39,721 nucleotides of DNA. It comes from Salinarchaeum sp. (lineage in GTDB: Archaea; Halobacteriota; Halobacteria; Halobacteriales; SKNY01). Made by a program: the position numbers and the translations under genes. Under the pieces are notes generated by a model. It ran no database searches. It saw nothing but the letters and a program-made list of their open reading frames with translations, and was not told where the DNA came from. The stretch spans positions 1 to 39,721 of the forward strand of contig SKNY01000012.1 of the NCBI GenBank assembly GCA_007123105.1, given 5' to 3'. Shown in pieces: positions 1-39,721 of the stretch; the first letter of the stretch is position 1, and each line of letters opens with the position of its first letter.

Positions 1-304
1 CAGGCTCGATCACAACGGTTTGGCCGGCAGTCACTTCGATGGTCTCCTCGGGCGTCTTGAGGTGGATGATCCCCGACACAACGTGGAAGATCTCTTCTTG
101 TTCCTCGTGGTAGTGCATCGCACCACCTAATTCCTCACCGGGATCGGCATGGTAGACGCGCAAGCCGACGTGGTGCGGGCCGCGCGTCGCATCGTGTGCC
201 ACCGCTTCGCCCGACGGAACATAGTGGTCACTGATTTCGTAGCCGGTCGCCGTCCGGTCAGGGAGCGGCTCGAGATCCCCGACGTCAATGACGTGATAGC
301 CCAT
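1..304 (-). CDS. Cupin-domain protein, partial (C-terminus outside window)
   Basis: The first 101 codons of a small cupin; the 3' end runs off the left edge. The visible part has a histidine/glutamate cluster (MHYHEEQEE, about residues 66-74), which is the cupin motif 1 metal-binding pattern, followed by the glycine-bounded strand pair FHVVSGIIHL and the P-E-E-T-I-E-V-T-A-G-Q-T turn leading to motif 2. The start at 304 is the first ATG of the frame and opens MGYHVIDVGDLEPLPD. Cupins of this size are single-domain beta-barrels acting as isomerases, dioxygenases or sugar-binding proteins, and the substrate cannot be told here. It is followed upstream on the same strand by the PHP gene after 41 bp, so the two may be co-transcribed. 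Confidence 0.85.
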   Translation of the reverse strand, partial: MGYHVIDVGDLEPLPDRTATGYEISDHYVPSGEAVAHDATRGPHHVGLRVYHADPGEELGGAMHYHEEQEEIFHVVSGIIHLKTPEETIEVTAGQTVVIEP

Positions 305-345
305 ACCCGAGCGTGATACGCGAATCGTGAAAAAGTCGCTGACGA

Positions 346-1326
346 TCAGCTGACAAATACCGGTTGGAGCCACGCCCGCACCGGCACGTCACTGGCTGGA
401 TGGGGACGTGAGTCGGCTTCACACTCGACGCGGACGTATGATTCCTCACCCGAAAACGCATAGGAGGCGGTTCCACCAGCCGCGGTCGCGAGTATGGCTC
501 CGTCGTCACCGATAAAGCGGATGGTCTCGGCCGCTGCAGCAGTGACGGTGTACGCTTTGTCGTCGACTGAGATTTCGTCGACCTCGAGTCCAGAGCTAGC
601 ATAAAACGTGCCGGATCGCAGTGCGTCGAGTACTGCCCTCGGGGTAAGCTCATCGAGAAACAGGACGTTCCAACCGTTCGTCGGGCGGGCGGTCTCCGTA
701 AAATCATAGCGGTGGTTATCTGAATTGGCAAGCCCCCAGAATCGCTCGCCACGCGTGAGACAGGCATCCCACAGCGGTGTGGCCACGGCGCGGTCAGCGT
801 CCGAACAACGACTGCCGTTGTAGATCTCAATCCCGTCACACTGGCGGAGGTTGTCGTCGGTGAGGACATGATCGGGAGCATCGTTCCAAGCCGCAGGGTG
901 GTTGAGAATGATGACGGCTCCGCGATCGTGCATCCCCGAGACGTACCCGGGGTCGCCAGGTTCACCGACAATCGTCCCAGTCCTGCTACAGGGGTCCTCG
1001 GCGACGTCGAAGTAATCGACCCCGAGCACGTTCACGTGATCGTCGGGAAACGAGGCCTCGAATCCCCGAAGCAGGACGCCGTCTTCGTAATCGTGTGTCC
1101 AGTGCTCGTCGGTCCAGGGAACGTTACCCGCCGTGATGTCCCGATCGGTGTGGATCCGTCGATCGTGTTCGGTGATTGCGACGACAGGGATCCCACACTG
1201 ACGATACACCCCGAGTGCGACGGACGGACGCGCCGTTGGCGCGCCGTCCTTGAAGGTGTGGTTGTGCAGACTCGCCCGGTACGCCGTGGTCTGCTCGAGA
1301 TCGCGATAGCTCGACTCGACCGACAT
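346..1326 (-). CDS. PHP-domain metal-dependent phosphoesterase
   Basis: A 326-residue protein with the four PHP metal-binding blocks in order: the H-N-H pair at residues 21 and 23 (SLHNHTFKDG), then AITEHDR, a central glutamate (RGFEASF), ILNHPAAW and ANSDNHRYD. PHP proteins are histidinol-phosphatase or polymerase-exonuclease-like phosphoesterases using two or three metal ions, and stand-alone haloarchaeal members usually have no assigned substrate. I chose the start at 1326 (MSVESSYRDLEQ) over the longer open frame because the extra N-terminal residues are Arg/Ser-rich and not protein-like, and the HxH motif normally lies near the N-terminus. The C-terminal 60 residues form a beta-rich extension. 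The gene is divergent from the flavoprotein at 1468. Confidence 0.85.
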   Translation of the reverse strand: MSVESSYRDLEQTTAYRASLHNHTFKDGAPTARPSVALGVYRQCGIPVVAITEHDRRIHTDRDITAGNVPWTDEHWTHDYEDGVLLRGFEASFPDDHVNVLGVDYFDVAEDPCSRTGTIVGEPGDPGYVSGMHDRGAVIILNHPAAWNDAPDHVLTDDNLRQCDGIEIYNGSRCSDADRAVATPLWDACLTRGERFWGLANSDNHRYDFTETARPTNGWNVLFLDELTPRAVLDALRSGTFYASSGLEVDEISVDDKAYTVTAAAAETIRFIGDDGAILATAAGGTASYAFSGEESYVRVECEADSRPHPASDVPVRAWLQPVFVS

Positions 1327-1467
1327 GCCTGCCAGATTTGACGAGCGTCGTGTTAGTCCTTTCCACACGGGAGGTAGCACTCGAAACCTGCAAGGTTCGC
1401 CAGACGAACAGTCACGGGTAGTGAGCACCGCAATCGACCGACAGTGGATGCCCAGCCGGCAACTCCC

Positions 1468-2724
1468 ATGAGAGTCGGCATCGTCGGCGGGGGAATCACG
1501 GGACTCACAGTAACCCATGCACTCCGGGCACAGGACGTCACGGTGAACACGTTCGAAGCGGCCGGCCGACCAGGCGGCGTCATTCGCTCTGAGACGGTCG
1601 ACGGAATGTGTCTCGAGTACGGTCCCCAGCGGATCCGGGCAACGCCGGCTGTCCGCACGCTAATCGACGAACTCGGACTCGCGGATACCGTTCAGGAGGG
1701 CGACCCGGACGCCCCATTGTACGTGTACGCCGACGGCGCGCTCCGAACCGTACCGCGCTCGGTGAAAGCGTTCCTCCGAACGGATTTACTCTCCTGGCGC
1801 GCCAAGCTCCGCCTCCTTCGCGAACCGTTCGTGCCATCCGGTCCGACCGATGGCTCCGCCAAGGAATACTTCGAGGCAAAGTTCGGTGCCGAGGCGTACG
1901 ACCGCCTGCTCGGTCCATTGTTCGGGGGCATTTACGCCTCGGATCCAGCACGGATGCCCGCCCGCCACAGTCTCCAGCGGATCATCTCCCTCGAACACGA
2001 GCACGGCTCGTTGCTTCGGGTCGCACTCGACCGGCTGGGAAGCAACAACGCGACCCCGCCGCCGATCACGTTTGATGGCGGCCTCGAGACCCTCCCGACC
2101 GCGTTGTACAATCGCCACGCAGCACACGTCGAGTTGAACACGCCCGTGTTGGGCGTAACGCCCACAGCGACCGGCGCGTGGGAGCTCGAGACGTCCTGGG
2201 GCAGCACGGTTGTCGACCACGTCGTGCTCACGACGCCGGCGACCGAGACTGCTGAACTGTTGGGCGAGCTTATCGAGGCGCCACTCGAACGGCTCACGTA
2301 CAATTCGCTCGCAATCGTCCATCTCGAGACAGCCGCCCGCTTGGCAGGGTTCGGGTATCAAACCGCCCGATCGTCGCCATTACACACCCGTGGTGTGACC
2401 TGGAACACAGGACTGTTCGACCGCGATGGCCTGGTTACAGCGTTTCTCGGTGGAATGGACGAACCCGACGTACTCGAGTGGACGGACGCTCGACTTGGCT
2501 CCGTGGCCGCTACCGAATTCGAAACGGTCACCGGCCACGATGCCAACGTGCTGGCGGTGACCCGTCTGGCCGACCGGATCCCCGCCTATGACGAATCCTG
2601 GAACGTCCTCCCCTTTCTGTCGCTTCCAGACGGGATTTCGCTCGCAACGAACTATACCGGGCGGCTCGGCGTCCCGAGCCGGATCCGCGAAGCCATCCGA
2701 ATCGCAGAGACCCTCGCCGACTAG
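1468..2724 (+). CDS. hemG: Protoporphyrinogen/coproporphyrinogen oxidase-like FAD-dependent amine oxidase
   Basis: A 418-residue flavoprotein. The N-terminus (MRVGIVGGGITGLTVTHAL) is the Rossmann GxGxxG FAD-binding motif, followed by an acidic residue and the R-P-G-G-V-I-R segment typical of the amine-oxidase/protoporphyrinogen-oxidase superfamily. GPLFGGIYASDPARMPARHS and the C-terminal GISLATNYTGRLGVPSRIREA resemble the conserved HemY/HemG-type blocks. The family removes six electrons from a porphyrinogen to give the porphyrin for haem synthesis. Haloarchaeal homologues are annotated this way, but the substrate (copro- or protoporphyrinogen) is not provable from sequence. An in-frame GTG at 1444 would add eight residues; the ATG directly before the FAD motif is preferred. 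The stop overlaps the stop of the converging DUF5817 gene by 4 bp. Confidence 0.8.
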   Translation: MRVGIVGGGITGLTVTHALRAQDVTVNTFEAAGRPGGVIRSETVDGMCLEYGPQRIRATPAVRTLIDELGLADTVQEGDPDAPLYVYADGALRTVPRSVKAFLRTDLLSWRAKLRLLREPFVPSGPTDGSAKEYFEAKFGAEAYDRLLGPLFGGIYASDPARMPARHSLQRIISLEHEHGSLLRVALDRLGSNNATPPPITFDGGLETLPTALYNRHAAHVELNTPVLGVTPTATGAWELETSWGSTVVDHVVLTTPATETAELLGELIEAPLERLTYNSLAIVHLETAARLAGFGYQTARSSPLHTRGVTWNTGLFDRDGLVTAFLGGMDEPDVLEWTDARLGSVAATEFETVTGHDANVLAVTRLADRIPAYDESWNVLPFLSLPDGISLATNYTGRLGVPSRIREAIRIAETLAD

Positions 2725-3221
2725 ACGACGCGCAGGCCGTCATCGGTACGCACAACCGCCCCATTGTGGATGAGCTCCTCGACAATGGTGGTGACCGTCT
2801 CGGCCGGTACGTCCTCGACCGCCGCCACAACCTCCTCGATTGTCGGTTCCTCGAGGGACACGATCGTTCGTTCGACCCGGGTGGCCCGATCGCTGGGGCT
2901 GGGCGGGGACGCTTCGACGGCCGCGACGATATCGGGGTCGATGCCGTGGGCTTCCAAGACATCCCGGTCGGTCACCAACGGATCAGCGACGTCATCCTCG
3001 AGATCGGCGTAGCCTGGGATGGTCGCTGGATCGTGGCCGTCACGAGCGGCCAACAGTGCGCCGCGGGCCGTCCGTGCCGCCTCGACGGTATCGGTGCGGG
3101 CGAACATCTTCAGTCGGTCCAGGCGATGACGCGTACCACAACCCGGACACCCTGCCGTTTCGCCCGTTCCGTCGTGGACCCAGAAGCCATGACACTCCGA
3201 ACACCCGACGACGACGTACAT
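2721..3221 (-). CDS. DUF5817-type zinc-ribbon and winged-helix protein
   Basis: A 166-residue protein beginning MYVVVGCSECHGFWV. Two CxxC pairs (C7/C10 and the CPGCG pair about 20 residues later) form a zinc ribbon. The central part is helical and acidic. The last 60 residues (RTIVSLEEPTIEEVVAAVED... ending VVRTDDGLRVV) look like a small winged helix. This layout is that of the haloarchaeal DUF5817 family of unknown function, probably a nucleic-acid-binding protein. The longer open frame upstream of 3221 is rejected because it is Arg-rich and the zinc ribbon normally opens these proteins. The gene lies 11 bp downstream of the ICDH start-to-stop unit on the same strand reading order (ICDH stop at 3233), so co-transcription with icd is likely. 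Confidence 0.75.
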   Translation of the reverse strand: MYVVVGCSECHGFWVHDGTGETAGCPGCGTRHRLDRLKMFARTDTVEAARTARGALLAARDGHDPATIPGYADLEDDVADPLVTDRDVLEAHGIDPDIVAAVEASPPSPSDRATRVERTIVSLEEPTIEEVVAAVEDVPAETVTTIVEELIHNGAVVRTDDGLRVV

Positions 3222-3232
3222 GCGCAGTCTTA

Positions 3233-4513
3233 CTACTGATTGGCAGCGAGTTGTTCGATGTGGCCGACGACCTCGTCGGTGAACGTGGTGGTCCCGACGC
3301 GCTCTGCACCCTCGATATTGCGGTGGAGATCGTAGGTGACCCGTCCGGCGCCGATCGCGGCCTCGATGGCATCCTTGACCAGTGCAGCCGCGTCGTACCA
3401 GCCCATATACTCGAACATGAGCGCTCCGGACAGCGTAATGGCACACGGGTTCGCCATATCCTGACCGGCCCGCTTCGGGGCCGACCCGTGGACTGGCTCG
3501 GCGAGACAGCGTCCCTCGCCGAAATTCGCCCCCGGCGGGAGCCCCAGACTCCCCATCTGTGCGCCGGCGGCATCCGAGAGATAATCACCGTTGAGGTTCG
3601 GCATTGCAAGGACGTCGAACTCGTCGGGACGCAACAGCAGCCACTGTAACATCGCGTCGGCGATGCGCTCGTCGACCATGACGGCGCCCTCGGGAACGTC
3701 GATCTCGCCTTCGGCTTCCCAGAGGGAGTTCGGGGCCGCAAAGACCTCCTCGTCGGGGTACTCCTCTTGGGCGACCTCCATACCCCATTCGGAGAACTGT
3801 CCCTCGGTAAACTTCATGATGTTCCCCTTGTGGACGAGCGTCACCTTCTCGCGGTCGTTCTCGAGTGCGTAATCGATTGCTTCACGGACGAGTCGCTTGG
3901 TCCCCTTCTCGGTGATCGGCTTGATCCCGATTCCAACAGGACCGTCGTGGATGATGCCAGTGGCACCCATCTCATCCTCGACGAACGCGCGAACCTGCTC
4001 GACTTCCTGGGTACCGGCTTCCCACTCGATGCCCGCGTAGACGTCCTCGGTATTTTCTCGGAACGTCACGATGTCGAGTAACTCGGGGGCCTTCACCGGG
4101 GAGGGCGTCCCCTCGAGATGGTAGGTTGGCCGGACGTTCGCAAATAGATCGAAATGCTGGCGAAGGGCGACGTTCAGCGACCGAAATCCCGATCCGACGG
4201 GCGTCGTCAGTGGCCCCTTGATTGCGATTCGATATTCGTCAATCGCGCGAAGGGTGTCCTCGGGAAGATGGACGTCCTCCCCGTACCGTTCCTGGGCGGC
4301 CTCGCCCGCGTAAACCCGGAACCAGTTAATCTCCCGGCCGGTCGCCTGTGCGGCGGCCTGGAGGATGGTCTGGGCCGCGGGGCCGACGTCCTCGCCGATG
4401 CCATCGCCGTGAATGATCGGGATGATCGGATCCGACGGAACCTCGAGCGATCCGTCACCGGCGACCGTAACCCGCGATCCGTCGGCTGGAGGATCGATCA
4501 GCTCGTAGCTCAT
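3233..4513 (-). CDS. icd: Isocitrate dehydrogenase, NADP-type
   Basis: A 426-residue enzyme of the TCA cycle that oxidatively decarboxylates isocitrate to 2-oxoglutarate. Visible signatures: PIIPIIHGDGIGEDV near residue 35; the substrate-binding segment GSGFRSLNVALRQHFDLFAN with the phosphoryl-mimicking Ser/Asn/Arg set; the metal-binding block MPNLNGDYLSDAAGAQMGSL; and the C-terminal nucleotide-binding loop HGSAPKRAGQDMANP. Its length matches haloarchaeal ICDH (about 420). I chose the start MSYELIDPP at 4513, which aligns with the characterised Haloferax enzyme beginning MSYDK; an ATG two codons earlier (4519) is possible. It is a single-copy housekeeping gene, upstream of DUF5817 on the minus strand. 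Confidence 0.96.
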   Translation of the reverse strand: MSYELIDPPADGSRVTVAGDGSLEVPSDPIIPIIHGDGIGEDVGPAAQTILQAAAQATGREINWFRVYAGEAAQERYGEDVHLPEDTLRAIDEYRIAIKGPLTTPVGSGFRSLNVALRQHFDLFANVRPTYHLEGTPSPVKAPELLDIVTFRENTEDVYAGIEWEAGTQEVEQVRAFVEDEMGATGIIHDGPVGIGIKPITEKGTKRLVREAIDYALENDREKVTLVHKGNIMKFTEGQFSEWGMEVAQEEYPDEEVFAAPNSLWEAEGEIDVPEGAVMVDERIADAMLQWLLLRPDEFDVLAMPNLNGDYLSDAAGAQMGSLGLPPGANFGEGRCLAEPVHGSAPKRAGQDMANPCAITLSGALMFEYMGWYDAAALVKDAIEAAIGAGRVTYDLHRNIEGAERVGTTTFTDEVVGHIEQLAANQ

Positions 4514-4566
4514 GATCATCCGAAACGTGCCCGAAGCCGGGTAAAAGCCCTCCCATTTAATCCGGG

Positions 4567-5154
4567 CTACCCGGGGAGGACGATGCTGATGATGGCGACA
4601 ACAATACCTGCAAGGCCCATGCGAACTGCCGCAACGTACCACCGCTGTCGGGAGATCAGGCCCATGTACGCGCCTACCGTCGCAAGCAGGAGGATGCCGA
4701 TCGCAATGGACACTAACACGGCGGTGAACATCTCGTAAACGACGCCGACGAACAGAAACGGCGAGAGCATGACGAGGATCGCGAGCACCGGTCCAGAGGC
4801 AGCCGCCAGGGCCAGGACGATCTGCCCGTTCCGGAGATCGCGCGTCAGCCGTGTCCCGTCGAGGCTCGTCAACATCGCCGCCTCCAGATGCTCCTTGGCC
4901 CGACTCGTCTCGGCACGTTCGATCTCCCAGACGCTCCAGATCCCGGACGTGCCGAGCCCAACGGCCGCCCCAAGACCGATGCCGATCACTATCGTCCCGT
5001 CGGTGATGCCCGAGAGGTACGCACCCACGACGACGCCGATGGTCGTTAGTGTACCGTCGAACCCATTGGCGACGAAATATCGCCGCGAAAGTGCCCTGAC
5101 ATCATCCTTTGCAAGCACCCGCCTGATCCCGCGCAGCCGGGACTCGACGCTCAT
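4567..5154 (-). CDS. VIT1/CCC1-family membrane transporter
   Basis: A 195-residue integral membrane protein. The segment YFVANGFDGTLTTIGVVVGAYLSG is the first-helix signature of the VIT (vacuolar iron transporter / CCC1) family, which moves Fe2+ or Mn2+ out of the cytosol. It is followed by a second hydrophobic helix, an amphipathic loop with several Glu residues (EIERAETSRAKEHLEAA) where the family places its metal-collecting segment, and three C-terminal helices. The ATG (5154) overlaps the TGA of the DUF211 gene (5151) in an ATGA junction, indicating translational coupling. DUF211 partners are frequent next to such transporters in haloarchaea, so a shared role in metal or envelope homeostasis is plausible but unproven. 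Confidence 0.85.
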   Translation of the reverse strand: MSVESRLRGIRRVLAKDDVRALSRRYFVANGFDGTLTTIGVVVGAYLSGITDGTIVIGIGLGAAVGLGTSGIWSVWEIERAETSRAKEHLEAAMLTSLDGTRLTRDLRNGQIVLALAAASGPVLAILVMLSPFLFVGVVYEMFTAVLVSIAIGILLLATVGAYMGLISRQRWYVAAVRMGLAGIVVAIISIVLPG

Positions 5155-5435
5155 CGTTGTCGGATGGCCTGATCCGGAACGACCCGATCGCCACAGCTCA
5201 ACTGATCGATCGAATGGATCGACGCGCCGAGATCGGTCACGACCGCGTCGATTTGGTCCATATCGAGATCCGGCCCCTCGATGACGACGCGCACCGTGCG
5301 AACGTCCTCGTCGATCTCGATAAGTGTCGCTGTAATGCCCTCGACATCGAGTCGATCCAGCATACCGGCGGTCAAATCACGCAACCCTGGTTCGTGCGGT
5401 TTGAGCACGTCAAGAACGACGCGTCTGATGGTCAT
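5151..5435 (-). CDS. DUF211 family protein
   Basis: A 94-residue alpha/beta protein beginning MTIRRVVLDVLKPHEPGL and containing DRLDVEGITATLIEIDED and VVIEGPDLDMDQI, the conserved blocks of the archaeal DUF211 family (ferredoxin-like fold; oligomeric, proposed ligand- or metal-binding). Length is normal for the family. The longer open frame (to 5840) runs antisense to the asparaginase gene and is rejected. The stop overlaps the start of the VIT1-like gene, so the two are an operon with DUF211 first. Function is unknown; a regulatory subunit for the transporter is my inference. Confidence 0.88.
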   Translation of the reverse strand: MTIRRVVLDVLKPHEPGLRDLTAGMLDRLDVEGITATLIEIDEDVRTVRVVIEGPDLDMDQIDAVVTDLGASIHSIDQLSCGDRVVPDQAIRQR

Positions 5436-5525
5436 GGCCAGCAATTTGGCCCGCTGATCCAAGGGTTTACCGACCGGAGGCGAATGGGGCGATAGCGATT
5501 TGGGTCGTGCACACGCCCCAGTGAC

Positions 5526-6401
5526 ATGCACGTGATCGTCCACGGCGGTGCGGGCGCAAAACCGGAACGACCAGATCCACGAGCCACCGCCCTCGGCGCC
5601 GCTGCCCGGGCTGGATCGCTCGCGCCCGATCCTGCGGGGGCGGTTGTGACGGCGATCAATGCCATGGAACGAGACCCGCAATTCAACGCCGGCATTGGCG
5701 GGGTGCTCCAGAGCGATGGTCGCGTCCGAACCGACGCCGGCATCATGGCAAATGACCGGTCGATCGGGGCCGTCGCCGCCATGCCGGATGTGGCCGACGC
5801 GATTCGCGTCGCAGAGGCGGTCCGGACACAGACTCCGCACGTCTTGCTTGTCGGGGACGGCGCAGTCCGGTTCGCAACGGCGGAAGGAATCTCAACCGAA
5901 TCCGGGTGTGTGACCGACAAGCAGCGGGCAGACTGGCGGGCCGCAAACTTTGCAGACGCGACGTATGAGGGACGACGCGAACTGGTTGCAGCCCGATTCG
6001 GCGACGGTCGAGACACCGTCGGGGCCGTCGCAACCGACGGTAGGCGACTCGTGGCAGGGACCTCAACTGCCGGTCGGACATTCGCCCTCCGTGGCCGCGT
6101 CGGTGACGTTCCGCAGGCCGGTTCTGGCTTCTTTGCAACCGACGCCGGCGGCGCCAGCACAACCGGCGCGGGCGAGGATATCGTCCGGACAACGCTGGCA
6201 CGATTGGCGATTACAACGCTCGAGGCAGGCGTCGATCCCTCGACGGCAGCCGATCGGGCGATCGAGACGTTCGCCGTCGAGACCGCGAGCACAGCAGGGA
6301 TCATCGTCGCCACACCGGATGGGGACGTAGGCGTCGCACACAACGCCCCATCCATGCAGACGGCCGTGGCGATCGATGGGGAGCTCGTCGACCCACAATA
6401 G
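5526..6401 (+). CDS. Plant-type L-asparaginase / isoaspartyl peptidase (Ntn hydrolase)
   Basis: A 291-residue Ntn-hydrolase. MHVIVHGGAGA is the family N-terminus. The autoprocessing site is GRDTVGAVATD, where cleavage before Thr164 would free the catalytic N-terminal threonine. The beta subunit continues with GTSTAGRTFALRGRVGDVPQAGSGFFA, containing the Arg-Val-Gly-Asp substrate-anchoring loop, and GGASTTGAGEDIVR, the usual T-G-x-G-E motif. These enzymes hydrolyse isoaspartyl peptide bonds (protein damage removal) and L-asparagine. It is first of three plus-strand genes: the methionine aminopeptidase starts 29 bp downstream, then the HIT gene 5 bp later, suggesting an operon that joins two peptide-processing enzymes. 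Confidence 0.9.
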   Translation: MHVIVHGGAGAKPERPDPRATALGAAARAGSLAPDPAGAVVTAINAMERDPQFNAGIGGVLQSDGRVRTDAGIMANDRSIGAVAAMPDVADAIRVAEAVRTQTPHVLLVGDGAVRFATAEGISTESGCVTDKQRADWRAANFADATYEGRRELVAARFGDGRDTVGAVATDGRRLVAGTSTAGRTFALRGRVGDVPQAGSGFFATDAGGASTTGAGEDIVRTTLARLAITTLEAGVDPSTAADRAIETFAVETASTAGIIVATPDGDVGVAHNAPSMQTAVAIDGELVDPQ

Positions 6402-6430
6402 CTTTGGCACCACCGGCGGTAGCGCGGTGC

Positions 6431-7324
6431 ATGAGCGGGATCGATCTCACCAGCGAGCAGTACGCGATGCACCGCGAGGCTGGGGAAATCCTCGCACAAG
6501 TGCGTGAAGAAACGGTGGATCGGATCGAAGTCGGTTCGAGCCACCTCGAGCTGGCGGAATTTGCAGAATCCAGGATCCGCGAGCTGGGAGGCCGACCAGC
6601 GTTTCCGATGAACATCAGCATCGATCACGAAGCGGCGCATGGTACCCCCGCCAGAGACGACGATGCGACGTTCGGCGAGGAGCTGGTGAACATCGATATC
6701 GGGGTCCACGTCGATGGTTGGCTTGCCGACAGCGCGACCACAGTGGATCTTCGTGGGAGCCACGAGGACCTTGTTGCCGCGAGCGAGGAGGCTCTCGAGG
6801 CCGCCATTGAATTGATCGAACCAGGAATCGAAACTGGCGTGCTCGGTGGAGCGATCGAAGACGCAATTGGTGATCGTGGCTACCGACCGATCGTCAACCT
6901 CTCCGGTCACGGACTGGGACACTGGGAACAACACACGGGGCCAAACATCCCCAATCGGTACATCAAAGACACGCAACCCCTAGAACTCGGCGACGTGGTG
7001 GCGATCGAACCGTTTGCGACCGACGGTTCGGGGCGTGTCGAGGATGGCTCTGACCAGCAGATCTATGCGCTCGAACGAGAAGCGCCCGTCCGAAATCGCT
7101 CCGCGCGGGCAGTCCTCGACCAGGTGACCGAAGAGTTCCGGACGCTCCCGTTTGCCGTCCGCTGGCTCAAGGAGCGACGGGCCGAGATGGCACTCCGACG
7201 CCTCGAGATGCAAGACGTGGTGCACGGATATCCGGTGCTCCAGGAACGCGAGGGTGCCTACGTCAGCCAGGCCGAACATACCGTCATCGTCACTGAAGAT
7301 GGGTGTGAGGTCACGACCCGCTGA
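6431..7324 (+). CDS. map: Methionine aminopeptidase, type II
   Basis: A 297-residue M24 metallopeptidase that removes the initiator Met from nascent proteins. All five metal ligands are present at the expected spacing: D89 (LVNIDIGVH), D100 (GWLADSATTVDL), H160 (LSGHGLGHW), E193 (VAIEPFATDG) and E282 (SQAEHTVIV). The substrate His is H70 (EAAHGTPARDD). The helical insert between E193 and E282 (REAPVRNRSARAVLD...) is the type II insertion, typical of archaeal and eukaryotic enzymes. I chose the ATG at 6431 (MSGIDLTSEQYAMH); the frame extends nine codons upstream without similarity. It is the middle gene of the asparaginase-map-HIT cluster. Confidence 0.95.
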   Translation: MSGIDLTSEQYAMHREAGEILAQVREETVDRIEVGSSHLELAEFAESRIRELGGRPAFPMNISIDHEAAHGTPARDDDATFGEELVNIDIGVHVDGWLADSATTVDLRGSHEDLVAASEEALEAAIELIEPGIETGVLGGAIEDAIGDRGYRPIVNLSGHGLGHWEQHTGPNIPNRYIKDTQPLELGDVVAIEPFATDGSGRVEDGSDQQIYALEREAPVRNRSARAVLDQVTEEFRTLPFAVRWLKERRAEMALRRLEMQDVVHGYPVLQEREGAYVSQAEHTVIVTEDGCEVTTR

Positions 7325-7329
7325 CACGG

Positions 7330-7863
7330 ATGGACGAACTATTCGCACCCTGGCGGATCGAGTGGGTCAGGCGGTCGAGCCGAACTGACGATGGCTGTCC
7401 GTTCTGTCGGCTGCCGGCAGCGGGCGACGATGAGGAGGCGTTGATCGTCGCCCGCAGCGAACGATCGTACGTGCTGTTGAACAACGCGCCGTACAATCCC
7501 GGGCACGTGATGATCATCCCGTCTCGCCACGTCACCGATGTCCGGTCGCTGTCGGACGAGGAAATACTCGACCGCGAGCGGCTCGTCCAGCGAACGATCG
7601 ACGCCATCGACAACGCCATGGAACCGGACGGATTCAACACGGGGGCGAACCTCGGCGGAGCGGGCGGCGGGTCCATCCCGCATCTGCACACCCACGTCGT
7701 CCCACGATGGCAGGGGGACACGAACTTCATGGCAGTCCTTGATGATACGAAGGTCATCGTCCAGGCCCTCGAAGACTCGTATGAAGAATTGCTACAATCG
7801 TTCGCCGAGCAACCGGACACATCCCGCTGCGAAACGGGTGCCGTCCGCGTATCGTCTGACTAG
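7330..7863 (+). CDS. HIT-family nucleotide hydrolase/transferase
   Basis: A 177-residue histidine-triad protein. The triad is SIPHLHTHVVPRW, with H118, H120 and H122. The zinc site C23-x-x-C26 (CPFC) plus H67 and H118 is intact, as in Fhit-like and archaeal HIT enzymes. YVLLNNAPYNPGHVMIIPSRH is the standard nucleotide-binding block. HIT enzymes cleave nucleoside phosphoramidates or dinucleoside polyphosphates; the actual substrate is unknown. The ATG lies 5 bp after the map stop, so translation is probably coupled. The stop codon sits in the loop of a perfect 8-bp hairpin (see 7853-7872). Confidence 0.92.
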   Translation: MDELFAPWRIEWVRRSSRTDDGCPFCRLPAAGDDEEALIVARSERSYVLLNNAPYNPGHVMIIPSRHVTDVRSLSDEEILDRERLVQRTIDAIDNAMEPDGFNTGANLGGAGGGSIPHLHTHVVPRWQGDTNFMAVLDDTKVIVQALEDSYEELLQSFAEQPDTSRCETGAVRVSSD

Positions 7864-7872
7864 CGTCAGACG
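7853..7872 (+). terminator. Hairpin spanning the HIT stop codon
   Basis: An 8-bp perfect inverted repeat: CGTCTGAC (7853-7860), loop TAGC, GTCAGACG (7865-7872). The loop contains the TAG stop of the HIT gene. It lies at the end of the three-gene plus-strand cluster, where a transcript end is expected. There is no clear T-tract after it, so it may be a 3'-end stabilising structure rather than a classical archaeal terminator. Confidence 0.4.
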
Positions 7873-7933
7873 TCTGTGCGACACATTTCGACTGGAACAG
7901 CCGATTGAGTAGATGGGTGTTCCAACTCGATCC

Positions 7934-8068
7934 ATGGCTCAGTGGTCCGAACAAGCGATTTTCGCCGAGTTGAGGGTGTTCGAACTGGTGCTTGAGCGCC
8001 GACGAATCGCCGCGGACGAGGAAGCAATTGCGGTGTATTCGTTGCGTGGAAAGCAAGATATCGATTGA
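7934..8068 (+). CDS. Possible 44-residue ORF, unrecognised
   Basis: A short ATG-initiated frame encoding MAQWSEQAIFAELRVFELVL and onward, ending GKQDID. It is acidic/amphipathic and helix-forming, unlike the Arg-rich noise frames around it, and resembles neither neighbour. No TATA box or ribosome-binding site is clear. It lies in a gene-poor stretch that also holds a broken frame (8181-8543), so it could be a small gene, or a fragment left from a decayed one. Low confidence. Confidence 0.25.
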   Translation: MAQWSEQAIFAELRVFELVLERRRIAADEEAIAVYSLRGKQDID

Positions 8069-8180
8069 GAACCGCCGTCGACGTGGGACACCATGCCGTC
8101 GCGGGTTGTCAGGTGACTGAACCGGACGTGAGATCACATCACGAACCTGGTCACATCGGTGGGGGCTTTGATCATGACAT

Positions 8181-8543
8181 AAACAAGGTGGTGCCCGCAT
8201 CGCTGGGAGTGCAGCCGACGAGGCCGGCTATTTTGTGCTGGAGTTGACTATTGCGGAGGAGTCCTCGCGACGGATGCCGACTCTCCTGTCACTCGAAACG
8301 ATGACTACCGCCGCGTCGAGCCCCACACGTACAACGTGACTGACGGGTAGATTATCACGGACGTATCGTATATCGAACACGAACTAGGCAGGTATGGTGC
8401 CCGCGGTGATCTAACGTGGAATACCCGAATCTACCGACCGGACGAGTACCGACGGATGGGAGATCGAGCGGATTCGGGACGGCCGAGCTGTCCGGTGGGC
8501 GGACGGCAACCTGCCTTGGACGGGCGAGCGACCGGCTCGTTGA
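8181..8543 (+). pseudogene. Decayed plus-strand reading frame, unrecognised family
   Basis: Protein-like sequence appears on the plus strand but switches frame. From 8181 one frame reads HKQGGARIAGSAADEAGYFV and LELTIAEESS. From about 8288 a second frame reads TRNDDYRRVEPHTYNVTDG, a TAG stop at 8348-8350, then IITDVSYIEHELGRYGARGD and LTWNTRIYRPDEYRRMG. From about 8451 the first frame resumes with DGWEIERIRDGRAVRWADGN and ends at TGA 8541-8543. Two frame changes and an internal stop within some 360 bp suggest a pseudogene. I do not recognise the family. The 7864-8180 part of this gap otherwise shows nothing except the short ORF at 7934. Confidence 0.35.
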
Positions 8544-8555
8544 AGTTACCACGCG

Positions 8556-9806
8556 CTAACTGGGTTCACAGAAGGCGTACATCGGCTCGCTCGCCGTAAC
8601 CGAAACCGGTATTCGGTCACCCGGCTCGATGTCCCGTTCGGCTGCCTCACGGATGATGAGTTGGTGGTAGGCGTCGTCCCGGCACTTGACGGAATCACCG
8701 GTCCCCGGCTCGACGACGAGCACCTCACGTTCGGTGCCGACGAGTTCTTCGTATCTGGCAGCCACGATCTCGCGCTTGACACTGGAAAGCTCGCGCGAAC
8801 GTTCCTTCTTCACCGGTCCGCCGAGTCCCTCCATGTCAGCAGCGTCCGTCCCTGGCCGCTTCGAAAATCGCGTTACATTGATTTTCTGTGGGGAGACCTC
8901 CCGCATCAGTTCGACGCTCAACCGGTGATCGTCGTCGGTTTCGCTCGGAAATCCGGCAATAAAATCAGTTGCGAGCGTCCATTCCTCGAGTGCTGCATCG
9001 AAGGTCTCGACGACCTCACGAAACTCACGGACCGTATGCTGGCGGCGCATGTCTGCCAAGACGTCGTTGGATCCACTCTGTACCGGAACATGCAGGAAGG
9101 CATACAGCTTCTCGTTGGCCGCAAAGACCGATGCGAGTTCCTCCCGAATGCCGTGGACCCCCTTCGGATTGGCCATACCCACACGGACCCGAAAGTCCCC
9201 GTCGATTGCACAGATCTCAGAGAGCAGTCGAGCCAGCTTTCGTTCGCCTGTGTCCCAGCCGTAGACGCCAGTGTCCTGGCCGGTGATCCGCAGCTCCGTG
9301 GCACCGGCGTGAATCAAGGCGCGGGCGCGGGCGACGTTCTCTTCGATTGGGGGGCTTTCGATCTTGCCGGTGGCCCGTTTGGTGATGCAGTACGAACAAT
9401 CACTCATGCAGCCTCTGGCGATCGGAAGGATCCCGATCGCGCCATCTAGCACCGGCTGGACATCCGGGGTTACCTCCGGGCACTCGCCGTTAGTCACCGC
9501 CGCAGGCACCTCGTCCCACCCACACACGGTCGCCTCGATTCCCGCGCCGGCGAAATCATCCGGCTGGGTGAGCGCCATACAACCGGTGATGACGAGCTGG
9601 GCACTCTCCTCGGCGAGCGTTGCCGCTCGCCTGAGCATGCGGTCCTCGGTCGTCTCGATCACGGTACACGTATTAAGAATCGCGACCTCGGCGGCCGACG
9701 GCGCGGTGACCCGATAGTGTCCCGCATCGCGGAGTGCGGCCTCGATCTGGCGGCTCTCCCCGCGGTTTGCGGTACAGCCGTACGTCTCGAGGTGATACCG
9801 AACCAT
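8556..9806 (-). CDS. tRNA (N6-threonylcarbamoyladenosine-37) methylthiotransferase
   Basis: A 416-residue radical-SAM enzyme of the MiaB/MtaB family, archaeal-eukaryotic CDKAL1-like branch. It adds a methylthio group to t6A37 of tRNAs reading ANN codons. The N-terminal UPF0004 domain supplies the three auxiliary-cluster cysteines C11 (ETYGC), C47 (LNTC) and C76 (ITGC). The radical-SAM motif is C133-x3-C137-x2-C140 (GCMSDCSYC), followed by ELRITGQDTGVYGWD and LHVPVQSGSNDVL. The last 60 residues (VGTEREVLVVEPGTGDSVKC and onward) form a TRAM domain for RNA binding. Length is normal. It is divergent from DUF63, with an 82-bp gap. Confidence 0.93.
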   Translation of the reverse strand: MVRYHLETYGCTANRGESRQIEAALRDAGHYRVTAPSAAEVAILNTCTVIETTEDRMLRRAATLAEESAQLVITGCMALTQPDDFAGAGIEATVCGWDEVPAAVTNGECPEVTPDVQPVLDGAIGILPIARGCMSDCSYCITKRATGKIESPPIEENVARARALIHAGATELRITGQDTGVYGWDTGERKLARLLSEICAIDGDFRVRVGMANPKGVHGIREELASVFAANEKLYAFLHVPVQSGSNDVLADMRRQHTVREFREVVETFDAALEEWTLATDFIAGFPSETDDDHRLSVELMREVSPQKINVTRFSKRPGTDAADMEGLGGPVKKERSRELSSVKREIVAARYEELVGTEREVLVVEPGTGDSVKCRDDAYHQLIIREAAERDIEPGDRIPVSVTASEPMYAFCEPS

Positions 9807-9888
9807 CTGGCCGAAGTTCGGCGCTCGGCCACAAAAAGCACCTCGCTCGGTCGGAACGATTAGAAGCGTCGCCCGACCTCGTCCATGT

Positions 9889-10698
9889 ATGGTCCTGCCG
9901 GAGGGGTTCGCGTTGCCGCCATTGCCGTATCTATTGCTGCTCGTGATCGGTGCCGTACTCGTTGCCGCCGGGCTTTGGCTGCTCGATCCGCCGGTTAGCG
10001 ATCGATCGGTCCTGGCACTCGTTCCGTGGATGGGCGTGGGCGGAGCGTTTCACGTACTTTACGTCACGAACATCGCCCCATTCCCGTACCGTCATGTGCT
10101 GGGAACACCGGCGGTCTACCTTGCGACGGCTGTGCTTGTCGGTGCCATCTGGATCGGCGTCTCACTCGCAAACCGACCACCCGAGCCGATCGTGGGCGTC
10201 GTGGGGGTCATCGTCCTCGTGATTGGTAGTATCACCGTGCTGGCATCAGGCCAACGAATGGGGACGATCGAACTCGTCCTGCCGATCGCCGGTCTGTTGG
10301 GTAGTGTGCTACTGAGTGCGGTCGTCTGGTTGGTACTCGTGCGCGCCATCGACGAGCTATCAGCGCAGGCCCAGTGGTCCGGTATGGCAATGGTGTTCGG
10401 ACATGTCCTTGATGCGGTCAGCACCGCCATCGGCATCGACGTCGTGGGTGCCGGGGAGCGGTCGCCGGTCCCCAGGGCGATCATGGACGCGGCGGGAACA
10501 CTGCCCGTCGCGGACGCGATCGGAGTTGGATGGGCGTTCGTGATCGTCAAGATTGCCGTTGCCGCCGGCGTGCTGTGGTTATTTGTGCCGTTCGTCAAAG
10601 ACACACCGCGCCAAGCGTATCTGTTAATCGCTGCGCTGGCTGCACTTGGACTGGGTCCCGGGGTGCACAATCTGTTGTTGTTTACGCTTGCGGGGTGA
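9889..10698 (+). CDS. DUF63 family membrane protein
   Basis: A 269-residue polytopic membrane protein with about eight predicted hydrophobic helices. Family features include PWMGVGGAFHVLYV near residue 50, the MAMVFGHVLDAVSTAIGIDV block and the C-terminal LGLGPGVHNLLLFTLAG. DUF63 is a euryarchaeal family of unknown function; the conserved polar residues in the membrane (His, Asp in GHVLDA) suggest a channel or enzyme. The start follows a GC-rich intergenic region shared with the divergent methylthiotransferase. The nucleoside phosphorylase follows after 42 bp. Confidence 0.88.
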   Translation: MVLPEGFALPPLPYLLLLVIGAVLVAAGLWLLDPPVSDRSVLALVPWMGVGGAFHVLYVTNIAPFPYRHVLGTPAVYLATAVLVGAIWIGVSLANRPPEPIVGVVGVIVLVIGSITVLASGQRMGTIELVLPIAGLLGSVLLSAVVWLVLVRAIDELSAQAQWSGMAMVFGHVLDAVSTAIGIDVVGAGERSPVPRAIMDAAGTLPVADAIGVGWAFVIVKIAVAAGVLWLFVPFVKDTPRQAYLLIAALAALGLGPGVHNLLLFTLAG

Positions 10699-10740
10699 AG
10701 GGACCGGAGGCTTTTCGAACACTCCGGGCATCGCCAATCT

Positions 10741-11472
10741 ATGGCCAAGCAACCGCATCTCTTGGTTGAATCGGGGGAGCTCGCACCCGTCGTGTTGCTA
10801 CCCGGCGATCCGGATCGGGTCGAACGAATCGCAGGCCACTGCACCAATGCCACCGAAGTAACCACCAATCGCGAGTACCACGTCGTCAACGCCACCTACG
10901 AAGGCGTCGAACTGTCGATTTGTTCGACCGGGATTGGTTCGCCATCGGCAGCGATCGCCGTCGAAGAGCTCGCCGCGGTTGGCGTCGAGCGGCTACTGCG
11001 GGTGGGGACCACGGGCGCGTTACAGCGCGGGATGGAAATCGGCGACATGGTAATCGCGACGGGGGCGGCAAAGGACGAAGGGACAACCAAGCGATACGAG
11101 TCCGCAACGATCCCAGCGGTGCCCGATCACCGGACACTCGCCGCCCTCGTTGCGACCGCAGAGGAAGCAACCGTCCCGGTCCATGTGGGCCCGATTGTCA
11201 CCGATGATGCCTTCTATGCAGAGGGTGCGGAGTACGTCGCCGCCTGGGAGGCAGCGGGCATTCTGGCCGTCGAAATGGAGGCCGCAGCCATCTTCACGCT
11301 CGCTCGGCGCCACGGGCTCCAATCGGGGGCGATCTGTACGGTCGACGGAAATCTCGTCGAGGGGACACAAAAAGGCGAGACCGACGAAGCGGAACTTCCG
11401 CCACAGGCCCACAACAATGTCGATCGAGCCATCGAAATTGCCCTCAACACCGTCAGACGGCTCGGATCCTGA
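10741..11472 (+). CDS. udp: Nucleoside phosphorylase (uridine phosphorylase type)
   Basis: A 243-residue PNP/UDP family enzyme. VVLLPGDPDRVERIA is the phosphate-binding glycine loop, STGIGSPSAAIAVEEL and LLRVGTTGALQRGMEIGDMV are the core nucleoside-binding strands, and AVEMEAAAIFTLARRHG carries the ribose-binding Met-Glu pair. These enzymes split nucleosides to base and ribose-1-phosphate. In haloarchaea this feeds nucleoside ribose into central metabolism. The choice of uridine over purine substrate rests on general resemblance only. The stop is one base away from the stop of the converging SDR gene. Confidence 0.9.
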   Translation: MAKQPHLLVESGELAPVVLLPGDPDRVERIAGHCTNATEVTTNREYHVVNATYEGVELSICSTGIGSPSAAIAVEELAAVGVERLLRVGTTGALQRGMEIGDMVIATGAAKDEGTTKRYESATIPAVPDHRTLAALVATAEEATVPVHVGPIVTDDAFYAEGAEYVAAWEAAGILAVEMEAAAIFTLARRHGLQSGAICTVDGNLVEGTQKGETDEAELPPQAHNNVDRAIEIALNTVRRLGS

Positions 11473-11473
11473 G

Positions 11474-12352
11474 TTAGCCGGTTGCGGCCTCGATGGCGGG
11501 ACGGAAGCCCTCCCGATACGTGGGATACCGAAATTCATATCCCAACGAACGAAGGGTGTGGTTGGAACACCGTTTGCTGGTCGTCAACCGACGACGCGTC
11601 CGATCGGAATACTCCCCGGCGGCGAGACGCTCCTCGACCGTTACTCGCGGCGTCGGCTCCCGACCGAATCGATCGGCGAGCCAGTCGGCGAACGTCCACC
11701 GGTGTACCGGCTCATCGTCAACAACGAGGACGACTTCGTCATCAGCGACGCCAGAAACCGCGAGCATCGACAGTGCGCCCACTACATCGGTTCGATGGGC
11801 GTGATTTTTCCATCCTGCCGTCACCGGTCGGTCGAGGTAGCGTTCGAGACCCCAGCGACCTGGGCCGTAGATACCGGCAATCCGAGCGACGACGCCAGCC
11901 ATCGCTGCTGAGTCGGCCACCACGGTTTCTGCCGTCGCGAGTACCTCGGTCTTTGCTGATTGTGGTGCGATCGGGGTCGATTCGTCCACCCATTCGCCAT
12001 TGTGATCGCCGTATACCCCCGTACTCGAAGTGTAGACGAGCCGCGCTGGCGGATTCGAACGGTCTCCAAACGTCTCGATCACCGTTTCGAGTCCCGCCAC
12101 GAACGTCGCCCGAGCGGCGGCTGCGTCGCCACCAGCGGTGCTCGCCGTGAAGAGAATGGCGTCGACGTCGGGGACGGACGCGAACGTGTCGGGATCGGTC
12201 ACGTCCCCTGCGACTGCTGTCGCGCCAGCAGCCTCGGTCCTCGATAGCGCTTTTGGACACCGATCGACGCCGACAACCTCGTGGCCGCTCGTGACCAACT
12301 GCCGACAAAGTTCACCGCCAACGTACCCACAGCCGAGGATTGCGAGTCGCAT
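11474..12352 (-). CDS. NAD-dependent epimerase/dehydratase (atypical SDR)
   Basis: A 292-residue extended or atypical short-chain dehydrogenase. MRLAILGCGYVGGELCRQL is the dinucleotide-binding GxGxxG. LVYTSSTGVYGDHNGEWVDE is the active-site strand, with Tyr-Gly-Asp in place of a clear YxxxK, as in atypical YeeZ-like members. RIAGIYGPGRWGLERYL is the conserved substrate-side loop. The substrate is unknown. Its ATG overlaps the TGA of DUF5791 (12352) by one base, so the two are translationally coupled, and the alkaline-phosphatase-superfamily gene is the likely operon head. Confidence 0.88.
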   Translation of the reverse strand: MRLAILGCGYVGGELCRQLVTSGHEVVGVDRCPKALSRTEAAGATAVAGDVTDPDTFASVPDVDAILFTASTAGGDAAAARATFVAGLETVIETFGDRSNPPARLVYTSSTGVYGDHNGEWVDESTPIAPQSAKTEVLATAETVVADSAAMAGVVARIAGIYGPGRWGLERYLDRPVTAGWKNHAHRTDVVGALSMLAVSGVADDEVVLVVDDEPVHRWTFADWLADRFGREPTPRVTVEERLAAGEYSDRTRRRLTTSKRCSNHTLRSLGYEFRYPTYREGFRPAIEAATG

Positions 12353-12747
12353 CAGGGGATCCGGGCCTCGATCGCGTGGCGGATTTCTACGTATTCGGCC
12401 ACGGTCATAGGCGCTCGTCCCTCGATCCGCTGTTGGAGTTCCTTCCCGGTCCGATCGATAGACACCGCCCGCGCAAGTGAATCGACATCGAGAACTGCAG
12501 TCGACATCCCAATTAGAATGCGGTCGAGGAGTTCGTGGTGGATCGCATCAGCCGTCAGGTCCGAGCGGCCGACCGCGAGGACGGCCGCCGCGTCTTCGAT
12601 GCTGAGCTCCGCGAGGGCGCCCCGTTCGATCGCTCGCTTGCGATCTGGATCGATGCCATCCGCAGTGGTTACAGCAGATTGTAGCCGCTCGACGCAGTGG
12701 GCATAGGCCGCATCGAGATCAGCGTCGGCGCTCCCGTCGAGTAGCAT
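12352..12747 (-). CDS. DUF5791 family protein
   Basis: A 131-residue acidic helical protein of a haloarchaea-specific family. Typical blocks: the two-helix N-terminus DADLDAAYAHCVERLQSA, LSIEDAAAVLAV, the hydrophobic MSTAVLDVDSLARAVS segment, and the C-terminal RIEGRAPMTVAEYVEIRHAIEARI. The start at 12747 (MLLDGSADADLD) agrees with the family's usual length. A longer frame begins at 12831 (MTGKRLTVDRLSD) but would overlap the preceding phosphatase gene by 38 bp. Function is unknown. It sits between the phosphatase (47 bp upstream) and the SDR (1-base overlap). Confidence 0.8.
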   Translation of the reverse strand: MLLDGSADADLDAAYAHCVERLQSAVTTADGIDPDRKRAIERGALAELSIEDAAAVLAVGRSDLTADAIHHELLDRILIGMSTAVLDVDSLARAVSIDRTGKELQQRIEGRAPMTVAEYVEIRHAIEARIP

Positions 12748-12793
12748 GATCCAGACTACCGCTGGGGGCGGGATGAGCGTGTCGGACCTGCCG

Positions 12794-14137
12794 TCAGACA
12801 AGCGATCGACCGTCAAACGCTTCCCCGTCATATTCGATTTCCATCAAATCGAGGATGGTAGGTGTGACGTCATACAAATCCACGTCTGTCAGGTCAAGTT
12901 GGGGGTTGTCGGTGAAGAGGGTCGCATTCTCGAAGGTGTGCATACCGTTTCGAGGACCGCGATCGAAGATCGGCCCGCCACTGCCATAGCCGGCCTTTAG
13001 GTCGAAGCCGTTGGTCGGAAGTGCAACGAGATCCGGAGCGATCGCGTCGTGATTCCCCTGGAATACCTCCCGGCCCCGGACCACCCGTTCGATCACTTGC
13101 TCGCCGTCCGGGCCCTCCAAATCAAGTAGCGCCATCTCGAGTTCGGCGAGTGTCTCCCGGTAGACATCCCGGGAGACGCTACCCCGCGGTTCACGATCCT
13201 CGAGGTTGAGATAGAGCCGCCCGGGAATCAAGGCGTACGCACGGGTCTCATCAGCGATGTCAGTGAGTTGTTCGTGATCATCGGTCGCGAACGTAAGCCA
13301 ACCCTCGCGTTCCAGCCATCGGTTGAGGTGGACTTCATAGTCCAGTGTTGTAAACCCGTGATCGCTCGCTACGATCGTCGTAACGTCGTCGGGGAGAGCA
13401 GCTCGGAGCTTGCCGAGGTACGTATCGACCGTGCCGTAAAACTCGAGAAACTCCTCGTAGTACTCCCCGTCTCGTTCGTAATCTTCGAAAAAGAAGTGGT
13501 TTACCCGATCGGTAGTCATAAACACACCGAAAAACAGGTCCCAATCGTCTTCGGTGACATACCGGTCGAACGCCTCGTATCTCCGTTCTAAGGTCTCATG
13601 GGCGTCTGCGAGAAACGCCTCCAGATCACCATCGCGTCCGAGTGTCGCGTTGACATCAATGCGGTAACCGATCTCTGAGAGGGTCTGTTCGAGCGCAGCC
13701 GGGTGGCATGCCTGTTCGAGGCCGGGCGAGAGAAACCCGGACACCATGCGTTGAATCTCACGTTGGGGTGGGAATGTCACGGGAACGTTCATGACAGTGG
13801 CCTGGCGGCCGGCGTCAGTAACCCGATCCCACACGCGTGTTGCCTGGACGTCTCGCCCGATCGGGACGTACGTTTCGTATGATCCAATCTCGCGATCTTG
13901 AAACCCGTACACACCTGTGCTGCCCGGGTTGACTCCTGTCGTCAAACTCGGCCAGCATGCGCTTGACTCCGGTGGGACGATACTATCGATGGCAGCGCCA
14001 GCACCAGCAGTCCGCATCGCGGTCAGTTCTGGAAATACCTCCGGATGGTCGTCGATGAGTGAAAAAGGGACACCGTCGATCCCGAAGAATGCGACCCGCG
14101 GCCCGTCGCTGCCGCGCAGCCGGTCGAATAACCCCAT
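12794..14137 (-). CDS. Alkaline-phosphatase-superfamily phosphodiesterase/pyrophosphatase
   Basis: A 447-residue enzyme of the type I phosphodiesterase / nucleotide pyrophosphatase / phosphomutase group. The metal-site aspartate is D21 in RVAFFGIDGVPFS. The nucleophile region is SSACWPSLTTGVNPGSTGVY. Further metal ligands are in FMTTDRVNHFFF and IVASDHGFTTLDYEVHLN, and the last in RNGMHTFENATLF. There is no signal peptide or transmembrane segment, so it is cytoplasmic. Such proteins hydrolyse phosphate mono- or diesters; archaeal members have no firm substrate. It is the first gene of the minus-strand operon with DUF5791 and the SDR, and is divergent from the cyclophilin-like gene over a 99-bp gap. 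Confidence 0.88.
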   Translation of the reverse strand: MGLFDRLRGSDGPRVAFFGIDGVPFSLIDDHPEVFPELTAMRTAGAGAAIDSIVPPESSACWPSLTTGVNPGSTGVYGFQDREIGSYETYVPIGRDVQATRVWDRVTDAGRQATVMNVPVTFPPQREIQRMVSGFLSPGLEQACHPAALEQTLSEIGYRIDVNATLGRDGDLEAFLADAHETLERRYEAFDRYVTEDDWDLFFGVFMTTDRVNHFFFEDYERDGEYYEEFLEFYGTVDTYLGKLRAALPDDVTTIVASDHGFTTLDYEVHLNRWLEREGWLTFATDDHEQLTDIADETRAYALIPGRLYLNLEDREPRGSVSRDVYRETLAELEMALLDLEGPDGEQVIERVVRGREVFQGNHDAIAPDLVALPTNGFDLKAGYGSGGPIFDRGPRNGMHTFENATLFTDNPQLDLTDVDLYDVTPTILDLMEIEYDGEAFDGRSLV

Positions 14138-14236
14138 ACGACTTCATCTGGCGTTGGCGTACATGAAACTTGGTTTCGGCCCGAAGCTTGCCGCCCGCGG
14201 CGACACACATATCGCCCACCGGTTAGCAGGGTTCAT

Positions 14237-14608
14237 ATGGCGGATCTAATCGTCGAGGTCGCAGACCTCACCTTGGAGGCGACATGGTCGGACGAGAACC
14301 CGGCAACACGGGCGGCCATTGAAGACGCCCTCCCACTTACAGTCGATGCTGCCCGCTGGGGAGAGGAACTCTACGGATCGATCCCGGTGGAGGCGACCCC
14401 AGAAGCGACTACGACGGCTGTCCCACCGGGAACAATCGCCTACTGGCCGGCCGGATCGGCGATCTGTTTGTTCTGGGGGCCGACGCCCGCGAGCACAGAC
14501 GAGACGCCGGTGGCCGCGGGTCCGGTCGGGATCATCGCGACCGCCGATTCGATCGATGGTCTAGCGGCGATCGACGGCGGAGCACGGATGGTAATCACAG
14601 CAGGCTGA
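14237..14608 (+). CDS. Cyclophilin-like superfamily small protein
   Basis: A 123-residue beta-rich protein. EELYGSIPVEATPEATTTAV followed by PGTIAYWPAGSAICLFWGPT is the cyclophilin-like fold signature shared with the DUF3830 and DUF369 groups. The conserved G-x-I-x-Y-W-P-x-G-x-x-x-x-x-F-x-G-P run is intact. These proteins are not proven prolyl isomerases; the family may bind small ligands. The stop (14606-14608) abuts the stop of the converging pyrophosphatase gene with no spacer. Confidence 0.82.
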   Translation: MADLIVEVADLTLEATWSDENPATRAAIEDALPLTVDAARWGEELYGSIPVEATPEATTTAVPPGTIAYWPAGSAICLFWGPTPASTDETPVAAGPVGIIATADSIDGLAAIDGGARMVITAG

Positions 14609-15142
14609 TCAGTCGAAGGTTTCCCGGTACAACGCTTGGGCGTGTTCAATTGCCTCGAGGGCGGCAACACGGTCTTCCCATCCCTCTGTGGTCACCTCCT
14701 TGCCGGGTTCGAGATTCTTGTAGGTCGCAAAGAACTCGTCAACCTCGGCGCGTTGATGCTCTGGAATATCCGCAAGATCCCGAACGTGTTCGAATCGGGG
14801 ATCCTCCACTGGGACGGCAATAACCTTGTCGTCTTGTTCTCCGTCGTCATTCATCCGCATCAAGGCAACCGGACGGACCTCGATGATACATCCAGGGAAG
14901 GTAGCGTCCCCGACCAAGACGAGCACATCAAATGGATCCTCGTCATCATACCACGTCTGTGGGATGAACCCATAGTCACCGGGATAGTGCACGTTACTGT
15001 GGAGCACCCGATCGAGAATTACTCCCGGAATGTCCTTATCGTATTCGTACTTATTACGGTCACCTTTGAGACATTCGATCACGGCAAAGATCCGTTCGGG
15101 CGGTTCGGGGCCAGTCTCCAAGTCGTTCCACAGATTCGACAT
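14609..15142 (-). CDS. ppa: Inorganic pyrophosphatase, family I
   Basis: A 177-residue soluble pyrophosphatase that hydrolyses PPi to drive biosynthesis. The active site is intact: ECLKGDRNKYEYDKDIPGVI, RVLHSNVHYPGDYGFIPQTW, and the metal-binding D-x-D-P-x-D as DDEDPFDVLVLVGD, then DDKVIAVPVEDPRF and FFATYKNLEPGKEV. Length is typical of archaeal and bacterial family I enzymes. It is transcribed divergently from padR across the 411-bp AT-rich region at 15143-15553. Confidence 0.96.
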   Translation of the reverse strand: MSNLWNDLETGPEPPERIFAVIECLKGDRNKYEYDKDIPGVILDRVLHSNVHYPGDYGFIPQTWYDDEDPFDVLVLVGDATFPGCIIEVRPVALMRMNDDGEQDDKVIAVPVEDPRFEHVRDLADIPEHQRAEVDEFFATYKNLEPGKEVTTEGWEDRVAALEAIEHAQALYRETFD

Positions 15143-15553
15143 GCGAAGAGATGGCCGGGGTAACGAAAAAGCAGTTTCGACCCGAACCGGCCTGTGCTAT
15201 AATCCAAATAATGACCATAATATGGTAATCAAGTAAACCGCGATAGAAGCGTGTTTGGTCAAAAATATATCCACAATTGGATATGATCCTAAATGAACGG
15301 TTAATCGATTTGTGCCCCTTCTCCACCCATGAATTTTACACGGTCAATGGGGGGAAATTTGGGCATAATGTGGGAATAATGGCGTTGCAATCGCTTGCCA
15401 CACGTGCGTGAGAAAGCGGTAGGCTTGGACGATCAACCCGTCCTGACAGCTACGTTAGTGAATAATTCTGATAGATCAATTTCCCGAGGGAAAAAGCGGA
15501 AAAATCAGGTATGTTGACAAACGTTAAATAGATTGATCCTCGAAGGTAATACA
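15143..15553. promoter_or_regulatory. AT-rich divergent intergenic region with several palindromes
   Basis: A 411-bp non-coding stretch between ppa (minus) and padR (plus), clearly more AT-rich than its surroundings. It contains three short inverted repeats: ACCATA-A-TATGGT (15214-15226), TATCCA-CAAT-TGGATA (15268-15283) and TTTCCC-GA-GGGAAA (15480-15493). A TATA-like TTAAATA (15524-15530) lies 24 nt before the padR ATG, fitting a leaderless or very short-leader transcript. The third palindrome is about 30 bp upstream of that TATA box, a reasonable place for a regulator site. I see no ORF or RNA gene here. Confidence 0.55.
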
Positions 15554-15916
15554 ATGTCAAACAGCCAGGTGGTGACAGAGCGGGATGTTCTTGCGCGGGA
15601 CCTGACGGCGTTCCAGTACAACATTCTCGTGATCCTTTCACGGGAACCAATGTACGGCTTGGCCATCAAGCGGGAACTTGAGGCGTACTACAAGAGCGAA
15701 GTAAATCACGGACGACTCTACCCGAATCTCGATGATCTCGTCGAGGAAGGATTGATTGAAAAAAGCGAGCTCGATAAACGCACGAACCAATACGCACTCA
15801 CGGACGCCGGATACGATGCCGTCCTCGAACAACTCGAGTGGATCTTTGCATATCTGGTGACGTCCGGCAATCGGGCTGTAGAACTGAAAGACGCAATCGA
15901 CGCCGAAGCAGAGTAG
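15554..15916 (+). CDS. PadR-family transcriptional regulator
   Basis: A 120-residue winged-helix regulator. DLTAFQYNILVILSREPMYG is the PadR N-terminal helix pair, LAIKRELEAYYKSEVNHGRL contains the recognition helix and the conserved H-G-R-L-Y-P-N-L-D-D-L turn, and VEEGLIEKSELDKRTNQYAL the wing. A C-terminal helix for dimerisation follows. PadR proteins respond to phenolics or other small molecules in bacteria; haloarchaeal members are mostly uncharacterised. The start MSNSQVVTERD at 15554 is preferred over the upstream in-frame TTG because it sits 24 nt after a TATA box. The stop is 3 bp from that of the converging DUF7108 gene. Autoregulation through the palindromes upstream is inferred. 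Confidence 0.9.
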   Translation: MSNSQVVTERDVLARDLTAFQYNILVILSREPMYGLAIKRELEAYYKSEVNHGRLYPNLDDLVEEGLIEKSELDKRTNQYALTDAGYDAVLEQLEWIFAYLVTSGNRAVELKDAIDAEAE

Positions 15917-15919
15917 TGG

Positions 15920-16444
15920 TCACTGGAGGCCATCGGCGCGAACCGTCAGTGTGACGGATTCCTCGACGACGGTTCGGGCTTTGGCACCCGGCCAGACGTT
16001 CCGTGGGTAGTAATCGGTGAGGAACGTCTCGACATCGGCTGGGGTGGCTACGCCGACCCGGCGTGCGTGATGATTACTCATGTACGCAGCAAACGCGGCT
16101 GCGTTATCACCATGGGCGTTCCCATACGATGTCGCAACAGCCTCGGCCACCGCGCGATTATGCGCGTCGACGACCGCCCAGGAGTCAGGTGAGATAGGGT
16201 ACAACGGTCGTTCGATCGCGTCCGCAAGCGAATCGATCGCCGAATGATCGAGCACCCCGTCAACCACCCAACTCGCGGGATAACACACGAGCATCGGTCC
16301 CTCCTGGTCCTCCCTGATCCGGTATGAGAATCCGTATGCGGCCACATGTGCTTCGAGCCGGTCGCTTGCATCGCTCGTTCCCTCGGCAACCGCCCTGGCC
16401 AATCTAACAGCCGTTTGAATGGCGTGATCCGGAAGCTCAGCCAT
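15920..16444 (-). CDS. RnhA operon protein (DUF7108)
   Basis: A 174-residue acidic protein opening MAELPDHAIQTAVRLARAVA. In haloarchaea this gene regularly follows rnhA and is annotated RnhA operon protein; no biochemical role is known. The central region (MLVCYPASWVVDGVLD) and the C-terminal PADVETFLTDYYPRNVWPGA are the recognisable blocks. The ATG at 16444 lies inside the end of rnhA, overlapping it by 8 bp, so translation is coupled. The longer frame to 16480 adds only residues antisense-like in composition and is rejected. Confidence 0.82.
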   Translation of the reverse strand: MAELPDHAIQTAVRLARAVAEGTSDASDRLEAHVAAYGFSYRIREDQEGPMLVCYPASWVVDGVLDHSAIDSLADAIERPLYPISPDSWAVVDAHNRAVAEAVATSYGNAHGDNAAAFAAYMSNHHARRVGVATPADVETFLTDYYPRNVWPGAKARTVVEESVTLTVRADGLQ

Positions 16445-17027
16445 CGAACGCCTCATTGGCGAGTTCGTCCGCCCGCTCATTTACCTCACGGGGAACGTGG
16501 CTAACCTCCCAGTCGTCGAATGATTCGAGATGTTCGAGCGCTTGAACACGGAGTTCCCGAAGTGTTGGATCGTTCGTATTGTATGCTCCCGTGAGCTGTT
16601 TGACGATGAGCTCTGCGTCCCCCTGAAGGACGATTTCACGAAAACCGTAAGCGGTGGCCGCCTCAAGGGCTGCAATCGCTGCCCGATATTCGGCTTGATT
16701 GTTCGTCGCTCGACCAATGCGCCTGCCACCTTCGGCCACGATTCCCCCGGCTGCAACGATCACCCACCCAATGGCAGCCGCACCGGGATTTCCCCGAGAG
16801 GCCCCATCGAAGTAGACGTGAGCGCGACCACCATGCTCCTCGAGTAGCCCAGCCAGCGCGTGCGGATTTGTGCCCTGAATGACAACCTTGTCCGCGTACG
16901 CAACTGCCGTGGCGTCCTCGGCGGCCGCTCGCCATCGCTCGTGTTCGGTATTACCGGGGCGAATCTCAATGCCGGCCTCCTCTAATCGGGCGCGGGCCTC
17001 GTCCGGGTCACATTCGACTACTGGCAT
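16437..17027 (-). CDS. rnhA: Ribonuclease HI with N-terminal extension
   Basis: A 196-residue RNase H that cuts RNA in RNA-DNA hybrids. The catalytic acids are D74 (HVYFDGASRGNPG), E113 (TNNQAEYRA), D137 (VLQGDAELIVKQL) and D187 (NERADELAN). Residues 1-66 are the haloarchaeal N-terminal domain (MPVVECDPDEARARLEEAGI), very close to the characterised Halobacterium RNase HI, which begins MPVVECD. That match decides the start at 17027, against an in-frame ATG at 17054. It overlaps the next gene on the strand by 8 bp and ends the MFS gene's neighbourhood by 24 bp. Confidence 0.95.
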   Translation of the reverse strand: MPVVECDPDEARARLEEAGIEIRPGNTEHERWRAAAEDATAVAYADKVVIQGTNPHALAGLLEEHGGRAHVYFDGASRGNPGAAAIGWVIVAAGGIVAEGGRRIGRATNNQAEYRAAIAALEAATAYGFREIVLQGDAELIVKQLTGAYNTNDPTLRELRVQALEHLESFDDWEVSHVPREVNERADELANEAFDG

Positions 17028-17050
17028 ATCTTCGTGTTTGTCGACAGTAA

Positions 17051-18217
17051 TCAAACGGATTCCGATCCAGTCGACCGATTTCCGCCGGACTCAACGGAGA
17101 TCGCGAGCGCAAAGAGAGCTACCACGAGCCCAAAGCCCGCAAACACCCCGTACATTTCCTGAGCGCCCACGAGATCTAACACCCATCCCGTGCCGAGCTC
17201 ACCAATCGCAACACCGGCACTCGATCCACCGACCATCAACAAACTCTGGGCCGTCGACGCCATTGCGGGAGGCGCAAGAACGTGTGCGAGGTTGACGGAC
17301 GCGAGATTGAACAACGCGTAGCCGGCACCAAGTAACAGTTGGGCGAGCACGATCACGGCAACGCTCCCCGTCACCCAGAGGACAACGTACGTCGCACCAT
17401 ACAGGACGCCGCCGATCGCCATCAATCGGCGGTACGACCCCCTGCCCCGACGGGCCACGTAGACGAACACGATCGCCTCTGCGATGGTCTTGAAGAGCCA
17501 GGCGATTCCGGTAACCGAATCGGGATGGCCAACTGCACGAACGTACACCGAAAAGAACGCCGCACCGGCTGGCGTCATCAACCCGAGAACAAATGCCGCC
17601 ATGAGTAACAAAAGAAACTGCCGATCGAGCAGTTGGCGAACCGCATCGATGCTTAGGTCTCGCCCCACGCTGGGTCGCTCGTTGACCGGTAGCACGAACA
17701 GCAACCCGATGATCAGGGCCATGCCTGTGGTGTACGCGACGAAGATAAGGATGGTGTCAGTCACGCCGATTAAATATCCGATTACGAGGCCCGCGATCCC
17801 GAATGCGATCGATCCGTAGGCCCGGACACCCTCATAGGACATTCCAGTCGAAAGTACAAGGGCGTTTGCGATCGGCATCGCTGGTGCGCGAAAGACCGCA
17901 TAAAGGATGGTGGTCAGCGCAACAAACAGAAAGACTGCCGGAGTGAGCGGGGCAATCGGATAAAGTAACATCGCGATGCCAGCCACCAGGCACGAGACGT
18001 ACAGAATCCGCTTGCCGATTCCCTTCCAGTCGGCAAGCAATCCCCACAACGGCTGGGCGACGATGGTACACATCGGAATCAGAAAGCCGATCATCCCCAT
18101 CTGGGTCCCCGTCAACCCGATCTCCTCGAAGTAGACGTTGCGAAACATCGCATACCCGCTGAACGACGCAAAGAAGAGGAAGTAAAACAGCTTGAACCCG
18201 CGTTCTTGATTCATCAT
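17051..18217 (-). CDS. MFS transporter
   Basis: A 388-residue major-facilitator protein with about twelve hydrophobic helices in two halves. It opens MMNQERGFKLFYFLFFASFS, and the YFEEIGLTGTQMGMIGFLIP and QPLWGLLADWKGIGKRILY segments are the MFS_1-like loop 2/3 motif. The fold resembles the LacY/nucleoside-permease-like (MFS_1_like, PF12832) branch. No substrate can be read from the sequence. It lies 24 bp upstream of rnhA on the same strand, possibly as its operon leader, which is also how I read the short spacing. The C-terminus overlaps nothing. Confidence 0.88.
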   Translation of the reverse strand: MMNQERGFKLFYFLFFASFSGYAMFRNVYFEEIGLTGTQMGMIGFLIPMCTIVAQPLWGLLADWKGIGKRILYVSCLVAGIAMLLYPIAPLTPAVFLFVALTTILYAVFRAPAMPIANALVLSTGMSYEGVRAYGSIAFGIAGLVIGYLIGVTDTILIFVAYTTGMALIIGLLFVLPVNERPSVGRDLSIDAVRQLLDRQFLLLLMAAFVLGLMTPAGAAFFSVYVRAVGHPDSVTGIAWLFKTIAEAIVFVYVARRGRGSYRRLMAIGGVLYGATYVVLWVTGSVAVIVLAQLLLGAGYALFNLASVNLAHVLAPPAMASTAQSLLMVGGSSAGVAIGELGTGWVLDLVGAQEMYGVFAGFGLVVALFALAISVESGGNRSTGSESV

Positions 18218-18337
18218 GCTGCAGACGGCCGGCCGTCATATTGGACCGCTCCCGCGATCCATTTGAGCGTTCCGAGATTCGGCGTCCGCATGGGTTAGCG
18301 AGTGGGTAGCATTCTGTCGACGACTGCTGGGCCGGGT

Positions 18338-18799
18338 ATGGCCCCGGCAATCACCCATTTTCTCGTGGGGGCGGCAATCCTCCTGGTGGTGGCGACGCCG
18401 TTTGCGATGGTTCGCCGGGTGCATCCGGTAGTCCCCATCTGGCTAGTACTCATTGGTGGGCTGTGGGGACTGTTCCCAGACATCCACCACATCGCTCCCG
18501 TCTACGCCGACGAACTACGACAGTTTCACAATTCGCCGTGGGCTGACCTCTTTGCCTTTCACTACACTCTCGATCGACCGTACGTTCGTCGGCAATTCTA
18601 CCCCAGCATCATCGGTGGGATGGTAGCGTTCCTGGCCGGCGTTGCGACCTATACGCTTGGATCAACAGTGAATCCGCTGTCAATTCCACGTATCGTGACG
18701 GCCACAGCGGGGATCCTCGCTGCTGGTCTTGTGCTTTCCGTGCTGAGTAGCCCGTTTGTCGGCGGTATGGTGGAGGTAATCGCTGTGTTCATCAACTGA
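18338..18799 (+). CDS. Small membrane protein, YdjM-like (predicted metal-dependent hydrolase type)
   Basis: A 153-residue protein with four hydrophobic segments. MAPAITHFLVGAAILLVVAT has the N-terminal T-H motif in a hydrophobic helix, and IGGLWGLFPDIHHIAPVYAD has the G-x-x-P-D-x-x-H pattern. Both recall the YdjM/DUF457 family of inner-membrane predicted hydrolases, where His/Asp bind metal. The similarity is motif-level only. The ATG at 18338 is preferred to the frame's earlier start because the T-H helix normally opens these proteins. The last 8 bp overlap the end of the converging antiporter gene. Confidence 0.7.
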   Translation: MAPAITHFLVGAAILLVVATPFAMVRRVHPVVPIWLVLIGGLWGLFPDIHHIAPVYADELRQFHNSPWADLFAFHYTLDRPYVRRQFYPSIIGGMVAFLAGVATYTLGSTVNPLSIPRIVTATAGILAAGLVLSVLSSPFVGGMVEVIAVFIN

Positions 18800-20849
18800 A
18801 CCGGAGGAACTGCCGGTCATAGCCTGGTTCGTCCTCCCGTGGGTAAACGATGATGAACGAATGTGGCGGTAATTCCGCAAGCAACCGTGGAAGTTCCTCC
18901 AACCGTTCGTGCCAGCCAATCGATCCGCGTTCGGCCCCAATCACCGCGACGAGGTCTTCAGACCTGACGGCCGAGTCAAGGAAGTCGATCGTCCGGTCCC
19001 AATCGTTATGAACCTCAAACGTCGCTTCGACCTCTGGTTCGACCATTCCAAACACTCGCTCGAGAGATTGAGAGGAGTTACCGACACTGATGACTGTAAC
19101 CTCGGTGCCGAGTCGATCAGCGAGTTGTTTCAGCAAGAACAACGACTCGAAAAAGCCTTCATGGTGGGGAAGACCGCGAGGGATCACCAGGAAAATGCGG
19201 TCGGTCGTGTTGAGCTGGTGACCGAGCCGGGCAATCATCACGGGAATCGTCAGCTGACGGAGGACATTGTCGATGATACTGCCGAACATCCGATGCCGTA
19301 ACGATTGACGGGCGTCCCACCCCATGATCACCAGATTGACCCCTTCCTCGATCGCTCCTTGTGCGATTCCCGAGGCGATGTTGTGGTTGACCCGGGATTC
19401 GATCTGGACCGGCACTTCGCCGGCACTGCCGACCGCTTGTAGTCCTTCGAGTTCCACTCGCGATCGTTCGACCAGCTCGGACGTTTCTGCTCCGGCCTCA
19501 GGTTGGACGACCGTCAACACGTGTATCGGTTCGTCCGCTGGCCCGCCCTTCAACAGCATCGCAAGCTCGAGGAGGCGTCGTTGGAGGTCGGCACCGTGTG
19601 ACAGCGGGAGTAAAATTCGCGGGTCGAATGCCGAGCCCGGTGGGTCACCCACTTCAGTTTCAGAAACGACCTGCGTAGCCCCCCGCTCGGTCAACCACGG
19701 GCTCAGGATCGCGGTGACGAGCAACATCAGCACGACGGCGTTTAAAACTGCAGCGTCGAACAAGCCAGCCTCATAGCCAAGCAAGGTAATCGCGAGTGCT
19801 GCTGCGGCCTGCCCGGTCGAAAGACCAAACATCACCGACCGTTCGGCAGGGGTATAGCCTTGGATGGCACCGACCAACCACGCCGCTATTCCTTTGGTCA
19901 CAAGCATCGTTCCAATGATGAACGCGGCGACGGCGATCGTGTCAAATCCATCGAGGATGACGCCAAATTCGACGAGCATCCCCACATGCAACAGGAAAAA
20001 CGGGATGAAGAACGCGTTGCCCGCGAACTCGATTCGGTTGTGCAACACACCACCCTCGGGAATTAACCGATTGAGCGCGATGCCGGCGATGAAGGCGCCC
20101 AAGATCCCTGCTAAGTCCAGGATCTCTGCGAACGACGCAGCAAGAAAGAACACAGTCATGACGAACAGGAACTCGAAGTAGCTCTCCTCGCTGACCGACC
20201 GGAAGAACCAACGGCCAATCCGCGGAACAACGAGCCAGACGATACCAAACAGCGCGACGAGCGAGGCGGCGATCCCGATTACCAACCCGAGTCCGAACTG
20301 CCCCGCATCCGCACCGAGCACGAGGGCAAGGACGATCAACGCAGCCGTGTCGGTGAACAGGATGCCCCCGAAGACGTCCGTGACGGCGTCGTTCTTCCCA
20401 ATTCCAAGCCGGTTGACGACCGGATACGCCAACAACGTATGCGAGGCAAACACCGCGGCGAGCAATATCGCACCGAACGGATCCAACCCGACGAGGACGT
20501 GTCCACCTACGGCACCGATCAAAAATGGAAGCCCAAAGCTGATTCCACCGAAGAGGGCGGCCGATTCCGGTGCTCGTTTGAACCCGCCGAGATCAAGCTC
20601 CAGACCGACGGTGAACAGTAAATAAATAAGCCCGACCTCACCGAGCAGCACAATCGCACCCACGTGATCGACGATACCGAGCCCGCCCGGGCCAATCCCC
20701 GCCCCGACCAGCACGATCCCGACGATACCCGGGAAGCCGAATCGCTTGATGACCAACGGAGCAATGAGAAACGTCGCAAGCGCGAACGTAAAGACGAGGA
20801 CAGGGTCCTCAACAGGGACCGACGGTACATTCGCGATCTGTAAATTCAT
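18792..20849 (-). CDS. CPA2-family cation/proton antiporter with C-terminal USP-like domains
   Basis: A 685-residue protein. Residues about 15-395 form a Na+/H+ exchanger domain with 12-13 hydrophobic helices, including LLGEVGLIYLLFTVGLELDL, LAGILGAFIAGIALNRL and STGQAAAALAITLLGYEAGL, which are CPA2/KefB-like blocks. Residues about 410-545 resemble a universal stress protein domain (DPRILLPLSHGADLQRRLLE and NLVIMGWDARQSLRHRMFGS), and 550-685 a second, weaker alpha/beta domain. Fusion to USP-like regulatory domains is common for haloarchaeal antiporters and suggests nucleotide-sensitive control of ion or pH homeostasis. Confidence 0.9.
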   Translation of the reverse strand: MNLQIANVPSVPVEDPVLVFTFALATFLIAPLVIKRFGFPGIVGIVLVGAGIGPGGLGIVDHVGAIVLLGEVGLIYLLFTVGLELDLGGFKRAPESAALFGGISFGLPFLIGAVGGHVLVGLDPFGAILLAAVFASHTLLAYPVVNRLGIGKNDAVTDVFGGILFTDTAALIVLALVLGADAGQFGLGLVIGIAASLVALFGIVWLVVPRIGRWFFRSVSEESYFEFLFVMTVFFLAASFAEILDLAGILGAFIAGIALNRLIPEGGVLHNRIEFAGNAFFIPFFLLHVGMLVEFGVILDGFDTIAVAAFIIGTMLVTKGIAAWLVGAIQGYTPAERSVMFGLSTGQAAAALAITLLGYEAGLFDAAVLNAVVLMLLVTAILSPWLTERGATQVVSETEVGDPPGSAFDPRILLPLSHGADLQRRLLELAMLLKGGPADEPIHVLTVVQPEAGAETSELVERSRVELEGLQAVGSAGEVPVQIESRVNHNIASGIAQGAIEEGVNLVIMGWDARQSLRHRMFGSIIDNVLRQLTIPVMIARLGHQLNTTDRIFLVIPRGLPHHEGFFESLFLLKQLADRLGTEVTVISVGNSSQSLERVFGMVEPEVEATFEVHNDWDRTIDFLDSAVRSEDLVAVIGAERGSIGWHERLEELPRLLAELPPHSFIIVYPREDEPGYDRQFLRFS

Positions 20850-20878
20850 CGGAAGGAGCTATTCGCGTAGTGTCGTAT

Positions 20879-22120
20879 CTATGGTGCAGGATCGAACAAC
20901 GTTTCGCCCTCGATCATGTGTTCTTCTACCGCATCGAGATCCAGGGTGAGGCCGAGACCGGGCGCTTCAGGGATCGTCATGCGCCCGTCGACGATCAGGT
21001 CATCCTCCTCGACGAGATCTTCCCACCACCCCAGCTGGTAGCTGTGAAATTCCACGGCGAGGGAATTCGGGATCGTTGTAGCGACCTGGGCACTTGCCAT
21101 GGTCCCGATCGGCGACGCGACGTTGTGCATCGCGACTGGGATGTAAAATCGGTCTGCATGGTGGGCGATTTTCTGGGTCTCACGCATGCCACCGACCTTC
21201 GGAAGGTCCGGTGCGATTATGTCCAACGCCTGTTCGTCGATCAGCCGACGCGTGCCGTGGGATCGGTAGACGTTCTCGCCGACGGTCACCGGGGTCGTGC
21301 TCGACTGCGTAACGACCCGTTGGGCTTCGACGTTCTCTGGCGGAATCGGATCCTCGATCCACCAGACGTCATACTCCTCGACCGCTTGCAGCAATTGCTT
21401 GGCCGAGGATGGAGTGTATGACCAGTGGCAATCGAACGCGGCGTCGGCGCGATCTCCGACGGCCTCGCAGACCGCTCGCACAATATCGGCTTTGTGTTCG
21501 ATTTCCGGTCCGCGCATATGACGGTTGGCACGGTCGATTTCAGCCCCCGACGGAACGTCGAGATCGAATTTTAGTGCGTCGTAGCCGAGCTCGTCGACGA
21601 CGCGTTCTGCCTCTGCGGCATTCGATGTCGGCTCTGATTCATCGCCGGCATGACAGTCACAGTATACGCGAACTTCATCCCGGTATTTCCCGCCAAGGAG
21701 CTGGTACGCCGGAACGTCGAGGAGCTTCCCAGCTACGTCGTGTAACGCGATCTCCACACCGGAGATGGCAGAGATGACCTTTCCCGAGATTGAGCCTTCG
21801 CCAGACATCTTTTGGATCAGATGTTCATAGAGACGATCGATGTCGAGTGGATTCTCCCCGATCAAAAACGCCGCCATCCGATCAATGATTTCGGGTTCCC
21901 CAACGCCCCAATACGACTCGCCGTTACCGACGACACCGGCGTCGGTGTAGATCCGGACGAGCGTCCAGGGATAATTTCCCCCCACCATCGTTGTTTGGAC
22001 ATCGGTGATCTCAACGTCGCGTGGACCCCGACTCGCCGAGAGACCCATCGTCTCAGCCGAGAGGTCCCGCATCGTGTACTCGGCGTTCGGATCGTGAAGC
22101 GTTCGATAATTTCGGCTCAT
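20879..22120 (-). CDS. Enolase-superfamily sugar-acid dehydratase (mandelate racemase/muconate-lactonizing family)
   Basis: A 413-residue two-domain enzyme: N-terminal capping domain, then a TIM-like barrel. Metal ligands are D230 (AAFDCHW), E256 (WWIEDPIPP) and E282 (VTVGENV). The His-Asp dyad is H332 (VAMHNVASPIGT) with D305 (IAPDLPKVGG). H232, two residues after the first metal ligand, matches the D-x-H arrangement of galactonate/gluconate-type dehydratases rather than the K-x-K of mandelate racemase; the strand before it reads ALKFDLD (K184). I read it as an acid-sugar dehydratase; the exact substrate is open. The start at 22120 (MSRNYRTLHDPN) is preferred to the longer frame, which runs over the nreA promoter. 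Confidence 0.85.
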   Translation of the reverse strand: MSRNYRTLHDPNAEYTMRDLSAETMGLSASRGPRDVEITDVQTTMVGGNYPWTLVRIYTDAGVVGNGESYWGVGEPEIIDRMAAFLIGENPLDIDRLYEHLIQKMSGEGSISGKVISAISGVEIALHDVAGKLLDVPAYQLLGGKYRDEVRVYCDCHAGDESEPTSNAAEAERVVDELGYDALKFDLDVPSGAEIDRANRHMRGPEIEHKADIVRAVCEAVGDRADAAFDCHWSYTPSSAKQLLQAVEEYDVWWIEDPIPPENVEAQRVVTQSSTTPVTVGENVYRSHGTRRLIDEQALDIIAPDLPKVGGMRETQKIAHHADRFYIPVAMHNVASPIGTMASAQVATTIPNSLAVEFHSYQLGWWEDLVEEDDLIVDGRMTIPEAPGLGLTLDLDAVEEHMIEGETLFDPAP

Positions 22121-22200
22121 GAATAGCGGTTTGAAGGCATGTGGGTAAAGATACCGAAAGGAGCGAACGTTCAAGCCCAAGCACGACGAACACCCATCCA

Positions 22201-23490
22201 ATGCGGCTGGATGCGTTCCTCGAGGAATTCGAACGGGACGAGGCGGCCGAGCGGCGCCAGCTCGCCAAGGAGCGATCCTACGCGATTACAGACTACCTCG
22301 AAGATTTCGAAGCGCGCTTCGAATCGATTACGAGTGGTGATGCACTGTTTGGTAGCACTGCCCCGTCGATCTTCGTCGGGCATGCAAACTATCCCAGCGT
22401 GCCGACCGGCCTCCTCTCACCGGTTGGCAATGAAGACGAGGCCGCATCGTTCGTAACCGACCGATCCTGGTACGATCAACACCTCGACATCGCAGAAGTG
22501 TTCCGCCGGCGATCGGGCTTGCTCACAGCGAACCGATCCATGGAAGTCACTGCTCCCGCCAGAGTTGGACGGTTCGGCCCGAAGGTACACGACGTCTGGG
22601 ACGGATTCCTCGGCGTCCAACGGGAGGTAGCTGTCGCGGATCGACCCGTTGACGTGGAAATCGGGCTGGCTGAACGACCAACACTAGAGGTGACACCCGA
22701 CACCGTGGCCGAGCCACGGGGGCCGTGGGCCCGTGCTAAATCTGCAGACCTTACAGAAAATCCGTCGGTTCCTCTGGAGGTCGAAAAGACCATCTCAGAC
22801 GACGATTGGCGGGCCGAAGGGGCGATGACGTATCTCTACCGCCGCGACTTCGACGTCTACGACATCCACCGAATCCTGTCGGCAGGTGCACTCGGAGAGG
22901 CCAGGGAACGACGGCTGGTACCGACGCGGTGGTCGATCACGGCGGTCGACGACACCGTGGGCAAGTATCTTCGGGGGCGGATCCACTCCAAAGAGCCAAT
23001 TGACGGCGTAGAAGTCTGGCAAAACGACTTCATCGGCAACTACTACTGGGTCATTCTGGCGCCCGGGGAATGGGAGTACGAACTTGTCGAATTGAAGGGG
23101 GCCGGCAGCGTGTGGAATCCCAACCCCGAAGACGACATCTACATTGCTGCCGATTACGAAGGGTACGAGGGTCGAACCGGCTATGTCGAACAGACCGCCG
23201 GCGCGTATCATGCCGCCAGACTGGGTGTACTCGAACATCTCGCCGCACGAGAACAACAAGCCAAAGCTCTCGTCATCCGGAACGTTACAGACGAGTATTG
23301 GGGGCCTGTCGGAGTCTGGCAGGTTCGTGAGAGCGTTCGGAATGCGTTTGAGGGCGAACGAGGGCGAGCTCCTACAATGAAGCAGGCCATCGAGTCGATC
23401 TGTACGGTCCTACCCATCACTGCTGGGACGTTAGGCCGGGCCTCGACACTGGTCGCTGGTCAACAGGCATCGCTAACAGCATTTGACTGA
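22201..23490 (+). CDS. nreA: NreA-type archaeal DNA repair protein
   Basis: A 429-residue protein of the archaeal Nre family. In Haloferax, NreA acts in repair of alkylation and mitomycin-type damage together with PCNA. Family blocks seen: IFVGHANYPSVPTGLLSPVG, VGRFGPKVHDVWDGFLGVQR, MTYLYRRDFDVYDIHRILSA and LVPTRWSITAVDDTVGKYLR. The extreme C-terminus, QASLTAFD, fits the PCNA-interacting Q-x-x-L-x-x-F pattern. The start MRLDAFLEEFERDEA at 22201 is favoured over the frame's first ATG at 22141 because the extra 20 residues are Ser/Thr-rich and the family opens with this helix. It is divergent from the dehydratase over 80 bp. Confidence 0.92.
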   Translation: MRLDAFLEEFERDEAAERRQLAKERSYAITDYLEDFEARFESITSGDALFGSTAPSIFVGHANYPSVPTGLLSPVGNEDEAASFVTDRSWYDQHLDIAEVFRRRSGLLTANRSMEVTAPARVGRFGPKVHDVWDGFLGVQREVAVADRPVDVEIGLAERPTLEVTPDTVAEPRGPWARAKSADLTENPSVPLEVEKTISDDDWRAEGAMTYLYRRDFDVYDIHRILSAGALGEARERRLVPTRWSITAVDDTVGKYLRGRIHSKEPIDGVEVWQNDFIGNYYWVILAPGEWEYELVELKGAGSVWNPNPEDDIYIAADYEGYEGRTGYVEQTAGAYHAARLGVLEHLAAREQQAKALVIRNVTDEYWGPVGVWQVRESVRNAFEGERGRAPTMKQAIESICTVLPITAGTLGRASTLVAGQQASLTAFD

Positions 23491-23500
23491 CAGATATCTG
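23491..23500. other. Perfect 10-bp palindrome CAGATATCTG
   Basis: A short exact palindrome placed directly after the nreA stop codon and about 60 bp before the coiled-coil gene. It could be an operator or chance; there is no second copy nearby. Confidence 0.2.
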
Positions 23501-23559
23501 ACCAGATCTATCGGTGGTCGATACTGTTTTCGTGGCTGAACGGTTCCGGAATTATATAC

Positions 23560-24408
23560 ATGGCCTCGACCGAGCTATCCGATTCACGTGACCTGATTGC
23601 CCAGCTTGAAGACGAGGCCGATGAGCGGGACCTCCCGAAATCCGAATACATCATCGACATCATCCGCAATCGGCACGAACACGAAGCGCTCGAACGCCGG
23701 GTGGCCGAACTTCGCGAGCGGGTAGAGGACCAAGCACAAGAGTTGGCCGATGAAACCGCCCGTGCCGACGAGCTCGAAACCGAGCTTCGCGAGGCTCACC
23801 GGGAAATCGAAGATCGGGAAATAGATGTAAAACTCCTCCGGGAGAAACTAATCAGTCTTCAACAGGAGATCGGCGAACTCGAGGACGAACGAATTGCCCA
23901 TCTTGACCGAATCGAGGAGCTCGATCGTGAGCGGTCGGAACTGAATAAACGAGTTACGGCCGGCGAACGCCGGATCGAAGATCTCGAAGCCGAACTCCAC
24001 CAGGTACACACGCTTGCTTCGGATCTCAAAACGGAAGTCACAGCGCAGGCCGAAACAATCGAGACACTCCAAGAGGAACGAGACGAACTTCGGGACCAAC
24101 GAGACCACTTCGAGCGGAACGCCAAGCGACTTGAAGGACAACTCGATACGCGGACGGATGAGCTGATTGTCGCCCGCGACCGGGTCGATACCCTCGAGCA
24201 AGAAAAAGAGGGCCTGCTCGACCGGATCGAGAAGCTCCAAGACCGCCTCGATCTCCGCGAAGAACGCATAGACGAGATCGAACAGCAACTGACACGACGG
24301 TCCCAGATCGAGGATAAGGTTGAAGAGTTATCTCTCGTGGTGAGGGACCAGGAAGAAACGCTCACGGCTCCATTTATCGTCCGCTGGTGGCGGTGGTTGC
24401 GATCCTAG
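23560..24408 (+). CDS. Long coiled-coil protein with RHH-like head and Trp-rich tail
   Basis: A 282-residue, highly charged protein. Residues 1-45 (LIAQLEDEADERDLPKSEYI then IDIIRNRHEH) resemble the helical part of a ribbon-helix-helix domain. Residues about 45-265 are almost pure heptad-repeat coiled coil (ELRERVEDQAQELADETARA and similar). The end, PFIVRWWRWLRS, is a Trp/Arg-rich amphipathic stretch that could touch the membrane. Coiled-coil database hits to SMC or chromosome-segregation ATPases would be spurious, as there is no ATPase head. It may be a structural or DNA-membrane tethering factor; function unknown. A T6 run at 24412-24417 just after the stop is a plausible terminator. Confidence 0.8.
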   Translation: MASTELSDSRDLIAQLEDEADERDLPKSEYIIDIIRNRHEHEALERRVAELRERVEDQAQELADETARADELETELREAHREIEDREIDVKLLREKLISLQQEIGELEDERIAHLDRIEELDRERSELNKRVTAGERRIEDLEAELHQVHTLASDLKTEVTAQAETIETLQEERDELRDQRDHFERNAKRLEGQLDTRTDELIVARDRVDTLEQEKEGLLDRIEKLQDRLDLREERIDEIEQQLTRRSQIEDKVEELSLVVRDQEETLTAPFIVRWWRWLRS

Positions 24409-24410
24409 GC

Positions 24411-24418
24411 GTTTTTTG
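24411..24418 (+). terminator. T-tract after the coiled-coil gene
   Basis: GTTTTTTG, a T6 run three bases after the TAG of the coiled-coil gene. Archaeal RNA polymerase can stop at such T-tracts without a hairpin. The following cupin starts 24 bp later, so readthrough is also possible. Confidence 0.4.
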
Positions 24419-24440
24419 AGCTGTTATCGTTTGATACGGT

Positions 24441-24785
24441 ATGGAACGACGTAGCGTCGACGAATCGGAGACACAGACTCCGGTACCCGACGTAACACTG
24501 GCTCAGCTCGTGAACGGTGAGCGAATGAACGTTCAACACTATCGGTTCGAACCGGGTGCGATCGTCCCACGGCACCGTCACGAACACGAGCAAGCCGGCT
24601 TCCTCTATCAAGGGACGTTAACCTTCCTTCTCGAAGACGGTCGTGAAATCGTTACAACGGCCGGCGACGGATACGTCCTGCCAAGCGACATGAGCCATCA
24701 AGTCGAAAACCGAGGCGAAAAACCAGCAGTTGGAGTCGACATATTCAGCCCGCCTCGGCCCGCTCCAGCGTGGGAAACAGAGTAA
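24441..24785 (+). CDS. Single-domain cupin
   Basis: A 114-residue cupin. Motif 1 is PRHRHEHEQAGFLYQG with H45 and H47 as metal ligands, and motif 2 is GDGYVLPSDMSHQVEN with H86. A complete small beta-barrel is present, so it probably binds a divalent metal. Related small cupins are sugar- or metabolite-binding proteins or dioxygenases; none can be assigned here. A T-tract lies just upstream of its start, so it may have its own promoter, though no strong TATA box is seen. Confidence 0.85.
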   Translation: MERRSVDESETQTPVPDVTLAQLVNGERMNVQHYRFEPGAIVPRHRHEHEQAGFLYQGTLTFLLEDGREIVTTAGDGYVLPSDMSHQVENRGEKPAVGVDIFSPPRPAPAWETE

Positions 24786-24861
24786 TCGAGGAGCGGGGAA
24801 ACGATCGCCAGTTCCTCGACCTCGATGAGCCGATCGCATCGACTAACAGAAGATCCATCGT

Positions 24862-25074
24862 GTGAACGAGGTTCGGATCGAGGTCAGTAGTTGGATCGCA
24901 ATCGTCGACAGGATCGACTTAAATGATCCCGTCATTGCCGACTACGTTAGTTGCGATTGGTTTCCACAATCCATTCTGACCGATGGTGAATGCGGTCAGC
25001 AATTCCTGCACCATCGGACGGAGCGTTCTTACACCGTGATTCGATCGCATCAGACCACGCTAGATGGCGGTTAG
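24862..25074 (+). CDS. Possible 70-residue ORF, unrecognised
   Basis: A GTG-started frame reading MNEVRIEVSSWIAIVDRIDL and NDPVIADYVSCDWFPQSILT. It is acidic in its first half, as haloarchaeal proteins are, and overlaps the end of the converging frame 25060-25554 by 15 bp. No TATA box or family resemblance is seen, and the protein-like reading begins before the GTG (IEERGNDRQFLDLDEPIAST from about 24788 in another frame), so this may be a decayed gene. Confidence 0.25.
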   Translation: MNEVRIEVSSWIAIVDRIDLNDPVIADYVSCDWFPQSILTDGECGQQFLHHRTERSYTVIRSHQTTLDGG

Positions 25075-25554
25075 ATTCGGTTTGGCCGTTTCCGGCCTAC
25101 CCGGAGGTAGCCGCGGCGCCTGCCCAAAGACGGTGTGGATGAAGGTGTCACGTTCCGCCCAGTCGAAGTTCACGATGCCGATGAGATAGTTCAGGATCAT
25201 CGTCTCGGGAACGCCCAGTGACACGGTCACCTCCCGTCGGGCCGACGTTGGTGATACTACAAACCGCAAAAACATCCCGTTGACAGTCGCTTCATGCAGA
25301 GATCGCTGGTACACGGTTTCTACAGCAGGCTGTGTTGCATTGCCGGTAACCAGGCCGCCGGTGATTGCACCTTGGTCATTCACCAAATCGACGGCACCAC
25401 GGGAACGCCCTCGGCACTCCCATGAAGCGATGCCTCCAGTCGGGATTCGACGACTTCCGAGGCCAATCGGAGCATGTACCGCACCATCACCGGTGCTCTC
25501 CTCCCCCCCCCTCCTGGGGTCCGTAATAGCATGATAGACACGCACTCGTGTCAA
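25060..25554 (-). CDS. Possible ORF, unrecognised, perhaps a gene remnant
   Basis: A 164-codon open frame. The last 95 codons look coding (GGLVTGNATQPAVETVYQRS, NGMFLRFVVSPTSARREVTV, ETMILNYLIGIVNFDWAERD), while the first 60 are Arg/Gly-rich and include a C9/G9 homopolymer near 25503-25511. The real start is therefore unclear and the N-terminal part may be out of frame. I recognise no family and would treat it as a candidate fragment. Confidence 0.3.
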   Translation of the reverse strand: MTRVRVYHAITDPRRGGEESTGDGAVHAPIGLGSRRIPTGGIASWECRGRSRGAVDLVNDQGAITGGLVTGNATQPAVETVYQRSLHEATVNGMFLRFVVSPTSARREVTVSLGVPETMILNYLIGIVNFDWAERDTFIHTVFGQAPRLPPGRPETAKPNLTAI

Positions 25555-26009
25555 CTACCTCGCTTCGAGCGCCGAAGACACGCTGAGGAGGGATCTTGCA
25601 TGGTTTCTGCCGGGAGTTGCGGTGTCAGATCGACTTGTTTGCCGATGCGGTCGGGCGAGAGAGGCAATGTTATTGGACACGACCTCGACGACTTCGCGGC
25701 CGGACCAGCCGGCTCGAAGCGGCCGCCTCGTCGATCCATCCTTCGGACCGGGCTAGCTGCGCCCGTCCTCGGTCAGGAACCAAACCGTTCCCGCGCGAAA
25801 TGTTGGCTTGCCACCCTTTGCAGGTCGACCTGCAGCCCGAACAGGACTACAGGAGACGGCGAGTGGGACGAGGCGACCTGTTTTGGCCAGCTTCACCACG
25901 CGATCCTCTCCACCTAATTGCTCGCTTCGCTCGCACGTGGGCAAGGGGACTCCGCACTACCAGTTCGTTGAATCCGATTACCCGTGTCCCATTCCTCGAG
26001 ACGCTGCGA

Positions 26010-26939
26010 CTAATATGGATCATGAATCGTCGGATTGAGCTCCCTGATGGCCGGATACTGTAGCCACGGGTCTGCGAGACCCGATTCCCCTATGGTCGAG
26101 ATGTCCCGGCGGGCAATCCGTTGGAAGCCGGCCATTCGGATTCGCTCACTCCGATTCGGAGCGGCCCCGTGTGCGAGATTGTGGTGCCACAATACGAGCG
26201 TCCCCGGTGGTCCGACGATCTCCAGTGGTGGACCGAGATCGAGTTCGGCAAGAACATCGACGTCGCTCGACACGTAATCGTGGTAGGTATGATCGGCAAA
26301 GTACTCTGCCGTGACTCGATGTGACCCGGGCCAGACCGTAAAGCCACCACCGCGGGGCTCGACGCGATCAAAGTACACGGCGGCCGCTATCGTGAACGGT
26401 AGATACGTTACATCCGCGGCGTCCACTGCATACGGTCCCGTACCCCCGTCAACGTGCCGGTGCGCCGCGTAATCGAACGAGGGGATATCGTTCGCACGAT
26501 CGTCGGGATACTGGAGGATCGGCCCGATCGCTCCGTCGTGGTCGACGATGGGGTCGGCACCGTGGCGACTCGCGAGGAGGTGCCCGCCGTGCAAACAGTA
26601 GCGCATCGGTGGTTCGTCCGGCGGTGCGAGCAATTGCTCGCCAACGAGTGCGCTCGCATAGGGGTAGATATCCCGGAATAACCGCTCGAACGGCGCGATG
26701 TCCGTCGGGGACATCCGAGCGGCCCCCTGGGAGGCAGAGTTGCGATGGAAGATTTCGTCGTGGTCGCCGTCCCGGGTGGCGACGGAGGTTGGATCGTCAG
26801 GATCTTCGTCAATGATTTGTGCGAGCACCTCCCGTGCTGTGTGACAAAGCTCTGGATCGAGAACATCCTCCAGGATAATGAATCCGTTTCGCTTGAACTC
26901 GAGCTTTCGGCGGTCGGCGAGATCCGCAACCCCAGACAT
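26010..26939 (-). CDS. Phytanoyl-CoA dioxygenase (PhyH) family protein
   Basis: A 309-residue Fe(II)/2-oxoglutarate-dependent oxygenase. The iron ligands are the H-x-D in AAHRHVDGGTGPY and the distal His in HHNLAHGAAPNRSERIRMAG, with the Arg in RIRM positioned to bind 2-oxoglutarate. The N-terminus LEFKRNGFIILEDVLDPELC is the usual PhyH opening (F-x-x-x-G-F-x-x-x-x-x-x-l-d). Such enzymes hydroxylate lipids or small metabolites; the substrate is unknown. The start MSGVADLADRRKLEF at 26939 is chosen over the longer frame, which has no conserved content. It lies 130 bp downstream of the DUF7504 gene on the same strand. Confidence 0.87.
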   Translation of the reverse strand: MSGVADLADRRKLEFKRNGFIILEDVLDPELCHTAREVLAQIIDEDPDDPTSVATRDGDHDEIFHRNSASQGAARMSPTDIAPFERLFRDIYPYASALVGEQLLAPPDEPPMRYCLHGGHLLASRHGADPIVDHDGAIGPILQYPDDRANDIPSFDYAAHRHVDGGTGPYAVDAADVTYLPFTIAAAVYFDRVEPRGGGFTVWPGSHRVTAEYFADHTYHDYVSSDVDVLAELDLGPPLEIVGPPGTLVLWHHNLAHGAAPNRSERIRMAGFQRIARRDISTIGESGLADPWLQYPAIRELNPTIHDPY

Positions 26940-27069
26940 ACCTGCGAGATCAGCCGAAGCACCCTTAACAGTTGGCCGGAACGACCGTGAATATTTGATC
27001 GAAACGGCACCTCGGACAATACCGGTAGGACGACAGTGCTGCTCCGAAACTAGACCGGCGCGATTGGGG

Positions 27070-29949
27070 TCACTCAAGCTGAACGCCGCCCGCGTCAATC
27101 GAGACCACGTCATCAAACAACGGTTTCAATACGTTAATCTCCTGGTGACCATCGGCCGTCGGATCGACGTGAAAATGTGCAACGGTATCGGCTTCCTGCA
27201 GTTTGCCGAGCAAAATATGGAGAAACCGGAACAAACTTTTGACCGACTGATACTGCAGTGGCACGTCAAGCGAATCAAAACAGAACGTGCGTTCACCGGA
27301 CGCATCTGCCCAGCCATCGAGAATGCCAGTGATTACAATACCGAGTCGGGTCAAGTCGTTGGGATTATTGATCGAGAGTACGTGCACATCATCCTCATAA
27401 CCCGATGGGATCGGTTGTTGACAACCGATCGCGATGATACGGAGATCCGAGACTCGCTCGGCAACTTGACGAATCCGATCCGGCTTAAGTGACCGATATT
27501 GGACTAACATTCCCTGTTCGACGTCCGGCAGGTCAAGACACAGCAAGTCCGTACAGGCGGTGTGCTTGCGGTCGTCCTGTGAATTACAGGTTACAAGCAC
27601 CGAAGTCCCGGCCGCCATCGAAAGGTCGTCCGGTCGGTGGTACTCTCCCGCTAAATCCCATGTCGAATCGTCATCAGTGGACTCTTTGTTGGTGTCGAAA
27701 ACGATGTTCTGGTCCGACGAGGAAACAAGCTCTTCCTCGTCCGTATCGTCTGACTCATCGGATTCGGTTACTTCCGGGACATCCTCAGCCGTGGCTGTGG
27801 TCGCCTCATTTGTCGCTGACTCCCGCTCGTCTGCACCAGTTACCTCGTTAGTAGCAACTGACTCTCCATTTGTATCCGGTTCGTCAACGGTGTCTTTGTC
27901 ACGAGTGAGACGTTCGAGAAGGCGAACGAGTTCTTCCTTTGGAAGATCGGCGAGGCCTGCCATTATCGGCGATGATTCATTGAAGGCTTCCGCCTGGCTA
28001 GTTTCCGATGGCTGGTCGCTCGTCGAACTCGACTCCGGATCCGCTGACGGCAGCTGTTCGTCGTTCGACGATCCGTCAACGTTCGGATCTTCTGGAGAGG
28101 TACCCGCAACTGATTGATCAGATTGGTGTCGATTGATCACACCACGATTTTCCGGCGGCGATCGGGCATTGATTGCTTCTGGTGTCGATTCGGTATTCGG
28201 CTTAGGGGTTGGATTATCAACCGACAACGATGTCGAACCGGACTTAATCTTTGGGGAACCTGTTTCTTCGTCCGTGTCCTTCTTAATAGACGTGGTGACC
28301 GGGTAGACAGCGTCGTTGTCGGTACCACCGACCACATCGTGGGTTTCAGCGGTTCGATGGTCGGGCTGAGGGTCAGAGGAATAGATCCCCCGATCCGTGC
28401 GTCGATCTCTGTATTCATCAACAGATATGTCCGCACCTTCGGTTCGGTTTCGTCCGCTAATTTGGCCCACCGCAGCCATCGCGTCAGTGATCTCATCTTC
28501 GAGTGTTCGCTCTTTCGATGTGATCGGTGGTTCTCGTTCAGCGTTCCCCGTTTCGGTGGCGAAACGCGACTCGGTCGCATAGCGACTTGACCTAACCCCA
28601 ACCGCGTCTTCTGAACGCGCCGGATCCGATTCGTTGTCCGGTCGATTGGCAGCTGGATCGGTCGAAGAATCATCTTTTTCGTTGTCCGGTCGATCGGCAG
28701 CTGGATCGGTCGACGGATCGATGTTTACATCGTCGGCATAGTGACTCGTCCGTGCGAGAAGCTCTTCAACGGTGAAGTTCCCCCCGCCGCCGGCCGAGGA
28801 TAGCTGTGCGTCTGCTTCGACTTGGACGGGTTCATTCGTACCAGAGAGCATTCTACCGGACTTACCTTCTCTGGACACGTCTTTTGTTGCCTCGGCGACC
28901 GCAGCAAGGATCGCCGATCCGGGATCAATATCGTCGGAAGCTTTCTCGTGTGGGATCGATTCGGGATCGTCCGCATCGATCAACGCCAGGAGCTCGGCTG
29001 CCATCTCCTCCGATGATCCAGGCACGTCGAGTGCCGTGGAGCCGCGCATGCCAATTGCCCTGGTGACACGCACCAGATCAGGAGCGTCACCGGAAATTCC
29101 GGTGAGCAGCTCAAGGACAGTTGAGACGAGTGCTGCATCGGCACCCGATGTAGTATCATGCTCGCGAATAGTGTTTGTAGCATCACCAGAACCGGCCTCA
29201 TCGTCGGACTCAAAACGCGGTCCGTTGCCGTTGATGCGTCTGAGGAAGCGAGCATTCATCGTTGCTGCGATCGGGCGATCAACGGAGATTCGAGTAGATG
29301 GTATTGCTGAGTAATGGCCGGACTCATTCTCGCTATCGATTAATTCGATCCCGTTATAGGTCCGCCCGGTGCGAGACGTCGTGCATTCAAGGTTGTCAAA
29401 AATAGTTTCGATCGCTGCACCGACACCATCTGACGCCATCCACGGGTCCGCAATATCCTCTTCACCATCCAATGGAGCAATGGCCTGATCTACGGCTGAC
29501 CCATCATCCCCCGGTGAAAGCTCACCAAGATTGTTGGCGTCCATCGATTCGACCACGTTGGAACTCGATGCCTGTGCTGCCGCCTGGGAGATTCGTTCGG
29601 CGACAAGGTCATAGGAGATATTAGGTAGAGAAGTAGAAATAAAGCCGAGTGCACCCGCGGGAAATACTTCCTGGTCGACCTCATTCGATTCATCCGCTGT
29701 GATGAAAATGAAAGGAACAGTGGGATAGTTCACAGATACGTATTCAAGGAAGTCACTGCGGTCTTCGCCGAGTGTCTTGAATTTACAGAGTACGCAATCG
29801 ACCGGGCACTCCTCCAGAATCGATGCCGCATTCGAAACCGATTCGGCCGTTAGTACGTCGAATCCATCTTCCTCGGCAAGGATTTCCCCGCGATTTACGA
29901 GGGAATCCCGATCGTCGCCAACAAATAGTAGCCTGATACGATCACGCAT
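27070..29949 (-). CDS. Degenerate receiver-domain protein with acidic linker and C-terminal DUF7504 domain
   Basis: A 959-residue protein. Residues 1-125 fold like a response-regulator receiver (IRLLFVGDDRDSLVN, PFIFITADES), but the phosphoacceptor position holds K56 (DCVLCKF) and the usual K-P pair is missing. Residues about 130-755 are low-complexity, Asp/Glu/Ser/Thr-rich and surely disordered, with a 16-residue duplication (see 28631-28713). Residues about 760-955 (GTSVLVTCNSQDDRKHTACT to FDDVVSIDAGGVQLE) match the haloarchaeal DUF7504 / HTR-like domain, a RecA-like fold seen in signalling proteins. The ATG at 29949 is preferred to the GTG at 29952. It is divergent from the DUF5305 operon, suggesting it regulates or senses for it (inference). 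Confidence 0.78.
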   Translation of the reverse strand: MRDRIRLLFVGDDRDSLVNRGEILAEEDGFDVLTAESVSNAASILEECPVDCVLCKFKTLGEDRSDFLEYVSVNYPTVPFIFITADESNEVDQEVFPAGALGFISTSLPNISYDLVAERISQAAAQASSSNVVESMDANNLGELSPGDDGSAVDQAIAPLDGEEDIADPWMASDGVGAAIETIFDNLECTTSRTGRTYNGIELIDSENESGHYSAIPSTRISVDRPIAATMNARFLRRINGNGPRFESDDEAGSGDATNTIREHDTTSGADAALVSTVLELLTGISGDAPDLVRVTRAIGMRGSTALDVPGSSEEMAAELLALIDADDPESIPHEKASDDIDPGSAILAAVAEATKDVSREGKSGRMLSGTNEPVQVEADAQLSSAGGGGNFTVEELLARTSHYADDVNIDPSTDPAADRPDNEKDDSSTDPAANRPDNESDPARSEDAVGVRSSRYATESRFATETGNAEREPPITSKERTLEDEITDAMAAVGQISGRNRTEGADISVDEYRDRRTDRGIYSSDPQPDHRTAETHDVVGGTDNDAVYPVTTSIKKDTDEETGSPKIKSGSTSLSVDNPTPKPNTESTPEAINARSPPENRGVINRHQSDQSVAGTSPEDPNVDGSSNDEQLPSADPESSSTSDQPSETSQAEAFNESSPIMAGLADLPKEELVRLLERLTRDKDTVDEPDTNGESVATNEVTGADERESATNEATTATAEDVPEVTESDESDDTDEEELVSSSDQNIVFDTNKESTDDDSTWDLAGEYHRPDDLSMAAGTSVLVTCNSQDDRKHTACTDLLCLDLPDVEQGMLVQYRSLKPDRIRQVAERVSDLRIIAIGCQQPIPSGYEDDVHVLSINNPNDLTRLGIVITGILDGWADASGERTFCFDSLDVPLQYQSVKSLFRFLHILLGKLQEADTVAHFHVDPTADGHQEINVLKPLFDDVVSIDAGGVQLE
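28631..28713 (-). repeat. 48-bp tandem duplication inside the acidic linker
   Basis: Two near-identical copies with a 48-bp period (starting near 28631 and 28679) share a TTGTCCGGTCGAT...GCAGCTGGATCGGTCGA core. In protein they read STDPAADRPDNEKDD and STDPAANRPDNESDP. It is an in-frame 16-codon duplication, typical of slippage in a disordered, acidic linker. Confidence 0.85.
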
Positions 29950-30113
29950 CACAATAACTCCATTCTAACGATACCTCAGGTTCACAGATGTGTTATGTAC
30001 TAAATAAGGGTACGGTTCCACTCAGTAAGGCGTAGTTATGAAGTGTTAACATCCAAACAGGAGCATCATATTCCGGTGGCCATCATCACTGTCATCGGCT
30101 GCACGGCGGTAGG

Positions 30114-30143
30114 CTTAATGTAACCACAACCAGATTGTGGTTA
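30114..30143 (+). promoter_or_regulatory. TATA-like box followed by perfect 9-bp inverted repeat
   Basis: The inverted repeat is TAACCACAA (30121-30129), spacer CCAGA, TTGTGGTTA (30135-30143), an exact 9+5+9 palindrome. It directly follows a TATA-like CTTAATG (30114-30120). It lies between the divergent DUF7504 gene (start 29949) and the DUF5305 operon (start 30248). A repressor dimer bound here would cover the expected start of a plus-strand transcript with a leader of about 100 nt. The 295-bp intergenic region has no ORF. A TTATTTAG-like box on the minus strand near 30003-30010 could serve the DUF7504 gene. Confidence 0.55.
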
Positions 30144-30247
30144 GGAGAAATGTTCCTCGGATCCCATCCCACAAGAATGCTCCCGTGGGGTGATCTGCCC
30201 CAGCCCCTCATTACCGGAGTGGATTACTCTTTACAAAATTGCTAACC

Positions 30248-31378
30248 ATGGCGGAGATTGACCAGTCCCTTCAGTTACGATCGACCCTCAATACGTGGTG
30301 GCTCGTGATCACCATTGGATTAGTGATCGCAGCGCTCGTCCTCGGCTGGTGGGCCTACCAGATCAACATGGAACCGCAGATCGAAGAGGACCAGGTGTTG
30401 GTCGAAGAGTGGAGTGAGGAGACGGGGTATGAACATCGGGGAGAAATCATCCGTGATTCGATTCCGTTCGAGATCGGGGAAATCGTCGAGAATCGTCCAC
30501 TGTACTATACGAACCTAACTGAAGAGCTCGACGGCACCTACTGGTATGAATTCAGTGGGGAAGATGGCGACGTCACGGCCAGCACGGATGTTGCCCTTCT
30601 CGTCCGGAGCGGTGAACTGGAAGACCAAGAGGTCGTCGAGGCGTTTTGGGAAGTCGCTGAACCGCTCGAATCGAGCGATGAGACGATCGGAACAAACGAG
30701 CGACACAAGGTAGAGTACACTGTCGATATCATCGACGTGCTCGAGCTGATCAGTACGGTGGAGCGACAAGTCGGTGCGACCGAAGGACTCGTCGATGTGC
30801 GAGTGCGGGCAGTTACCAACATCGAAGGAGAAATCGGCGGCGAGACCATCAACACAACCCATCAGTCCGATAAACTGATTGTCGTGAATCCCGCGACATT
30901 TAGAGTAAATGATGTTAGAGGAATCGACGAACGCCATCAAGAGTTTCAGACTGTCGAGACCATCGTGGATCCCTCGCCAATGACGGCTTACGGGTCGATT
31001 CTGTTGTTCGTGTTAGCAATTGTTGGTGTGATTTCACTTGTAGTCGCCAGGTCTACCGACTATCTCGAACTCAGCAAAGAAGAACAGAGGCTACTCAAAC
31101 TCGCCCGCGACCGGGAACGGTTTTCGGAATGGATTTCGACGGGGAGCTTTCCGGCCGAACAAGAATACGAGCAAACGGTGTTGGTCGACGACCTCGAGGG
31201 GCTGGTTGATATTGCGATTGACACGAATAAGCGCGTCATCGAAGATCCTCAACTCGGCGTCAGTACAGTGCTCGATGATAACTACATCTACTTGTACATC
31301 CGTCCGGATTCGCCGGCCCGGGACTGGCTGATTAATTATGCCGATACGACACTGAACGAGTTTAAGCGAGAGTTCTGA
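30248..31378 (+). CDS. DUF5305 family membrane protein
   Basis: A 376-residue protein with a short cytoplasmic N-terminus, a helix at 17-38 (WWLVITIGLVIAALVLGWW), a beta-rich outer domain (39-245) and a second helix at 247-268 (YGSILLFVLAIVGVISLVVA). The C-terminal 105 residues are a charged cytoplasmic alpha/beta domain. DUF5305 proteins are haloarchaeal and often sit beside signal-peptidase-like genes. I read it as a scaffold or accessory factor for the secreted proteins downstream; the biochemical role is unknown. The ATG at 30248 is chosen over a TTG three codons earlier. It heads a four-gene plus-strand operon (gaps of 27, 18 and 24 bp). Confidence 0.85.
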   Translation: MAEIDQSLQLRSTLNTWWLVITIGLVIAALVLGWWAYQINMEPQIEEDQVLVEEWSEETGYEHRGEIIRDSIPFEIGEIVENRPLYYTNLTEELDGTYWYEFSGEDGDVTASTDVALLVRSGELEDQEVVEAFWEVAEPLESSDETIGTNERHKVEYTVDIIDVLELISTVERQVGATEGLVDVRVRAVTNIEGEIGGETINTTHQSDKLIVVNPATFRVNDVRGIDERHQEFQTVETIVDPSPMTAYGSILLFVLAIVGVISLVVARSTDYLELSKEEQRLLKLARDRERFSEWISTGSFPAEQEYEQTVLVDDLEGLVDIAIDTNKRVIEDPQLGVSTVLDDNYIYLYIRPDSPARDWLINYADTTLNEFKREF

Positions 31379-31405
31379 GGTTGATGCAGGAATGGTGAAC
31401 CTAGG

Positions 31406-32848
31406 ATGAAACCGAGTGATGCCATCCAGTATGCACTCGCAGGAGCGTTCATCGGCCTCGTTCTCTTATTACTATTGAGTCAGCTGATCGGCCAACCAAT
31501 GATTGTCTTTGTCGAAACGGGAAGTATGGCCCCCACACTCGAACCAAATGACGGATATATTGCAGTACCAGCGATCTTTGCCGGCGAGATCAATGAAGGA
31601 GACGTCATCCTGTTCATGTCCCAGGATCTTGGAGGTGGTGAACTCACGACCCACCGTGTCGTCGGTCAAACTGACGAAGGCTACATCACCCAAGGGGACG
31701 CGAATCCATTCACTGATCAGGACGGTGCTGAACCGCCGATATCAGACGGTCAAATCAAAGCCGTCGCGATCACTGTTGGGGGTGACATCATTGTCATCCC
31801 CGGTCTCGGAGCAAGCATCACCGCAATCACGGCGGTTGTCGAATCGGCTGCGGTATCGGTGTTCGAACCAATCGGCATCGATCCACCGGATGTGTCGACG
31901 TTGTCGATGGCGATTCTCACGGTGGGATTGATCCTCTTTGTCTTTAGTTCGGCACGGCAGGGAACGGACAAACGTGCCAGAGGTGGATCAGGACGGGGGC
32001 TGCTCGGCAATGCCTTCGTCGTAATCGTGATTTTAACACTCGTCGTGATCATCCCACTTAACTTTTCGATGCTGTTACCTTCGGGGGTCTATCAGTACGA
32101 AGTGCTGAGTTCGACGTCACCGACGGATGACGAACAAGTCATTCAGGCAGGAAGCTCCGGAGAGGTGACGTACATGATGCGTAACAGTGGACACCTCCCG
32201 GTGATAAGTTTCATAGAGCCCGCGAGCGCAGGGGTTGAGATTCACGAGCACGAACACTACGTACCGAGACGATCGTCGGTCAATACATCGATTACGATGC
32301 ATGCACCGGAGGAGACGGGCGTCCATCTCCGGTTCGTCCGAGAATATCGATACCTGGTCGTGTTACCGCCATCCCTTATCGCGAGTCTGCACGCAATTCA
32401 CCCGATCGTTGCGATAGGGGCTATTAATTTATTCGTGGCAGCGTTGGTCGTCGTGATATCCATCTCCACGATCGGAACGGATCGACTGCGTTTGCGCAGC
32501 CGCAGTCGAGAACTTCCGATCGAGGACACGATCCGCCGTCATTTGCCAATGGTCATACACAGCGATCATCGGCCGGCCTCAATGAGCACATCGACAGGCA
32601 ATCAACCGTTGCATTGGCCCCAGGGTCAAACGAAAATCCGTGCAACCGACAATAATCAATCACTGTCGGGAGCTGAACTCATTCGCCTGCATCAACAGTT
32701 GCAAGAGCCGCCGACTGCCGTTGGGCTTGAAGCCGATCAGTGGACACCGACAGTGCTTCGGCGGTATCTCGCCCGCGAGTACGGCCACCAGTACACGACG
32801 TCGGAGTGTCGAACGTTACTCCGGCGTTCGGACGTTCCCGTCGATTAA
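31406..32848 (+). CDS. Archaeal signal peptidase I (S26B) with C-terminal IS630-like winged HTH
   Basis: A 480-residue membrane protease fused to a DNA-binding-like domain. TM1 is 8-29. The S26B site has nucleophile S40 (FVETGSMAPTL), H83 (LTTHRVVGQTD) and acidic D98/D104/D106 (TQGDANPFTDQDGAEP), the Ser-His-Asp type of archaeal and ER enzymes. Further helices are at 166-183, 203-224 and 331-357, separated by a basic cytoplasmic loop (TDKRARGG) and an outer beta domain (225-330). The R-rich segment RLRLRSRSRE at 360-369 puts the tail in the cytoplasm. Residues 419-480 (LSGAELIRLHQQLQEPPTAV, DQWTPTVLRRYLAREYG, TTSECRTLLRRSDV) resemble the winged helix of haloarchaeal IS630-type transposases. 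It probably processes the DUF1102-like proteins downstream. Confidence 0.85.
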   Translation: MKPSDAIQYALAGAFIGLVLLLLLSQLIGQPMIVFVETGSMAPTLEPNDGYIAVPAIFAGEINEGDVILFMSQDLGGGELTTHRVVGQTDEGYITQGDANPFTDQDGAEPPISDGQIKAVAITVGGDIIVIPGLGASITAITAVVESAAVSVFEPIGIDPPDVSTLSMAILTVGLILFVFSSARQGTDKRARGGSGRGLLGNAFVVIVILTLVVIIPLNFSMLLPSGVYQYEVLSSTSPTDDEQVIQAGSSGEVTYMMRNSGHLPVISFIEPASAGVEIHEHEHYVPRRSSVNTSITMHAPEETGVHLRFVREYRYLVVLPPSLIASLHAIHPIVAIGAINLFVAALVVVISISTIGTDRLRLRSRSRELPIEDTIRRHLPMVIHSDHRPASMSTSTGNQPLHWPQGQTKIRATDNNQSLSGAELIRLHQQLQEPPTAVGLEADQWTPTVLRRYLAREYGHQYTTSECRTLLRRSDVPVD

Positions 32849-32866
32849 CGAGACCATCATGCACAA

Positions 32867-33487
32867 ATGAATAAATGTATTAGCATCGTTGCAGATGTGG
32901 TAAATACCGATGCAGGAGGATCGCGGGTGAGTACGATCATCAGTCCCCGATCTCGCGAAGAAAAAAATACTGTTTTTGCGGTGCTCAGTAGCCATCGTCG
33001 TCGGTACATGCTTCACGCACTACAGAATGCCGGAGGTGAAGCAACGCTGGGTAATCTTGCCGAGCAGGTGGCCGCATGGGAATACGGCAAGTCCGTCGAC
33101 GAGATCACCTCTGTAGAGCGCAAGCGAGTGTATACTTCGTTGCAACAACATCACCTTGAAAAGTTAGAATCCGCGGGATTGATCGAAGTCGAGCACGATC
33201 GGATTACAACTACCGAACGGGGGGACAACATGCGAGTTTATCTCGAAGTCGTCTCCGAAGAGAACATCCCGTGGTCGCTGTATTACCTCATGTTATCTAT
33301 CATCGGCGGCTTTTCCCTGCTGATCATGTACCTTGGCTGGTTTCCGGAATCGTGGTTGGTAGGGATCTCGGCACTCTTTGTCGTTGTATTATTGATTTCG
33401 GCGACGGTGCATTTACTCGAGAATCGACAGATGAGATTCGGTTCGAGTACCGCCCCACCGGATGCAGAAGCTCCTCGAACTGAATGA
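32867..33487 (+). CDS. Membrane-anchored winged-helix protein (DUF7344-like)
   Basis: A 206-residue protein. Residues 34-128 form a winged helix (VFAVLSSHRRRYMLHALQNA, VERKRVYTSLQQHHLEKLES, GLIEVEHDRITTTERGD), characteristic of the haloarchaeal DUF7344 regulators. Two helices follow at 137-157 and 162-183, so the DNA-binding head is held at the membrane. A GTG at 32927 could be the true start, which would drop 20 poorly conserved residues. It is the third gene of the DUF5305 operon. A local transcriptional regulator of the fibre genes is a reasonable inference. Confidence 0.82.
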   Translation: MNKCISIVADVVNTDAGGSRVSTIISPRSREEKNTVFAVLSSHRRRYMLHALQNAGGEATLGNLAEQVAAWEYGKSVDEITSVERKRVYTSLQQHHLEKLESAGLIEVEHDRITTTERGDNMRVYLEVVSEENIPWSLYYLMLSIIGGFSLLIMYLGWFPESWLVGISALFVVVLLISATVHLLENRQMRFGSSTAPPDAEAPRTE

Positions 33488-33511
33488 AGTCCCGAACATG
33501 AAAACTGTAAA

Positions 33512-33982
33512 ATGAGAGTGTCAGCAGCACAATTAGACCGCCGAACAGTGATTGTGGTCGCCGGTCTGGTGATGGGAGCCGGATGCCTCGGTGACGGCGG
33601 TGGTGGCTTTGATCGAACCGGTGACGATCACGACGATACCGTTGAAAACGATAACTACGGTGGCCTACCTCATGAACTCGAAGCGCTCCGTGACCAGTTC
33701 GAACAACGTGGATTGCAGGTCATCGACGTAGATCATGCTGAGAAGATTGTCCTCAAGGTACAGACCAGCGGTGACATCAACGAGGACATCCGCGAAGCGT
33801 CCGGCGCCTACGCCTCGGTGGTCGGACAACTCGAACAAGATCTTCATGTTCGGATAGAAGACCGCGGACTCCATCAGGAGAGCTTCGAAATCAGGCGTGA
33901 CTGGGCAGTAGCCTTCATCGAGGGCCGGATCGAAGATGAGGAATACATTACTCGAATTAACGACACAAGAACAAATCGGTAA
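33512..33982 (+). CDS. Secreted lipoprotein, unrecognised
   Basis: A 156-residue protein with a signal sequence ending in a lipobox: DRRTVIVVAGLVMGAGC, with Cys25 as the lipidation site, and twin Arg at 10-11. The linker after it is Gly/Asp-rich (GDGGGGFDRTGDDHDDTVEN). The mature domain (about 55-156) is a compact alpha/beta module (LEALRDQFEQRGLQVIDVDH, EKIVLKVQTSGDINEDIREA). No family is recognised. As the last gene of the operon it may be the surface anchor or assembly chaperone for the secreted proteins that follow (inference). Confidence 0.75.
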   Translation: MRVSAAQLDRRTVIVVAGLVMGAGCLGDGGGGFDRTGDDHDDTVENDNYGGLPHELEALRDQFEQRGLQVIDVDHAEKIVLKVQTSGDINEDIREASGAYASVVGQLEQDLHVRIEDRGLHQESFEIRRDWAVAFIEGRIEDEEYITRINDTRTNR

Positions 33983-34064
33983 GCAGTCGTAGAGTTTCCA
34001 TTCAGAAGCGGGTAGAGAGAGACCAAGACTCGCAGGATGGCACTGCGAGAATGAATTCTGGCGG

Positions 34065-34072
34065 CTTAATAC
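34065..34072 (+). promoter_or_regulatory. TATA-like box before first DUF1102-like gene
   Basis: CTTAATAC centred about 33 nt before the ATG at 34102, at a spacing that fits a leaderless or nearly leaderless haloarchaeal transcript. It suggests the secreted-protein genes can be transcribed separately from the upstream operon. Confidence 0.45.
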
Positions 34073-34101
34073 AATGACCACTAGGTGCCGTATCTTTGCT
34101 A

Positions 34102-34722
34102 ATGGCACTAACTCGTCGAAACACGATCGTTGGCCTGGGAGCACTTGCCGCTGGCGCCGGCGTCATCGGTGGCACCGGTGCGTTCACCGCAGTTGAAGCC
34201 GAGCGGGAGGTCAATCTCCAAGCAGCCGGAGACAGTGGCGCCTTGATCGCGATGGCCGTCATTAGCGACACGCTCAATGGTCAGGGGGAGAATGATGATG
34301 TAATCTCGATTAACGTCGATAATCTGAATCTCCGCGCCGTAACTCGATTCCAGCCTGCCCTCGTCGTTGGAAATAACGGTGACAATACGGTTGAGATCGA
34401 CATCCTTGCTACCGGTGGTACTACTTCGATCCTTGATGCAGGTCACGTGATCGATTTTAGTGTACACAGCGAGGACGATGACGCTTTAGCGAGTGATCTC
34501 GATGGCGCATTGAGTGTCGTTGATAATGCGGATGCGCTCGGTTCCGGTGAGGCAGTTGTATTCGATCTCGCGGTGGACTTCCGGGATCCTACTCCAGTGG
34601 ACGACGGTTTCGAGGGGTTTCCAGTTGAGAGCACAACAGACGCTGAAGCAGCCCTCAATGACATTCTTAGCGGAGATGGGGACGGTTCGATCATCGTCGA
34701 AGCAACCGCCGTGGACAACTAG
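34102..34722 (+). CDS. DUF1102/TasA-like secreted protein 1
   Basis: A 206-residue secreted protein. The N-terminus is MALTRRNTIVGLGALAAGAG, a twin-arginine-like signal, then VIGGTGAFTAVEAEREVNLQ, where the G-A-F-x-x-V-x-A-x-R motif marks the start of the mature domain. The rest is an acidic beta-sandwich (VGNNGDNTVEIDILATGG). The haloarchaeal DUF1102 family shares this pattern and is similar in layout to SipW-processed TasA/camelysin proteins. It is the first of five paralogues in the window. The start at 34102 is chosen over a TTG two codons earlier because it follows the TATA box at the right distance. Confidence 0.8.
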   Translation: MALTRRNTIVGLGALAAGAGVIGGTGAFTAVEAEREVNLQAAGDSGALIAMAVISDTLNGQGENDDVISINVDNLNLRAVTRFQPALVVGNNGDNTVEIDILATGGTTSILDAGHVIDFSVHSEDDDALASDLDGALSVVDNADALGSGEAVVFDLAVDFRDPTPVDDGFEGFPVESTTDAEAALNDILSGDGDGSIIVEATAVDN

Positions 34723-35053
34723 TAACACGGTTCTTACTGTGATTAATGCCCGATGGAACAAGCAATGATCTGCCCTTGGATCGGAAGAATTCGGAGTAGG
34801 ATGCGTTCTGCTATGCCTCATGGATGTCAGCGCTACACTTGGCGGGAGGGTAGCGTGGCATCCGATGTAGGTTGTTATTGCACACAGACCATGTGCCAGT
34901 GCGGCCGTTACATCCGGCGTGGACCTGCTTGTGATCGTCGGGGACCGATTCAGGCACTGCCTGACCGCTTCGACGCGGGTTCTGGCACTCCGATCGCCGT
35001 CGTCTGGCACAGCAATACAAAGAACCTAAAGATGGTATAATCATCTGTAAACC
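34723..35053. other. 331-bp intergenic stretch without a supported gene
   Basis: Between the first and second DUF1102-like genes. Frames here are Arg/Cys-rich and unlike haloarchaeal proteins. A weak TATA-like CCTAAAG lies about 28 bp before the next ATG (35054), so this may carry the promoter of the second paralogue. I see no palindrome of note. Confidence 0.4.
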
Positions 35054-35626
35054 ATGAACCTCACCCGCCGGAACACGATTGTGGGACTCGGAGTACTCGC
35101 CGGAGGAGCAGGCGTGATCGGCGGCACTGGGGCATTCGACGCCGTGGAGGCACAACGCAACTTCGAGGTGAGCGTTGCTGGCGACGCCGGTGGGCTGCTC
35201 GGCCTGGTTGCCGAAAATGACGCGATTACGGAAACAGAGGACGGTGGAGCAGGAGGCAATCCCGTGATTGGATTCGTCCTACAGGATGGCGCCGTCAACG
35301 AAGACGCAGTCACCGAGTTCTTCACGGTGTTCACCGTGACTAACAACGGCTCCCAAGACGGGGTGGAGGTGTCGATCGACACCGGAGACGTCGACGGGGT
35401 GACTTTCCCCGTTCCACAAACTCCTGCGCGAGAACCAAGCGGCACGGATTCGAACGTGAACGCTTCAGTTGGTGGTAATAGTATCACCCTCAACGATGGG
35501 ATCGTACTCGACAGCGGACAGACGGCTGTGGTGGACCTTATGATCGACACGACTGAAGCCGGTGGCTACGATGATCCGGACGGTGCTACGTTTACGATTA
35601 CTGCTCGGTCCCCTGACGCCCAGTAG
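35054..35626 (+). CDS. DUF1102/TasA-like secreted protein 2
   Basis: A 190-residue paralogue of the 34102 protein, with an almost identical leader (NLTRRNTIVGLGVLAGGAGV then IGGTGAFDAVEAQRNFEVSV). The mature part is an acidic beta-sandwich with FTVTNNGSQDGVEVSIDTGD and the C-terminal GATFTITARSPDAQ. The near-identical leaders suggest a recent duplication, while the mature domains have diverged. The stop shares a base with the GTG preceding the next start (TAGTGATG), so the third paralogue is coupled. Confidence 0.82.
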   Translation: MNLTRRNTIVGLGVLAGGAGVIGGTGAFDAVEAQRNFEVSVAGDAGGLLGLVAENDAITETEDGGAGGNPVIGFVLQDGAVNEDAVTEFFTVFTVTNNGSQDGVEVSIDTGDVDGVTFPVPQTPAREPSGTDSNVNASVGGNSITLNDGIVLDSGQTAVVDLMIDTTEAGGYDDPDGATFTITARSPDAQ

Positions 35627-35628
35627 TG

Positions 35629-36132
35629 ATGTATTTCACTCGACGGCAGCTCGTGGTCGGCGGCGCAATCCTCGGCTCGGGAGCGGGGCTCATCACTGCT
35701 ACCGGCGCGTTCGATTCAGTTGATGCTGATCGCGAGATTACCGTTGAATTTGCCGACGACGTGGACGCAATCCTCGGAATGGGTGCAGTACCTGATGATG
35801 ATCGCGATTACGTCCGCGTGGAAACCGGGACGGACGGAACGATTGCCATCAAAATCGATCGTATCAACCGCAACGCGCGAACGATAGTGGACCGACTTGT
35901 GGCATTTACCAACAATGGGACGCGAACCGTAGAGGAACTAGCCGTATCGTTGATCGATGACGAATCGCAGAATGCATCACTCAAAATTCACGACGATCTC
36001 GCTGGCGTCAGTATTGATCCCGGAGAAACGGTCGTGGGACTCGGGTTTACAATCAATACATTGACAACAGATGGCCATATCGGTTCGCCAGCAATCGATG
36101 CACGCATCCAAATCAGTACGGTGACCGGATGA
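35629..36132 (+). CDS. DUF1102/TasA-like secreted protein 3
   Basis: A 167-residue paralogue opening MYFTRRQLVVGGAILGSGAG and TGAFDSVDADREITVEFADD. The family block INRNARTIVDRLVAFTNNGT is the conserved beta-strand pair with the N-x-N-A-R-T motif, and SIDPGETVVGLGFTINTLTT the closing strands. This is the most typical member of the family in the window. It starts 2 bp after the previous stop, so translation is probably coupled. Confidence 0.82.
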   Translation: MYFTRRQLVVGGAILGSGAGLITATGAFDSVDADREITVEFADDVDAILGMGAVPDDDRDYVRVETGTDGTIAIKIDRINRNARTIVDRLVAFTNNGTRTVEELAVSLIDDESQNASLKIHDDLAGVSIDPGETVVGLGFTINTLTTDGHIGSPAIDARIQISTVTG

Positions 36133-36186
36133 AAACGCTATCCCCGTCACAAACGACTATCGGGCGACCCGTGGAGTCATAACATC

Positions 36187-37182
36187 ATGCCAGAAATGCG
36201 TCGGCGGAACACACTCATCGGGCTTGGTACCATCGTGTTTGGTGCGTCAGGCTTCATTGCCAGCGGCGCATTCGGGATCGGTTCAGAAGGATCTAGGGGC
36301 GGTAACTGGATCCAAGTCGCCGCAGTCGATTTGACCACGGAGACGGGCGACGATGCAGCTGATGCGGATGGGATCGATATAGACCCGGACGAGACCCCGG
36401 ACTACCATGTACTCACAGCGAACAGCATCGGACGTGGTGACATTGTCGTGTCACCCACTGCTGACGGGTCAACCCACGGCAATTCGCATGCTTATACCCC
36501 CGGTCAAGAGGTTACGCTCTCGGCAGAACCAGCTGCTGGGTCCGACTTCATCGAGTGGCGCGGTGATCTCGGCGAGGAGACGGATCCGGAAGCCACGGAG
36601 GTCTCCGTGGTCATGGACACCGACCGAGAAATCACCGCAGTATTCGAACAGATGGATCTTGCGCGAGCGATCCAGATTATCGCGGTGCCCGAAAACGAAG
36701 GAAACTTCATTGGGGCCGGTGTGGTCCCTTGGTCGGGCCAGATGACGGCGTCGGACATTATCGCCAGTGATGACGACGGGAAAATGACCGGGTTCCAAGT
36801 GGATGGGGCGAACAGAAACGCGATCTCGCGTATCGGGTTTGTCAATGACGGGCGCCCGGTCGATCGGTTCGCCTTTCTGGTGGTTAATGGGGGCAATCCT
36901 GACATGCCGGGTGAAGGAGGTAACTCAGTCGAAATCGTCGCACGGCTTTTAGCCGACGATGGCCAGGACGTGGGTCAATCAGAGCAGATCCGGATCCCCT
37001 ATCGGATCGTTACACCGGGTGGCTCAACGGTTGGTGAGGGAAGCGACCTCCTCGTCGACACCGTAACTCTCTCCGTTGGTCATGTGACCGAGACAGCGAT
37101 CGAAATCGATGCACGGGAAGGCACGGATCAGGTTGGGGCAGCCCGACGCCTCGAGTTCGGGTATCGGGCAGTGGAGGAGTAA
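36187..37182 (+). CDS. DUF1102/TasA-like secreted protein 4 with inserted InlB-B-type repeat domain
   Basis: A 331-residue paralogue. Leader: MPEMRRRNTLIGLGTIVFGA then SGFIASGAFGIG. Residues about 78-155 are an insertion (GDIVVSPTADGSTHGNSHAY, GQEVTLSAEPAAGSDFIEWR, ITAVFE) with the features of the divergent InlB B-repeat / bacterial repeat domain (PF18998-like): G-x-x-V-x-L-x-A-x-P-x-x-G-x-x-F-x-x-W and the closing I-T-A-V-F. The family fold then resumes (VDGANRNAISRIGFVNDGRP). Such repeats act in adhesion or surface display elsewhere. It follows the previous gene by 54 bp and is followed by the next after 1 bp. Confidence 0.8.
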   Translation: MPEMRRRNTLIGLGTIVFGASGFIASGAFGIGSEGSRGGNWIQVAAVDLTTETGDDAADADGIDIDPDETPDYHVLTANSIGRGDIVVSPTADGSTHGNSHAYTPGQEVTLSAEPAAGSDFIEWRGDLGEETDPEATEVSVVMDTDREITAVFEQMDLARAIQIIAVPENEGNFIGAGVVPWSGQMTASDIIASDDDGKMTGFQVDGANRNAISRIGFVNDGRPVDRFAFLVVNGGNPDMPGEGGNSVEIVARLLADDGQDVGQSEQIRIPYRIVTPGGSTVGEGSDLLVDTVTLSVGHVTETAIEIDAREGTDQVGAARRLEFGYRAVEE

Positions 37183-37183
37183 T

Positions 37184-38173
37184 ATGGTACGGCGCAATGC
37201 TCGCAGGCGAGATGGCGGTGGTAGCTTGAGCCGCAGGACCGCCTTGGCGTTAATCGGTGGTGGTGGATTGCTGGCCGTCGGTGCGTCCGGCGCGTTCGAC
37301 GCGGTATCGGGAAAACGACCGTTCCAAGTAGGGATCGGCGGCGATGACGAAGCGCTGTTGCGGTTGCGTACGACTGAGGCAACGCCGCCCGCCCAGGAGT
37401 CATTCCGTGATAGACAAGTCGAGTTCGACGTCACGGACGGTGACACGGTCAAGTTGATCCGCATCGAAAACTTCGTCGACAACCAAATCACGTTCGACGA
37501 CGTTTCCGTAACGACGACCCACCAGGACCTTTCATTTACTGTCGATCAGCCACCCACGTCGTTGGCATTCGGTGAGCACACGGTGCTCGAAGCGACAGTC
37601 GAGTGTGATGGGGACGTTACGAACGTTCCCTTCACCATCAAAATCAGTGCAACGGGCAGCGTTGGGCGGATATCATTGCGTCGTGAGGCGTTTATGACCT
37701 GTTCGGCGGCAGTGCCACCGGGCGACCCGATCTGTCCGCCGTTCGAGGTGCCGTTTATTCGCGGGGGAGGTAGTCCAGGGGCAACACACGCGTTGGGGGA
37801 TGCACCGCCAGCAGACATGACGACCGAGACGGGGACGGTGTCGGTTGTCAGAACTGCCGAGAACGTCCTCGAGGTTGGCATCGAGATGGATCCGGTAGAC
37901 GGTGAGACGATGGAGGAGTTCCGTGTCGATGTCCAAACGAATCCCAAGGACTTTCCAAACGGCCTTGGCCACTATCACGTGGTTGAATCGTTCGACACGG
38001 CACAGACCAGTACAAACGCGACCATCGATCTCGAAGCTGAACTTGGAGTGGCGGCCGATAAACCGATTTACCTGGCCGTCCACGCGAGCCTTCAAAACGA
38101 TAGTGCATGGGCGAAGGGGCCGTTTCAGGGGCAGGCTTGGAGGATGTACCTCGATGAGTGTGCCAACGAGTGA
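37184..38173 (+). CDS. DUF1102/TasA-like secreted protein 5, large C-terminal extension
   Basis: A 329-residue protein. Leader: RRTALALIGGGGLLAVGASG then AFDAVSGKRPFQVGIG. Residues 30-190 form one beta domain (VKLIRIENFVDNQITFDDVS) that includes the family-like sandwich. A linker follows with a Cys pair region (AFMTCSAAVPPGDPICPPFE). A second domain (about 235-329) has AENVLEVGIEMDPVDGETME and ends AWRMYLDECANE. The C-terminal domain is not recognised and could be the functional tip of a fibre (inference). The start at 37184 is preceded by GGAGGAG, a good ribosome-binding site, and sits 1 bp after the previous stop. Confidence 0.78.
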   Translation: MVRRNARRRDGGGSLSRRTALALIGGGGLLAVGASGAFDAVSGKRPFQVGIGGDDEALLRLRTTEATPPAQESFRDRQVEFDVTDGDTVKLIRIENFVDNQITFDDVSVTTTHQDLSFTVDQPPTSLAFGEHTVLEATVECDGDVTNVPFTIKISATGSVGRISLRREAFMTCSAAVPPGDPICPPFEVPFIRGGGSPGATHALGDAPPADMTTETGTVSVVRTAENVLEVGIEMDPVDGETMEEFRVDVQTNPKDFPNGLGHYHVVESFDTAQTSTNATIDLEAELGVAADKPIYLAVHASLQNDSAWAKGPFQGQAWRMYLDECANE

Positions 38174-38191
38174 CCGTCGTTCCGGTAGTGA

Positions 38192-38347
38192 TTATCGAAA
38201 CTCGTTGATGAGGACCAGAAGACCGAGCACGGAAAGCCCGAGACCGACGCTCTCTTCGATCCCGGTACCGTACCAGATATACCAGCTGCCTACGTCCACT
38301 AACACTAGACCAGTGATTACGATCTGAACCGTTGTTCGAACAGGCAC
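38192..38347 (-). CDS. 51-residue two-helix membrane protein
   Basis: A small GTG-initiated gene reading MPVRTTVQIVITGLVLVDVG, SWYIWYGTGIEESV and GLGLSVLGLLVLINEFR. Two hydrophobic helices are linked by an acidic turn. The composition is plainly coding, and an upstream in-frame TAG limits the N-terminus. A TATA-like ATAAACAAATT on the minus strand (38375-38385) lies about 30 nt before the start, as expected for a leaderless transcript. Its stop faces the end of the last DUF1102-like gene (38173). It could be a membrane partner of the fibre system; function unknown. Confidence 0.65.
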   Translation of the reverse strand: MPVRTTVQIVITGLVLVDVGSWYIWYGTGIEESVGLGLSVLGLLVLINEFR

Positions 38348-38374
38348 GTACTTGAGAAGGTGCTAGAGAGCGGA

Positions 38375-38385
38375 ATTTGTTTATC
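38375..38385 (-). promoter_or_regulatory. TATA-like box of the two-helix membrane protein
   Basis: On the minus strand ATAAACAAATT, about 30 nt before the GTG start at 38347. The flanking 38348-38445 sequence is AT-rich and has no other feature. Confidence 0.4.
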
Positions 38386-38445
38386 TGTTTATCGTCACAT
38401 GACAACACATCTGTTCGTAATCGGATATGAACCAGCACTCGTCCG

Positions 38446-38736
38446 TCAACACGGGAGCTGATCGATTACATCAGCGTGGTACTCGTCCATGAAAACGAGC
38501 AGTTGCGCCAGCTGTGTACTGGCGATTTCAAGGGAACCACGCCATTCACAATCAATGCGTGCTGGGTGCTTCCGTTCGAATGTATTCAGGGAGGCATACA
38601 CCAACGCCCCCCCCCCCCCAAAAAAAACATCGACGGCATTACACCACAGATCGGGATTGAAGTGGATCTTTGAATAACCGTCGTCATTATTCTGACAAGA
38701 GTTCGAGCTTTCCGGACAACCCAGAGGAGCAATCCA
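38446..38736 (-). pseudogene. Truncated minus-strand reading frame with G13/T8 homopolymer
   Basis: A 96-residue open frame without a usable start codon at its beginning. It reads WIAPLGCPESSNSCQNNDDG, YSKIHFNPDLWCNAVDVFFG, GGGALVYASLNTFERKHPAR, then IDCEWRGSLEIASTQLAQLL and VFMDEYHADVIDQLPC before the stop. The composition is clearly protein-like, especially after YSKIHF. The frame passes through T8G13 (plus-strand C13A8, 38607-38627), which codes Phe-Phe-Gly-Gly-Gly-Gly. It looks like the C-terminal part of a gene whose 5' end is lost or frameshifted; I do not recognise the family. The C13A8 run is a likely site of sequencing or replication slippage. Confidence 0.4.
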
Positions 38737-39049
38737 TCAACGGGGCAACCGGTCGGTGTGACGGGAATCGGCGTTGGACGATCTCTCATCGAAACCAGAC
38801 GCGAAAACTACGGCGCCGGGACGTATATTACCGGGAACGAACCTCGTTGGTGTGAGTTTTCACACAATCTGCCCCGGCAGGATGTTCATTAATCGCCGTG
38901 AAGGATTTGGGACCGTTCAATAACAGTTAAATGCGGCGTTACCAAGCGTCTCATACGGAGCTCGTGATGGGCCGAGAGACGTGGCCAAACGACCCGAAGC
39001 GGCCAGTAGTCCCATCGCGGCTCACGGACCACGGTGGTCGATTTCAACC
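38737..39049. other. Intergenic region before the halocyanin, with short hairpin
   Basis: A 313-bp stretch with no supported gene. It holds an inverted repeat GTGTGA-GTTT-TCACAC (38850-38865), and a TTAAATG (38928-38934) which could be a TATA box for a transcript with a long leader. Confidence 0.35.
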
Positions 39050-39535
39050 ATGACACAAATTACACGACGGTCAGTGGTACGCGGTGTTGGCGGAACGCTC
39101 GCGATCGGATTCGTAGCCGGCTGTCTCGGAGACGACGACGACAACGGGAACGGAGAGGACGATCCGGAGACCGTCGCCGTCAACTGGGCCAGTCAGGCCG
39201 ACAACTTCGACGATGCGGGGGACATCGAAGATCACACCGGCGAGGACTCGGTGACCGTACTGAACGGCGAACAACCCGGCGCAAACTACGTCTTCGAACC
39301 GGCAGTGATTCGAATCGATGCCGGCACGGAGGTCGTGTGGGAGTGGACGTCGAACAACCACACTGTCGATCTGTTTGCCGGTGAAGGAGCAACCTTGACT
39401 GACTGGGATGACCATGGCTCCGCCGAAGACGAAGGATATGAACATGCTACCACGTTCGACGAACCCGGTGTGGCCCTCTACGAATGCGTCCCACACCGGG
39501 GCCAAGGGCAGAGCGGTGCGGTGATCGTTGAATGA
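39050..39535 (+). CDS. Halocyanin-type blue copper lipoprotein with axial Gln
   Basis: A 161-residue secreted electron carrier. The leader ITRRSVVRGVGGTLAIGFVAGC combines twin Arg (6-7) with a lipobox, lipidated at Cys25. An acidic linker (GDDDDNGNGEDDPE) follows. The plastocyanin/halocyanin domain has copper ligands H104 (SNNHTVDLF), C146 and H149 (YECVPHRGQGQSG). The fourth, axial ligand is normally Met five residues after the second His; here it is Q154. The start MTQITRR at 39050 is preferred to the longer frame. It may pair with the Cys-rich gene 40 bp downstream. Confidence 0.9.
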   Translation: MTQITRRSVVRGVGGTLAIGFVAGCLGDDDDNGNGEDDPETVAVNWASQADNFDDAGDIEDHTGEDSVTVLNGEQPGANYVFEPAVIRIDAGTEVVWEWTSNNHTVDLFAGEGATLTDWDDHGSAEDEGYEHATTFDEPGVALYECVPHRGQGQSGAVIVE

Positions 39536-39575
39536 ACATTGTCGGACGGTATCGATGTGAGGAGGTCCCCGTCCG

Positions 39576-39721
39576 ATGAGCGCCGATGACGATTCGTGTG
39601 GCAACGATCAGTGTGGGTGCGGTGCGAATGCGACACCGGCCAGCGGTGACGCAATCCTCGATCGCCTCGACCAGGAAGCGGGCTTTCACCCGATGGGCGA
39701 GGAGTGGGAAGTGGAGATGCG
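39576..39721 (+). CDS. Cys-rich protein, partial (C-terminus outside window)
   Basis: The first 48 codons of a gene starting with ATG at 39576, with a strong ribosome-binding site (GAGGAGG) about 13 nt before. It reads MSADDDSCGNDQCGCGANAT then PASGDAILDRLDQEAGFHPM and GEEWEVEM. Three cysteines in C-x4-C-x-C could bind a metal or be redox-active. No family can be assigned from this piece. The 40-bp gap to the halocyanin gene suggests an operon. Confidence 0.6.
   Translation, partial: MSADDDSCGNDQCGCGANATPASGDAILDRLDQEAGFHPMGEEWEVEM

Follow-up and report, generated by a model that had tools for sequence, protein, structure and literature searches.

The stretch of DNA analysed here (“the window”) comprises 39,721 nucleotides of a Salinarchaeum sp. 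contig, and it carries a locus in which genes for Tat-leader fibre subunits follow genes for two membrane proteins, a winged-helix protein and a lipoprotein. The features are as follows.

27073–29952, minus strand: receiver-domain and DUF7504 protein, divergent neighbour and candidate regulator (PF00072, 2.8e-07; PF24336, 2.5e-34)
30248–31378, plus strand: DUF5305 membrane protein with a large outside domain and two TM segments by hydropathy (PF17231, 9.8e-48; in 78/80 S26B loci)
31406–32848, plus strand: Taf-type S26B signal peptidase, 4 TM, with catalytic Ser40/His83/Asp98-104 outside (TIGR02228, 1.3e-12; NF046067 SipW, 9.4e-05; alignment, topology, tree)
32651–32845, plus strand: HTH domain of IS630-OrfA type within the S26B cytosolic tail (HTH_33, 0.00096 alone; repeat model, 4.1e-28; AF2 pLDDT 87)
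32867–33487, plus strand: DUF7344 winged-helix protein with a C-terminal TM hairpin, candidate operator binder (PF24035, 1.7e-25; in 68/80 loci)
33512–33982, plus strand: Tat lipoprotein (lipobox), conserved in the subtype (L222 has a homologue in the corresponding position, 3.3e-33; others lie with the fibre genes of Halonotius L223 and L224)
34056–34076, plus strand: Taf promoter box before E1 (TTCTGGCGGCTTAATACAATG)
34102–34722, plus strand: E1, TafE-like fibre subunit with a Tat leader and a predicted GA|F cleavage site (NF052522, 2.4e-24; PDB 9p0a, 4.8e-11; fold 7ueg_A)
34949–34965, no strand: operator palindrome TTCAGGCACTGCCTGAC, core 34950–34964 (pan-taf operator)
35002–35022, plus strand: Taf promoter box before E2 (GTCTGGCACAGCAATACAAAG)
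35054–35626, plus strand: E2, TafE-like fibre subunit (NF052522, 2e-18; orthologues in L098, L222, L223 and L224)
35629–36132, plus strand: E3, short TafE-like fibre subunit (NF052522, 1.8e-13; PDB 9p0a, 6.1e-07; orthologues in L098 and L222)
36187–37182, plus strand: E4, Tat-leader protein with a distinct mature N-terminus, F-GS-GS-WIQVA (orthologues in L098, L222, L223 and L224; weak profile match of the core to the E1–E3 family)
36445–36651, plus strand: divergent InlB B-repeat inserted in E4 (PF18998, 4.8e-13)
37184–38173, plus strand: E5, TafC-like N-terminus and lineage-specific C-terminal domain, tip candidate (NF052521, 1.3e-15, residues 16–174)

The four closely spaced genes with which the locus begins (DUF5305, S26B, winged-helix protein, lipoprotein) had been described in an initial annotation made from the sequence, and all are confirmed, with intergenic gaps of 18–27 bp; E4 and E5 are separated by a single base. 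The same annotation had overlooked the cytosolic HTH tail that S26B carries, the divergently placed receiver/DUF7504 gene and the promoter and operator elements. It had also counted a 51-residue two-helix membrane protein as a component of the system, and this minus-strand ORF was rejected because it had no counterpart at the loci against which it was searched. A perfect 9-bp inverted repeat at 30121–30143 is unique to the window.

The gene order is matched in locus L098 and also in L222, where there are additional fibre genes, and the receiver/DUF7504 gene, which has homologues in 17 other taf loci, lies at the corresponding divergent site in L098, L222 and L101. The clade-specific layout, with its conserved lipoprotein, B-repeat subunit (E4) and subunit with a variable candidate tip (E5), is new here, as are the HTH tail on the peptidase and the operator common to fibre genes. 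The association of the other genes is general: the gene-neighbourhood check that had been proposed for the peptidase and DUF5305 with fibre genes gave strong co-occurrence, since 33 of the 45 DUF5305 genes have a fibre gene no more than 10 kb away, against an expectation of 0.67, and a canonical cluster (L057), in which TafA, TafC and TafE are over cut-off, also has DUF5305, S26B and DUF7344 genes. DUF5305, the SipW-type S26B peptidase and the DUF7344 winged-helix protein are a conserved taf module.

The peptidase, its tail and the operator

In the alignment of S26B the residues S40, H83, D98 and D104 are invariant, and the protein has both the Ser/His/Asp catalytic set and a single leading TM segment (residues 10–28) whose N-terminus is inside. 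Because a second signal peptidase sits elsewhere in the genome, the S26B enzyme can be regarded as dedicated to the locus.

In the clade to which the window belongs, S26B has a tail, cytosolic by topology prediction, which consists of HTH domains, one to three in number, that descend from the OrfA protein of IS630 transposases, and this tail has a single origin; Halonotius has as many as three copies of the domain, and most taf S26Bs in the tree have no tail. Clear matches link the tail to multicopy IS OrfA ORFs. HTH_33 is matched by nine of the twelve tail repeats, and the HTH_33/HTH_32 models give 37–44 bits on the Halonotius tails, over the cut-off of 25, and 19.1 bits on the tail in the window, below it. 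Since a Foldseek search with the 65-residue domain alone gave no significant match, the fold of the tail rests on its sequence and an AF2 model; an hmmsearch of the tail against the PDB gave no match. The tail may bind DNA, and we tentatively consider it possible that the clade's peptidase doubles as a membrane-tethered DNA-binding regulator which couples the processing of the subunits to the transcription of the fibre genes.

Comparison of upstream sequences shows that an operator, TTCWRG-N5-CYWGAA, is common to fibre genes throughout Halobacteriales; it is placed whole helical turns from a ATACAAAG promoter box. The operator occurs in 36 of 183 fibre upstreams and in none of the reversed controls, and its distance from ATACAA is 38–39 or 59–60 bp. 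In the window's own genome, a MAG of 1.88 Mb which is 67% complete and from which further fibre loci are possibly missing, a single site, ahead of E2, matches TCAGGCASTGCCTGA at no more than one mismatch.

Every fibre locus of the HTH-tail clade has an operator-like palindrome 88–98 bp before a start codon, and this regularity, together with the predicted cytosolic position of the tail and its multiplication in Halonotius, speaks for a reading in which the tail, and not the DUF7344 protein, binds the operator and chiefly controls fibre-gene expression in the clade. We judge this unlikely, because a relaxed scan showed the same operator and box to be general at taf loci whose S26B has no tail. 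The operator was therefore rejected as a speciality of the clade and the tail dropped as its main reader: a common factor must read the operator where there is no tail. A DUF7344 gene is present at 31 of the 33 motif-bearing loci, which also argues against the tail as the switch.

Fibre subunits and their fold

All five subunits have an RR-x-x-hydrophobic leader followed by G-A-F. The conserved N-terminal V-x-V-x-V strand after GAF fits donor-strand exchange. The five paralogues with a twin-Arg-like leader and a G-A-F-x-x-V/A motif that had been described previously can thus be retained as regards the leader and G-A-F; the V/A part fails in E4, which reads G-A-F-G-I-G, and only the N-terminal part of E5 is common to the family, no relative of its C-terminal part having been found in any locus searched. 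It is quite unlikely that the subunits are exported by Sec, or are cut by a housekeeping peptidase while S26B with its tail serves mainly as a membrane regulator of the locus: the kinship of the tail to HTH proteins would suit such a role, but each of the five leaders has an RR motif, the catalytic residues are invariant and most taf S26Bs have no tail, all of which speaks against it.

The NCBIfam TafE model scores E1, E2 and E3 at 86, 67 and 51 bits, all under its cut-off of 155, and the TafC model scores E5 at 57 bits, under a cut-off of 410; no protein in the window is over any Taf equivalog cut-off. As judged from these scores, homology to TafE and TafC is clear and strict orthology is not. 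Among 50 relatives, 48 match the TafE model and 8 match PF06510 (DUF1102; best 7.3e-08), which no window protein matches, so that the earlier label “DUF1102-like” is apt for the relatives and not for the window proteins themselves. E4 is weakly related to the other subunits (hhalign probability 50%, E 1.6e-4), and the number of B-repeats varies among its orthologues, with five in L222 and none in L098 or L101. The TafE-like proteins E1–E3 could be major or adapter subunits, and the variable C-terminus of E5 makes this protein the better candidate for a tip; the specific assignment of pilin, adhesin and tip made in the initial annotation is unsupported and stays a guess.

The predicted fold of E1 has a sole Foldseek match below 0.001, namely 7ueg_A (E 6.1e-4, probability 0.99), in a model of moderate quality (pLDDT 73) whose TM-score to this structure is only 0.37. 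The structure is that of AbpA, a TasA-like bundling pilus of archaea, and the relation to the TasA fold that had been proposed for the subunits therefore held for E1. The profile check against TasA/camelysin (PF12389) that had been suggested gave no match in the window proteins or the 50 relatives. The solved “Pilin” PDB 9p0a is matched by profile at 2e-28.

It could be supposed that the E proteins share a leader and a peptidase and yet form no filament, being soluble or matrix-bound secreted beta-sandwich proteins of a camelysin-like kind. Such a state would accommodate the extra domains of E4 and E5 and the annotation of relatives as DUF1102 proteins of unknown function, and no filament was observed here; against it are the homology to the solved “Pilin” and to experimentally described Taf fimbriae and the fold match to a bundling pilus, which make it improbable. 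Type IV pilins or archaellins, although these are the usual archaeal surface filaments, have a negligible probability and were ruled out by leader type and fold, since there is no class III signal peptide and the best-supported ORFs nearby include no PilB/PilC gene; the proteins have RR leaders instead, with predicted cleavage at GA|F and a predicted fold of beta-sandwich type.

Proposed assembly and control

The locus very probably encodes Tat-fimbriae (Taf) of a divergent subtype, and the AbpA fold match and the strong co-occurrence bear out the earlier proposal of a dedicated system for secreted fibres, of TasA/AbpA-type fold and served by a SipW-like peptidase of its own. E1–E5 would become folded or partly folded in the cytosol and exit through the Tat translocon by means of their RR leaders, after which the membrane-embedded, SipW-type S26B peptidase of the locus would cleave on the N-terminal side of the conserved Phe (GA|F). 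This would release an N-terminal strand, F-x-x-V-x-A-x-R-x-V-x-V, for insertion into the beta-sandwich of the next subunit, as in TasA and AbpA, to give a filament built mainly of E1–E3, which E5 may cap or tip and in which E4, with or without B-repeats, may be a special or adhesive subunit. The DUF5305 protein and the lipoprotein may serve in assembly or anchoring at the membrane. The operator, with its inverted TTCWRGC half-sites whole helical turns from the ATACAAAG box, would activate the fibre genes; its reader is most likely the DUF7344 protein, and the clade's transposase-derived HTH tail may give a second DNA contact.

These results tie Tat-fimbriae to the TasA/AbpA fold and identify DUF5305, the S26B peptidase and the DUF7344 regulator as their regular partners, so that DUF5305 gains a likely role. 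They also provide an operator and a promoter box that can be tested across the taf regulon as a whole, and the fusion of peptidase and HTH makes a direct coupling of secretion to transcription testable in archaea.

Comparison with known systems

The S26B tail and the C-terminal HTH half of IS630 OrfA (HTH_33/HTH_32) are homologous; the tail differs in that it has no catalytic part, is not mobile, is fused to a membrane peptidase and is repeated. To our knowledge no HTH tail is known on SipW, and we know of no other case in which a signal peptidase is fused to transposase-derived HTH repeats.

PDB 9p0a, a haloarchaeal protein, is a sequence homologue of E1–E3 and is 91% identical to a Natrinema protein encoded in an S26B/DUF5305/DUF7344 locus; its mature part is longer than theirs and it lies outside the HTH-tail clade. 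AbpA, a TasA-related beta-sandwich pilin and the best fold match of E1, is 12% identical to it and comes from a hyperthermophile, with no common operon shown. The TasA/TapA/SipW system of Bacillus subtilis (PMC9674648) has a dedicated peptidase of SipW/ER type, as the window does, and its cleavage before Phe, its N-terminal donor strand and its minor partner subunit would also have parallels in the proposed fibre; a regulatory role is reported for SipW as well. The window differs in having no PF12389 match, Tat rather than Sec leaders and other regulators.

The closest system is that of the Tat-fimbriae (Taf, “tafi”) of haloarchaea, thin surface fibres with the proteins TafA, TafC and TafE (Galeva et al., iScience 2025, 28:111793, as cited in PMC12687288). 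The fibre reading of the locus is right, and the type of system was already known, having been described in 2025 and represented by NCBIfam models, so that the novelty implied by the initial annotation is not supported. The window has homologous Tat-leader fibre subunits, and the canonical cluster L057 has the same DUF5305/S26B/DUF7344 module; the subunits in the window are far below the equivalog cut-offs, E4 and the lipoprotein are extra, the gene order differs, and S26B has an HTH tail.

Organization of the locus

The window is the entire 39.7-kb contig from a 1.88-Mb haloarchaeal MAG that is 67% complete. It holds nine co-directional genes (30248-38173), beside which a further gene keeps the same place in the related loci L098, L222 and L101:

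27073-29952, oriented away from the cluster: receiver/DUF7504 gene
30248-31378: DUF5305 protein
31406-32848: S26B (SipW-type) signal peptidase
32867-33487: DUF7344 winged-helix membrane protein
33512-33982: Tat lipoprotein
34102, 35054, 35629, 36187 and 37184 (starts): E1-E5, with RR leaders that end in G-A-F

The initial annotation had given the five paralogues a G-A-F-x-x-V/A motif; G-A-F holds throughout, but the V/A position fails in E4 (GAFGIG). The receiver/DUF7504 product has a ~650-residue low-complexity acidic linker between its two domains, and the L101 version is short (371 aa).

Judged by its S26B, the locus is closest to those of Halonotius and allied Haloferacaceae. The order from DUF5305 to E5 is repeated in L098 and L222, the latter with eight fibre genes, and Halonotius has a split locus, with DUF5305-S26B-DUF7344 at one site and lipoprotein-E1-E2-E4-E5 at another. 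In this clade-specific layout the Tat lipoprotein is thus a conserved component; the 51-aa ORF at 38192, previously counted as a component, is not a conserved part of it. Past the cluster, an intergenic C run directly abuts an A run (38609-38628), possibly a slippage site or an assembly flaw, and 39053-39535 encodes a Tat-lipobox protein that looks like a blue copper protein of the halocyanin type, with an H..C..H pattern close to its end.

Across 59 related genomes, a gene of the type encoding TafE, a subunit of the haloarchaeal surface fibres called Tat-fimbriae (Taf), lies within 10 kb of 33 of the 45 DUF5305 matches, where 0.67 would be expected. Among 80 named S26B loci, DUF5305 is nearby in 78, DUF7344 in 68 and a recognisable fibre gene in 66, which bears out the proposed co-occurrence of these genes. 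Since a second signal peptidase is encoded on another contig of the same genome, S26B is an additional, dedicated peptidase. One contig labelled 'Mollicutes bacterium' (L103, PULR01000059.1) carries a clear haloarchaeal taf locus, and its MAG is probably misassigned.

The fibre subunits

PDB entry 9p0a ('Pilin') is matched by E1, E2 and E3 in phmmer searches and at 2e-28 by a profile of 50 relatives, and a protein 91% identical to it is encoded in Natrinema, at a locus that also has S26B, DUF5305 and DUF7344. AlphaFold predicts mature E1 to be mostly beta (pLDDT 73), and the sole PDB match of this model below 0.001 is the AbpA bundling pilus (7ueg_A, E 6.1e-4, probability 0.99), in agreement with the TasA/AbpA-type fold originally suggested. 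Archaeal bundling pili have been reported as TasA-like, and TasA as assembling via an N-terminal donor strand (PMC9674648); by analogy, the conserved sequence with which mature members of the family begin, F-[ST]-[ST]-V-[ES]-A-[DE]-R-x-V-x-V-x-V, appears to resemble such a strand.

E4, whose core resembles E1-E3 weakly, has an N-terminal signature of its own and orthologues in L098, L222, L223 and L224. The B-repeat (PF18998) is an insertion in E4, present once in the window, five times in L222 (in a 697-aa orthologue, 1628-3721) and absent from L098 and L101; as read from these sequences, such counts indicate that the repeats of a surface subunit turn over rapidly. E5 orthologues keep a constant N-terminal domain and exchange the C-terminus, which is a unique domain in the window; in L223 and L224 it matches bactofilin-like repeats, as it does weakly in L098. 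A variable end upon a constant base would suit a tip role.

The peptidase tail and the operator

The S26B of the window extends ~95 residues beyond the usual ~385, and topology (TM 10-28, 163-181, 198-216 and 334-352, with basic residues inside) places this tail in the cytosol. Its domain is of HTH_33/HTH_32 type, with one copy in the window and two or three in Halonotius, whose S26Bs (684-765 aa) contain it above the Pfam cut-off; in the Halonotius genes of L095, L096 (9001-11298), L097 and L099, IS630-type HTH repeats are joined by acidic linkers. Elsewhere the domain forms the C-terminal half of IS630 OrfA ORFs in many genomes, often in identical multiple copies, and in the window's own genome it is confined to S26B. 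All S26Bs with the tail group in a single clade (support 100/100), whose one untailed member, from L100, is truncated where its contig ends. AlphaFold gives the tail four helices (pLDDT 87); a Foldseek search with this model returned no significant match, and it is therefore from homology that we infer DNA binding.

At ≤1 mismatch, the window's own genome has a single copy of the palindrome TCAGGCASTGCCTGA (34950, upstream of E2); in clade relatives the palindrome recurs 93-98 bp upstream of fibre genes, with ≤3 mismatches to the 17-bp form. Of 183 regions upstream of fibre genes, 36 contain the operator in its relaxed form, TTCWRG-N5-CYWGAA, against none among the reversed controls, and its 35 occurrences across 1.64 Mb of loci are essentially the same sites, counts in which the relatives are non-independent and the patterns, like that of the promoter box, derive from the loci counted. 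The box, TTCnnGCn5-AATACAAAG, sits closer to the start codon, and the cleaner test of it is the whole-genome count: nine exact matches in 59 genomes, most at taf genes, against zero for the reversed pattern. Two exact matches (G014:C2:198658 and G015:C61:707) have no fibre match directly downstream by profile search and may mark unrecognised fibre genes.

Between the operator end and ATACAA lie 49 bp in the window; in relatives the distance is 38-39 or 59-60 bp. Successive values thus differ by roughly a single turn of the helix, a spacing characteristic of a protein obliged to face the promoter complex. Because loci without the HTH tail also carry the operator, and DUF7344 is encoded in 31 of the 33 motif loci, the DUF7344 protein is the likely candidate for its reader. 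A perfect 9-bp inverted repeat, TAACCACAA-CCAGA-TTGTGGTTA (30121-30143, ~105 bp upstream of DUF5305), was found in the window alone among all loci and is possibly a second operator.

Relation to Tat-fimbriae

Tat-fimbriae were described by Galeva et al. 2025, as cited in PMC12687288. With NCBIfam models for their proteins, all window matches falling under the curated cut-offs, TafE is matched by E1 (2.4e-24), E2 (2e-18) and E3 (1.8e-13), and the TafC N-terminus by E5 (1.3e-15). In the related genome G020, TafA, TafC and TafE score above cut-off and adjoin the same DUF5305, S26B and DUF7344 genes, so the dedicated fibre module first proposed is the taf module. The window locus is thus a divergent Tat-fimbriae cluster, a variant of a system already known; what is unexpected in it is the fusion of the peptidase to an HTH domain, along with an operator that is shared and phased.
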